DNA from: Hoplostethus atlanticus
Taxonomy: Eukaryota > Chordata > Actinopteri > Trachichthyiformes > Trachichthyidae
Assembly: GCA_034670405.1 (NCBI GenBank)
Contig: JAXDDX010000281.1
Coordinates: 124,001 to 188,000 of the forward strand
Length of the DNA: 64,000 nucleotides
Direction of reading: 5' to 3'
Shown here: positions 1 through 64,000 of the stretch, in pieces
Layout of the letters: the number at the start of each line of letters is the position of its first letter
Numbering within the stretch: the first letter of the stretch is position 1
Program-made: the position numbers and the translations under genes
The notes under the pieces: generated by a model
What the model was told of the DNA's origin: nothing
The model's database searches: none
Seen by the model: the letters and a program-made list of their open reading frames with translations, nothing else

Positions 1-39
<39 letters not shown>

Positions 40-167
40 TGCACATATTTCATATTTACCACCGTGTATCCCGATGCGCTGTGAATGCCTCTCTCAATGC
101 TACTTCCTCCCTTTTGCTACCGTGTGATTTATTATTGATCTGTGTATGGGTGGTTGCAGCAGTGCGC

Positions 168-202
<35 letters not shown>
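1..202. repeat. (GT)n microsatellites at left edge
   Basis: A GT run occupies the first ~34 bases and a second GT run lies at about 168-200. Valine/cysteine-rich open frames across them are repeat translations, not genes. Confidence 0.95.
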
Positions 203-204
<2 letters not shown>

Positions 205-419
205 GATATACAAGTGTGCGTGCTTCATTGTTTTTAAACCCAGACATAAATTATTCACAGCTCCCTGTTTATTCTAACAAACCGACATCAAAGTTTAATT
301 GTAAAAAGATGGATAAAATGGAATGACGGCGGGGCTCAGGAGGGGAATGCTCACTCAAGCTGGGGGTCATGCATTCAAATGTTAGATAGAGATTGATGGA
401 GAAATGAAGATAGATAGAT

Positions 420-454
<35 letters not shown>

Positions 455-925
455 AAAAGGGCATCAGAAAACATGGCTCCCAAAAGAGGACAGGATATGC
501 GATCAATGTAGCTGAGACAGAGCTGCATCTTCTTACTAAATGTGACAAATAAAGATTTAAGAGAGAAATATTTTTGTCAATTTGAATCCTCCAGATCTTT
601 CCCAGTGGTTTTCAAGAACCTCCCAGATGAAGTGAAACTCCACGTTTTATTAGGAGAGAACAGACTGTTGTACCCTTGCAGGGTTTTATGTAACAGCCTG
701 TCATAACATGAGAGGCAGTGGGTGACATCAATACACAAACACAGTAACCACTCCATGTGTAATCATGTTATATACATGAGTTGTGTGTGTGATAACTTTT
801 AATTGAATTCATCAAGTTCTTCATTTGATCAGTAGTTGTTGGATTATCAATGTTGTACACGTGTATTTTTTGGACCTTGCTTTAGAAAGTGCCAATAAAG
901 CATTTTGAATTGAATTGAATTACGG
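203..925. other. Non-coding upstream sequence with a LINE-like tail
   Basis: No exon is visible. A GATA/GAAA microsatellite lies at 408-457. At about 888-920 an AATAAA is followed by a repeated TTGAAT tail, the kind of 3' end seen on fish non-LTR retrotransposons. That assignment is from general resemblance only. Confidence 0.5.
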
Positions 926-1505
926 GTAGATAGAGATAGACAGACTTAGATAAAGGTGGAAATAGATAGACAGAGGTAGACAGGTGGATAGAGGTAGCTA
1001 GAGATAGCTAGAGATAGATAGAGGTAGATGGAGATGGGGGGTAGATAGAGCTAGATAGAGCTAGATAGAGATAGAAGGGGTAGATAGAGATACAGGGGGT
1101 AGATAGAGATAAAGTTAGACAGATTGATAGAGTTAGATAGAGATAGATTGAGATGGGGTTGATAGAGATGGATAGAGATAGAAGGGGTAGATAAATAGAA
1201 ATACAGGGGGTAGATAGAGATAGATAGAGGTCGATAGAGATAGATTGAGATGGGGTGGATAGATAGAAATAAAAGGGGTAGATAGATAGAGGTAGATAGA
1301 GATAGATTTAGATTTAGATGGGGTTGATAGAGATAGATAGAGATAGAGATAGAAGGGGTAGATAGAAATACAGGGGGTAGATAGAGATAGATAGAGGTAG
1401 ATAGAGATAGATTGAGATGGGGTTGATAGAGATAGATAGAGATAGAAGGGGTAGATAGATAGAAATATGGGGTAGATAGAGATAGACAGAGGTAGATAGA
1501 ACAAA
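926..1505. repeat. GATA-rich minisatellite
   Basis: About 580 bases of imperfect tandem GATAGAGATAGATAGAGGTA-type units with interspersed GGGGT blocks. The antisense serine/leucine/tyrosine/proline-rich open frames here are purely repeat translations. Confidence 0.9.
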
Positions 1506-2560
1506 TCCTCATAGCTTTGTTCCCAACAAATGTCTTATCTTAAAAGTTTTGTAGTAATGTTTCTAAGCATCACAGATACACAAAAGGTGACCGATAGAGG
1601 TTTCCAAAGGCCAATATGGACACAGTATATTTTTATATTGAAACTGCCATTATTAATATTTAGTATTTACCCCAGAATTGTATTCTCGGCAGGGTGGATA
1701 ACAGCATTTAGACTATGGGACAGTAAAGCTCTCCATTGAAACCCAGTAACAGTAATAATAATAGAAACACACACAGACATGCAGATCATCATGAACATAC
1801 GTGACCACACAGACTTGATGTACTCTCTTTCTATACACACTCTCTGCATCCTCCATGTCATGAGAAGCGTTGCAGCCCACCAGCACTCTGACATTTACTC
1901 TCTCATCCTGTCCTGACTCGACCTCATCATGCTATTTTTCACTTTCCCTCATTCTCACCCTGTCTTCTCTTTCCAGCTGTCCACCTCTGTCCTTGTTAAT
2001 TCCCTTTCCCTATTATCTATCTGTGTTTTTCTCCATTTGTGTGTCTTTCACCCTCTGTGCTTGGCCTGACAAAACTTGACACCTAGAATTAGAAAATGAT
2101 GGTGTGAAAGTAAAAATCCACTACGGGATATGGCTGAAGCTCAAAATTCTGTTTCTAAAACAGATAAATAGAGTTTTTCTTTGACTCTTCTTTTTTCCCT
2201 TCTACCTCATCTGCTTCCCTCTCCTCGACCCCTCCCTCCTCTTCCTCCCTCTCCTGCTCTCTCTGGTGTTGGGTAATATCCCTTTACACTCCCAGTACAT
2301 TAGGTCTGTTCTACATGTCAGCTAATTCGCCCTCAATAAACTCTAATTGCTCGTTAATTGTGTTGTAATGAGACGAGGGAGGAACCACGGCAAGCAAATA
2401 CAAATGTTATGAATTGAGGGAGGGAGGAGGATTTCCACTGGCAAAAGGAGCTTCCACATGTGCAGTGATGCAGAGGGACTTAAAATACAGCCACACACAC
2501 ACACACACACACACTACTTTTAACGAGGGTTACACCAATATAGCTACCTTTTATTAAAAC
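1506..2560. other. Non-coding; copy of dispersed repeat at start
   Basis: About 1672-1745 carries the block CAGGGTGGA...AGACTATGGGACA that recurs at 13.2, 23.0 and 32.5 kb (dispersed repeat family). A short (CA)n lies at 2489-2514. Nothing else was recognised. Confidence 0.5.
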
Positions 2561-2890
2561 TGGGTTTTGTCCACCTCTGATATGATGGACATGATGCAGT
2601 TTGTCTGATGACATAATAATTGTAGAATTGATCAGTATTATAATGGTTGTCTATGGGAAGCCCTGAACCTGAAGTATACATGAAAACATTATTAGTATTT
2701 TAGTGATCGAAATGCTGTTTCAGGGGATTTTCCACCCTGACAGGAAGAAAATTGTGGGGGAAACACTGAATACTTTTGAATGTTTTTTTTTGAACTGTTT
2801 GCTATGAAAATGATCCGATGTGAATATACAGAATATTGGCTCAATCCCCAAATATCGGTATTGGTATTGGCCTTCAAAAAAGCAGTTGAA
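2560..2890 (-). repeat. Dispersed repeat family copy
   Basis: Contains the family hallmarks: TATGATGGACATGATGCAGT, TGGTTGTCTATGGGAAGCC, a CCACCCTGACAGGAAG block, GGGGGAAACACTGAAT, and a closing run of ATATCGGTATTGG words. The same set in varying completeness is at 18.1, 59.7 and 62.2-62.9 kb. The family is not named here; it is probably an old non-autonomous transposon. Confidence 0.6.
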
Positions 2891-3094
2891 CCCTATTTGT
2901 GACAACTCTGTGCATAGTTGTATAGCCCACAAACACGGTGACACACATACTGCCGAGTCGGCATTCTCACACACACCGCAAACAAACGGCGTGAAAACAA
3001 ATGAGTTCTCGCTTCTGTTTGACTGGAAGCGAATTCTGTGAACTTTGAAGTATAAGCTGTAGCCCTCAGGCAGGATTTGGCCTGACAAACACTT

Positions 3095-3103
3095 GCGGAA
3101 TAG

Positions 3104-3141
<38 letters not shown>

Positions 3142-3319
3142 CATGCACACATACACCCTTGGGTTAAAGCGCCTAGTTAAGATGCGTGCACTACTCAGAC
3201 TACAGTCAGCTGTGAGACACACACAAACACACACACACACACATGCATGCACACACACACCCTTGGGTTAAAGCGCCTAGTTAAGATGCGTGCACTACTC
3301 AGACTACAGTCAGCCGTGA

Positions 3320-3352
<33 letters not shown>
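3095..3352. repeat. (CA)n tract with duplicated 104-bp unit
   Basis: A non-repetitive segment starting ATGCATGCACACA and containing CCTTGGGTTAAAGCGCC occurs twice with period 104 (starts 3139 and 3243). Each copy is flanked by CA runs. The copies are nearly identical, so the duplication is recent, probably by slippage or unequal exchange between CA tracts. Confidence 0.9.
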
Positions 3353-3355
<3 letters not shown>

Positions 3356-4050
3356 GTTTGACTACCAGGGAGTCTTGACTGCTCCGGAGCAGCGGAGGCT
3401 GAATGTTAATGAAAGGGCGAGGCCCAAAGGTGAACAGAGGGACTGAGATAATAAAGAGGGGGAGTATGGGGAGAGTAGGGGAGGGCTGGATGGGTGAGCA
3501 TGGGAAAGACCAGTAGCGGGGGAAAGTGAGCATAAGGCCTAGATTTTGGGGGTGGGTGTACTGTAATGAATAAAGAAAAAGAGTTGGCTTTGACTGTGAA
3601 CTGGCAAGAGAAGCAGGGAGGAAGAGAGAGAGAGAGAGTGTGAGAGAGAGAGAAATAGAGAAATGGACTTAAATGGTGATATGGGTGGGGTGGGGGAGGG
3701 AGGGAGGTTATTTCCCCATAGATCTCATTAAAGGCTTCTAGTCCCCCTGCTTGGCCTGCAGGAAAGGGCCAGAGGGAGAGAGGGAGAGATAGACAGAGAA
3801 AGAGAGAGAGAGAGAGAGAGTCAGCCTCTGCGTAGATAACAAGTGACAGAGCAGTTAGAGAGAGAGATGGAGAGAGAGCGAGTGAGAAAAAAAAGAGAGA
3901 GAGAGAGAGAGAGATGGGCAGGGGAAGATAAAGAGCAGCATGGACAGAGCGAGTGGGTGTGCGTGAGTGGGAAAGTGTGATCACAGCTTTTAGAAAGCGA
4001 GACAAAATTTCTGGTCTGCATAAGGATGACACCAAAAAGAGCCGCACCGA
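3353..4050. other. Purine-rich (GA)n interval
   Basis: Long GA/GAGA stretches at about 3620-3660, 3775-3820 and 3850-3915. The antisense leucine/serine-rich open frames are low-complexity shadows. No gene seen. Confidence 0.8.
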
Positions 4051-4059
4051 GGCTCTCCG

Positions 4060-4640
4060 AGGATTTTTAGTGTTTCATGTTATCAGACTAAAATTATGAG
4101 GTGGGGCCGCATCGGAGAGGAGCGTCCCGGCCCCCCTCTAATTGAGAGCCCCGTTTTTTCCTCCAAAAAGTAGTCCTAGCGCAGCTTTGTACAGACAGAA
4201 CCTCTCTTCCTCCGGCCCCTCCCACCCCCCCCCCCCGTAATCGATCGTTTTACCACCGCGCGGCGAGGGAGGGAGGGAGAGCCACTCATCTCATGTTTTA
4301 GAGAGAGGCGGCCGACCTGCATCGCTAAGAAGGAGAAATGTCTGTGATAGGGGCGGGGGCGCAAATCAGTGGGAAACCCCTCTTGTTTGTAGAACCAGAC
4401 TAGGCCGCTTTTAGAAGGCCCTATCAGGATGAGGAATCTGCGGTGAGCCCTAATTGGCCGGCCAATTAGACGCAGAGGGGGATCAATCACGAAGGCCAGT
4501 GACATTCACGGAGGGGTACGCATCAGTGGGCGCCGTGGGCACAACCGCGCCTCACTAAAACAGATTCTGTGCGGCTTCTGAAATGAACAGCCACCATACA
4601 GTTATCGTACAGTGACTAGCGCTCGGTGCTCTAATCATTC
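4060..4640. promoter_or_regulatory. Candidate conserved non-coding element with 18-bp palindrome
   Basis: Unlike its repeat-rich surroundings, this stretch is complex and repeat-free. It contains a perfect 18-bp palindrome TAATTGGCCGGCCAATTA at 4451-4468 and further homeodomain-type TAATTG and GATTGAGGTGATTG words. It lies upstream of the first visible shank1 exon. A regulatory role is inferred; conservation cannot be tested here. Confidence 0.4.
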
Positions 4641-4781
4641 AAACGGTGATTGAGGTGATTGTGGGAGGATTCCTCATTATGCTGTATCAGTATCCGCGCG
4701 CTCTCCCACTGTGATTGCAGATTAGTTCTAGCCTGAGCGCGTTCGCCAGCATTCTTTGATGGTGCTATGAGTGAAATGCAG

Positions 4782-4785
<4 letters not shown>

Positions 4786-4840
<55 letters not shown>

Positions 4841-4876
4841 AACCTGAGCTAATGCATGCAAATACACTTATTCATC

Positions 4877-4916
<40 letters not shown>

Positions 4917-5008
4917 CTCTCTCCCTCTCACTCATATCTTACAGATATTCTCTTCCCTTCGACTCCGCCACTCTCATTTGCAATGCTGCTGTAATACACA
5001 CACACACG

Positions 5009-5040
<32 letters not shown>

Positions 5041-5115
5041 CTGATGTATATGCACACACACACAAATATACACACAAACACACACACTGATGTATATGCA
5101 CACATACACACATGC
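4786..5115. repeat. Compound GT/GA, CT and CA microsatellites
   Basis: (GT)n followed directly by (GA)n at 4786-4840, a CT run at about 4878-4912, and CA runs with embedded TGATGTATATGCACAC units at about 4995-5115. Confidence 0.95.
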
Positions 5116-6119
5116 GCGCACTCTCCCATAGTACCTCGTCTCCTAGGGAACACAGGGATGTCTCTATGGCAACAAGCAGCTTGCTCCACTAATGAACTGG
5201 TTGCCATGGTGACCGGGTTGGCTGTGTGCAAACGGAGACACTGAATAAAATAGAGGGAGAAAATGTTACTCCTCTGCACAAAACCCTGTGCAGGGTTTAT
5301 CTCGTCCTTTGTGACACACACGCACACACACACGCACACACACACACACACACAGTTGCAGAAAAAATGTGTGTGTCCGTAAAGGAAGAGATTAAGATAG
5401 AGAGGGTTAGAAGTGTTGGCTAGAGAGGCAGCCATGCAGTAATGCAGCAATAGGCAGAGAGCCATCCAGCTGCACTCTGCATGGGCCAATCCTGCTGCTG
5501 CCTCAAGGTCAGGAGAACAGCCCACCTCCACCCTGCCAAGACCCCCACTGGGGGGGGGGGGGGTGGTAGAGAGACAGACAGAGAGAAACCTTTGGTCAGC
5601 CATCTGCGGATAGGGCTACGCTCCACTTTGCTGACTTAGCCTCTAAGCTGTTATGCAGCTATCCATTCATGACCCCACCGGAGACACTTTAAGTCGTACC
5701 AAACAACCATTCATATCCTATCTGCTATCTGAAGCCAGCGGGGAATCACTGGGCTGCTCCGGGGCTGTCTCCCCCTGCTGGCTGAGGAGGTCAACAGCAT
5801 CAACGTGCTGCAGTCGGTCAACTATACCGCCACAGGAGCATACAGCAGGACAGGGCACTGGCTGATTCCTCTCTCTTGTCTCGTTCCAGCAGCAAGATTG
5901 ATTAATTAACTGATTGATTAATTAAGATTTGACTGATGCTGTAACCCCATATGAGCCAGATTGCAGCCTTATGTTCCTATTGGTTGTTCCAAAATGCAGA
6001 TCAAAACAAGAGGTTTGATTAAGAACAAGATGCGATTGGTTCTTTGCTATCAGGGCTCCCGGACTTTGAAAGCAACTAAATCTGCATCACCTTTTAAATG
6101 ACTTCTTAAAACTCACTTG
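5116..6119. other. Non-coding, no gene recognised
   Basis: Contains a CA run at about 5310-5353 and a G run at about 5550-5560. Short open frames show no recognised family. Confidence 0.5.
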
Positions 6120-6255
6120 TAACCACTCATCGATCATTTCACCAGAGTGCAGAGACAGAGAGAGAGCGAGACAGTCGACTTGCATCGATAAGAGGGAGAC
6201 ATGTCTAATGAAAACCCTCTGTGTGTAGAACCAAACTAGGCTTCTTAAAACTCAC
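6120..6255. repeat. Diverged second copy of the 4.3-kb element
   Basis: From CCACTCATC through TGCATCG-TAAGA-GGAGA-ATGTCT to TGTAGAACCA-ACTAGGC, this stretch parallels 4282-4412 with substitutions and small gaps. It is a local duplication of non-coding sequence. Confidence 0.6.
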
Positions 6256-6417
6256 TTTTACAGACTTTGTTTTTTTTGTTTTTGCTCTTTTATAAAGCAC
6301 TTTATAACTGTGATTTAGCATCTCTTAGTTTATCAGTGAGCCTTATAATCCCCTTCTTTGACCACTCCTGTCATTCTGGACATGGAAGCTAAGCTCTGCC
6401 TTCCCCTCCCCATGCAG

Positions 6418-6621
6418 AAATGTTTGCGGTTCAACCCGGACGCCACGGTGTGGAAGGCCAAACAGCAGGTGCTGTGTTCGCTGACCGAGTCTCTGCGGGA
6501 CGTCCTGAACTACGGCCTGTTCCAGCCCGCCACCGATGGCCACGATGCCAAGTTCCTGGAGGAGGAGAGGCTGCTCAGAGAATACCCACAATCCTTCGAG
6601 AAAGGGGTGCCATATTTGGAG
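6418..6621 (+). CDS. shank1: shank1 exon: SPN domain, first part
   Basis: Acceptor CCATGCAG ends at 6417 and donor GTGCTG starts at 6622. It encodes 68 residues in phase 0, from [19 protein letters not shown] to [13 protein letters not shown]. This is the SHANK/ProSAP N-terminal ubiquitin-like domain, which in the family binds Rap/Ras GTPases and folds back on the ankyrin repeats. The readable frame upstream of 6418 is intronic. Confidence 0.93.
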
Positions 6622-7212
6622 GTGCTGTCCCGGTCTTTTTTTTTTTTTTTGGTACTATTGTAAGACAACTGTACAGGCACCGATGTAAAGATGTTGCTCA
6701 AGATTTCCTCAAAGGTTTTGCATTTTGCCTTCAGGCTCAAAAGGCAAGTAAATGTAAATCAGTGACAGCAACAACTTGAGGCCATTTGGGCTCCATCTGA
6801 TGTGAACATCCCTTGTGCTGCTGAACACCTATGTAGAGACCTGCTTTGTGGATGTTAGTGGCAAGAGGGTGGGCGGGAGCAGGTATGTCATTTAGTTTTG
6901 TCTTGCTGTAGGTAAATATGGCTCAGCTCAGGCTGCACCCACTATACTGTTATCCAGTCTATACAGTCGCCTTCATTTCATGTCACATCTTGAACCCGTG
7001 GAGGCTCTAAACCGCCTTTAAGCTACTGTAAACCCCGGACCATGTCTTTCACTTGCCTTGTCTTTGGTGAAGTGGGAGGGGAAGTTTGTATAGCAAACCA
7101 GATAAAGCTTCTGCTTCTGTACAATACATCTGCAGGCCCCGTTTTGTGGATCTAGGCCAAAAGCTGAGAGAATTGAGGACAAAGGGCCTCCCAGTTAGGA
7201 TTAACTTTTCTC

Positions 7213-7256
<44 letters not shown>

Positions 7257-10200
7257 GTGTAGTTTCGATACAAGACCAGGGTGTACAAACAGACCAATCT
7301 GGATGAGAAGCAACTGGCCAAACTGCACACGAAGGTACAGACTCCTTTCTTCCAGAGGGTGCATCTCATGTCCCATGCATGTTGTGTTCATATGAAATGA
7401 AATGAAATGAAAATGTACACTATACATTTTGTGTGTGTGTGTGTGTGTGGGTGTGTGTGTATAATGGAGCATTGAGTCTTGGCAGTAACTGTACTGTACT
7501 GTACTGTACTGTACTGTACTTGGTGTGCTTGGTGTACATTTCCTAGGGCAGGAGGAGGTGCTATATCTGCCTGTTCTCTAATGCAGCAGCACTCTTCCGT
7601 CTTCCTGCAGGCCAGCCTGAAGAAGTTCATGGACTACATCCAAACCAGCTCCGTGGACAAGATGGGCAAGTTCATAGACAAGGGCCTCGATCCCAACTAC
7701 CAGGACTCTGACACCGGCGGTGAGGCCCTGAGGGACGCCACAGAGCCCCGGGAACTGTCGATAGCGTTTACCACAGCTGTCACTTCCATAGAATCATCCA
7801 CCCATTTATCCATGATGATAATAACAACAACAACAACAACAACAACAATAATAATAATAATAATAATAAACATTATTAGTATATTACTTTAAAGATAGAG
7901 TTTCCAAAGTGCTTTCACAATAAAATAAAACCAAATGTCAGGCGTCCTCAGTGGTCTAAGGCACGAGGACCTCCTAATCTTTCCTGTCTCTCTCTACTGT
8001 TAACTATCCAATAAAGGTAAAAATGTCCCCAAAAAACAAAAAACGCCTCATACATGAAATAAATTAAAAGCAAAAAGGCTCCACAAGATAAAAAGAATAA
8101 AGGGTAAAAACTGTGTAAATAAAGACAAAGATAGGATAAAATACATCACAAGTCTTTAAAAAGTACATTTTAAGAGTGGTGTGAAACATGATACTGTTTC
8201 TACTTCCATCGGCTCATCCCATGCATCCATCTGTTCATCCATCCTTCCATCTACACACCCACAGACTGTCCATCTCTTCCTCCATCCGCCCCTCTGTTTG
8301 TCTTCTGGATCTCTCTGTCTGCCCATGTAGTCACTGTGGCCCTTACCTCCCCTGATGACCCCTCACAGTGAGTCATACCATTAGCGAGCATATGGCTGTG
8401 TATTTGTGATTCAACTCCCCCAAGAGGCTAACCGTCCCCCTTCTCCATCTCCTCCTCTCAGTGAAATTAGCACACCGGTGGTCGAGCCATTGCAACAGTG
8501 TGCAGCTATGGCCTATGGCTCTCCTCCATGACCTCGACCTTAAAAACGCTCTCTCCAAAAAAACAAATCGTCCCCCTTCCTGCTTCTGCCCCTGAGCTCT
8601 ACTGTATGTTGACCTAACACTTTGTCAAAGATCTAAGCCAGTGCATTTCACAGTTTGTGGCGTTTTTCAGATCCTGTTAGTGCTCGGGGTGGGGGGTGGG
8701 GGGTGGCAGACGGCTCGCTTGCAGTTTGGATGTGCTGCTCCGTGTCACACCAGCCGCTCTGGGAGCAAGTGTCAAAACACAAAACACAGCCTGTCACCAG
8801 GGGTGTTAAACGCACTTCCACCTGACAACACCGGGTGGCAGCAGAGAGCCCCGAGGAATCCTCCTTTTACTTGTCTTGGAAAGACAGTAGATATGAGCTT
8901 CACACTTGAAAGTAGCCCAATTTCTCTGACTTCCTGAATCACAAATGTCACCACCTGCAGTCAAGTGTAAGCACCGATATAGTCATTACAAATAAAATGT
9001 GCAGAATTATCAGGTTTCATCACATAAGTGATTTTGTCAGCTCTTGAAATGCCACGGCGGGACATAACCACTTGCTTGATTTTTCCATTTGTGGCTGACA
9101 TTGCAATTTGGTTGAACTCAGACGTATCAAGTGCGTGTGTCTTAAATGTGGGAAAAGCTGGAGGAGCAACCAAAGTCTTCGGGAAACTTCAATCACGACG
9201 TCTTTGATTCAAAAGAGTTTGACGGCTGAAGTGGTTGCTTTTAACTGTCAAGTCAGTCGTGTCAATTCATTCCCAGATAAAGTGAATGCAGCATTTGATT
9301 TGTGCCTTTGGAGAGATGTGCTGCTGTGTGCTACTGGGGCTTCGATATCCTGAACGCCGCCATTAGTTACAGTCGCTAGAAAAAGTTTGTGAACCCTTTT
9401 GAATTACCTGCATTCCTGCATGACGCCTAAATGTGGTCTGATCGTCATCTAAGTTATAACAAGATAAGCAATGTGATTTAACAAATAACACCAAAAAAAA
9501 CACTTTTATGTGTTTTTAATGAACATATTGTTCAAACAGAAAAAGTATGAGAACCTCTAGGATAATGACGTCTATGAAAGGGGGTAATTGAAGTCAGGTG
9601 ATCCAGTCAGTGAGATGACATTCAGGTGTGGGTTAGAGGTGTCCTGTCAGATAAAAACCCCTCAACGTTTGGTTACCAACAGACTCTGCTCTCCTCTGTT
9701 GAAGTGGAATACTCCCCGGTCAAAAGGAATTCCAGAGGTCTTCTGGAAAAGAGTTGGCTCTTGGCTCATAAGGCTGGAAAGGTGTACAAAAGCATCATCA
9801 CCTCCATCACCATCAGTCTACAGTCAGACAGATTGGATACAAATGAAGAAAACTCCATTGCCGTTGCTGGAGTAGGAGTGGGCGAGTAGATCTCAGCAAG
9901 AGCACAAGGAGGTGACATAGAACCCGAAGGCAACAGCTGAGGATCTGCAGGCATCTCTTGAACTTTCTAACGTCAGTGTCCTCGAGTCCGCAATAAGAGA
10001 AACACTAAACAAGAGTGGTGTTCATGGAGGAGACCAAGGAGGAAACCAGGAACTCCTCCGGGAGAATATCAGGGTAACGGTCCGTGCTCTGAAGCTGAAC
10101 AGAGGTTGGGTCATGCAGCGTGATAATGACCCCAAACACAGAAGATATCAATGAACTGAAACAGTTGTGTGGGAGGAATGGTCCAAAATACCTCCTAACC

Positions 10201-13200
10201 GTTGTGCAGGTCTGATCAGCAACTACAGGAAACGTCTGGTTGAGGTTGTTGCTGCTAAAGGAGGTTCCACCAATTACAAAATCTCATGGTTCACATACTT
10301 TTTCTAATCCACGCTGTTAACGTTTGAACAATATGTTCAATAAAAACATGTAAAAGTACAAATATGTCTGTTACGTGTTCATAATCACATTGTGTTCATC
10401 TATTTTTATGACTTAGATGAAGATCAGACCAGATTTTAGGAGTCATTTATACAGGAATGCAGGTAATTCAAAACGGTTCACAAACCCACCTGTCTCTCTG
10501 AAACTCTCTCTCCATGTTTTCCAACCCGGCAGTCGGCACCTTAGCAGCAAGAAAAGATTCCCAGCCATATTCAGTGTGGTTCCCTTTGGTAGGGGCTGAT
10601 TTCCATCACCGCCAAGGGAACTGCAAAACGGGCATCCCCCAAGCCTACATGGCAGGGAAACAAAACATGGAGGCAAAAAAAACAAAAAACAAATCCTGAA
10701 ATCCTTTATACCTGAGATCTACAGAAACTGATGAGAGTGAAAAAAACCTCAGCCGTTTCCCTCTTTGCCAAAAACTCTTGTCGCCATGGCAGCCAGCAGC
10801 CCTGTCGTCTGAACCGTTTGGGTGCTTTTATTCTGCTGTGCACTATTGAAGGTTCTCTCCACTTTTGTGGTTTTAAGAAATTCAAGCGTGTTTAATGTGT
10901 TTTCAACAGTGTTAAATTAATGCTGTGTATTTGATGTCAATGGCAAAGTCTTTCCACTAACAACCAATACATCAGAGTGTCAGTTTATTCTAGCAATTAT
11001 GAGTGCAAAGGAAGCGTCGTTGAGGCTACCCACCTGTAGGGTGCAGCAGTCACCAGTGCAGCTTTTATCATGGCTGCATTTTAGAAGAAAGGAAGAACAA
11101 GAACATGAACACCTTGCAGGGAGTTTCACAGTTGGTTATATTTCAGTATAAAGTGACGTAGGCATATCAGGGAGTAGGAAACTTTGCATGTCTGTCTGTC
11201 TGAAAGTTTGTCCGTCTGTCTGTGGGTCCCATCCAGAGACTCCTCTGTCGCTGGCGGTGCAGTGTGAGCCGGGGGGAGGCGAGGCCATCCGGGTCCTGGT
11301 GGAGGGAGGGGCTCATATTGACTTCCGGGCCAAAGACGGACTCACGCCGCTACACAAGGCCGTTCGAAGCCATGGCCACACAGCCCTGCTGGTAAACACA
11401 CACGCACACACACACACATCTTTCTCTCATGGAGAGGCCATATCTAATCATAGCTCAAATGAATGACTAGCCTTTACATCACCGCTGCGAGAACAGGGCA
11501 TCGGAAGCTACAATGAACGTCAAAACTACACAACAGTATATTGAAGATGGATGTTTGCCATGACATTGATACAATATATATTTTTTTTTATTTTCTATTA
11601 AATGCCAAGAGAACAGGCAGAAGATTCAACAAATGGATGCCACCCACACACATAATGCACACCAACAATTGTTCTATTATTCTGCTCAACCACACAGAAA
11701 AAAGCAAATGACATATGAAGTTAAATTCAGCTCCTAGATCACCAACATTACAAAAAACTAGGAGTGCAAAGGTCAGGGCCCTAGTGGCCGTACAGGCTTT
11801 CCCGTGACTGGAACGATCATGTTAAAGCAAGTGCTGGGAAATAGACTGAAGAGCTGAAGAGCGATAGGAGGGAGTTTTTAGAGCAATTAGAGTGGGCAGA
11901 GAGTCAGTGGGCGGGTGGTGTGAGGTACTTATGTGAGTTACATCGTCAGCCTCCATGTTGTAAACACTTTCACAGCAGAAATACTGACAGCAGAATACCG
12001 AGTCCTCTCTGGCTCGAGGAGCGCCACCTACAGAAACTCAAACGAACATCGACGGGGAATCCGAGGAAAAAGACGTCACGGTGCTGTTTGATTGACAGGT
12101 GATCTCTGGGAAGTGCAGTGAACCAAAAAAAACCCAAAAACTGATATTGCAGATTTCCACTTTCAGTGTGTTTACGATGACTACCAACCTCTGACTATGG
12201 CAATCGAAGTGTTAAATCGTTGAGGTTCATGTTGCCGCCGTGTCGCCCTGCAGGCCCTGCTGTCTCTGGGTGCGTCTCCGGACTATAAGGACCGGCGAGG
12301 GCTGACGCCGCTCTACCACACTGTGCTGACAGGGGGCGACACCTCCTGCTGCGAAACACTGCTCTACCACCGCGCCAAGCTGGGCGTCAGGGACGAGAAC
12401 GGCTGGGATGAGACACATCAGGTAACAGCGCGTGTGTGTTTGTGCCCCAGTGATTGGATCCCCTTAGGGCAGTGGTTCTCAAACTGGGGTCCCGGGAGAG
12501 GTTCCAGGGGGTCCCAAATTGACTTTTGAATTGAATTCACGAGAAATGATCCCAATTAGAGAATATATGAGAATGACTCTTCTAATCATAGGTTTCATTC
12601 TCACCACTGTTACCTCCCCATGTACAGTGTAGACAGTTTTGGGGTCCCTGGGTCAAAATCTCATCAATTGGGGGTCAAACATTTGAGAACCCCGGCCTTC
12701 GGTTGTCTGACCGGCTGATATTCCCCCGAGTGCCTGTGCGTCCTCTTCCTAACGTGCCAGCTCCGTGTCGCCATGTCTGTGCAGTATCTGTGTCTAGGTT
12801 GAAAACCATTCATGTCACTAAACACCTTCCCATCCTAACTCTCGACACCTCTCACCCTTCATCCCGCCCATCGTGCCTCGCGGCGCCTCACATATCCCAG
12901 GACCGAAGAGGGGAGCCGAGACCGGGAGGGAGACGCAGGTATCGGCCTCTTCATCTCCGCATCCTCACCGCCATCACGCCATCAGCGTCCGTCTCTTCAG
13001 CTCCTCCTCCTCCACCGTCTTGTGGCCTCCGTCCTGCCTTGTGTGTGTGTCTTGACTGATATGGGTTTTTGAAGGCCGATACCGATACTGATATTTTTGG
13101 ATTGAAGCTGCCGATAGCTGATATTTTGTGCTGATATTCTTTATGACTATTTCTGTGGCCAAAATGTGCCAGAAATTTAAAGGATTTAGTGTTTCCTCCT

Positions 13201-16200
13201 CCTCGTCAGGGTGGAAAAGCCTCTGAAACAGCATTTAGAGCATCATGGGACACCACAACTCTCCATTGAAAGCCTGCTAATAGTTTTAGGTGGGTTAGCA
13301 GCTTCTTAAGGCAGGGTGAGGCAGGTTTCACTGCAGGTTTTACAGACTGACACCCCTGAAGCTGCGGAGGAAAATCCTCCCACACCACTGGAATGATTTC
13401 TCTGGTCAGACATCTGAAATAAAAAATAGTAATAATAAAATATCATATTCACTAGCTATGATCAGGGAGGAACCTCCGTCATATCGCAGGTGGATGACAT
13501 TGATTGGCCGATATCTTATTATCGTACCGTCATAGTTGCCTATTCCTAGTCTGGAATTGGAGCCACATTCAAAATTCACAGTTGGAATTGCATTCACTGA
13601 CAATTGGACATTGGATGACTACACATACAAATGTAAAGTACACCTTTTTAAATGTTCTATTTCTTATTGAGATCTGAAATGAAAACCCTTGAAATCAACG
13701 AGACGTTTTTCACTTTCATTTGGATCCACTGTTGCAACCAGCAACGTCCAGGTGAAAACAAAAGGCTGCTAATTTCTGACAATGTAACTAAAACACTGAA
13801 CAACTAGAAAATCTGAAAGGATGTGTAGATGTTTGATATCCACTGAGTTTGCTGTGTGTGTGTGTGTGTGAGTGTGCTGATATGATGATGATGATGATTA
13901 TCAGTATTATTATCATTATTATTTTATTGTCTTATTGGAGCTCAGCGCTTGTGTCGCTGTTTTCCAATCACTTTGGAGGTGTCAATTGACCGAGGTCTCA
14001 TTTTATAACTGCTGCTCTTCTTCCTGCCCCTCCTCCATCTCTCTTCTTCCTCTTTTCTCTCTTCTCTCCATCCTCTTTCCAAACTCCCACGCAAACCATT
14101 TCTCTCTCACGCGTTTGTACATCTTCACCACGCCGCATTTGCCTGTTTTCCTTTTCCTCTTTCGGAAACAAACCCTTCTTCTTCCTCCTCTACATTTTCC
14201 TCTCCCCTCTCTCTCTCTCTCTCTCTCTTTCCATCCCTCCATCCCTCCTTCATGATCATCCCCATCCTCAGGCCTGTCAGAACGGTAACTCCCAGCACCT
14301 GGAGCACCTCCTCTTCTACGGGGCGGACTCCTCATCCCAGAATGCCTCTGGAAATACTGCCTTGCACATCTGTGCTTTATACAACAAGGTAGGCACACTT
14401 ATTGGTGCATCAGTACAGTAGATGTCAAAGTGGAGTGGTGAAAGACCAAATAAACTTGTTTTACAACATTTGTACAAACTAACGTCTATAGTCTGTAGTG
14501 TTCATATAAAAGGTTCATGCCCTCTGACTTTTTGCAAATTGAAGCAAAGTAAAGTTCTGTCCAAATTCACTTCCACAGTAAAATCAGAGAAGCTGCATGG
14601 AGCAGACTCTACTTCTATAGAGGGATTATTTTAGTAGTATTTTAGTTTTTATATTTTTTCTTTGAAACCCCAGTAACTGGAATCGAACGTATTCCACACT
14701 GTGAAAATTTCCAATTTTGAAAAATTCAAAAAGTTCTACCTTTAACTAAAGATGAAGTATCAATAATATGTTCTGAAATGTTTTTTTTAGCCAGTGAGAC
14801 AATTTATCCCAAATGAGTCAAGAGGATTCGATTTTTCTGTCATTTTTCTGTTATGAATTTCAACTTCACGTCGATAGGAAGGAACTTTAGACTAAAAAAC
14901 CCAAATAAATATATTTGGAACTACTTTTATAACATGAGATGAAATGTGTAAAAAGGGTGAATACCTTTTTATAGCCACTCTATACATTTATACATTTTTA
15001 ACATGCACGTGTTACATGCATTTTTATATACAGCACTTAAATATTATTTTAACATGAATCGACACTCTTTCATGCAGGAAAGCTGCGCACGGATTCTGCT
15101 ATACAGGGGAGCTAATAAAGACACAAAGAACAACAGTGGGCAGACCTCCTTCCAGGTAATGGCTGAGTGCCTGGCCGGGTAATTATGTGTGTTGGGTGGT
15201 TGTATGGTTTAGTGTCTTATTAAGTTAATGTAGCAGAAAGTGCCAGGGCCTAATTTCACTTTAAACCATTATTGTGCTGCGATGCACACGGGGTCCCAGG
15301 TGGCAGAATTGTGTATGACCCCTTAATCTGAATACATTAACTCTGTCAGTGCAGAAAAAGCCAGCTGAGACAATCTGTGAGTGTGTGTGTGTGAACATCG
15401 AGCGGGACACCGATAGACCCGGCCCGGGCTCTGACTCTCCGTCCTCCCTGAAGCCCTGCGCCGATCAGCTGGCCGCCATTTTCCAACCTCTGCGCTGCTC
15501 CCGTCTGTTTCAAAAAGCGCCGCCACTGTCCCGTCTCACCAAAAAAAAGAACAAGGATCACAGGCCTAAATGTCTAAAGACTCATGCTGGTCCACCTCAA
15601 GGCCCCCTGCTGGACCGCCTGCAGGGCCAACGGGTCAACACCTTGAAAGTGATGCTGGATGACCAGAACCAAAAGCAGCCAGGCATAAGAAGAGCTTCTT
15701 CCCCCAAAACGGTGGCCCTCATCTGCACACCGCTACCACACTGGACCACATAGACAGACACACTGCTGGGACCTGCATTCCCTACACCTCTATATATTAC
15801 TGCTTCTAATTGGTACAACTCTGATTTCCCATCAGTGCATACTGTGTAGATAAGAGTCCTGTTTCTGAATTTCTATTTTTAGGTTTTTATACACCACCTA
15901 TACTTTTTACTGTATATTTATTTACTTTATATTTATATTTTTTATTGTTTTATGTGGGACCTACAAGAACAAATTCTTTGTAACCCATTTGGCCACTTCT
16001 GTTTTTAGTGAATGTGACTTCAAAGTCAAAGTCAAAACTTGACGTGAAAGTAAAATTACTGCTTTCAAAAAAAATACTCAACATGTTAAGCGTACAAAGG
16101 AGGATTACTTCCACCCTGGCGTTTTGTGCATTTATTTATTTTTATTTATTTAAAAAAAAAAAATAGTGTGCGTGTCTGTGTTTGTCTATCAGGTGGCTGT

Positions 16201-19200
16201 GATGTCCGGCCATTTTGAGCTCGGAGAAATTATCAAAAACCACCGGGATACAGACGTGGGTAAGTAGCCGAGCACTGTAACCTACCTTTCACTGGGATAA
16301 GACGAGACTTCACTGATTCCCGAAGGGGAAACTGGGTTGTTGCAGCAGCAAATAATAGGATACAGCAAAAAAGAGCAAATGGAGGTAATATGTGAATGAC
16401 AGCATGTATGAGGGTATGCAACATTACAGTGGTAGAACCCTCTCACCCACTCACCCTTCTCTCCCCCTCCCCTTGTCTCCCAGTTCCCTTTCTGGAGTCT
16501 CCAAAGTACGCCCCCCAGAGGCGAGAGAGCACCCGGACCCTGGTGGTACCCCATCCTCACCCCTTCCTGCGGGCCAACAGCGACAACAGCATGAACCTGC
16601 CGGACTGGATGGCGGTACCCAACGCGCCAGGCTCCAACATCGTCTCTGTGCAGGTAGGGGGCGCCAGGGAGTCGGTAGTCCACCTCAGGCCACAACACGC
16701 TGCCAGACGGGCCATATTAGATGTATTAGAGTAGATGAAACATTCATAACGCATCCATAATGCCTCACGACCTTGCTTATAAGAACACATAATACTTGAA
16801 TGATGTATTTTAAAGAGCATTCCGTAATATTTGACCTTAATCGACCTCAAGCAGCGACCAGTTGGATTTGCAACCACATCGGAATAACTTGTTTGGTTAA
16901 TATGCATTGGAAGCTGCACATTATCAGAAATATGTACTTTTACAGATGGAGGTAATCATATATCATATACAGGACAGTGTGCAGTAAGCCAGATGGAAGT
17001 AGCATATGTACTCAAATAAGGAAACATATGTATAGCAAGTTATCTTTCATGAAATATTTTTCTTCCCTCTCTCTCTCTCTCTCCCCCCCAGGGCTATAAG
17101 CATACTGGTACCCTGCGGAGCTCCAGTAGTCCCAGAGGGGCGAGGACTCGCTCTCCGTCCCGAGGGAGGGCCGGAGACAAGGAGGACCGGAGCCGCCAGA
17201 GTCGGAGGCAGGGGTGAGTGCGGAGGTTTCACACCTGAGATGATCCTCAAAGGAGAACGGGGCAGTGAACGGGAACCTCTCTCTCTTTTTTTTTCAATCT
17301 GACTAGTGCTGCATGGGCTCCCATTTGCTGGGGGCATGTGCTCTTTCTGCAGGTCCATAAAAAGTACTGTTTGAATCTAATGATCTAAATTCAAGGTCGT
17401 ACATTTGGTTAAATGTTTATATATGGTTTCTGAGATCCTTAAAATGTAGCTTCTTCTTGGTGCTTGACCTACTTCTACAGTAATTCATCTCCCTGGTAGC
17501 TCAGATGGGTACATACTGAACAAGGAGGTTTCTTCAAGGGCTTTAGTTAGTGGTTAGTTAGTGGTTCTATCAAAGAACCCTCTGAAATGTTGAAACCCAA
17601 ATCTGGCAAGCCTGAATAAATAACTCAGTGGTTCTTAAAAAGTTCTCTTAAGTCTTGAATTTGATTTTGAGCATTTCAAACCTTCGTAGAACTCGAGGCA
17701 TTGACTTTCCCAAAGTATTCGATAATTAAGGCTCATAACCCAAGCTGGGGTTGGAGGTATTTAGTTTTGCACCACCATCTTTAACCCTGCCCCCCCCGGC
17801 CAGGCCCATCCCTATCAGCACCGCCGGATCAACCGGGGGCCAGCGGAGACGCCTCTACAGCGCCGTCCCGGGACGAGTCTTTGTAGCGACACGAGCGCAC
17901 TCTGCACAGGGAGACCGAGAAATCAGCTTCAACAAGGGAGACAGGGTCAAAGGTGTGTGTTTAGTATGTCTTTGCTCTTGGTGTGTGTGTGCGTGCGTGT
18001 CTATGTGTGTGTGTGTGTTTGTGGAGCATATATTTTGTCTTCCAAGTGTCTATTGTAAACTATGATCCCCTGATTAAATCTGGTATTAACATGCGTCCGG
18101 GCAGCAGGCGGCTCGGATCGCAACATACAACAGAGTTTCAGTCTGTAGACTTTAGACCGATTATTGGCCTTTTATTAAAATCAGATCTGGTCCATCACTG
18201 CCATTCACCTCCGATATGATGGATATGATGCAGTTTGTTTGATTCCATATTTATTGTATAGTTTATCAATACTACCCTGGTTGTCTGTGGGAAGCCTTTA
18301 ACCTGAATTGATTGTAATGTGTCATTTTCAGGGGTGGTAAAAAGTAGAAAGTAAAGCTTCAGAAAGTAGAAATCCTAACCACGTATTTGCTCCAACCTGG
18401 CTCTTACCAAGATGAAGAGTTGTGCTAATTAGCATCACCTGGTATATGGGATGGGTGGAGGAAAAACATGGTCAGTACTTCTACTTTCTACTTCTACTTT
18501 TTACACCCCTGGTCATTTTAATTGGATTACACAACTTGTACCTCTTCCTTATTTGTCTTCTTCTCGTCAGTTGGTCTAAATGTTGTTTCGGAGGCTTTTC
18601 CCCACCGCCAAGAATAAAGTTATGAGGGAAACACAGTTGTAATTTGTTGTTTGTTTGTTTTCGGCTTGAAAATGCTCAAATTAAAAGATATTAAATATCA
18701 TCTATCAATCAAAAATAGTGGTATTGATCTTTAGTGGTGGGAAGACCAATTCTTATAACTAACTTGGTTTTTAGTGAATCGATTCACGACCGATTCATTT
18801 GATTCAACTTTGTAAAAATGACAGTTTGGTAGCCAAAAGCACCGTGGGCCATTGCCAGCTTGCTCTCATGTCCATTCAATTCAAATTCAAAGCCAGAACC
18901 GGGTTCAGTGCTCACTGGTCAATATGCAGAATTGGTTCATTAAGTGAACTAACCCACTGGACAGACGAGGATACAGCAACTGAGCTTCTAACCAATACAC
19001 AACTGAATTACTGCTAACAAATTGAGCAAATTGTACAGTGTTGCCCTTATGCCATGTAGTAGCATGCTGTTTGAGTGTCACGTGAAGACGTCAACAAATG
19101 AACGAACAAGCAAGTTTGAGAATTTGTGAGTTTGCTGCGACTGTGGTTGATTAAACCCATTTTTTTGGAGAGTAGCCAGCCAGCAGTGAAGTGATTGCCA

Positions 19201-20596
19201 AGGTAGCAGATAACAACGTCAGATTCAGACCTCTCCTCTGCGCTCTCTTCTTCAGAGAGCCTGCAGACAAGCTTGTTTTATACAAGCACATCGGCTCAGG
19301 TAGAGCTGTACAGAGTGCAGTCCAAACACACACACTTGAGGTTCAGTTCTGCGTGTGAATCAATTCAACTTCACAGCGACTTCACATCAGCTTCACATCA
19401 AATTCACATCAACTTCACAGCGACTTCACATCAGCTTCACATCAACTTCACATCACCTTCACATCAAATTCACATCAACTTCAATTCAACTTGACAACAA
19501 CTTCACATTAACTTCACATCAGCTTCACATCAACTTCACATTAGCTTCACATCAACTTCACATCAACTTCACATCAGCTTCACACCAACTTTATATCAAC
19601 TTTACATCAACTTCACATCAACGTCACATCAACTTTACATCAACTTCACATCAGCTTCACATCAGCTTCACATCAACTTTATATCAACTTCACATCAACT
19701 TTACATCAGCTTCACATCAACTTTACATCAACTTCACATCAGCTTCACATCAGCTTCACACCAACTTTACATCAGCTTCACATCAGCTTCACATCAGCTT
19801 CACATCAAGATCACATCAACTTTACATCAGCTTTCATCAACTTTACATCAGCTTCACATCAGCTTCACACCAACTTTACATCAATTTCACATCAGCTTCA
19901 CATGAACTTTACATCAACGTCACATCAACTTTACATCAGCTTCACATCAATTCAACATCAATTAAATTGTTGTTGGTCGAGCCCTAGTGTATGTGAATGT
20001 AATCCAGGTAAATCATGTCTGTGGGATCGAGACCCATGTTAACACCAGATGTAACGTGGGCCAATAGGTCTTAGTGTCAGACTGGTACCCCCGGCCAGGT
20101 CCAGGTCAAGTGTCTTCAGATGTATGAGTTTGCACAACGGCCACGTCCTAACGTGAGTGTAAGGTCCCTATATGTGTTTGTATTCAATGTCTGCAGGTAT
20201 GAATATGTGTGTGTTTGTGAGTGAGTCTAAGGTGTCTCCAGGTATGTACTGTATGTCTTGGTGAGTATGTAGGAGGTTTGCATGTCCGTGTGTGTGTGTG
20301 TCATTTTTTTTTTCCTGTCTGCATCATGTCGTTGGTGTCTTCTTCTTGCGTGTGTGTTCGTTCTTCATTTTGGATTCTGGATGTGGTGTGCTATCGGGTT
20401 TCGGTTGTCTCTTAACACGCCTCTCCTCCTCGTGCACCCCCCCCCCCCCTTCCTTAGTGCTGAGCGTCGGCGAGGGTGGCTTCTGGGAGGGGACGGTCAG
20501 GGGTCGCACCGGCTGGTTCCCCTCCGACTGCGTGGAGGAAGTGGCGCTTCGAAGCCAAGACAACCGCTCAGGTGAGCGCGCGTGCGCGCACACTCA

Positions 20597-20651
<55 letters not shown>

Positions 20652-23600
20652 CAGGCCTGGCCCTCTCTCATATCTCATTGGTTTGGTGCAACACATGCAG
20701 CATCACTTCTACTCACTACACTGTGGGAATAAACCACACCTTTTAGCAGGGAGTTTACCTTTTACACTCTGAATATTCAGCTAGCTCAGCCTCTTTTGAG
20801 AGCCTGACCATGAGTTCCTAGATATATGTTGTCAGGGCCCGTGCTAGTTTAGGTGCCACTGGCCCCACTGACCAAGAGAGAAGCTCCTATGATACAGATC
20901 AGATCAGATCAGATCAAAGCCACTTCCCTATAGGTTCAATGTAGACGATAACGCCGTCATGCTGACGTCTCTGTGGCGGTGTGTTTCAGAGAGCCGCGGG
21001 GAGCGGGCCAAGAGGCTGTTCCGCCATTACACTGTGGGATCCTACGACAGCTTTGACGCTCCCAGGTAAGGAGAGCTCATGCTCCCTTTTCTGCTACAGT
21101 TCCACGCATGTCCACTGCAGCAGCTATGGGTTGAGTGCTTGTTCATTTAGGGTGGGTCCTGGGATTCAAACCAACGACCTTTTGAACCCCACTTCTCTAA
21201 TCTTTAGACTTCCAGCGCCCCATTCTTAAACGATATGACAAGCACGTGCTGGGAGGGATTTTTATTTTGTATGGTACAAATGATTCATGTGGTGATTCAT
21301 ACGTTGCGGTGGTACCTTTGATGTGCTGTGAATGATTCATCTGCTGGAATGACAGCATGCGGGGGTTCACCAGCTCCTGTCTAGTGGCTGATCCTACTGT
21401 ATTCATGCTGGAGTCAGAGGTCTGCCGGGGATGTTTTGACTAGTTCAGTCTCATTGAGTTAACCTGGGCAGTAAGACGGATTTCCTGTCAGATCACAATA
21501 TCAGAGCAGGTTCCTCCACTTGTATGACTGCGTTAGCTCCTGTGTGCAGAGCCTCGTTGCCAGGCTGCAGGCTTTCAGGTGGGCTGAACTCGTCATCGAT
21601 GGCGAAGCTGATCTTGGACAGTTCTGATGACTAATTCTGAACCCCGCTTTGTGTTGCCTGGTGTTATGAAATCAGCCGGAGATCAGTTAACAAAAAACGA
21701 TCCATTCTGAACAGATGCTGAGATCTTTAACGTCTACAGAAGGTCGTAATGTTTTTGTTTCGGTACAGACGGGTACAGGGTACCGCTAACTTACTGGCAT
21801 TGCTTTTGCTCTCTGTTTATGCCTATTAGCAGTTATTAATTCTTATAATTTTACCTTCTGGCGACTGTTTATAAGTGGACACGGGGAACGTCACGCCAAG
21901 AAGCGCCTGACCGTTGATCACTCGATCACTGTTCCTATTCATAGAGGCTTCATGAACACAGTGGGCCCAGAGGAGGAGCGGATCTCCCACTCGGCCCGAC
22001 CTTCTCCGGTGATGATGTGTGGACACACGAGCAGAGAAGTCTCCCGTATTGACTTTGGAGTGTAACTCTTCCTCATTAAGTCCGCCTAATATAATGTCAT
22101 TCCCTTTCTAATGTCATGGCGGTGAGAGAGAGAGGCCCTGGCGCTTCGAGGCAAACTAATTTCAGTGTCTGGGGCTCGGACTTCGCAAAGAGGGAATTAT
22201 TTACATAGAAATAAACACATTATGAATCGCATGTATTATTTACACACAACCTCGCCCTCCTCCCTCTCTCTCTCTCTCTCTCTCACTTTATGCCTCACTT
22301 TCATCACATGTGCATCACGTATACACAAATCATCGTCAATTATTAACGCGCTTTTCATCAACAGTGACATTTCGTGCAAGCGGCGCACTCGACCGTGCAA
22401 AGTCGCACACATATGTTCACACACACACACACTCGCACTCGCACATCGTGGATAATTAAAGCCGTGTACTGCAACACAGACCGAGCCCGTGACTGCGTTG
22501 CTTGGCCGGGCAGCCGTGGCTGACTCAGAGCCGCCCTCACACGGGCCTACTTTCACAGCTTTTATCACTACATGTACCATCTCACCTATTCCTCCTGCGT
22601 CCCTCTTTCATTCCTCTATATTTGGCTCCATCTCCTGACCACCTCTCTATCCCTCCCTCGCTCTCTATTCATCACTGTATCTCTAACCCCCCTGTACTTT
22701 TTAATTTTCTCTCTATCACTCTCCCACCCCTCCCGCGGTGTCTCCATCTGGAGGTCAGACAGTGAAGGGCACTCTAGAGAGAGAGAGGAGGATGGAGAGA
22801 GAGAGGGATGAAGAGAGCGAGCCTTGGATGAAGGAACAGAGGCGTTTTGTGTTTAGGAGTTGGCATGTTGGCCGAAAGAGATATTTATTTTGTGGAAGCG
22901 GTAGGAGGGCGAAGGAGATGGGAAGAAGCTGCCGATAGCCAATATTTTGTGCCGATATTCAATATCTTAAAAGTTTTGTGTTTGAAAAGTCCAAAAATGG
23001 CAGGTATTCAGTATTTCCCCCAGGATTTTATTTTGAAAGAGCTATGCTAAGCTAGTTTTAGACTATGGGGCACTATAGTCTAAAACCCAATTATCTTTTT
23101 TAGTTGGGTTGCACCTCCTTAAAGGAATACACCAACTTTTTGAAAGTTATGAGAAAATCATCCATGTACACCTGGGAGGTTGCTTGCTCCAGTGCTCCAT
23201 GCTAACACTTTAGCATACACTATGTTGAGTGACAGTAGGTGACTAGCATTACAAAAGTAAGACGACTGACAATACAAACTTGTTAGTGTTTTTTACATTA
23301 CATGGCCTGTAGATTCATAAATTTCAAAAATGAAATAGCACTAATCCAATATACCCTACTATCACTCAACATAGTGTATGCTAAAGTGTTAGCATGGAGC
23401 ATCGGGCCAAATGACCTTCAGGGGAAAAGATAACGTTCTCATCATTCCTTACATGGCTTTGGTGAATACTTCATTTTGATTGGCTAATGAACGCTGTAGC
23501 ACAAGCAGTTTGCTACCCCGGGGTCATGATAGAAAGAGACTGGTCACAAGAGAGAGAGTTTACTGGTTTTATTTACAGACCACTTGACAAACGGACCACC

Positions 23601-26600
23601 ATGTAAATCAACAAATATCTCAGACATAAATCTGGTCTCTCAGGTTGGTGCTCGTTCCCACTTGAAAAGACAAACACACTGGTTAAATCAGTTCCAGGCT
23701 GCAGTTGTCCAATTAGCCTTAATTGGCTGCAGCCGCCACCCCCCCTTCCCTGCCACAAACGCATTCTGAAGTCTGTTATTTCTCAGTACAAGACCACTGT
23801 TTCACATCCAATCATATCACTCTTCAGTCATTGGACCAGCATTTTGTTGCTTTCTAATCAGATTAACTAGCAACACCTTGTGCGTTACTCCTTGGTTACT
23901 GCAGACAAACATGTAGAAACATGTAAAGATTTTCCCAACATTAACTTTTGATTGCCGGTCAGAGGCTGAATGGGAATTTTACCGCATTTGTTCACGTTTC
24001 TATGGTCAGTGTAGCCATGGATGCCAGTCACAGACGTTGCTATGGTCACAGTTCTTCTACAGTGTAGCCACGGATGCTAGCTACAGACGTTGCTATGGCT
24101 ACAGTTCTCCTACAGTGTAGCCATGGATGCCAACCACAGACGTTGCTATGGTCACAGTTCTTCTACAGTGTAGCCACGGATGCTAGCTACAGACGTTGCT
24201 ATGGTCACAGTTCTTCTACAGTGTAGCCACGGATGCTAGCTACAGACGTTGCTATGGCTACAGTTCTCCTACAGTGTAGCCACGGATGCTATCTACAGAC
24301 GTTGCTATGGCTACAGTTCTCCTACAGTGTAGCCACGGATGCTATCTACAGACGTTGCTATGGCTACAGCTCTCCTACAGTGTAGCCACGGATGCTATCT
24401 ACAGATGTTGCTATGGCTACAGTTCTCCTACAGTGTAGCGATGGATGCTAGCTACAGACATTGCTATGGCTACAGTTCTCCTACAGTGTAGCCATGGATG
24501 CTATCTACAGACGTTGCTATGGTCACAGATCTTCTACAGTGTAGCCATGAATGCTAGCTACAGACGTTGCTATGGCTACAGTTCTCCTACAGTGTAGCCA
24601 TGGATGCTATCTACAGATGTTGCTATGATCACAGTTCTTCTACAGTGTAGCCATGGATGCTAGCTACAGACGTCTCTTATCTCTTGCTGGACTGTTTTTC
24701 GTTGGAAACGTCTAAATTACTTTAGCTTGTAATAAAATAATTTTAAATCAATATTCCGCGTCAAATGATTGATGTCTTTGGTAAGTAGCCGTGTAATAAG
24801 CAGGATAATGTACAGGGAGCCGGTCATTATCACTAAATAAGCCCCGACAAGGTGAATCAAGACCCCGACGCGAAGCAGAGGGATAATGACTGGCTCACTG
24901 CACATTATCCCTGACTTAATAGATGAGTTGACCACAGGGCCAGTCTCCTAAAAACCCAAGGCAGGGTAAGGCAGGTTTTACAGACATGCCTGAAGCTGGT
25001 TGTGGTTAAGGGAGAAACCTCCATCATATTGGAGGTGGACAACATTGACTGGCTGATATCCAATTTTTAATAAAAGCCCAATATCAGCTCAATATATTGG
25101 TAACCCTGATCACCACACTCTGACCTGCCTTTAGACTGATCACGCCTTTTATTGACAGAGATCCTTTGCACCTCCTGATTGCTCCCTTTAGCTGGGATTT
25201 TATGGTACAGGACAAGCTGTGACATTATAACAAGACGTGATGACCGAAGCCCGGCAGTCAGCAAAATTAACAGCTTTAAATTGATAATGCGGCGTGGTGA
25301 TTACATTAACAAGGATACAAGGAGTGAGGGAGATGATGACCGGGGAGCCAGCGGTGACAAATGGAAAACGAATGGAGGGCTTCTCTGTACGTCTACCATA
25401 CCCTTCCACCTCAGATGTCTTTTTAATCGCCCCCGGCCTGTTTGTTCTCGCCCTCCTTTCCATCTTCTTCTCCTGCTCTTCTTCTCTCCTTCACAGCTTC
25501 TCCTTGGTTAACTCTCTTGCTGTTTATATTTCCCTCTATCTACATAGAGGGATTGCTTCAGGATTGTGGTCTTCAAGAACCAAATTCAGGTCAGGCAGTC
25601 AGGGCGAGGCACAAATCAAGTCTCTTCTTTATTAAGCAGCAATATATAAAAGTTGTATTATTGTGAAAGCTGCATTATGTAACTTTTGAATGTAATCAGT
25701 CTAGTTCATGGGGCTGCGTCAGAGAAGACTGGCCTCTCCCCTTTCACTGAGCTGCTGTAGATTCGCTCCATTCACATTACATTACATTACAGTCATTTAG
25801 CAGACGCTTTTATCCAAAGCGACTTACAATAAGTGCATTCAACATAGGTAGGCAAGAAAACTACTAGTCACCAGAAATCGTAAGTGCATTTCCTTCCTAA
25901 ACAAGCAACTAAGAGCATAACTAGTGTTAAGGTAAGAGTGCAATAAGTTAGCAACCTACTATATCTTAAACAAATGAGACAAATAAGAGAATCAAATAAA
26001 CAAGAGCTAAGACAACTAAGTGAACCAAATAAGCAAGAGCTAAGACAAATAAGTGTAACAAATGAACAAGAGCCAATAAACAAGAGCTCAGACACATAAT
26101 TGACGACAAATAGGCAAGGCTAAGAGGAACTTCACCCCAATGAAGTTTTGGAATCGGTAGGTACGTTGGCGGGACAGTTTCCTCCTGGCACAGGAAGTGT
26201 TGAGTCGAAACTTTCAAGCTAAACGCACACAGCTCCGAAACAGCAGTGAGCTAGCGCCTCGGCTATCAGTACAGAAAGCTAAGGGTAGTGAAGTCATCAG
26301 CAATACAAACAGTTACCTCTCACTGCCACTAGGGGCTACCAACGGCTAAATTACAGAAAGTTAAATATTGCAGGTCTCCTTAGATGCAAATGAATGTTGA
26401 TGAATTGAATTTGATGACGCGAGAACCAATCCTGCATTCACATGCTATTGGCTGTATCGGAAAAACAAATTTCACATGAACATTATCCAAGGTCCGAGTT
26501 TCCGATTCATGATGCTGTGATACAGTGATGGATGGTCATAAGACAACACATACTCTGGCAAGCACATTGTTGTGTGAGCAGTCCTTCTATGTATGTATGT

Positions 26601-27251
26601 GACATGCCATAAACTGGATTTGCGGTTCAGTCACTAGCGTTAGCGAGCCGAGTAGCTGTAACGTTCCTGTATTCTCCAATTAATCAGGTCCACACATCAT
26701 CGCCACAAATGCACCGTTGGATTGTACGGCGTTTGCGATTGTTGCTCCTCCACCAGCACACGCAAGAACATTTCTGGGTGCAACGGTGTGTCAAATAGAG
26801 ACGAGGCAACGCACTTTTTTGAGGAGAGCGGCAGTGTTTTCTCTCACCGTCACGGATAAGCCGAGAGAGTTGGATACACTCTGCTAAACGCTGCTGTGGT
26901 GGTGGTTGTTGTTGTTGTATCTCGGAAAGATGCATGCATACACACACACACATGTATGAACTGGCTTTTTCTCGCACACTTATGGTCACGTGACACAACA
27001 GTGGCCCAATCGAGACATACACACTCTTTTGATGAGAAATGTGATATTTAGCTTCTCAGATGTGTATGATGTCACCTAACTCGGCTGGAAACTCTTCAAA
27101 AGAGTGTGTGTGCCTGGATTTGGCCACTGTTACATTAGATATACACACGTGCACACACACACACACACACACACATATGGCAGACATGCAGATAAACATA
27201 AACACACATGACCGTACGCACCTTCTGCCAACATTTACTGTCTTGCCCCCT

Positions 27252-27283
<32 letters not shown>

Positions 27284-27610
27284 CCTCATTTTCTCTCTCT
27301 CATCTCACACACACACGCACACACTGTACACTGAAAATCACAGCAGTATAGCTTAACATGCAGGGAGGGAAACAAAAAGGCAGAGATGGGAGGAGAGAGA
27401 GAGGACAAGAGCAGTGATCGTCCCCGAATGCAGGGGAGAGGCAAAGGAGAGAGAGAAAGGGAGAGAGAGGATGAGAGGGAGGGAGAGAGCGTAGAGAGGG
27501 AAGGAGGGAGGGAGGGCGAGTCGACGGAGGACAGCTTCGACATACGTGGAAGGAGGCTCTGACTAAGAGATGATGTGAGTGCCTATTTGAGAGAATCTGT
27601 ATCTCTCTTC

Positions 27611-27653
<43 letters not shown>

Positions 27654-27831
27654 TCTCCCTCTCTCTCTCCTCCTCCTCTTCCTCCTTCCGCCACTCATCC
27701 GCCAGCTGTTTCTCTGTCCTCTCTCCTCTTCCTGTCTGCGTCGATGCGTCTCCTCCTTCCCCCTCTTTCCCTCGCTGTACCCTCTCATTCATGCTTTGTT
27801 TACAGCAAATGTGAGGAGGGAAAGAAGAGGG

Positions 27832-27890
<59 letters not shown>

Positions 27891-28621
27891 GAAGGCCATG
27901 AAGGAAAAAAAGGATGAGGGTAGTGAAGTATGATTTAAGGGCACGTGGGGTCAATAAAAACAGGAGAGGACAAAAGCAGAAGCTCCAGAAGGAAACAGTA
28001 GAAAGAGCTACAGTACCAGACAGAATCAAAGACTTCCACAAGCCGGACTGTCGTGATATTACATATTAATGATCAAACATTCATTTGATCATCACGTCAT
28101 GTAAGACACCTACTGAATCATTTCAAGTTCAAGAGCGTTCCTGTTGTCCCTGTACTACAGCGGGATGGGAGTCAGGGAAAACACTGTGCAGGGAAGACTT
28201 GACTTATCTCAAACGCATCCATTTTTATGAATGGGAAGTCATCGCAGTGATGGATCGGCAGAGTGAACGAGAGGTAGAGGAAGAGCTGGAAGAGGAGAGG
28301 GGAAATCGAGGAAGGGGAAGAGAGGGGAAGAGAGGGAGGGAGGAAGAGAGGAAGAGAGAGAGAGAGATGCTGCTGGTTGTGTGTGAGTTTGCTTGCCTGT
28401 ATGTATGTATGCCCGATGACTTGGAGTGTGTGTGTGTGTGTGTGTGTGTGTGATGTTGCATTCCGTATGTGCATAAAGCACTCTGCAAACAATCTCTCAA
28501 AATTACCTAATTTCTCTCTCTCCTCTTTTATGCTAAGCCTCCTCATTCCCCCTCCCTCTCCCTCTCTCTCTTTCCCTCTGTGTCGCAGTCACAGCGAACC
28601 ACCTCCATCTCTCTCATTCCT

Positions 28622-28682
<61 letters not shown>

Positions 28683-29457
28683 TAAGTATGAAGGGGTTGG
28701 GAGAGCTAGGCCCTCTCCCTTCCTCCGTCTCTCTCTCCTCCTGCTCTCCTCCTCCTCCCCTCTCGTGGCTCGCGGTCGCTGCTGTCTCGCTGGAAGACGA
28801 GAAAGAGAAGGAGAAGGAGCAGGAGCAGGAGCAGGAGGAGGAGGAGAGGGAGGGGAGGAAATGGCGATGGGGGCATGCGGCGAGGAGGATCTCTCCCTCT
28901 CCCTCTCCCTCTCTTCTTCCTGGCCGTCGCTAGGCCCCGTGAATAGGAGCGTCTGGTTCATTTACAGGTACCCGCCGTGGTTTTTACCCCCCCTCACCCC
29001 CCGTCCCTCTTCTCCAGTTGTCAGTGGAGGGGGGAGGGGGAGGTTTGGAGGGAAGGGGGAGGGAGGGATGCATGCATGTGGACATCATGGATGGGAGGGC
29101 TGGATCGATTAGGTAGACGGATAGATTGACAGATGGGATGTGTTGCAACTCATGCTCGCAGATGGATGTCAGTGCATGTGTGTGTCTGTGTGTCTGTGTG
29201 TGTGTGTGTGTGTGTGTCTGTGAAGACGGAGGAGAGCTGCTGCACAGCGTATGAGCAGTGCAGCCGTTCTGTGTTTGTGTGTGTGTGTGTCTCTCTCTCT
29301 CTCTCTCTCTTTCTTTCTTCTTCCCTCTGAATCACTTTGTGAACAAATGTCCTCTCTCTCTAGCAACACTGCACTGGCAGGAGTGATGCTCGCTGCTTTA
29401 ACTGATGTGCAGATTGCGTGTTTGTTTTTGTGTGCGTGTGTGTGTGCGTCCATGCGT

Positions 29458-29490
<33 letters not shown>

Positions 29491-29650
29491 CATGGATGGC
29501 TTGTTTGCTGCTGTCCATCACAAACATGAAGGTACGGCACGGAAATTTCTCCTATGCTGGCATGCTGATCGTGTGTTAGGCTATGTTCTTAAGGTGTCTT
29601 GCGTGCTAGTTTGCCGCGAGGGGTGTTTCTTATGTGTTTACGTGTGTGTG

Positions 29651-29681
<31 letters not shown>

Positions 29682-30010
29682 AAGTGAGACATGCAGAGAT
29701 GTAGAGAGAGATAGGAAGAGAGAGAATGGAAACAGATGCAGGATGCATGACAAGTCCCAGCTTCTTCCTGACACCGCTACGGAAGCCTGGAAAACCTTTG
29801 GTCTCCTACCTGTGCCGTCTGAGACGCGCTGTGCGCTGCGCCGGATAGGCCAGCTCACTCCAAAAGGACAGTGGCGGCATCGGGTCAGCGATGCTGGGCA
29901 AGCAGGACTTTTTGGTCACATCCTTAATGACAGGAGAGCCTGGGTTAGTTTTAGTTCTGGTTGGCTTGAGGGTCAAGGGATTACCGCTATGCATGCAACT
30001 CTGAGTCAAA

Positions 30011-30048
<38 letters not shown>

Positions 30049-33000
30049 GGTGAGTATAGGGTGAGTAGTGTGACGCGTGATCCGAGTGATCAATGTTTCA
30101 TTGGGACCCTGAAGCTTCTTGTTAGACTTTGTGAGACATTCACCATAACCATATGTTCACACTGCCAGCAACTTGGTTGATGTGTCGCTCTATTCTGAGG
30201 ATTGTGGGCGGAGCTAGAGGCTCTGACTGCGTCTATGTCGTGGTCTGGTGTAGCTACAACGTTTTGAACAGGAAAATAATGTATTTTTGCTGCTCTGGTT
30301 TTGCCTTTCATAATGTTACATTGTTTTGATGAGTTGACATAGCTAGGTACCAAGCGGTAGTTAGGTAGTATCGATCAAATCTAGACAGAAAAAACGGACT
30401 AAAATGACCTCAGAGCATCCACTTCAATGATGGATTCAGCCATTTTTGAAACGTTTATTACTGTAGTCTTTCACATAAAAGTGAACTGGGAAGCTTTGAA
30501 TGGCTGTAATTAAACTTCGCGCCAGGCGGAGCTATTGTTCATGAAACAAAATCACATCGGTAGGGAGACAAGGAGGCACGCAAATCTGATTGGCTGTTGA
30601 CGGCCGATGACCGTAAAAAAAAAAAACAGTAACTGGACAACTTTTCCCGGCCGACAAGCCGGCCGGCAGTGTGAACACACGGTTACTGCAACAGGAGACA
30701 ACAGAAAAGAAGAGGAGAAAAAGAAGGGAATTTGGTGTGTGTGTGTGTGTGTGTCAGTGTGTGTGTGTGTGCATTTCCCAATACACAGGATCATATGAAA
30801 CTGTCCCTTGTACTATTTTGTGTGAGCGCCTACATAGAAACCTGGTTCCCCCCCATCAAAGATGCTGAATTAGACCCATGACCCCTCACCCCACTACTTA
30901 TCTACGTGACCTTGAATCTAAACATAGGCTAACACTTCGGGTACTGGTTGCTAGTGTGTGTGTCTGTTTTTTGTTTTGGGGCCTCAGGTGGGCAGGGGAG
31001 ATGGAGGGATGAGGAAGAAACGTACAGAGATAGAAAGACGTTCCGAGCCTGTCAGAAAGAGTCATGGGCCGATAGACTCGATAAAAAAAAAAAAGGATGG
31101 GGGGGGGAAACAATTAGAACATTTGTGTGTGATTATCAGTTTTTAGAAAAGGAGAAGGTGATCAATATAGAGAGGAGGCGTGGAGGAGGCGGGGCAATCA
31201 AGATGGAAGAAAAGTAATAAGGATGAAAAAGCCAGCGATGGGAGAAAAGGGGGGGGGGGTGAACAGATGGAGTGGGCCGGGACTATTTTGGTGTACGGTG
31301 GGATTATCAGCATGTGGTTACAGTATGTTACAGCTGACGCGGTATATATACCTTTCTGACTGGTCGGACCGTCCTTCCATTCATAAAAAACAAATCCTCT
31401 TAGGATGGCGACACGCTACGCGACTGAACAGACATCACGCGCTTAACTCTTTTCTCGACACACTGGACATCGAGGTGGTACATGACACGCTACCCTAGTC
31501 CCAACGCCACGCAAACCCCCTAATCCGGTGACAACGCGACTGCGACACGTGCGCAAAACAGACACGGAGGCGGATCGCCGTTGTTTCCACGCCTCCCGCG
31601 TTTTTTTTTTGACAGCCGGTCTCTGTTCAGATTCGAGTCGGCGATCAAGGCTCGTCCGGATTCCAGTGAGAAATTTTTGATATAACCGGGAATGAAACAG
31701 TCGCTCGGTAACATCAGCCTGACGGCCGACTGCACGGCGCGACCGAATGCATCGTTTGTTTCTTGGTTTTCCGATTTGCACACGTCACTTCCGCTCACCG
31801 CAGCGCTCCGTGGAATCGCAACGGAATGACTACATACTTAGCGGTTGTCACATGCTATGAATCTTCCCACCTTAGCTGTGAATTTTCACCTGCCGCAATC
31901 CTCTTCGATTATTCGGAAAGATCTGAACCTCAGTTTCAACCCGGAAGCAAAGGGGAAGGGGAGGAGCGAAACATGTGACAGAGGAAAAGACGGGAAAGTA
32001 AACGTGAATTTTAGCATTAGTTACTGGAGGCCATCTCCTTATATCTTGTCTGCCCCCCCCTCCGTCTCCCCGCTATGGGTCTGGACAGAACCTGCGCTAC
32101 ACACAACCTTCCATTTCTCTATGGGCTCCACATGCGAGGGATCCTCACTCTCCTCTGTCGATGACTAATGCCGTGCCATTACATAGCCCGGCTTTGCACG
32201 CGTGCTTTGCTCTCCAGTGCCGACCTACCCGAGCAAGTTTTCCCTGCGTCCAGATCGAGCTGTTGCTGAGGCAACAAGCAGCACCATCGTATATAGCATC
32301 TCTCACTGAGGTTCTGGTGGAGGCCGGCTCTGGTGCTCGCTGTCACACATACAGCACAGCGGAGCATAGGGATTGCAGCACAAATTACCGGTGATGGTAG
32401 CCAGGGTTCGACCGATACGGGGTTTTAATAATCAATATTTTGTGCGGATATTTGAAATCTTTAAATGTGACCATGAAAAAATAGTAGCGTTCTCCACCCG
32501 AATTGTATTCTTGTCAGGGTGGAAAAGCCTCTGAAACAGCATTCAGACTATGAGACACTTGGGAAAACAGGATAACAATAACAGATAACAAAAAATATCA
32601 ATTCGACCAATACGATCAATTCTACAATACACATGTAATCAAACAGACTGCATCATATCATCATATCAGAGGGCTAGAATCCAAATATTAGCCCCGATAT
32701 ATCAAACCAGTGTATCGGTCCAGCCCTGGTGCTGCTGGTGATGTCATCAGAGGAGGACACAGGAAGTAGGGAGCACCCAACAGGGGAGAGGGGTGGGGGG
32801 AGGGGGGAGGCCAGCCAGGTGAATGTTATGCGCTTTAAGGCTTGATATCAGCAGCTCCCTGACCCTCCTGGTGCACTCAGTGAATATGAATGTGCAAGGA
32901 TGTACACGTAGGCCTCTCTCGCCCAGCTCTCTCTCTCCCATTCTCGCTGTCCTCCTCCTCTTCTGTCTTTCTTTTCTGTCTCTAGTCAACTCTTAACTCT

Positions 33001-33123
33001 CTCTCCCTCTCTCCCTCCGTCTCTTCTCTGCTAGTGACTATATAATCAAGGAGAAGACAGTGCTTCTGCAGAAAAAAGACAGCGAGGGTTTCGGCTTTGT
33101 GCTGAGAGGGGCCAAGGGTAAGT

Positions 33124-33157
<34 letters not shown>

Positions 33158-34041
33158 TGCAATCACACTCTGCTCATATGTGTTGCGCAAGATGCAGTGT
33201 TAACGTATCTCTAACGCGTCTCTCCCTCGGTGGCTCCAGCTCAGACTCCCATCGAGGAGTTTACTCCGACTCCCGCCTTCCCAGCCCTGCAGTACCTGGA
33301 GTCCGTGGACGAGGGAGGCGTGGCCTGGAGGGCCGGCCTCAGGATGGGGGACTTCCTGATAGAGGTACCGCCGTGGCTTACCGCTAGCGTTAGAAGTACC
33401 CGTGGGGGTAACGCGTCATTTTACTCTGTAGCACGTAAGAGTACTGGTAATTAGTAACTTAACTATTAGTTCAAATCTGTTATCAGTTACTTTTTTAGAA
33501 TTACAATGTTGCTTTTATTTCTCTCATACGTTTAATTTGTTGTTAGCACAAGTTTTAAGTGAAAACCTTTAATAACTTTAGTAACATAACTAGCTACTTA
33601 CTACTACTGGTTGGAGGTAGATTATGGGTTAGATTATTATGTATTGTATTGTTTATTATTAGATTCCCACTGGTCCTGGAATTTCTGGAATATCATTGAA
33701 CTTTGGCCCGGCGTATTCCAGACAGGGAAAGTCAGGGAATATCGGGGTCCTTTTAAAGTAATATATTGAGTATTTTCCAACTTGCTTCACACATTCATTG
33801 CTTTAGATGGTTTTTCAGCCCCACTGTAGTGGAAACCAGACTGTTCATCCCTTTAGAAAAACAACAATAATAATAATAATAATAATAATAATAAACCAGG
33901 ATCCAATAACATTTTAGGTCAGGAGAAGCAGTCTAAGTCATGGAAAAGTCATGGGATTTTACAGTGGGAACCCTGTCAACAGTACTGCCAAAGCATCTAA
34001 ACACAATTGAATAAAGATAATAAACAAATAACTGGTCAGTT

Positions 34042-34107
<66 letters not shown>

Positions 34108-36293
34108 CGCTCTCCCAGGTTAATGGTCAGAATGTGGTGAAGGTTGGTCACCGGCAGGTCGTCAACATGATCCGGCAAGGCGGCAACAGCCTCATGGTCA
34201 AGGTTGTCATGGTAACCCGCAACCCAGACATGGAGGAGGGCTCCAGGAAGAAAAGTAAGAGGCAACTGGTCCCAGTGATGATGATTATGATGATGATGAT
34301 GGTGGTCAGGGAGGATGGTGAATCTCGTGCTCGGCTATCAGAGTAAAAAAAAAGGAGAATGCCAAAACAATGTAACATAAAGTGCAAAACAAGAAGAATT
34401 TAATACATGAAATGAATAAAAAAGCTACAAAAAAGGGCAAAACATAGAAAACAAAGATAATGTCCAAACGGGCTTATGATCCAAAAACATGTTTCAGTTA
34501 AAACATCATCACTTTGAGACATCTATGCTGTCACTGTTATTTTATCATCAGTTTCCTCTCGTGGTACAACCAGAACACCTTTGTTTTATATGCCTTTCAG
34601 GTTTTTTTGCTACTTTGTTGTCAGTTTGTTCTCACGGTATAACCAAAATGTTTTTGTTTTGTTACTGCACTTTCCCTACTTTATGTTTTTTGTTTTTTTT
34701 TTGCACCATACGTGGTTAAGAGGCGAATGTCCAACCGGAGCCTTGTGATGCAAAAAAAAAAAATGCAACAAAAAAAGTCAAAACATCAAGAAAACAAAGA
34801 CCTTTTGGTTACACCATCATTTGTTCTGACGGTGTAACCAAAACCTTCTCTTTCTGCTTTGTACTTGTTTGCTATTACACTTTTATTGATTTAATACCAT
34901 CGTGAGCCTCTCTTTGGATTTCTCCTTTTTGCCCATTCTCTCTTCCTGATATATTCATTTGGAGTTTACACACCAGTAGTTGACCGTCATACGGACCCAT
35001 ATTTTCCTTTCCCTTCCAGTCCCCCAGCAGAGTAAGAGGCTGAGCACTCCGGCCATCGCCCTGCGCTCCAAATCCATGACCTCAGAGCTGGAGGAGATGG
35101 GTAAGCACCGGCGTTAGATGAAGAGGAAGATAGATTAGACAGACTAGAGAAGCAGACTGATGGGGAGATGTGGAGAAAGAGCGTAGAGAGATCTTTGAAG
35201 AAGACGAGGGAGAGAGAAAAGTATGAGACTAAGGTGATGAGGAATGATGGAAACAGTGTGAGACAGGGGTGTTGGGGGTTGCTAAAGATACTGAGGGTGT
35301 GAAGTGGGGTTGAGTTGGGGCTAAATATAGAGAGTAGCGAGGGAGCTAGCTAAACAGTGGTAGAAAGCTGAGGAATGAGAGGGAAGCAAAGTGAGCGACA
35401 GCAGAAGGTGGATGAGAGTCTCAATGCATTTCACTGTTCTTTCAGAGGTTCCACACTGTCACTTCCAGCACCCCCACTACAGGTAACCCCACCCAGAAAT
35501 AGTGTCCCCACCCACCCTGTGATCCCTCTCTCACCGCCCCCCCCCCTCGCTCTTCCCCCCTTATCCCCCCTGCACCCCCAGTGCTCCCTAGCCAGCCCAC
35601 AGCTTCAACTCCAGCGCCCACAGACCAGTCTATCAGCCCCGCAGTTCAAGACACACACACACACGCTGACACGCGGCAAGTGTTTGTTGCCAAGGAAACG
35701 CTGCGGGGGGGCGGGGTATTGGGTATCACCTGAGAGGAGAGAAGCGGAGAGTTTTCATTCAGCCTTGTTTCCGGGTGACACAAACATCATCGTGAAAGTG
35801 CAGAGGAAAGGTTGCGAAATACGTCCTTCCGTCGCCTTCCATTAAAAACATCGGAGGTGTATTCGGATCAAATTACATCCAAGCCGAGACTATTGTCAAC
35901 GTCCAGAGCTCAAATCTTTTGTTATGAGTAGTTTTTGAGAAGAAAAACTTTTGGGGCTGTTGCTATGGTAACAGCGCTATGCGTGGCTTAGGTCTTCTCC
36001 GCGTGGGGCATAATGGGAGGAGGAGAGCGTCCTGGTGAGGGTTAACGCCCACAGTTTGCAGACCAGATTGCAGGCCAGTGTTTTGTCATCGTCTTCGCCG
36101 TCACAGCGGCTGCCGCTGCTGTCCGTTCTGGGCATGCCCAGTGAGCAGCTGATGATTTGTGGGGCTGGGAGTGAAAGCTGCAGGAGTCCCTGAGCTGGTC
36201 TCAGATCAGCACTTCTCCTTTCCACAGACCTCCCTGATACTACTCGCCCTTACAAATGCTGACTGACACCCTCAGCACCCCCCCCCACCCCTT

Positions 36294-36329
<36 letters not shown>

Positions 36330-39300
36330 ATAGCCACAGTGGCTATTATGTCCTGTCTTGCTGCTGTAAGCCAAAATATGACAAGGGTTATATTGAGTGT
36401 AGAGCTCAGCCCTTTGCTCCACCCTCCCCCCCATCTCCTCCCCTCACCTGCCCTCTCTTTGTGTTCTGACTCCACCTGACCAGCACACAGCATGAGCACC
36501 CAGTCCAAAACAACAGGTACCAGTTCCCTGAAACCCCCCACCCACCCCCGACCACACCCTGCAAACCAGCAGTAGTACTCGATCTCAACAACATGCAACC
36601 AAAGCTTAAACTTAAGCACTTAAAGGTGCTCCATGTAGCATTTTACTTTACATCAATAAATCATCAGCACATTCATGTTGAGACATTAGTATCATTACCG
36701 TGAACAAACAACACCAGGTTGGCAGCATCTACCGGCCTCTACTCTGCATTTTACATTGGGTGTCACCGGGTCGGATTTGGTGGGAAACCTGTTGTGTTGC
36801 TTTACGGCACAAAACAGGAAGAGGGCGCTGTTCTTCCAGAGCAAACGGTGCTAAAGCATTCAGAATTTATGGTAGCGGCAGTTGGTGGAAGGAGAGAAGG
36901 GAAGATGGAAAAATCACTTCCAACAAGTTGATCCTCTTTAGTAAAGACAAAGAAGAAGCAAAGATCCAGGAAGCAACAGGAGGAACGTCTTCATTTTGAG
37001 AAACATTAGCGCTAACAGTACCGCTACCAGTCACCTCGACCACGGTCTCATTTGACTCATTCATGATATATTGATGTTTAAGAATGCTACACATTGCACT
37101 TTTAATTTTAGAAATTTCAATAAAACCTTCAATAAAGCTATTTAGCCTTTTTAATAACTTGACTCTACGTAGAGGATGAAAAAGCCTAGCGCCCTTATTG
37201 GTCTAATATCCCAACTTCATGTAGAAGCGGGTGCTCACATTTATAACTTCGATCCTCATTGCCTGCGCCTCCTTCCGAATCAAGGTGAGAGGAGCACAAT
37301 ATGCGACGAGGCCATGTCAGCCCCCTGCCATATGCTTATTCTAATGCATTGGAATTCATTTAGCTGTGACGAGCTATTAAACTATCTCACCTCTGTGATT
37401 GGTGCAGTGTCCCAGTTCACCTAGAAGTCATGCTGCAAGATAACAGGGACATTAAAATGGAAATGATCCCGCAATGCGCCCCGATCCCCCATCGTTGTTT
37501 TCACGTCGCTATATTTCGAGCGTTGATTAAATACGTTTGGACACAGTGTCGCAATACGCCTTGTTTTCTTGCGAGGATTTACCTCACGAAGCCACCGTGT
37601 CTAAATAAGGTGTGCTCCGAAATAGTAGCGAGTGAGAGATTGAAATTACAACCCGTTTAGCTCCATTTAACCGCTAGACATTATTCAATTAAATGAAGCT
37701 CAATAAACTCCACATTATCAGCTATACCTGCTTGAGTGTAAGCGTATAGATAACCCTATCCAGTCTACACACACCAGTGGATGCATCTACCAAAGGGTCA
37801 CCTTTAAACCCCTTGTCCCATTGTCGTCCAGTGTTTTAACCACTAACTCGAACTCTGTCCTCTGTCTTCTCTTCTGTCTCCCCTCAACGCTGGCTGGATC
37901 ATAACAACGTAACAGTGGAGAGAGGTGGGAGTCATCTTCAGGCTAATTCCATGTGTGTGTGTGTGTGTGTTCAAGTGTGTTAGAGTGAGCGAGAGTAAGT
38001 GGCATATGTGTGTACCGTAAGCGTGCATGCCTCAACTGTCTCCAAGTGTGGGCGTGTGCTGTACGCTCTTCTTCTCCGTCTGAGCCTGCGACGCCTGGTG
38101 GGGTGACTCAGTTTGTTGGGCTCTGGGGAATGTGATTAGTATTCACTGTAACAACGCTATCGCACTCTCGCTCCTGCCAAAACTTAAGTCTCCTTTTGTC
38201 CTCCTTCCAGCTGCTACCCCTTGGAAAAAAAAAACAGGTATGCTCTGGTACATTCTCCCTTAACACCTTGTGGTTGTGATTCGTCCGAGATGTCTTGTCG
38301 CTCATTGTTCAGCCACTTACTGGGGTTATGGAGAAGCTGAAGTCTTGAAGGCGTTTTGTAGGCTGTGAAGTTAGCGTAGCCGCCATTTGGTGTGTAGTCC
38401 AAATTCCCTGTGGAAGAGGCTTAGCTAGCTATACTAGATTTTGTTCCATGGAATAAAATAAATCAACGTCAGCTTTGTGAATTTTCATCATTCAATTACT
38501 TTTTTATATGCTTGCTAGCGAAATGCTAATTGTTTGGAAAAGGGGACTACAAAATCTGTTAGCTAGCAGAGGGTTTGACGAGATTAGATAATATCTATCT
38601 ATAATATATAATATAATTATATATATATATAATATAATATATAATATCTATAATAACTATTCAATGCAACATTATAAAAATCGTAATAATTTAAACGCTA
38701 AAAGCAAGAGATGCTAATGTAGTCCAATTTCCCTGATGATTAGCATTTCATTAGCAAAAAAAAGTGGAACACAACAGTATATCAAACATAGTATATCAAA
38801 CATAGTATATCAAACATAGTACATCATAGTATATCAAGCATAGTATATCAAACATAGTATATCAAACATAGTATATTATAGTATATCAAACATAGTATAT
38901 CAAACATAGTACATCATAGTATATCAAGCATAGTATATCAAACATAGTATATCAAACATAATATATCAAACATAGTATATCATAGTATATCAAACATAGT
39001 ATATCATAGTATATCAAGCATAGTATATCATAGTATATCAAACATAGTATATCAAGCATAGTATATCAAACATAGTATATCAAACATAGTATATCAAACA
39101 TAGTATATCAAACATAGTATATCATAGTATATCAAACATAGTATATCAAGCATAGTATATCATAGTATATCAAGCATAGTATATCATAGTATATCAAACA
39201 TAGTACTGTATATCTTGGTGATATGCGTTCAACACTAAACACAAAAGCCCATTCCTATTCTCCACAGGGATTTGGGACTACACACCACATGGCGGAGATG

Positions 39301-39624
39301 CTAATCTATAGCATCCAAAATGACGACTTCCGCTCACGGCCTCTATTCTGTTTCTTCCTTTTAGAATTCGAGTCTTCACAGGTTACAGAGAAGAAGAGGA
39401 CAGTCTATCAGATGGCTTTGAGTAAGGGAGCTCACATTATCGTATATTTTGTCCAGTCGTAGCCACGGAGCATCTTCTGCTCCTGAGAGTGGATGTTGAT
39501 CCTGAACTTCTTCCCCTTCTTCCTCACCCACTTTCGTCCACTCTGTCGCTGTCCTACATTTTGTTCCCACTGTCCATTGTCCTGTTTCATTGCCCTCTAC
39601 CCATCTTCCTCTTGTCTCTCTGTT

Positions 39625-39655
<31 letters not shown>

Positions 39656-42600
39656 TTCTCTTTCTCAGATAAACTAGATGAAATTCTTGCCGCAGCTCAG
39701 CAGACAATCAGCACCAATGAGGGGCCGGGGACACGGGGTCAGGGGGCAAAGAGAGACAGGGGCCGAAGTTTCTATGGCAACGAGGTGTGTGTTGTCCCTG
39801 AAATATCTGTCTGTGTGTTTATGTGTGTGTTGCTGCATTCGTTGCATGACAATTTCAACATTCGAGTGTATAAAAGCTGCACTGTGCAAGAAATACACCC
39901 GTCTCACCAGCGGGGTTTCAACAGAGGAGAGCGTGTCATCCCCGTTAACTGAGACGCCGTAGATTCACCCTGTTTCAGGATGCAAGATAACCGCAGCTGA
40001 ACATACTGAGGCCAAAAAAAAAAACAATTAAAAATATATACCATATGAAAATGTACAAAAACTAGGAAATTAATGCAGTATGATGATATATACATTTTTA
40101 TGTGTAAGAAAATTATTTTAAAATATAACCATGTCAAGAAGTTATAACAAATGAAAAAAAATGAGAATAAAAATGATAGTAAAAAAATACTGAACCACTT
40201 TTTCTACACAAATCTCCTAATATGGCTTATTATGATGCAATGAGCGTATTATTACATTGTCTTTCCTGTTGCTGTTTCATTTACGCCCGCCTTCCCCTTT
40301 TTTTCTCTGAGCAGCCGAGTTACGGGGATCAGTCAGGCATGGGGATGATGCCACCGGGGTCGGGCCTCGGCTACGACCGTGGCCAGTACGCCTCGGGCCA
40401 CGCCCCGCAGCACGGTATGCTGCGGCAGAAATCCATCGGTGAGGCTGTCTGTCTGTCCGTCTGCCCCCCTCCGTCCACCTGTCTGTCCGTCCTCTAGACG
40501 AGTTAAGAGGCCCATGCTGTGCGACCTGTCTGTCTGTGGCCGACGGTGTCTGTCCGGGTCCCCCCTCCCCCGGGGGGCGCTGTATTTGTAGCCGACCATA
40601 CGCCGTGCACTCGCCTGTTTAGATGTACTTGTGCTGTCAAGATAAGGTGTCTGTCTTCTACTCACCATACTACTATTTGTGCTGTCGTTAATCTCTTTGT
40701 CTAACTCTTATTATCTTCTGGCTTGTGGCTTACTGAGGCTTTGCTAACTCTCACACTTGAAATAGTGAGTAGTGATCCTGGTTCTCCGGTGACCAAGACA
40801 ACAAAAGCTGTTGTGTGACGTGTTTGTGGAACTGTTGAATGCAGCACTAACAGACTTACATACTAACAGACGTCAGGATTGAGGACAGACTGGCTGGCAG
40901 GTAGATGGGCAGGCAGATTTAGGCAGACACTCTCATTTATCACCCTCAACTTTGCATTTCCTCTGCACCCTCTTCCCCAAACAACTTTCCTACTTTCCGT
41001 CGTTCATCTCTCTCTCCTGCTCTCCCTTCACGCCATCTGTATCCCTCCGTCCACTTCGCCCTTATTTGTCTTTTTCACCCCTCTCTGTTTTCTCCCCGTT
41101 TTGTGAACGGTGTCCTGCAGGCGTGCCCGAGGAGGAGAAGCAGTTCCTGCATCCCCCGGCCATGAAGTTCGCCCGCAGTCTGTCGGTGCCCGGCCCGGAC
41201 GACATCCCTCCTCCCCCGACCACCGCTCCGCCGGACCCGCCGTTCTCCTCGGCCCCGCCGCTGGGTTGGAGAGGCAAGTCGTCCCAGCAGCCCTCCGTGT
41301 CCCAGTCCACCTCCACCTCGGCGCACTACCAGCTCTACTCCCAGTCAGTGCACTTCGCCCAAGGAGGCAGGGAGAGGGCGGGGGGTCCCAGCACCGGCCC
41401 CGGGGGCGGAGCGGTGGACCACGCGCCCCCGTACGCTCACACTGCCGCCCACGCCGCTCAGAGCAGGACGGCTTCCCGGAAGGTCAGCTACCCGGTGGAG
41501 CCCGGGGGTGCCGCCGGAGGGGCCAAGGCGGCGGGTCTCAGGAGAGGCTACAGCACCGCCATCCCTCCCGCCAGCATCGCCACAGTAATCCCTCAGCAAC
41601 AACAGGCTACCCAGAGCCAGCCCCAGCGAGTAGACCGCTCCGGACCCGGGGCTGGAGCAGGGGTGCCCAAAGGAGGCGCCCGGAGAGGTAAGGGCCCCCT
41701 GGTGAAGCAGTCCAAGGTAGAGGATCTGCGTGCGGGCCAGGGGACACTGGGGGGCAAGGGGTCAGTGGAGAAAAGCTCCATCCCCATCCCCACCATCATC
41801 GTCAAGGCTCCCTCCACCAGCAGTAGTGGCCGCAGCAGCCAGGGAAGCAGTGTAGAGGCTGACCCTCCTCCCTCAGGGGAGATAGACGGAGCCAAAGTGC
41901 CCCACGGACCTCCTCCCTCCACTCCGGCTCCACAACCCCCTGCCCCGCCTTCTATCCCAGCCCCTCCACCCCCGTCCCTGCCTTCCATCCGGGCCCAGGA
42001 CAACCTGGATTTTACCAGCCAGTTCGGGGCCGCCATCGTGGGCGCTGCCCGCCGAGACAGAGAGCGCTTTCACGAAGCCCGGAGAAAGAGTGCCTCCTTT
42101 TTCATGTCTGCCGAGGAGGAGGGCCTCATCGGAGGGGTGAGTGGCGGAGCGGGAGGAGGAGTAACAAGGACTCAGGTCTCACAGCAACAGCTTAGCGCCC
42201 AGCCTGATAGCTCCTCCACGCGGCTGCGGCCGTCCAAGTCCATCGATGAGGGCATGTTCTCCGGGGACACCTTCATCCACCACACCCGCAGTATGCCTCC
42301 AGCCTTCGGCCTCCCGGAGTACTCCTCCCCCGCCCCGGACTACCAGCCGAAGTCTGTCCCCACTGACTTCTACGCAGCAGCAGGGAGGCAGCAGGTACCC
42401 TCCTCCTCCACCACCTTCATCCACCCTCTAACAGGGAAAGTGCTGGACCCCGCGTCGCCGCTGGGCCTGGCCCTGGCTGCCAGGGAGCGCGCTCTGAAAG
42501 ATGACGGCAGGTTGAGGCGGGGAACTGATCACCACTTCAGCCGCCAGATGTCCAGCGGCGTGTTCCCTTCGTCGGCCGTCGCCTCGCAGCCGGTGTCGTC

Positions 42601-45600
42601 CGCCGCCCAGTCCTCCAGCTCCTCCTACCTGGTCACCTCCTCCTCCCTGGCCGCCACCACGCCCAGCGTCGGGCGGCCGCCCTCGCCCAGAATCCTCAGG
42701 GGGGCCGGGAGTGTTTGGAGTGAGGACGGCGGCGGAGGGGAGAGGGAGCGGGAGGGCGGAGGGGCCCGGGAGGGGCTAAGAGTTCGCTTCTCTGAGGACA
42801 AAACGGTCCACACGCACCACTACCAGTCACAGCCCTACCAGCCCACCTACAAGGAGAGGGAGAGGGAGCGGGAGAGGGAGCGGGAGCGGTCGAGAGACAG
42901 GGAGCGGGAGTTGTCGAGAGAAAGGGAGAGGGACAAAGAGAGAGAGGGGTACATGAGGAGGGCAGAGCAGGCTGCCGCTAACGCGGCGGCGGCTAGTAGC
43001 GCTGCACAGCAGGCCTTCCAAGCCTCTCAGGCCCAGCAGCCTCGGAGGCCCTCTTTCCTCAGGATGGAAAGTGAAGCCGGTGCCTACATCCTGTCCCTCA
43101 CCCCTCCCTCCCCCCCCGCCCACCGGTACCCAACAGACAGGAAACAGTGCTGGGAGCACTGGGTCCAGCCTGATGGTTCTCCCTCCCCCCGCCCCCCTCA
43201 GTCGACGCCGACGACGAGTTCGTCTTCGCGGACCCCCTCCCCCCTCCCTTGGAGTTTGCTAACAGCTTTGACCGGGGAATGGGGAGGATATCGGGGTACT
43301 CACAACACGGGATGATCGCCAACAACATGGCTTCCCGCCAACAGCAGCCCCCTCCGCCCCCACCTCCCCCTCCTCCCCCTCCTCCGCCCCCGCCCCCCCA
43401 AAAAGAACCTTTCATAGGCGGGTTTCCTGCTCACACCCCCCTGCCCTCGCCACAGGCAGGGGACTCCACCGCCTCCAGCCTCACGTCGTATGACAGCGAG
43501 GTGGCTAACTTGACCCAGTCTGCTCCCTCCCCTTCCCAGACATCCCCCAACCCTCAGCCGCCTCCCTCCCCCTCTACGCTCCTGCCCACTTCCATAGCGG
43601 GACCCCCACCTCCCCCGCCGGTCTCCCCACCGCCTCCGCCCGGCTCTTTCCACAGACCCTTCTCCATGTCGCACTCCCACCACCTGTACAACAGCACCCA
43701 CACCCCGGGGCGTTCCTCCCCAACGCCTCCCCCCCACACTGTCGCTCCCCCTCCGGCCTACCGCGGCCCGCCGACGCCCTCCTCCACCGCCGCCACCTCC
43801 GCACTTCTCAGGGCCACCGCCTCCCTCGCCACGACCGCTAGCTGTGCCACTGCAACCACTACCACTGCTGCCACCACCACGAGCACCTCTGCTCAGCTCT
43901 ACCACGAACGAACACACGCCATACACGCCACACACACCACCTCCTCCGTCGCCGCCACGGGCAACCGCAGGACAGGGGAGCACCACCGTCCTCCCCCCGC
44001 TGCCAAGTCAGGAGAGTCCCAGGAGACGGTGGTGGACTCCGGGATCGAAGAGCTGGACAGTCGCAGCAGCAGCGACCATCACCTGGACAGCATCCTGGCC
44101 GGAGTCAGGGGGGAGAGGCTGGACCGAGGAGGAGGGGGCGGAGGGGGGGGTGGGACAGGGGAGGTGGAGAGGGGAGGCGGAGATTTTCTAGACTCTTACA
44201 TGAGCTACCTGGACGGTCAGACGTTTGAGATGCAGAACGCCACGGCGGCAGCCTCCACTTACCCAAAAGCCAACAGGTTCAGAGAGGGAGGCCGCGTCGG
44301 AGACCTCCGCAGGCAGACCGGCACCGTCCCCCCCTCCTTCCACTCCCACCGACGGAGGGAAGAGCAGGAGGAGGAGGAGGGCGAGGAGGGCGAGGCTGAG
44401 GACGAGAGCGGCCAGGATAGCTACGGGATGAGGGAGGCACAGAATTTGGGACGACCCACCTCGCCGTACTTCGACCGCCCGCGCACCCCGGAGATGAAGC
44501 CTCTGTGGGGCGAGGGGCAGACGGCCGGTGACGGAGGGGGCCAGTCCGGACCCTTCCTGGAGGGGAGGAAGATTTACCCCCCCGCCTCCAGCATGAAACC
44601 CAGCATCATCAACGAGCTGAGCAGCAAGCTGCAACAAAGGGGCCGAGACAGCTGGAGCAGCCAGAGGCCACTGGGCAGACACAGGTACGCTCCTGCTGTT
44701 GACCTGCTTGTTGATATGCTACCACCCATCCCTCTGATTACCAGTGCACTGTGTGGTTGTTGTCTTGTCTGTAAACCTCTCCTCTTTTATCCCCCCCCCC
44801 CCCCTCCACGTGTCTCTCTCAGAAGCAGAAACAGGTAATAGAGCTACTTCCACACTCCCCTCTCCATCTCACTTTCCGTCAGAAACATAAATGTTTGACA
44901 GTAGAAGAAACCTGTGTGTTTCATTACCATCTCCCTTGACGCTTGATGTGTGTGCATGTTCATCATCTATCTATCGGTCTTTTCTCCCGTGTGACCTTTC
45001 GTCTTCCTTTTCGCCAGGTTTTCGGAGGACTCGGCCTCGGCTCTGAGCCCGCCCTCGGTTCGCTCCCAGTCTCCCTCCCCCATCTCGCTCTCCCAGCCGG
45101 CTCTGTCCCCGTCCCCCACCCCTACCTCCCAGTACCCCGGCTGGACCCGGTCTCCGTCCCCTCAGCCTCCGGCCGCCTCTCAGCCTCCGCGTTCGCATTC
45201 CCCTCTGTCCCCGACGTCCTACGCCCCTTACCCCACCTCCCCCAAACACAGACCTGTCTACCGGACCAAAGCCCTGGAGTTCCAGTTCATTCCCAGTCGA
45301 GAGTCCCGCAAGGCAGAGTCCCACATCATGCAGCGGAGGCGAGCGCCCAGCCCCCTCATCTCCCCGTCAGAGAGGCCTAAGGTGGCCCCGCCGCGCCCCT
45401 CCTCCCTCCCTCTCCTCCCAACCTCGCCCCTGTACAGCGCCATGTATGACCTCCAAGGCTCCGTCACCCCTCCGTCACCTGGGAACCCCCTGGGAGATCC
45501 CTACTTCTCGCCCTCCCCTCCCCTGTTTGCCCCCTCGGGTGCCCCTCCTCCCCCGAACTCCAGCTTGTTGGTTTCTCGCTCCCTCTCTCCGACTCATTTT

Positions 45601-45912
45601 CTGTCCGGGACGTCTTCCCCGCCCCTGCACCCTCTCCCCCCACCCCCCTGCCTGAGTTACCCCCATCTCCCGCCCCCCTCCCCTACCAAGCCCTTTGCCT
45701 CCAAGCCGCTGCCCTATTGGACCAAGTATGATGTGGCCGATTGGCTGGGGTACCTGAACCTGGGGGAGCACAGGGAGCGTTTCCTGGACAACGAGATTGA
45801 CGGCACCCACCTGCCCTCCCTCACCAAGGAAGATTACCTGGACTTAGGGGTGACCCGTGTGGGACATCGCATGAACATCGAACGTGCCCTGAGGAGAGTG
45901 ATGGATAGGTAG
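6418..45912 (+). CDS. shank1: SHANK1 postsynaptic scaffold (multi-exon gene, 5' partial)
   Basis: Spliced gene span. SHANK proteins are multidomain scaffolds of the excitatory postsynaptic density; they link SAPAP/PSD-95, Homer and actin regulators. Joined exons give, in order: SPN domain (from [12 protein letters not shown]), ankyrin repeats ([28 protein letters not shown]), a PFLESPKYA linker, SH3 ([20 protein letters not shown]), PDZ ([31 protein letters not shown]), a giant proline-rich exon with PPPLEF Homer motif, and SAM (DVADWLGYL to [11 protein letters not shown]). Paralogue choice: [36 protein letters not shown] and [17 protein letters not shown] follow mammalian SHANK1 as I remember it better than SHANK2 or SHANK3. 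All exon phases agree. The sum is 6,782 nt, closing in frame only after discounting two extra C bases in the giant exon, giving about 2,260 residues (mammalian SHANK1 is about 2,160 complete). The N-terminal exon(s) lie left of the window. Confidence 0.95.
6622..7262 (+). other. shank1: Intron, no gene seen
   Basis: Contains a T run near 6635-6650 and a near-pure (CT)n tract at about 7211-7254 that doubles as the polypyrimidine tract of the next acceptor. Confidence 0.8.
7263..7334 (+). CDS. shank1: shank1 exon: SPN domain, last part
   Basis: 24 codons in phase 0, [20 protein letters not shown] then LHTK. The acceptor is GGTGTAG and the donor GTACAG. It continues the SPN fold into the linker before the ankyrin repeats. 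Confidence 0.95.
7611..7719 (+). CDS. shank1: shank1 exon: SPN-ankyrin linker and start of repeats
   Basis: Encodes [20 protein letters not shown] then [16 protein letters not shown] and ends in phase 1 before donor GTGAGG. Acceptor CTTCCTGCAG. The GLDPNY turn is the first ankyrin-type hairpin. Confidence 0.93.
7720..9370 (+). other. shank1: Intron, no gene seen
   Basis: An (AAC)n/(AAT)n run lies at about 7825-7870. A-rich sequence follows to about 8170. No exon, RNA gene or clear transposon was recognised in the remainder. Confidence 0.6.
9372..10487 (+). mobile_element. Decayed Tc1/mariner element with IR/DR ends
   Basis: Long inverted ends: the left end TTTGTGAACCCTTTTGAATT mirrors the right end at about 10455-10485, and the similarity runs about 100 bases inward. 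Each end also has a second inner copy of the GAAAAAGTATGTGAACC motif (about 9538 and about 10296 inverted), which is the IR/DR layout of fish Tc1 elements. Internally, on the + strand, remnants read like a Tc1 transposase C-terminus: [12 protein letters not shown], then [20 protein letters not shown]. Stops and a deletion (about 1.1 kb total) show it is dead. It sits in a shank1 intron. Confidence 0.8.
10490..11236 (+). other. shank1: Intron, no gene seen
   Basis: Unique-looking A/T-rich intron sequence with no recognised gene, RNA or repeat. Confidence 0.6.
11237..11391 (+). CDS. shank1: shank1 exon: ankyrin repeats
   Basis: Begins with AG completing a GAG codon: [40 protein letters not shown], ending HTALL before donor GTAAAC. 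It matches the mammalian SHANK1 series ETPLTLAAQ...[12 protein letters not shown]. Ends in phase 0. Confidence 0.94.
11392..12253 (+). other. shank1: Intron, no gene seen
   Basis: Starts with a CA run (about 11398-11420). The rest is unremarkable intron. Confidence 0.6.
12254..12421 (+). CDS. shank1: shank1 exon: ankyrin repeats
   Basis: 56 codons in phase 0: [56 protein letters not shown]. Acceptor CCCTGCAG, donor [14 protein letters not shown] is a canonical ankyrin start. Confidence 0.95.
12469..12703. mobile_element. hAT-like MITE
   Basis: Starts CAGTGGTTCTCAAACTGGGG and ends with the inverted ATTTGAGAACCCC. This terminal type (CAGTGGTTCTCAAAC) is typical of hAT/Charlie non-autonomous elements. 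The flanks CCTTAGGG and CCTTCGGT may be a degraded 8-bp target duplication. It lies just 47 bases into a shank1 intron. Confidence 0.75.
13055..13560 (+). repeat. Dispersed repeat family copy (fullest)
   Basis: The longest copy in the window. It runs GGGTTTTTGAAGGCCGATAC, GCTGCCGATAGCTGATATTT, CGTCAGGGTGGAAAAGCCTC, ACTCTCCATTGAAAGCC, GGCAGGTTTCACTGCAGG, ending TTGGCCGATATCTTATTATC. Other copies share subsets of these blocks in the same order. Confidence 0.7.
13561..14271 (+). other. shank1: Intron, no gene seen
   Basis: Contains GT at about 13855-13870, (GAT)n at about 13882-13900 and a long pyrimidine-rich stretch from about 14020 to the acceptor. Confidence 0.6.
14272..14388 (+). CDS. shank1: shank1 exon: ankyrin repeats
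   Basis: 39 codons in phase 0: [19 protein letters not shown] then [20 protein letters not shown]. Acceptor ATCCTCAG, donor GTAGGC. It follows mammalian SHANK1 [20 protein letters not shown] closely. Confidence 0.96.
14389..15077 (+). other. shank1: Intron, no gene seen
   Basis: A/T-rich unique sequence with no recognised elements. Confidence 0.6.
15078..15155 (+). CDS. shank1: shank1 exon: ankyrin repeat
   Basis: 26 codons in phase 0: [20 protein letters not shown] then GQTSFQ. Acceptor CATGCAG, donor GTAATG. The mammalian equivalent is [20 protein letters not shown]. Confidence 0.96.
15345..15960 (+). mobile_element. Probable non-LTR retrotransposon 3' remnant
   Basis: Within the intron, the text [20 protein letters not shown] followed by a short stop, then an A/T-rich tail with repeated TTTAT words, resembles the 3' end of degraded fish LINE copies. 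No reverse transcriptase motif is present, so this is a tentative call. Confidence 0.35.
16193..16259 (+). CDS. shank1: shank1 exon: last ankyrin repeat
   Basis: [20 protein letters not shown] then DV, ending in phase 1 before donor GTAAGT. Acceptor TCTATCAG. The mammalian version is VAVIAGNFELGELIRNHREQ. Confidence 0.96.
16484..16653 (+). CDS. shank1: shank1 exon: linker after ankyrin repeats
   Basis: Completes V and then reads [55 protein letters not shown]. The LRANSD-SM-LPDWM block is specific to SHANK1 in my recollection of the family and helps fix the paralogue. Acceptor GTCTCCCAG, donor GTAGGG. Confidence 0.94.
16654..17091 (+). other. shank1: Intron, no gene seen
   Basis: Unremarkable intron ending in a CT-rich tract (about 17062-17090). 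Confidence 0.7.
17092..17213 (+). CDS. shank1: shank1 exon: basic Ser/Arg linker
   Basis: Reads [20 protein letters not shown] then [20 protein letters not shown] and ends in phase 2. It matches the SGTLRSASSPRGARARSPSR segment of mammalian SHANK1. Donor GTGAGT. Confidence 0.93.
17214..17803 (+). other. shank1: Intron, no gene seen
   Basis: Unique intron sequence ending in a C-rich acceptor. Confidence 0.6.
17804..17952 (+). CDS. shank1: shank1 exon: start of SH3 domain
   Basis: [49 protein letters not shown]. The [11 protein letters not shown] block precedes the SH3 fold (strand FVATRAH). Ends in phase 1; the next exon completes V. Confidence 0.94.
17953..18800 (+). other. shank1: Intron with dispersed-repeat fragments
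   Basis: About 18130-18300 carries the TATGATGGATATGATGCAGT and GGTTGTCTGTGGGAAGCC words of the dispersed family. About 18590-18640 has the GAGGGAAACACAGTTG end. No gene seen. Confidence 0.6.
19355..19965. repeat. 11-bp CTTCACATCAA satellite
   Basis: About 55 tandem copies of CTTCACATCAA and one-base variants. Three units make 33 nt, so one frame stays open and reads as an 11-residue peptide repeat. This is a satellite, not a gene. Confidence 0.95.
20458..20571 (+). CDS. shank1: shank1 exon: SH3 domain core
   Basis: Reads [20 protein letters not shown] then [18 protein letters not shown], including the ALYDY-less SHANK SH3 core with GFWEG and [11 protein letters not shown]. Acceptor TTCCTTAG after a C run, donor GTGAGC. 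Confidence 0.96.
20572..20989 (+). other. shank1: Intron with (CA)n
   Basis: (CA)n at about 20596-20650 and a short (GATCA)n at about 20895-20917. Confidence 0.85.
20990..21065 (+). CDS. shank1: shank1 exon: SH3-PDZ linker
   Basis: [20 protein letters not shown] then SFDAP and AG of the next serine codon. [17 protein letters not shown] is nearly identical to mammalian SHANK1. Donor GTAAGG; phase 2 out. Confidence 0.96.
22040..22460. promoter_or_regulatory. Candidate conserved non-coding element
   Basis: A complex, mostly repeat-free stretch with homeodomain/POU-like words (ACTAATTT, GGGAATTATTTACATA, TCAATTATTAACGCGC), interrupted by a CT microsatellite at about 22262-22283. It lies in the 12-kb intron before the PDZ exon. 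The enhancer role is a guess from composition. Confidence 0.3.
22928..23110 (+). repeat. Dispersed repeat family copy
   Basis: Carries CTGCCGATAGCCAATATTTTG, CCCCCAGGATTTTATTTTGA and GACTATGGGGCACTATAGTC, parallel to 13.1-13.3 kb. Confidence 0.6.
23194..23400. repeat. 46-bp inverted repeat (large hairpin)
   Basis: The arm at 23194-23239 (starts GCTCCATGCTAACAC) and the arm at 23355-23400 are reverse complements with one mismatch, separated by 115 bases. It may be the core of a palindromic MITE. Confidence 0.9.
24004..24690. repeat. 53-bp minisatellite
   Basis: About 12.7 copies of a unit beginning CTACAGTGTAGCCACGGATG. Unit starts are exactly 53 bases apart (24057, 24110, 24163 ... 24640). 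Units alternate between GCTAGCTACAGACG and GCTATCTACAGACG forms and between GGTCACAG and GGCTACAG, suggesting amplification of multi-unit blocks. Confidence 0.95.
24715..25330. promoter_or_regulatory. Candidate conserved non-coding element with embedded dispersed repeat
   Basis: Repeat-free blocks at about 24715-24940 (TAATAAAATAATTTTAAATC, TCAAATGATTGATG, CGGTCATTATC) and about 25105-25330 (CCTTTTATTGACAG, GATTACATTAACAAGG) flank a dispersed-repeat fragment at 24948-25100. The A/T-core motifs and low repeat content suggest a regulatory element. Conservation is untested. Confidence 0.3.
25668..26375. mobile_element. MITE with nested teleost dispersed repeat
   Basis: The left end GCTGCATTATGTAACTTTTG is mirrored by AAGTTAAATATTGCAGG at about 26358-26375. 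Inside, from about 25788, is TTTAGCAGACGCTTTTATCC then AAAGCGACTTACAATAAG, a very common teleost repeat motif. The interior repeat is therefore likely a later insertion. Confidence 0.6.
27130..28680. repeat. Cluster of CA, CT, GA and GT microsatellites
   Basis: (CA)n at 27143-27175; (CT)n at about 27260-27300, 27615-27670 and 28625-28678; (GT)n at 27834-27890 and 28426-28452; GA-rich sequence between. All long open frames here are low-complexity (SLSLS, HTHTH, ERERE). No gene seen before 28.7 kb. Confidence 0.9.
28861..28967 (+). CDS. shank1: Candidate alternative first exon of a short shank1 isoform
   Basis: ATG at 28861 in strong context (GAAATGG) opens [10 protein letters not shown], a serine/leucine stretch, then [15 protein letters not shown], and stops at AG|GTACCC in phase 2. 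Joined to the PDZ exon at 33035 it reads [14 protein letters not shown] in frame. This parallels, from memory, the short SHANK2/ProSAP1A isoform whose unique first exon ends ...NSLY before SDCIIEEKT. An internal promoter upstream in the CT/GA-rich region is inferred. The donor is acceptable but not ideal. Confidence 0.5.
28968..30150 (+). other. shank1: Intron with GT/CA microsatellites
   Basis: (GT)n at about 29175-29220, 29272-29292, 29462-29490 and 29642-29665; CA at about 30011-30045. No gene seen. Confidence 0.8.
30152..30682. mobile_element. MITE with GTTCACACTGCC terminal repeats
   Basis: The left end ATGTTCACACTGCCAGCAAC and the right end GGCCGGCAGTGTGAACAC are inverted repeats about 530 bases apart. 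A second internal palindrome CCGGCCGACAAGCCGGCCGG lies next to the right end. No coding remnant. It is a non-autonomous DNA transposon of undetermined superfamily. Confidence 0.65.
30683..32400 (+). other. shank1: Intron, no gene recognised
   Basis: GT run at about 30735-30770; otherwise mixed unique sequence, including a CpG-rich block at about 31400-31760. No exon or RNA gene was recognised. Confidence 0.5.
32405..32730 (+). repeat. Dispersed repeat family copy
   Basis: Starts GGTTCGACCGATACGGGGTT and carries GAATTGTATTCTTGTCAGGG, GGAAAAGCCTCTGAAACAGC, AATCAAACAGACTGCATCAT and a closing CCGATATATC/TATCGGTCCAGCCC. The GACCGATA...TATCGGTCC pair suggests short terminal inverted repeats. Confidence 0.7.
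33035..33117 (+). CDS. shank1: shank1 exon: start of PDZ domain
   Basis: Completes S and then reads [27 protein letters not shown]. The carboxylate-binding loop GFGF is the SHANK equivalent of GLGF. Acceptor CTGCTAG, donor GTAAGT; phase 1 out. Confidence 0.97.
33240..33364 (+). CDS. shank1: shank1 exon: PDZ domain middle
   Basis: [43 protein letters not shown]. The long insert between the second and third strands ([12 protein letters not shown]) is specific to SHANK PDZ domains, which bind the SAPAP/GKAP C-terminus. Donor GTACCG. Confidence 0.97.
33365..34118 (+). other. shank1: Intron with long (CT)n at 3' splice site
   Basis: (AAT)n at about 33865-33892, and a pure (CT)n of about 60 bases at 34044-34104 that serves as polypyrimidine tract for the next exon. 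No gene seen. Confidence 0.9.
34119..34254 (+). CDS. shank1: shank1 exon: end of PDZ domain
   Basis: [45 protein letters not shown]. The helix histidine of class I PDZ domains is in VGHRQVV. Donor GTAAGA; phase 1 out. Confidence 0.97.
34255..35019 (+). other. shank1: Intron, no gene seen
   Basis: (GAT)n at about 34277-34300. Two TTTTGTTTTG-rich stretches around 34620-34700 echo each other (…GGTATAACCAAAA…). No gene. Confidence 0.6.
35020..35100 (+). CDS. shank1: shank1 exon: post-PDZ linker
   Basis: Completes I and then [26 protein letters not shown], with phase 1 out. It matches [15 protein letters not shown] of mammalian SHANK1. Donor GTAAGC. Confidence 0.95.
35101..36620 (+). other. shank1: Intron, no gene seen
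   Basis: C-rich stretch at 35460-35590 and (CA)n at 36296-36328. An exon-like 37-nt piece at 35449-35485 was considered and rejected. Confidence 0.6.
36625..37110. mobile_element. hAT-like MITE, copy 1
   Basis: The left end AAAGGTGCTCCATGTAGCAT is mirrored by GAATGCTACACATTGCACTT at the right end. Its interior (GAAGAGGGCGCTGTTCTTCC, GAAAAATCACTTCCAAC) recurs inverted at 46118-46570. Confidence 0.75.
37150..37640. promoter_or_regulatory. Candidate conserved non-coding element
   Basis: Repeat-free, with A/T-core motifs such as CATATGCTTATTCTAATGCA, TTGGAATTCATTTAGCTG and GAGCTATTAAACTATC. It lies between the post-PDZ exon and the PWKKK microexon. A regulatory role is inferred from composition only. 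Confidence 0.3.
38211..38237 (+). CDS. shank1: shank1 27-nt microexon (AATPWKKKT)
   Basis: Good acceptor GTCCTCCTTCCAG and donor CAG|GTATGC frame a 27-nt exon, a multiple of three with phase 1 in and out. It adds AATPWKKKT between SELEEM and EFESSQ. Some mammalian SHANK1 sequences, as I recall them, carry VSPWKKKI at exactly this position. It is likely alternatively spliced. Confidence 0.75.
38580..38650. repeat. AT-rich palindromic tract
   Basis: TATAATATAATTATATATAT-type sequence capable of cruciform formation. Confidence 0.8.
38770..39215. repeat. AGTATATCAAACAT satellite
   Basis: Tandem array of a 14-bp unit AGTATATCAAACAT mixed with a shortened 10-bp unit AGTATATCAT and a variant AGTATATCAAGCAT. 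It ends about 150 bases before a coding exon. Confidence 0.95.
39365..39421 (+). CDS. shank1: shank1 exon: [13 protein letters not shown]
   Basis: Completes E (G+AA), then [18 protein letters not shown], and ends with A of N. Acceptor CCTTTTAG, donor GTAAGG. It aligns to mammalian [20 protein letters not shown], shortened before EKKRT. Confidence 0.93.
   Translation, partial: NSSLHRLQRRRGQSIRWL
39669..39784 (+). CDS. shank1: shank1 exon: [14 protein letters not shown]
   Basis: [39 protein letters not shown], ending in phase 0 before donor GTGTGT. Acceptor TTTCTCAG after a CT-rich tract. Confidence 0.94.
39785..40314 (+). other. shank1: Intron, no gene seen
   Basis: About 39868-39990 resembles the MITE end GCTGCACTGTGCAAG. 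The rest is A/T-rich. Confidence 0.5.
40315..40438 (+). CDS. shank1: shank1 exon: PSYGDQ to LRQKSI
   Basis: [41 protein letters not shown] then G of glycine. The mammalian equivalent is [23 protein letters not shown]. Donor GTGAGG. Confidence 0.95.
40439..41120 (+). other. shank1: Intron, no gene seen
   Basis: CTGTCTGTCC-rich start (40441-40560), then a pyrimidine-rich run to the CCTGCAG acceptor. Open frames crossing into the next exon begin in the intron. Confidence 0.7.
41121..44684 (+). CDS. shank1: shank1 giant proline-rich exon (two apparent frameshifts)
   Basis: About 3.56 kb, the counterpart of the giant SHANK exon. Family anchors in order: [133 protein letters not shown] (PPxxF Homer site at 43240-43257), [49 protein letters not shown]. 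Fish-specific features are an RERE repeat (about 42846-42950), an 18-proline run (about 43345-43400) and a Thr/Ala-rich block. The frame changes twice, at C runs near 43110-43117 and 43192-43198. Dropping one C at each restores [15 protein letters not shown]. Phase 2 out at GTACGC. Confidence 0.9.
44823..44834 (+). CDS. shank1: Possible 12-nt shank1 microexon
   Basis: A perfect CCTCCACGTGTCTCTCTCAG acceptor and a CAG|GTAATA donor bracket only 12 nt (AAGCAGAAACAG). It preserves phase 2 and would add four residues (RSRN before RF). Skipping it also keeps the frame, so it may be a neuronal cassette. Confidence 0.45.
45018..45912 (+). CDS. shank1: shank1 last coding exon: Ser/Pro tail and SAM domain
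   Basis: Opens (R)[19 protein letters not shown], passes [20 protein letters not shown] and [20 protein letters not shown], then the SAM domain from [20 protein letters not shown] through [20 protein letters not shown] to [19 protein letters not shown], stop TAG at 45910. SAM domains of SHANKs polymerise into zinc-stabilised sheets. The [16 protein letters not shown] core is invariant in the family as I know it. Acceptor TTTTCGCCAG. Confidence 0.97.
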
Positions 45913-48142
45913 GGAGGGGGACACACTGCTAATGCACCAGATTGTCAAGGGCGGGTCGAGTCTCTGCTAGTCTGGGGCAGTTGCACAGATGGTCTTGGAG
46001 TGTGTGAGGGTTCAGGACTTTAAGTTCCTGACTCCCAATCATCCTCCTGTAGTGTGAGTAGTCTGAAGAGAGAGCAGCAATAACCAATGAGAGTTGAGCA
46101 GGAGAGAAGGACATTAAAGGTCCTATGTGGCATTTCTACACCTCAATGTATCATTATCAAATTAGTTGTGATACCTTGGTGTAATTGCCATAAACAAATC
46201 AGACCATGGTCGAGACGATTGGTAGCCTTGTGGTATTGTTAGTGCTCACGTTTCTCAAGATTGAGACTACACTTCCCATAAACCCTGTTGCTTCTTGTCG
46301 CAAAGATGTTGCTACTTGTCCCCCGCTGCCCCTCCCCGGTGTTGCTCTGTGTGCCGTTGTTTTCTCTTTGTCTTTACTGAAGAAGGTAAACATGTTGGAA
46401 GTGATTTTTCCATCTGCCATCACCAGAAACTCTGAAAGCTTTAGCTCCGGTAGCGCTGGAAGAACAGCGCCCTCTTCCTGTCTTCTGCCTCACAGCAATC
46501 CAGCAGATTTCCCTCCAAATGCTGCCAATCTTCTCACTGATGGTCTCGTTTGTTTACAGTAATAACACTGATGTCTCAATCTCAATGTGGTAATGATTCA
46601 TTGATTGATTTATTATTATCGATTGGCTTCCATGATGGCTTCGGTTCCATGTTGTAAGTAATGCAAGAGCTCAGATGCTGCGTGTCTTGAGAACTCTCCT
46701 AGTGTGTGATCCCCAAATTCAACTCCTGGGCAAGTGTGTCACACAAGACAACAAAAAAGCAAATGCCAGTCATTGAGTGTGTGAATCTTTTCAAGGTCTG
46801 TTAAGTCTTGAAACTTAGAACTACTGTAGCTTTCTTCTCTCTTTCATAATCTTTTTTTAAAATTGTTTTTAAATATATATGCATGAGTCACATAAAGAGC
46901 AACTCAGATTTCTGTCCAAGCATCCGTGATCATCCCACACACCAAATGTAAAATGCGACCTGTGTCTGTCCCTCTGTCCTCAGGCTGTCCAGCAGCCCGT
47001 TTCCCATTTCCGTTCTCTCGCCTCGGAATGGACGGACCGAGAGGAGGAGGGACGACGGGAGTCGGAGCTGAGGTTGCAAACAGAGACGGAGGGGAGAGAG
47101 AGCAGAGCGAGAGAGAGAGAGAGAGAGAGAGAAGGAGGGGTTGGAGTCAATGAGGGAGGAAGACACAACTGCTGCTATCCACGGTGGATTCACACAACAA
47201 ATGATGGGGGACCAGATTTCACACAGAGAGAGGGTGGGGGGGGGGGGAGTCAAGTCCCAAGGGAGACGGAGACACGGGGATGGAAAAAGGGCTGACGATC
47301 CGTAAAGACACCGGCTGGCGCTCCCCAGTTGTTGGAGGCTAATTTACGCAAATACACTCTTCACATGCATGCAGCCACACACACTGATTCACAAACAGGC
47401 AACACACACACACACTCTCCTCCACAGGCAAATGTACATGGAGACGGAATAGCTGAGGCGACAGATATTACGATTTACGAGTAGAGAGTAGTGAGGAAAC
47501 TTAACCAAATACTCCAGAGGAACAACCACAAAGCCAATTAGCAGTTTGTGTCGTTGAAGAAGAAAGAGGCTTCCCTCATCGTGCAGCCATCTTGCCCCTC
47601 GGTAGGCTGGGAAAAATCTCTGTTCAGGTTTAGGAGCGAAACCCACCAACAGCATTTAAGAGTGCAATCAATGACAACCCCTCCCCGTGTGAGTGGATGT
47701 CCGTTGTCGGTCTGCCTGAATGTGGTAGAGAATCTTTTGAATGGGGATGAATGTCTGCTGCGGGGGGGCGAGGCTTCGCCTGTCTGAGTCGCCGATGTAG
47801 GACGATGCAGGGGGGGTGGCATATCGTGACAGCTTCCTGTTCCAGGGGATGTGACGGGAGGCACAAGGACAGGGACCTTGCGTCCTCGCGGAATGACCTC
47901 GCTGAGAAACTTCCGTTTGCGATTGGTTCAGGCGAAGGAGAGCCCGCTGTGTGCTTGGCTACGATTGGTCGTCTTGTTTTTACCTCACCACTGGTAGGGC
48001 TCTGTCCTCACTGAAGGTCCTGTGATCAGGATCGTTATATTTCTCTATAGCTCTTTATCATCTTAAGTCTTATAATGACATATATACAGACTGGTCACTG
48101 TATCACAAATTTGTAGCAAAAATAAGTGCCCAGACCAACAAT

Positions 48143-48176
<34 letters not shown>

Positions 48177-50120
48177 TAAAAAAAAAAAGAAACACACACA
48201 GGCACACAGGTTACTACCACACACGCTTGCATGCATACACAACCACACACACACACATACACACACACACACACACACAAACACTTACCTGTGTTTGTAT
48301 TAGAATTTATGGGACACATTATATATACACACTATATGTTTGGACCCAAGATGTACTCATACAAAAAGGAGTGTGACGGGATAGCTACGTGACGAAAATC
48401 ATCGATTGGGAAAGACCTCCTCTGCAGCAAAAGCGACTGTTGTACAACCGAGGGAGAGAGAGACTGTCAAGGAGAGGGGAGGGGAAGAGGAAAAACTGCC
48501 ATTTCTTGCTCTTTCCCACCCAATCCCCCTGCTCCTTCCCAACGTGGCCCTCTCTCCACTAAACCCAGGAGGACTGGACCGCGGAGAGAAAACGCTTATA
48601 TCAAGTTTTAATACTATGATTGTTCTTACAACAATTTTTAAACTTTAAATGGGAATACTGGAATATTGATATGAAGAGATTTATTGTCACTATTAATCAT
48701 TACTGTCATCGTCCTTACTGTTATTATTGCTTTCCGGACAGGACGTCCCTGTTTCTACCTGGGATGGCGCTCTTGTGCAGTTAATGTACCTTCCGACTGT
48801 GGAGATAATCGTGTACAGACAGAGTGGAGGTTATATATACATACATACACACATATATATATATGTATAAGGGTATTTTTTGAGTTGAAAGATGAATATT
48901 ACTTGGTGCGCTGTACTTTTATATCGCTTCTATGTGACAGGTAGGAACATTTCAACTTAATGTGAGGCACATTTTAGAGCCACTTCACATTTAGTTCTGC
49001 TTAGTACCCACTCTGATTTGACATTGGTGGAGAAAAAGGTGATTTTGTTTTTGTGTGTTAACTGTGAATAGATTTACTCAACAAAATAAGAGTTCCTCGC
49101 GCTTTTAAAACACCGATGGTAGTTGCCACTCAGCGTTATGCAGATGATGAAAATGTAGCAACTGTCTCGCGCCGCTTCTCTTCGTCCGATCAGTTCTTTT
49201 AAATGGTTGTTTCATCTCTTATGGATAACATCCGCCCCTTATTACTTTATTACTCATTTCCTGTTGCTGTTTTCTCGTCGGCTTTCACGCGACATTTTCC
49301 ATCGCATTCCAACCTCAGTCCTGCTTTTCTCACCGTATGCTGAGATTAAATATTAAGGGCTCTTTCATGACCTCTCTACCTTGAACAACACTTCACCTCT
49401 CCTGCTACTTGTGAGTCCTCGGTCACATATCAACTGTGTATTTTACATCAGGGCAGAGATGGAGGCTTTTACGCTCCTGCTTATCCTCAAGGCTATTTTT
49501 GCGAACATAGGTAAATATGAGTTTTCATAGGTCACTTTGCTCGCAGGGCACGTACACGCACAAGCTATGAATTCAAATAATCCGAGGTCATTAAGGGGGG
49601 GTTGTTTCTGTGGTCGCACTATGCTGGTGGTCGAGGAGGAGAGATCGTATTGGAATGCGAGTGATATAGCAATAAGGACGATGAAAATAATGTTCATCCT
49701 AATTATGGTTTAAGATGTAAAAAAAAAAAAAAGAAGAAAAAAAAGTCTCAAAAGTTCTAAAGAATCTCTGTCTTCCAAATAATGTTTAACATGAAAAGGT
49801 AAAATGTATTTATTTAACTGTTCTGCTTTCTATACAGTTTGACCCGTTCTCTACATCCTCCCACCGTACCGGCCCGACAGCGCTGCGGCCTCCGCTCTTT
49901 GTTTTTGCACATCATTCGCATCTTCCCGTTTTGTATAACGCGCCTTCCGCAGTCAGCGCGCTCAACTGCTCACTGTTTACCAGCACATTATGCAACGGCC
50001 CTATCCCCACCGGCAAAAACCGCACTTTTCACGCGCCTGTTCATCTTTTGAAGCGAACTCTCGCCAAAAGGATGAACAAGTAGAATCTGGCTTCAAATAA
50101 AAGTCAGACTCCGCTGGCTC
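45913..50120 (+). other. shank1: Presumed shank1 3' UTR / downstream region
   Basis: No further conserved coding sequence. Contains a MITE copy (46118-46570), an acceptor-like CCTCTGTCCTCAG at about 46983, GA repeats at about 47100-47135, CA/TA runs at 48140-48280, and AATAAA at 50096-50101 as the first well-placed polyadenylation signal (another at 50537-50542). The 3' UTR length is inferred, not shown. Confidence 0.45.
46118..46570. mobile_element. hAT-like MITE, copy 2
   Basis: The left end AAAGGTCCTATGTGGCATTT matches the end of the 36.6-kb element. Interior words GGAAGAACAGCGCCCTCTTC and TTGGAAGTGATTTTTCC are the reverse complement of that copy's interior. It lies 200 bases after the shank1 stop, so it is probably within the 3' UTR. 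Confidence 0.7.
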
Positions 50121-50542
50121 GCATCAGGTCTCGGACGTGGGACAGAAACTAATTTTTGCTGGTGTAAATAGGGCCAATTCATCATATTTACCTTCGGCTA
50201 AGCCAGGAATAACCAACACACCTATTCCTGCTGCTACGATAACGCCGTCTGCCACTTGAGTAAGTGTGACGACAGAGACACTTACTTTCCTCTCCTTGCA
50301 TTAAGCAACTATGATATAGAGAGATGGCGCGTTATGGCTGATCTGAGGGAATCGGTCTGACTCTATAGAAAGCATCTAATTTCCTTTAAGAGATCTTTTA
50401 AAAAATGAAAATATGAACTGATGAAAGGTAACTTACAGAATATATATATGTATATGTGATATACATATACGCACATTCATATAAACATATGAATTTCAAA
50501 TGTTTTAAGAGATGAATAATAAATTGTTAGAATTATAATAAA

Positions 50543-51485
50543 GATACAGAAACAAAGTGGGAAGTTGTTTTGCTAAATGAAACACGATGGCAATATCTGA
50601 GTCTGTTCCCATCACCTGACGCACCATTGTGCTGAAACTAGATCCTTCAAGTACCTGTGGGCCACATGGTTTACAGCCCTCTTCCACTGACATGAACATT
50701 TTCAAACAGGCCTTGCTAGTAAATAATTGTTTTACAAGGGGAAGGAGTGACGCTGATTCCTACCAAACCATAAATAAAGGCTGTTTGGCTTAGCCCTGGC
50801 ACACCAGAGCCTCCTTTTTGCAAAAATGACTGGAACACTTGTTTAGAAGTTTGCAAGGGCCGATACTGGACTGAAGTGCCACAAGTTTGGATAATTCACT
50901 GGCCTCTGGACAGGCAAGCTCCAGCATTGCTTCCAGGTAGTTCATACAGATTCAGTAGTTGATCATGGAGTCAACTTGAGACAGTGTTCAAGTTAGGGAC
51001 AGTCTCTAGAAGTTTATCTGGACAGCTACCAGCTCATTAACTGCTGTTCTTGGTCACAAATTTTAAAGGGCACTGAGGTTCTGATCTTTGCACTCCATTT
51101 TGGGCAGCTTGAAAGTTTTCCTGATATACAAATTGAAGCACCTTGTGTTGCATTAAGTGCCAGAACAAGGCTGATTCTGTTATGGCAATAGTGTTTCGCT
51201 TTGTAAAGTCATCTGCCTACTATTAAAAATCAGCACAATGATCATCGCCCCTAAACTTCCAGTGTTACACCAGTAAGGACACAATGTACATGTGCATTGT
51301 TATATGACAACCACTGAACTAGTTTTGCAAATATCTCTAGGCAGAATTCTGCCTTTTCCAGACGCAGTGGAATCCTGTAGCAGTGACAAAGGGGAAACAT
51401 GCCAAGTCTGAGCCATTCACATCCAGCAAGGAAAACAGGCTTTAAATGTCAGCCGCCTTACTCTAGCGCAAAACAGTCAAAATCA
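50543..51485. other. Intergenic, nothing recognised
   Basis: Unique-looking sequence between the convergent ends of shank1 and the minus-strand ncRNA gene. I see no ORF, RNA gene or repeat in it. Confidence 0.5.
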
Positions 51486-51738
51486 CAAAATCCATCAATG
51501 AGACAAATTTTATTTTGATACAACAGGGATTATACAGGAAATAGCACTTTAAATGCACTACATTTAATGTGCAGCTGAAAATACACAGTAGAGATCAAAG
51601 TCACTCCTTACAGCCCTTTTTTCTTCCACGTGGTCAACAGAAGGTGGCATCTGCAGGACGTCCAGAATCTGTAAAGACAGAATCAGCCGATCAGGAACGC
51701 AACAGCATAATAAGCCAAACGAGGTTGAGACCCAGTAG

Positions 51739-51823
51739 TCTCCTCAGACTCTGCCTTGTCAGGGGCAGAGCGCACGTCTCTCAACATTGATTCTCTGAGC
51801 CCAGTGCAATACATCACAAGAGA
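51739..51823 (-). ncRNA. Box C/D-like snoRNA copy A (SNORD88-like)
   Basis: Read on the minus strand: terminal stem UCUCU/GGAGA, box C-like UGAUGU (51816-51811), conserved guide-like UUGCACUGGGCUC, hairpin CUCUGCC-CCUGACAA-GGCAGAG, and box D CUGA (51747-51744). The 3' end is about 70 nt from the next 3' splice site. It is similar along its length to copy B, 260 bases away. The SNORD88 (HBII-180) resemblance rests on my memory of a GCACUGGGCU guide before box D'. Confidence 0.6.
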
Positions 51824-51999
51824 TCAAGCTTTCTTGCTTGCTACCATGGATGTGTCCTTTAAGCGCTGCATAAGTGAGGAGGATATAAGGAACCAACCTG
51901 ATCCACGGTCAGCGCGGGAGCACCTTCACCATCTGAGAAAGACAATCTTGCATTACTGCTTTGCCATGTCAATATTGATATACACCTCTTGCACATTAG

Positions 52000-52083
52000 T
52001 CTCCTCAGACTCTGGCTTGTCAGGGCCAGAGATGCACTTTGTCACCACACAGAGTCAGAGCCCAGTGCAAGTCATCCAGGGAG
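52000..52083 (-). ncRNA. Box C/D-like snoRNA copy B (SNORD88-like)
   Basis: Minus strand: terminal stem CUCC/GGAG, box C-like GGAUGA (52077-52072), guide-like CUUGCACUGGGCU directly before box D' CUGA (52058-52055), box C' GGUGAC (52046-52041), hairpin CUCUGGC-CCUGACAA-GCCAGAG, and box D CUGA (52008-52005). It lies 67 nt upstream of the acceptor at 51933. Relative to copy A, one stem pair is swapped (G-C for C-G), which indicates selection on structure. Confidence 0.65.
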
Positions 52084-53046
52084 CGGTGAATACTGTCAGT
52101 AGCACCATTTTCTACCTGCAGCAGTTAGTGATTAAGCCAGATGTAGTGGAGGTTAACAGTTTACGGACCTTTTCAAACTAGTAAACATTTTGTTATCTAA
52201 AGTCACAGGATAGTATCAAATTTGAAGTTAAATCAAAGTTGAATATGAAAATACAATTCTTAGTTGTAGTTGCTTGCCTCGTAGTCCCTGATGGCAGCTC
52301 ATACTTTAGCCAGCTGTTTTTACTAGTACATCACTGGCGGTAGGTAGTATTGACTTAAAAAAAAAACTCCAGTGTTTCCATTTAACAGTTTAATGAGTTA
52401 GCTAGTAGGCTAGCAGGAAGGCTCGCCACATGTAGCTAGGCCCCTGCGCGTTAAGCATGCAGCTAACTGCCCAGCTAGCTTAGTTGCTAATTCACATGTT
52501 TGGCCTGAATGGAAACAACGTGAACACTGAATTTACTGGTAACATCTGGCTTGTCTAGTGTCACAAAAAGTCCCAACTTGGGTTATGCCAAGCACAGGTA
52601 CTTTTATGGAAAGTGTGAAACCAAACTCCAGTCAAACACCGGTCAGTTTACATGTGCCTTGCTGAGCAGAAGGAAAAAAAAAGAAAATACACCGCAAAAT
52701 AAATTAAACGTTTTCTGAATCATAAGATAACTTGCATGCAAGTTCAGCATACAAGTGATCCACCAACTAGCCCTTATGTCAATAAACCCCAACTTTGAAT
52801 GATAGTTAGGATTGCCGATAAGCAAGGCAACATTAACACGCTGGATTATTGAATGGAGCTTGGCGTGACAACTAAACATAACGTTATCCTCCACAACATC
52901 CATGTTATCAGCACATTTTAAACATAATACCACAGAAACCTCTCAAGAGTCAGTATGCAATTTAACGAACAAGACGTACAAAATATCTTACCAAATCTAC
53001 TTGCGCATCAGGCGTGAACAAGACAGCTACGCTGCTAAAATGGCTT

Positions 53047-53054
53047 CTTTTATA
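53047..53054 (-). promoter_or_regulatory. TATA box of the ncRNA host gene
   Basis: TATAAAAG on the minus strand, about 25-30 bases upstream of a GTAGCTGTCTTG start region. Confidence 0.55.
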
Positions 53055-53059
53055 TCATT

Positions 53060-54033
53060 TTCATTTAGGTCCCCTCTCCAACTATGTGGTGTCCTAAATT
53101 ATGCCTGTTCAAAAAGACTCCCTTGTGTTTCTCAAATTTGTTCATTTAGTCTTCATAAATAAACTGTGGGCACAAAGTTTTCAAAGGTAATATTTATAGA
53201 CAGACATTTATATAACAGGTAGAACTGTATTTAAGTAGACTTTTTTTAATCAACACTCCTTTTTGGTGTACCTTTTGTAGTCTGTACTGTAAATATCAAC
53301 TTCATTCACTAGTAATCACTGTACTAGTTTTACTGTACTTTATGCTCAGTATCATATAATGGTCAGTTGTAGAGTTGCATATAATTGTTGTCTGAGAGCA
53401 ACTAAGCACCTCTGTGCATACTTCGTAAACTGCTCTTTTCTTTGAGTAATATTTAGAAAACTGACATCAGTAAGTTTTAACTGAAGTAAACATGCTTCTA
53501 CTTGAGTAAAACAGAGAGTAGAGAGTGGAACTCTTTCCACCCCCCCCAGAATGTCTTTGGTACTCCACAGTGAATTTATAGTTAATATTAATGGCGACCA
53601 TACTTTAATTTTTTTTTGTGTCTTGGGGTGTAAATATAATATCGCTAGGGACTTATACTGTGTCTGTGGTACTAAATAGTGAGTTTATAGTGATCTTAAC
53701 ATACTGTATGGTATTTTGTTTTATCTCTTATAGTATCAAAATAATATTCCTCTAGCAACTTACAGTTTTGCCATGATATCTGTATACTATCTTTGCAGAA
53801 TTTATTATAGGATTACTATAATGCTTTCTTATGAGGGCAGTTCGGCGCAGCAGCAGGGCTGGGTGTGACCATTGCAAAGCAGCAACTGTCTAGTTATTTA
53901 CATGACATGTCCTGGCAAGGCAGAGCTCGCAAGTATAGCATAGCATTAGGTGTTATGTCACCGGCACCGGCAGATATGTTAGTGTCTACAATTCGTCTTG
54001 AGAGGCCCCTGACTTCAAAGAATATCTGTCATC

Positions 54034-54074
<41 letters not shown>

Positions 54075-54393
54075 CTGGCTGATACCGGATGTATCAGCCA
54101 GTTGTGGCAGACCTTAAAAAAATCACCTGGGGGATGTTGTAGGGAGGAAAGGGGGAATAAAGACAAGCAAGGGGGAATGGAGTTTCCCTTATCTGGTCTG
54201 GTCTGAAAACAGTGCTCCATGCAGTGTTGTGCTTCTGTGTAAAGAAATAACACATTCTTAATAGGTCTATCAACACACACACACACACACCCACAGGCAA
54301 AAAAACATGTGTGACTCAGACATGCACACACACTCTAAAAGCCACAACACGGCACACATTCATTAACACTACACTGAGGGAGGTAGAGCCAGG

Positions 54394-54431
<38 letters not shown>

Positions 54432-54590
54432 AGAGAGAAATAGAGAGGGAGAGAGAGAGAGGTTTCTGACCAGTGAAGTACAAAGAACGAGAGAATACGT
54501 TTCCTGCAGCTGTTTTGGAGAGCAAGAGACCGGGAGGGAGGGTGTGAGGGAGGAGAAGGAGGGAGGAACAAAAAAAAAAAAAAAAAGCCA
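53060..54590. other. Intergenic between divergent promoters
   Basis: Mostly A/T-rich. CA run at about 54036-54073 and 54273-54290; GA-rich run at 54395-54460; poly-A at about 54570-54586. No gene seen. Confidence 0.6.
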
Positions 54591-54860
54591 ACTCATCTGA
54601 CACAAACAGTGGGCCAAAGAAAGGGAAAGAGCCGGAGCAGCTCCATACAGAACGAGTGGAAAATAAAAGTGGGAGAGGATTCGTTTGAGGAGTGTGAAGA
54701 AGACAAGCCCGGGAGACAGGAAAAAACTAGGCGAGAGTCAGCTCAAGGAGCCGGGGGGGGAAAAAGACTTCTAACCTGCCAAACAACAGTGGGTGGCTGG
54801 AGAGGGAAAAGGGGGTTGAAGCAGCGAGAGCCCCAAGACTGAGGGGCGAGAGAGAGAGAG
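54590..54860 (+). other. Probable 5' UTR exon of the pacsin gene
   Basis: Purine-rich sequence ending GAGAGAGAG|GTAAGG at 54860, a strong donor. The next acceptor in the same direction is CTCCCTCAG at 56731, right before the start codon. The exon's 5' boundary is not visible; the start given is approximate. Confidence 0.4.
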
Positions 54861-56731
54861 GTAAGGAACTGGAAATCAATGTCATTCTTAACCTACCCTG
54901 GCTGAGGTAGCAGTAAGACAAGAGTGATACAGCCCCTATTTCTGCCCTATGCGTTCATTTGTTACTATATATTTCCTCTATGCATGTGTGTGTGTGTGTG
55001 TGTGTGTGTGCGCTGAGTTATGTGTGACAGATGAAACGGGGACAGGGGGAGGGGTGAGCGTGGGTGCCAGAGCGGGCGCAGGCTACAGGGGTGAAAGAGT
55101 TGGTTGAGGAGTTCCAGACGCTCAAATGGACTAGTTTCTGAAGACTTCATACTTTTTTACTTTACTTTAGTTACTTTCTGCTTTCGAGTTACTACGAAGC
55201 CTGGGCCAATCCAAATCACTCAGCTGGGGGAAACACTCTTTTTTTAAACCTGTGAGGAGATTATAAATCATATTGAAAACACCTATTGCAACCAGATCCA
55301 TGCCGGTGGATGGTAAGTTACACTGTATACTTCCTGTTGTGCTTATAGGATGATGAGTGGCTGACAATTGATAGATATTTTACTGGTGGCTTGCAACACT
55401 GGTAAGTCACTGAAAGGGGAAAAAGTGGGGACAGACCAGTTATACAGTATACCTTCTGTTGCACTGATAGGATAACGATTAAACTCGCAGGAATGCCTCA
55501 CATTATTTGATTTTAGAGAGGAATCGCAACCTCCCCCCGCCCGCCTCCCCATCCCCAAGTTACCGGCACATTCATACCCTGGGGAAACCCAGCCAGCGAG
55601 GGGACAGGAAGTCGGTGTCAAGGGCTAAAAGGGAAGTGATTCATTATTTTGCTGACCTCCTGCCGATCTGGGCTGTGCAATCGACTCGAGAGACAGGCTG
55701 AGGAAGATTCAGGCAGGCGGGGTGGGGTGGAGGGGGTGGGGGGAGTTCACGGAGCATGTGATGCCCCGTGAACAGCGAGACGCGGAGGAAAATCACTGAA
55801 TCTAATTGTGCGCCTGACAGAGCCACGGGGAGAGATGGCTGCAGGAAGGGAAGACAGGCAGAAATAAAGACCCTGCCCCTCACGTCTGCACCCCCACCAC
55901 CTCCACCCGACAATCTGCACAGTCTGGTTTATTACATTCTCCGAAACACGCTTCAAGCGAGGGCATCGTGCATGTACAGTGAAAGGGCTACCCGGCCATG
56001 GCACGTGACGGCGTGTCTGCTGTTGGTTTAAGAGAATTTGTGCGTGCATGTGTGCCTGCGTGGTATTTTTTTTTCTCTACAAGTATGCGAGGGGAAGACA
56101 AGCCCACCAGCAAGGGGAAAAAAAGAGTGAGAGCGATAGGATGCGGTGACCTTTACCCCCTGTTTATTTTGGGATAAGCTCAAGTTTCAGAGCTGGGAAT
56201 GCTGGGAGAGGGCATCGCACTCCGCCTCGCTTCTACTGTACGCCGTTACTGCAACGTAGCCGGCTTCCAAAACAAATCCAATCCAGCTCTGCGACGGAGC
56301 CTCGGCATCTTTGGAGTTGAAGACTTCCTTTGAGACGGTCGGGATCGTACAGTTCCTTTAACAACTTGCTGCGTCTACCTACATTATTCCTAACAGCGTG
56401 GCACAAATCAATCAGATGAGGGGGTTCTCTAAAATCACGGGCCCCCAAAAAGACACATGTTTCCGGAGGGACCCCATAGCTGCTGTCTACACTGTACGTG
56501 GGGAGACACTAGTGGTGATACATTCTCTAATTGAAATGTAACTAGTCCTCGTTTTGGCTGGGGACCCCCTAGAACCTCCCGAGGGCCCCCAGACCCCCAT
56601 CACTGAGGTATATAACGCTACAGGCGCTAAAGCCTCTGTTAGCTTAACACCATGTGAAAGCCCGTTGAAATATTAGCAGAGGTCCAAGTGCACTGAGCCC
56701 AAATCTAATCGTGAGTCCTTTTCTCCCTCAG
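54861..56731 (+). other. Presumed pacsin 5' intron
   Basis: GT run at about 54983-55010. Two similar ATACAGTATAC...TTCCTGTTG/TTCTGTTG blocks occur at 55320 and 55445. No gene seen. Confidence 0.4.
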
Positions 56732-56739
56732 AGACAAGG

Positions 56740-56799
56740 ATGTCGACAGTCCCGTCAGAGAATGGCCCTGAAGACGCCAACAATCACAGCTTCTGGATG
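56740..56799 (+). CDS. pacsin: pacsin exon 1 (coding): N-terminus
   Basis: Twenty codons, MSTVPSENGPEDANNHSFWM. The exon begins at 56732 after TTCTCCCTCAG with eight UTR bases. HSFW is the conserved entry to the F-BAR domain. Donor GTAAGA; phase 0. Confidence 0.92.
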
Positions 56800-58696
56800 G
56801 TAAGAGTGTGTGTGTGTGTGTGTGTGTGTGTCAGTCTGTCAGTCTTTCTTTGTCTACCAGCGGGACAAAAAGAGTGATTTCTTTTCCCCATGGCCTCAGT
56901 GACCTTGCAGGCAAAACAGACTAAACAGTATTGGTGTTTGGGCTATATGTCACTGTAAGCAAGGCCACACGTCAGTTTTAAATGTGAACTGCACCATTAT
57001 ACATCCGAACACCCTGGCTTGGGAGCAGCTGAGGCGCCCAAGAAGACAGTTTAGTTGTAGTCTTCAGTTCATTCGTTATTTTCATCATCATAACTTTGCT
57101 GTAACAGCCTAATGACGTCACAGAAAGTTGTACTTTTACTAAGAGGGCAATGTTTCTGCCTTGGTGGAGAGAAACCGTTGGCTCCGATGTAGGTCTGCGC
57201 TTGATTGTCCTCGAACAAAGACGGCGGTCAAGACGAAACCCCAAAGAATTAGGGCTGTGGTCAAGATAAACTTGGTCACGTGTGATTGGAGACCAAGAAC
57301 AAAAGGGTTTCGAGACCAAGTCAAGACCACGATCAGACCACGGCATTTAATCCATGAACTGAAATCCGTCGACGATGAAGACGGGCACCTCAAACGTCCG
57401 TGTAACACATTTCACCAACATAAAAACTAAGTTCCAACATCGTCCTTTTCGTCTACGTCGTCTCACGGAGCTCAATTCATAGAGCGCGTGTCTTCAGAAG
57501 ATAACACCGGAGGACAAATCGATAACCCTTCAACAAAACTGAAAAATTGCGTGAGATAGTTTACAGTTGTAGGATGTGTCTGAAATGAGGAGAGTCAGCT
57601 TCACAATCCTATAGGAGAGAGAACAAAGTCAAATGTTCTCTCTGACAAACCTACCGATGTCTTGACCAAACGAAACCTGTTGCAGCCGTAAACACTCCCT
57701 CCGGTCGGTACACTTCCACACTGTCCACTTTGAGTGAGCCACCACTTTAATACCGGCTTTGTCTCCGACTGGGGCTGCCCTAGTTTCATCTCTCCGGCCC
57801 CTCCAGGCTCCTGTTGTGCCAGTTCCTGTCTGTGACATCCCGCCGCCCCCGCTGCTCACGGCCTGTCTGTCATTATGCCGCAAACTCGGGGGCCCTTCTG
57901 TTTTGTATTTGCAAAGTCATCGCCACCTTCTGTAGAGTAGACCTACTGGGCTACGCTTTTGACCGGAAACCCATCCAAGGTCTCATGTTGTCAACGTCAT
58001 TCATTGGCCGCCAAGTATAGAATCGATTTCAAAATTCATCTGATCACCTGCAAGTCACCGATCAGGCGCCGATTTACATTACTGAGTCGTGGTGTCCCCA
58101 GTCAGGTCCTCTGATCAGGTCCTGTTTGGCTGTTCCAAAAGGTGACGGTGCCTTTGATCCTCTAGTCATGTTGGGAATGACTTCAGACTGATTCAGGATT
58201 CCTCTTAATCCGATGTGTGTTCATATTATGGATGTATTTATATGTTTTATGTTTGTTTAAGAACGTGAAGCACTTTATGATTGTATACCTAGAAAGGTGC
58301 TATATAAATACAGTGTACTTACTACTACTACTCCTACTACTACTACTAGTACTATTTCTGCTACTACCACTGGTTACATGTGGTTCCCAGGACACAATGT
58401 CTGTGCATTGCAGAACAAGCTTTACTTATATTCTGGATATGGTTCATTATGTACATGAAATCAGATTTCTTTCGTCCGGGGACCGTATCAATGTGCATCG
58501 ATGCTGTGATTGGCCGTTTGTCCAGATTCTCTTGTGAGCGGATTTGCATCTGCCTCCGAGATTGGCCAACTGGGTTTCTGCAGCGTTGCTGTTGGCCCCG
58601 AGCTGGATTCCTCAGCTGTTTCTGTTTAAGTCTCAGACGAGTGAGGAGAGTCAGTGCAAACCACAACAGAGACAGAAAGGAAGAAAGGAAGAGAGA

Positions 58697-58737
<41 letters not shown>

Positions 58738-59072
58738 CAGGGCCACTGGTGTGTAGTACCCTAATCTGGCCTGATAAAAAAGTACTCTGGAAAAAATACC
58801 TCCAATGTTTCCTTTAAAGAGCATTGCTTGCTGGGAGTGGCAGTATAAAAGTGAATATTTTTTATGGCCTAGTTGCACATTTTCCATAACATCTAAATAC
58901 TTCAAAGTACCTGATGAAGTATAAAGTGATAAAAGTCGTGACATGAAGAATCTGAATATTTCCTTTGAAATGTTAAAGAAAAAGGAGTAAAAACGTGAAC
59001 TACGCACGTCAAATACCTCAAAGATGCACTCAGAGTAAAGTAAAAATACTACTTGGTTGCATCAACTCCTGA

Positions 59073-59113
<41 letters not shown>

Positions 59114-62097
59114 TTACAGCTTGCAAATGTGTCAGTCTTTCTGTGTGTGTCTACGCACAGAGGCAGAGCGAGAGAGAGTGAAAAGGAGAGTAGGAGTGTG
59201 TGGTGAGTGGGAGCTCATGGGGACTGCCAGGAAAATTGCAGAGAGATTTCCAAATTCCACATCCACAAACAAAACAGTTGCTTCAGATATGTTATTACAC
59301 TCGGGGCTTTGCCTCTCCTGCCCTCTCGTCCTCCCTCGCCCGTCTGCCTTTTTATGGCCAGGCCTCGGCTTCGCGTCCACCGACCACACCCCGCAACCCT
59401 GTTACTGTTCGACATGCGGAAACTTAATGCCATTAAAGTGGCACTTCTGACACGTGGGGGTTGACCTTAGACGACAACAGCAGTGTTAAAGGTGCAGAGG
59501 AAGAGGCACGCCGGACCTTATTGTGACTGCTTGGTAGCTCAAGTGGAGCTTGTGATGACAGAGTACAGGCCAAGAGCAAACCCCTCTTCTTCATTAGGGT
59601 TAGAACAACACATCGGTTAGGTTAAGGTTAGGATTGGGGTTAAAAATCTAATATTGACCAATCAGTGATGCCTGCGTCCAATATGATGCATATGATGCAC
59701 TTTTCTTTATTACATGTTTATTGTAGAATTGATTAAAACTACACTGGTTGTCTATGGGACGTCCTTCACCTGACCTGATTCTAACCTGAGGAGTAGTAGT
59801 AATAGTAGTAGTAGTAGTAGTTGTGGTAGTAGTAGTCGTAGTAGTAGTAGTAGTCATTTTTGTTGTATTATTTGTATTGATGTGTCAGTGGAGAGTTTTA
59901 GTGTCCTGGTCTAAATGTGGTTCCACTCTCCCAGGAGCACAATTCTGTGGGAAACACTGAATAGATGCAATGTTTTGGCATGAAAATGATCTGCAGCGTC
60001 AATCCAAAAACAAACCAAAAAAAAACCCATACTGGTCCAATCCCGACTCCCCTAGCCTGTACAGTAGACCTTCCTCTGTCTGTGTCCCAGCAGCCTGGGA
60101 ACTACCAGCCCACAGTGAAGCGGACAGAAGATGCCTTCCAGGCCTGCAATGACATCGTGGCGTGTTTCCAAGAGAGGGCGCGGGTGGAGAGGCAGTACGC
60201 CCAGCAGCTCAGCGAGTGGAGCAACAAGTGGAAGCCTCTGGTGGACTCCAGTGAGCAATAACCCCTCCCATTACACCCCCCTGTCAATCGGATAGATGTG
60301 ATGTGATGTAGTGATGTGAGCCTGTGGGTAAATTGGGATGTTGCAGTAGAAAAATAGTACCAGGATACAGCCTAGATTATATCAGTAAGAATATAGCAAC
60401 TGTCAATTTCAAACTATAACATGTTCTATGAGTGTGAGAATATGAACCCTATGCTTCACTTCTTCCCAGGTCCGCTGTACGGATCCCTGCTGAAGGCATG
60501 GCAGTGTTTCCTGTCCTCCGCCGACCGGCTGGCCTCCTTGCACTCCTCCATCTGTCGCTCGCTGGTGTCGGAGGACGGCGACCGGGTCAGGACCTGGCAG
60601 AAGGACACCTTCCACAAGAAGTTATTCGGCGGGTTCAAGGAGTCCCAGGACTTTGAGACAGGCTTCGCACGTGCTCAGAAGCCCTGGGCCAAGCGTCTTA
60701 AAAAGGTTTGAGCGTTTCAACTCTCACCAGACCTTTCAAAAGCTGCTTTTTGACTTACTTGACAGTCTAAGGATTATAATGTTGAAGATATATCTTTATA
60801 AATAAACTAAATAGTAAAACTATACAATTACTATACAACTATTACAATACAACTATTACAATTTTGCTATATTCTTAGCAAAAGGAGGTGATGTAAACAT
60901 TCAACTTTTATTCATCCAAGGGAAAGTCGACTGAGCCCACTTCTCAAGGAAACGAACATTTGTGTTCTCTTTTAATACGACGGTGTGTTGCTACTGTGGT
61001 TTTGGAACAAGTAAGAGGTTCTCTTGTGCTCAGGTCCCAGATAGTCGTTTTAACGTCTGATGCTGACAGTTACGTCTCTGTGCGTCTCCAGCTGGATAAA
61101 GTCAGGCGGGCGTACCATAAGGTGAGCCGCAAGGAGCAGTCGGCCAGGGAGCGCGAGGCCCACGCTCAGGGCAACCCGGACGTCGCCATTGAGAAGCAGA
61201 GGAAGATGCAGGAGGAGAAAGAGCTCGCGCAGCAGGAGGCAGAGAAAGTAAGAACATTGCACGTTGTTGTATCTTGTTGGTCTGGAAAAAAAGAAAAACG
61301 AAAATAAATGATGTGTGTGACCGTGTGTATCAAGGTTATTATAGTGTGACAGGTTTATTTATCTTTTAATTTCAGTTCCACTTTCTAATTCGGTTTACAT
61401 TCGGTTCCTTTTTGTTAGTTTCAGTTACGTTTCAGCTTTTCAGAGCGTTCCATTTGTTTAGTTTTAGTTTTTCCACATGAATCCAGTTTTTGTTTTGGTT
61501 GTAGTCCCTTCATTTAGAGCCAAATTAGGGGGAAACTGGCAGTTTGTGTGGAACGCTTTCTCAATGTTTAGGATATACATAATTGGTGTTTGGTTTTTTC
61601 TACATGACACAGGAACATTTGAATGAGTTGGGAGAGTAAATTAATGCTCTCTCCAAAACGGGGTACTGGAGCAAAACAGAAATGAGCATTTCTATTTTAT
61701 TTTGGTTATATGAAGCTTTAGTTTAGTTTTTGCAATTTATTTCATTTTTATTTTTACTTGTTTACAAAAATGATTTTTCACATTTTGTTATACACGTTTA
61801 AAACAAATGTATATGTACTTGTACAGACATTTGTTGTATATATATATATATGTTTATATGTATGTGTATGTATGTGTATATGTGAAGGTATGTATACATG
61901 CTATATTCACTGCTCCCTCAGGTTCGCGTCCGCTACGAGAAGGTTCTGGAGGAGGTGAGCCGCTACGCTCCTCGCTACATGGAGGAGATGGAGTCCATCT
62001 TTGACCAATCCCAGGAGGAGGAGAGGAAGAGGATCAGCTTCCTCAAACAGGCCTTCCTCTCCATCCACAGACACCTGGACGTCACCAACAATGAGAG
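56740..62097 (+). CDS. pacsin: PACSIN/syndapin F-BAR protein (5' part of gene)
   Basis: Span of five coding exons giving about 262 residues of a PACSIN. PACSINs bend membranes with an F-BAR dimer and recruit dynamin and N-WASP via a C-terminal SH3, acting in endocytosis and caveolae. Seen: start ATG at 56740 (A at -3), NHSFW then GNYQPTVKRTEDAFQACNDI, RARVERQYAQQLSEWSNKW, WQKDTFHKKLFGGFKESQDF (wedge-loop LFGGFKES), ARAQKPWAKRLKK, RYEKVLEEVSRYAPRYMEEM, FLKQAFLSIHRHLDV. The gene ends at a phase-2 donor; the rest of the F-BAR, NPF linker and SH3 are outside. RY-PRYMEEME and the acidic N-terminus are closest, in my memory, to PACSIN3, but overall divergence leaves a fourth paralogue possible. Confidence 0.92.
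56800..60090 (+). other. pacsin: pacsin intron with repeats
   Basis: GT run at 56805-56830. Dispersed-type repeat with ...GGTCAAGA...GAGACCAAG... words at about 57180-57345. A LINE-like tail TGCTATATAAATACA at about 58295. (TAC)n at about 58320-58355, GA at 58690-58732, CA at 59077-59111, (TAG)n at 59792-59855. The dispersed family copy is at 59655-59960. No gene seen. Confidence 0.6.
59655..59960 (-). repeat. Dispersed repeat family copy with (TAG)n insertion
   Basis: CCAATCAGTGATGCC, ATGATGCATATGATGCACTT, CTGGTTGTCTATGGGACGTC and TCTGTGGGAAACACTGAATA match the 2.6-2.8 kb copy in the same order. A trinucleotide array lies inside. Confidence 0.65.
60091..60250 (+). CDS. pacsin: pacsin exon 2: F-BAR helix 1
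   Basis: QPGNYQPTVKRTEDAFQACN, DIVACFQERARVERQYAQQL, SEWSNKWKPLVDS, phase 1 out at GTGAGC. The acceptor is a tandem CAGCAG: using the first keeps the initial glutamine, using the second (exon from 60094) drops it and gives the usual family spacing FW-x-x-GNY. Confidence 0.94.
60470..60705 (+). CDS. pacsin: pacsin exon 3: F-BAR helix 2 and wedge loop
   Basis: Completes S, then PLYGSLLKAWQCFLSSADRL, ASLHSSICRSLVSEDGDRVR, TWQKDTFHKKLFGGFKESQD, FETGFARAQKPWAKRLKK. LFGGFKES corresponds to the membrane-inserting wedge loop. Acceptor CTTCTTCCCAG, donor GTTTGA (weak at +3). Confidence 0.94.
60706..61091 (+). other. pacsin: pacsin intron, no gene seen
   Basis: A/T-rich with a short TACAACTATTACAATA repeat. 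Confidence 0.7.
61092..61247 (+). CDS. pacsin: pacsin exon 4: F-BAR coiled coil
   Basis: 52 codons in phase 0: LDKVRRAYHKVSRKEQSARE, REAHAQGNPDVAIEKQRKMQ, EEKELAQQEAEK. Charged helical segment equivalent to EAAKKAYHLACKEEKLA of PACSIN1. Donor GTAAGA. Confidence 0.93.
61310..61770. repeat. TTTAGTTTTAGTTTT-type fish repeat
   Basis: Starts CAAGGTTATTATAGTGTGAC and is full of CAGTTTTAGTTT and TTCGGTTTACATTCGG words. This composition is common to a widespread fish non-autonomous element that I cannot name with certainty. Confidence 0.5.
61922..62097 (+). CDS. pacsin: pacsin exon 5: F-BAR helix 4
   Basis: VRVRYEKVLEEVSRYAPRYM, EEMESIFDQSQEEERKRISF, LKQAFLSIHRHLDVTNNER/S, phase 2 out at AG|GTGCAG. 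It corresponds to the KYEKVLEDV...HLNLAENS segment of PACSIN1. Confidence 0.94.
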
Positions 62098-62194
62098 GTG
62101 CAGGTCTATGCGCGCGTGTGTGTGTGTCTGTGTGTGTGTGTGTGTCTGTGTGTGTGTGTGAACAATAAAAAAAGAGAGAGAGATTGTTAGTTGT
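62098..62194. repeat. pacsin: (GT)n at splice donor
   Basis: The microsatellite starts about 20 bases downstream of the donor. Confidence 0.9.
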
Positions 62195-62965
62195 TTGTTA
62201 GGATTTGACCAATATGGATTTTTGAAGGTCGATACTGATGTTTTTGGACTGAAGCTGCCAATTGCTGATATTTCATTCAAAGCTGCTGCGTGTAGAATAT
62301 CTATCCTCAATATATCATTCTTAAATACATTTTGACAGCATAATGGCTGTAGAAAAATTTAAAAAAGAAGATTGCTTCACTTTGAATGAACAGCGTGAAG
62401 AGACATGGCAGATGGTGAAACATTAAAAAGTTACCACTCCCAACAGCTGCTACACCCTCTTCAATAAAACAGATGTGGGCATTGTTTTTTTTTTTTTTGC
62501 CAAAAATCAATATACAGTACAAGATCCAAACAGGTTGCCATCTTGTACTGATGATCCCAAAAAACAGACACAATAAGCAACTCAGGGATAGAAGACAGAT
62601 AAAACAATGAACGTCAAATAAGAATGTACTGACTGACTGTTTGCAGGGGGTTACCGATGGTTCAGTAGTTGCACTTTGTGACAGCGATATAAAACACTAC
62701 CACTAACAGACTCAAGGGGTCGCCAAAGTCAGCAAATGTCAAATTCTACTGCAGCAGTTTTAACCATTTTGTATGCTGAAAAATCACCAAATTGACAAAG
62801 CCTCAGAACCTGTCCGCTAGACCCCAGGGTAATACAACACACATTAGAATCATTTCAGACTTCCCACAGACAGCCAATGTAGTATTATCAATTATACAAT
62901 AAATATGTAATCAATCAAACTGCATCATATCCATCATATTGGACACCGATTGGCCGATATCTGAT
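62195..62965. repeat. Dispersed repeat family, long copy
   Basis: GACCAATATGGATTTTTGAA, GGTCGATACTGATGTTTTTG and GAAGCTGCCAATTGCTGATA at the left; CAATCAAACTGCATCATATC and GATTGGCCGATATCTGATTT at the right. The middle (62280-62860) is unrelated sequence, so either a longer family member or a copy split by an insertion. Confidence 0.55.
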
Positions 62966-64000
62966 TTTTTTACAAAAGGTCAAAAAGGTAATCCTAGTTT
63001 GGAGTACTTTATGCATATAATCCCCTTTTGTATCTTTCTCACTTAAACTGAAAAAACCTGTACAATACCAGATATGTCACAGATGAAACAGCTAAACTGC
63101 TGTCTCTGCTCTCAGAAGGATGTGAGAACATCTATGAGATGAGTTTTTTTTACTCCTGCTTCCCCCAGCTAATGCTTGGCTGCCTAATGGGACTTGATTT
63201 AGTAATTAAAAGCCATTCCACAAAATATCCCATTAACAGCTTTCTCTTTTTTTGCTCTAATAATGGAAATAATGGCCAAGACAGCAACTTAAGTAGGGGT
63301 TCAAGTCTCTTCTCTTCTCTTCTTCTCTTCTTTCTCTTCTCTTCTTCTTCTTCTTCTTCTTCTTCTTCTTCCTCTTCCTCTTCCTCTTCTTCTTCTCCTT
63401 CTTCCTTCTTCTCCTTCTTCTTCTTCTTCTTCTGAGGCTTTTTCAATTTATAACCCATCAGCCCCACATTTTGTACACGGCTTTAGGGGACCCACCCACA
63501 CAAATTGGATAAACAATATGGCTGCCATCAACCAACACCTTGCCAATGGGTGCGGTGCAACACAAAACTGGCCATAACTCAATGACAATTTGTGAAGTCA
63601 GCACAAAACGTGGTAGATGTATTCAAGAGGTCAACAAGCAAGCCTGCAATGGCATTCTGACAACAACCCATAGGAGGCGCCCAAAAATGGTTCTTAATCT
63701 GGTCATTGAAATTGCATGAAATGTGCTTGAAATGCATTAGGATACATTTGAATTATAAACCCATTAGAAGCAGAGATAAGCACTTCTTACAATATAATCA
63801 TCAGACAAAAATCACATTCAATTTAATATCATGTCGTTAACTATACAGCTGCCCCATAAAGTGTTTATCCCTCTTGCGTTCATTATATCATGCTCTGATT
63901 ATGATCATCACGCACTCACGATGTGCTTACGATGCCTTGTAAAGCCTTATGAGCTGAACTGAACGTCCTGATATTTTAGAAACCGAAAGTTATTAATAAA
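62966..64000 (+). other. pacsin: pacsin intron to right edge
   Basis: (CTT)n at about 63305-63432 produces long serine/phenylalanine and glutamate/lysine open frames that are not genes. No further F-BAR exon is present before the edge. Confidence 0.7.

Follow-up and report, generated by a model that had tools for sequence, protein, structure and literature searches.

Two SNORD88 box C/D RNAs within a predicted minus-strand host gene next to SHANK1 in the fish Hoplostethus atlanticus

The human SNORD88A, SNORD88B and SNORD88C RNAs (HBII-180A/B/C) are intron-encoded members of a single Rfam family, with several copies lying in one host gene; their precursors derive from the introns of C19orf48 (PMC4647676), of which the stretch from exon 2 to exon 3 has been used as the backbone of an expression vector (PMC4851398). 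Their site is part of a list of human 28S rRNA modifications that comprises 3680 Cm (SNORD88), 3697 Am, 3703 Am, 3723 Gm and 3739 Am, and it is given among those losing methylation in human rRNA depletion experiments (PMC5597630). The depletion of SNORD88A/B/C lowers the proliferation of human fibroblasts (PMC10911272). At the genomic level, C19orf48 and SNORD88C are located in human at the edge of the KLK cluster, close to ACPT (PMC4689925). The same 28S guide function is assigned in chicken to a different RNA, GGgCD10, which guides 28S-C-3190 (listed in Table 1 of PMC2653536 as the HBII-180/snR76 function) and, like U83, also 18S-A-429. Its hosts are given as intron 1 of LOC771432 and intron 8 of chr1_11.94, a gene that also hosts U43, and for that LSU site yeast snR76 is named as the functional counterpart (PMC2653536). 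For fishes, we found no description of a SNORD88 host gene among the titles and abstract openings listed by a literature search whose scope included few subscription papers.

Here, we consider a 64,000-nt stretch of a Hoplostethus atlanticus contig (hereinafter the window), in which an Rfam scan over the whole length returned three matches above the curators' cut-offs, one to a LINE 3′ element and two to SNORD88. The latter match RF00604 over its full length on the minus strand, with 59.8 bits (E 3.8e-11) for copy 1 (52086-51998) and 52.5 bits (E 5.1e-9) for copy 2 (51825-51737), both exceeding the family's gathering cut-off of 46 bits. A preliminary description, drawn up from the sequence letters alone, had recognized two intronic C/D-like RNAs resembling SNORD88 and had named an Rfam search with the SNORD88 model as the means of checking this; the outcome bears out the resemblance clearly. 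It is these E-values that decide the SNORD88 identity, the spacing to the splice sites being by itself modest evidence. By its sequence, the locus adds a well-supported but ordinary member to a snoRNA family that is already known. No third SNORD88 match emerged from the 53 scored of 69,675 first-look candidates in the same genome (633 Mb), and viral contigs yielded 0 matches to SNORD88-like DNA.

Boxes C, D′, C′ and D as well as a terminal stem are present in both copies (Table 1), and the guide-like block that the preliminary description had seen in common to the two RNAs, UUGCACUGGGCU, is indeed identical between them. Two boxes depart from the consensus, these being box C of copy 1 (UGGAUGA versus RUGAUGA) and box D′ of copy 2 (CAGA versus CUGA). 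Hence, apart from C′, which is commonly loose, each copy has one defective box, and the defect lies in a different place in each. Of the seven pairs in the terminal stem of the Rfam model, three fail in copy 1 and one in copy 2, while the inner four pairs form in all three rows of an alignment of the two copies with the Rfam consensus. The folding energy of the whole RNA is not unusual in either copy (z of -0.25 and -0.28). The two RNAs align with each other so strongly that none of 500 shuffles did as well. In contrast, their intron flanks show no likeness, with 44% of 500 shuffles scoring as well downstream and 34% of 500 upstream. This pattern suggests that either the copies are old or their duplication did not include the flanks; nor is there a visible sign that the distance to the splice site, found in both, was copied along with them.

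Table 1. Features of the locus and its immediate neighbours, in window coordinates
Feature	Position	Strand	Basis or remark
SHANK1, PDZ to SAM exons	33215..45912	+	PDZ best to SHANK1; opposite strand to host
Predicted last exon	51490..51668	-	Acceptor ending 51669, 9.71 bits; 3′ end inferred
AATAAA	51514-51509	-	Sequence
SNORD88 copy 2	51737..51825	-	Rfam RF00604 match; boxes read from sequence
Copy 2 box D CUGA	51747-51744	-	Sequence
Copy 2 hairpin, C′ to D	51749..51770; arms 51770-51764 + 51755-51749	-	Predicted fold
Copy 2 box C′ AUGUUGA	51787-51781	-	Sequence
Copy 2 box D′ CAGA	51797-51794	-	Sequence
Copy 2 guide UUGCACUGGGCU	51809-51798	-	Sequence; identical to copy 1 guide
Copy 2 box C GUGAUGU	51817-51811	-	Sequence
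Predicted internal exon, 35 nt	51898..51932	-	Acceptor (ending 51933) 5.35 bits; donor (51897) 5.84 bits
SNORD88 copy 1	51998..52086	-	Rfam RF00604 match; boxes read from sequence
Copy 1 box D CUGA	52008-52005	-	Sequence
Copy 1 hairpin, C′ to D	52010..52031; arms 52031-52025 + 52016-52010	-	Predicted fold
Copy 1 box C′ GUGGUGA	52048-52042	-	Sequence
Copy 1 box D′ CUGA	52058-52055	-	Sequence
Copy 1 guide UUGCACUGGGCU	52070-52059	-	Sequence
Copy 1 box C UGGAUGA	52078-52072	-	Sequence
Predicted exon 1	52992..53026	-	5′ end inferred; start site ~53025 inferred; donor GT at 52991
TATA box TATAAAA of predicted host gene	53048..53054	-	Sequence
PACSIN, two F-BAR exons searched	60067..60693	+	PACSIN3 159.4, PACSIN1 158.8, PACSIN2 157.4 bits

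The D′ guide pairs exactly with GCCCAGUGC of the 28S rRNA of the same genome over 9 bp, and its complement sits in the register of the human SNORD88 target Cm3680, i.e., the two share a 28S target site. The core of the guide, GCACUGGGC, is also that of the Rfam consensus, whose duplex would amount to 10 bp since it has an A where the fish RNA has a U. The 28S sequence was located with a 37-nt pattern of conserved 28S sequence, which gave one exact match and one with a single mismatch inside the guide target, as against none for the reversed control. As to which residue is addressed, the human sites Am3697, Am3703, Gm3723 and Am3739 lie 17, 23, 43 and 59 nt from Cm3680, and counting these offsets from either the second or the third C of the CCC in the fish 28S leads to A, A, G and A in turn, which counting from the first C does not. 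While the offsets alone fit the second and third C equally, the rule by which the target nucleotide lies opposite the fifth guide residue upstream of D′ (PMC4851398) singles out the third. The third C of UGCCCAGUGC would accordingly by this rule be the 2′-O-methylated position equivalent to human Cm3680. For the D-side guide against the 3-kb 28S-bearing locus (L035), the best run is 12 of 17 with G-U pairs for copy 1, at position 1807, which we place outside the 28S portion and within the inserted element, and 8 for copy 2.

The exact 28S copy is broken downstream by an insertion, at a point that we take to be the R2 retrotransposon site, so that this unit may be inactive. A 44-nt 28S piece starting at this presumed site occurs at five places (L031-L034; C737:13522, 18726 and 23930; C955:576; C1157:7647), with the three on C737 at an exact spacing of 5,204 nt and the same non-rRNA sequence preceding it in the four places read. 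These are head-to-tail units with the look of R2-type insertions.

In both copies, the interval between C′ and D is predicted to form a stem of 7 bp or more, and from copy 1 to copy 2 one of its pairs is swapped from G-C to C-G by a change on both sides. In the three-row alignment, two of the seven pairs show two-sided changes, and three of the seven are unpaired in the consensus row. The corresponding stretch of the Rfam consensus forms a hairpin too when folded alone. When both stems were taken together in a shuffle test, only 12 of 500 shuffles reached the observed cells paired, two-sided changes and covariation score; in contrast, 392 of 500 reached the observed value for further pair types. 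Each of six slid versions of the stem alignment scored lower on all measures. With three rows, one of them a consensus, this alignment is thin evidence. The structure line of the Rfam family, as printed, has the terminal stem only. From the predicted fold, the hairpin may close off the D-side guide, in which case each RNA would probably carry one guide. We regard it as the most useful new detail of the locus, and the base-pair swap makes it a testable structural element.

Turning to the predicted host, a TATA box, a strong first donor, a short internal exon and a last exon with AATAAA had been proposed on the minus strand, and each was recovered as a sequence signal at the position tabulated. 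The first donor (TTG/GTAAGA at 52991; 7.07 bits) is the highest-scoring one in 51200-53400 under a simple matrix. Intron-encoded snoRNAs typically end some 65-85 nt ahead of the 3′ splice site. In this locus, the end of box D lies 72 and 75 nt from the last base of the respective predicted acceptor which, after subtraction of 4-5 nt for the mature 3′ end, agrees with the 67-70 nt originally noted. The further contention that such a spacing is hard to obtain twice by chance holds in part: an acceptor of at least 5.3 bits lies 60-80 nt downstream of 9.7% of minus-strand positions in the window, so that both would coincide at about 1%, making the spacing helpful without being decisive. Of the splice junctions envisaged earlier, the sites for 51897-51669 are predicted, but the proposed start of intron 1 at 52115 (5.05 bits) is weaker than 52991. 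The intron around copy 1 may measure 1,059 nt (52991-51933) or, following a putative exon that ends at 52116, 183 nt. Two features weaken the exon model: among the 15 top-scoring acceptors listed for the region, that at 51933 ranks only joint tenth, and the strongest, 52662 (12.38 bits), goes unused. Overall, the sequence signals suggest that the two SNORD88 genes very probably lie inside an intron-hosting gene.

The contig of 338 kb was read by exon finding followed by searches, apart from positions 60001-64000 and the last 44 bases. The placement of the host between SHANK1 and a PACSIN gene is upheld. The PDZ domain of the former reaches 141.4 bits with a SHANK1 chain as opposed to 107.4 with the highest-scoring SHANK3 chain, by which SHANK3 was rejected as the neighbour, and no SHANK2 chain is among the 60 rows listed by the PDZ search. 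The SAM domain of this gene matches SHANK2 best (113.8 bits), then SHANK3 (107.5), with no SHANK1 SAM chain among the matches. The F-BAR exons identify a PACSIN with the paralogues near-tied. Also on the contig are SYT3 (363.6 bits versus 242.7 for SYT1, with SYT6, 9 and 10 not among the matches), LRRC4B (622 bits versus 533 for LRRC4C), a MED25/PTOV domain by Pfam, and what appears to be a myosin-binding protein C-like gene, for which the search covered its tri-helix bundle domain. Pfam further assigned other segments of the contig to claudin-family, HlyIII-related, MACPF with C2, DUF1899 and phosphoesterase domains, while three of the ten segments submitted gave no match, including the host's own open frame.

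The human block at 19q13.33 comprises SHANK1, SYT3, LRRC4B and MYBPC2 and is not known to include a PACSIN, with C19orf48 presumably lying near ACP4 and KLK1 on the other side of SHANK1, a few genes away. Proximity to SHANK1 would thus be common to the SNORD88 hosts of fish and human, and the neighbourhood is probably shared. The mammalian synteny suggested by the preliminary description probably holds at the level of SHANK1, SYT3 and LRRC4B on one contig, but does not seem to extend to exact adjacency or local order: the fish host lies between SHANK1 and PACSIN/SYT3, whereas the human one is presumably found beyond SHANK1 without a PACSIN. The copy number also differs, with two in the fish and three in the human host. 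The fish host might descend from the same gene as C19orf48. As a more ambitious proposal, to which we give somewhat less than even odds, the C′-D hairpin might be a functional element of SNORD88, conserved from fish to mammals but left out by Rfam, that makes it a one-guide snoRNA, and together with the neighbourhood it might mark one continuous host lineage beside SHANK1 since the fish-tetrapod split.

The chicken guide resides in a different snoRNA with other hosts, which, in contrast to the fish host, are not said to be near SHANK1 in the source consulted; the link is accordingly not universal. The hosting of U43 by one of these chicken genes suggests to us that it is presumably RPL3. A pattern of box C, SNORD88 guide and D′-like box finds six matches in the fish genome, two being the copies at the locus. 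Two SNORD83 matches in this genome (C193) coincide with none of the six, and this exact guide pattern, the one pattern used, thus gives no sign that SNORD83 carries the 28S guide in the fish, as it does in chicken. On this limited test, the fish arrangement resembles that of human rather than that of chicken. With yeast snR76, the likeness consists in the LSU site, by listing alone. The four further pattern matches (C2:1115871, C9:4333036, C18:302525 and C23:668265) may be due to chance, our own estimate of the chance expectation for this exact pattern being about 7, with a reversed control of 0; other guides of this kind may exist elsewhere in the genome.

In our assessment, the probability is about 0.92 that this is a fish SNORD88 locus, with a spliced minus-strand host and two intronic SNORD88 RNAs guiding 28S methylation. 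A short RNA polymerase II gene on the minus strand would be transcribed and then spliced, with each of its two introns releasing one SNORD88 box C/D RNA. Within the snoRNP, the D′ guide would pair with UGCC[C]AGUGC of the 28S rRNA and direct 2′-O-methylation to its third C, which corresponds to Cm3680 in human, with the C′-D hairpin probably closing the D-side guide such that there is one guide per RNA. Transcription, splicing, processing, methylation and the non-coding nature of the host are all predictions from the DNA.

The defects in the boxes raise the question of whether both RNAs are genuine SNORD88s of which just one is functional, the other being a duplicate in decay, either copy 1 with its weak C (UGGAUGA) or copy 2 with its weak D′ (CAGA). 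We consider this unlikely, though deserving of attention, as the guide, D, C′ and hairpin are kept in both, including the G-C to C-G swap, and the unlike flanks make it seem that both RNAs have outlasted their surroundings. Far less credible is the notion that the copies are relics in untranscribed intergenic DNA, with the splice signals there by chance: the moderate splice-site scores and the 9.7% background of suitably spaced acceptors are what could be expected of it, but it would have to accommodate intact guides in both copies, a stem pair altered on both sides, a fitting spacing found twice, and a donor, AATAAA and TATA box in order on one strand, and we deem it very improbable.

The host might alternatively be bifunctional and encode a short peptide as well, from an open frame that continues through the predicted junction of exons 2 and 3 and terminates in ...LTVDQILDVLQMPPSVDHVEEKRAVRSDFDLYCVFSAAH. 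This frame might resemble the start of the human C19orf48 protein, although a ten-letter stretch of that start had no match in a literature text search. In a ribosome-profiling study that allowed uORFs to begin at AUG or CUG, human C19orf48 was among the mRNAs favoured for translation during stress (PMC4383229). Against this, the exon 1-2-3 model has no AUG ahead of the frame, the first in-frame AUG leaves 28 aa, and the open frame has no Pfam match, with its own gene as its only match in the genome; a coding role is, hence, improbable. A fish locus of this kind, in surroundings similar to the human ones, would furnish a simple animal model and assist in dating the link with the host gene; it would also suggest that, possibly, chicken has the derived arrangement. 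Of some interest are how old the linkage is, the exception seen in chicken, and the hairpin.

Elsewhere in the window, the LINE 3′ element is of the UnaL2 type (25787-25841, minus strand; 65.5 bits by Rfam), and two tandem arrays are found, one with an 11-nt unit repeated 54.4 times (19365-19961) and the other with a 53-nt unit repeated 12.6 times (24007-24673).
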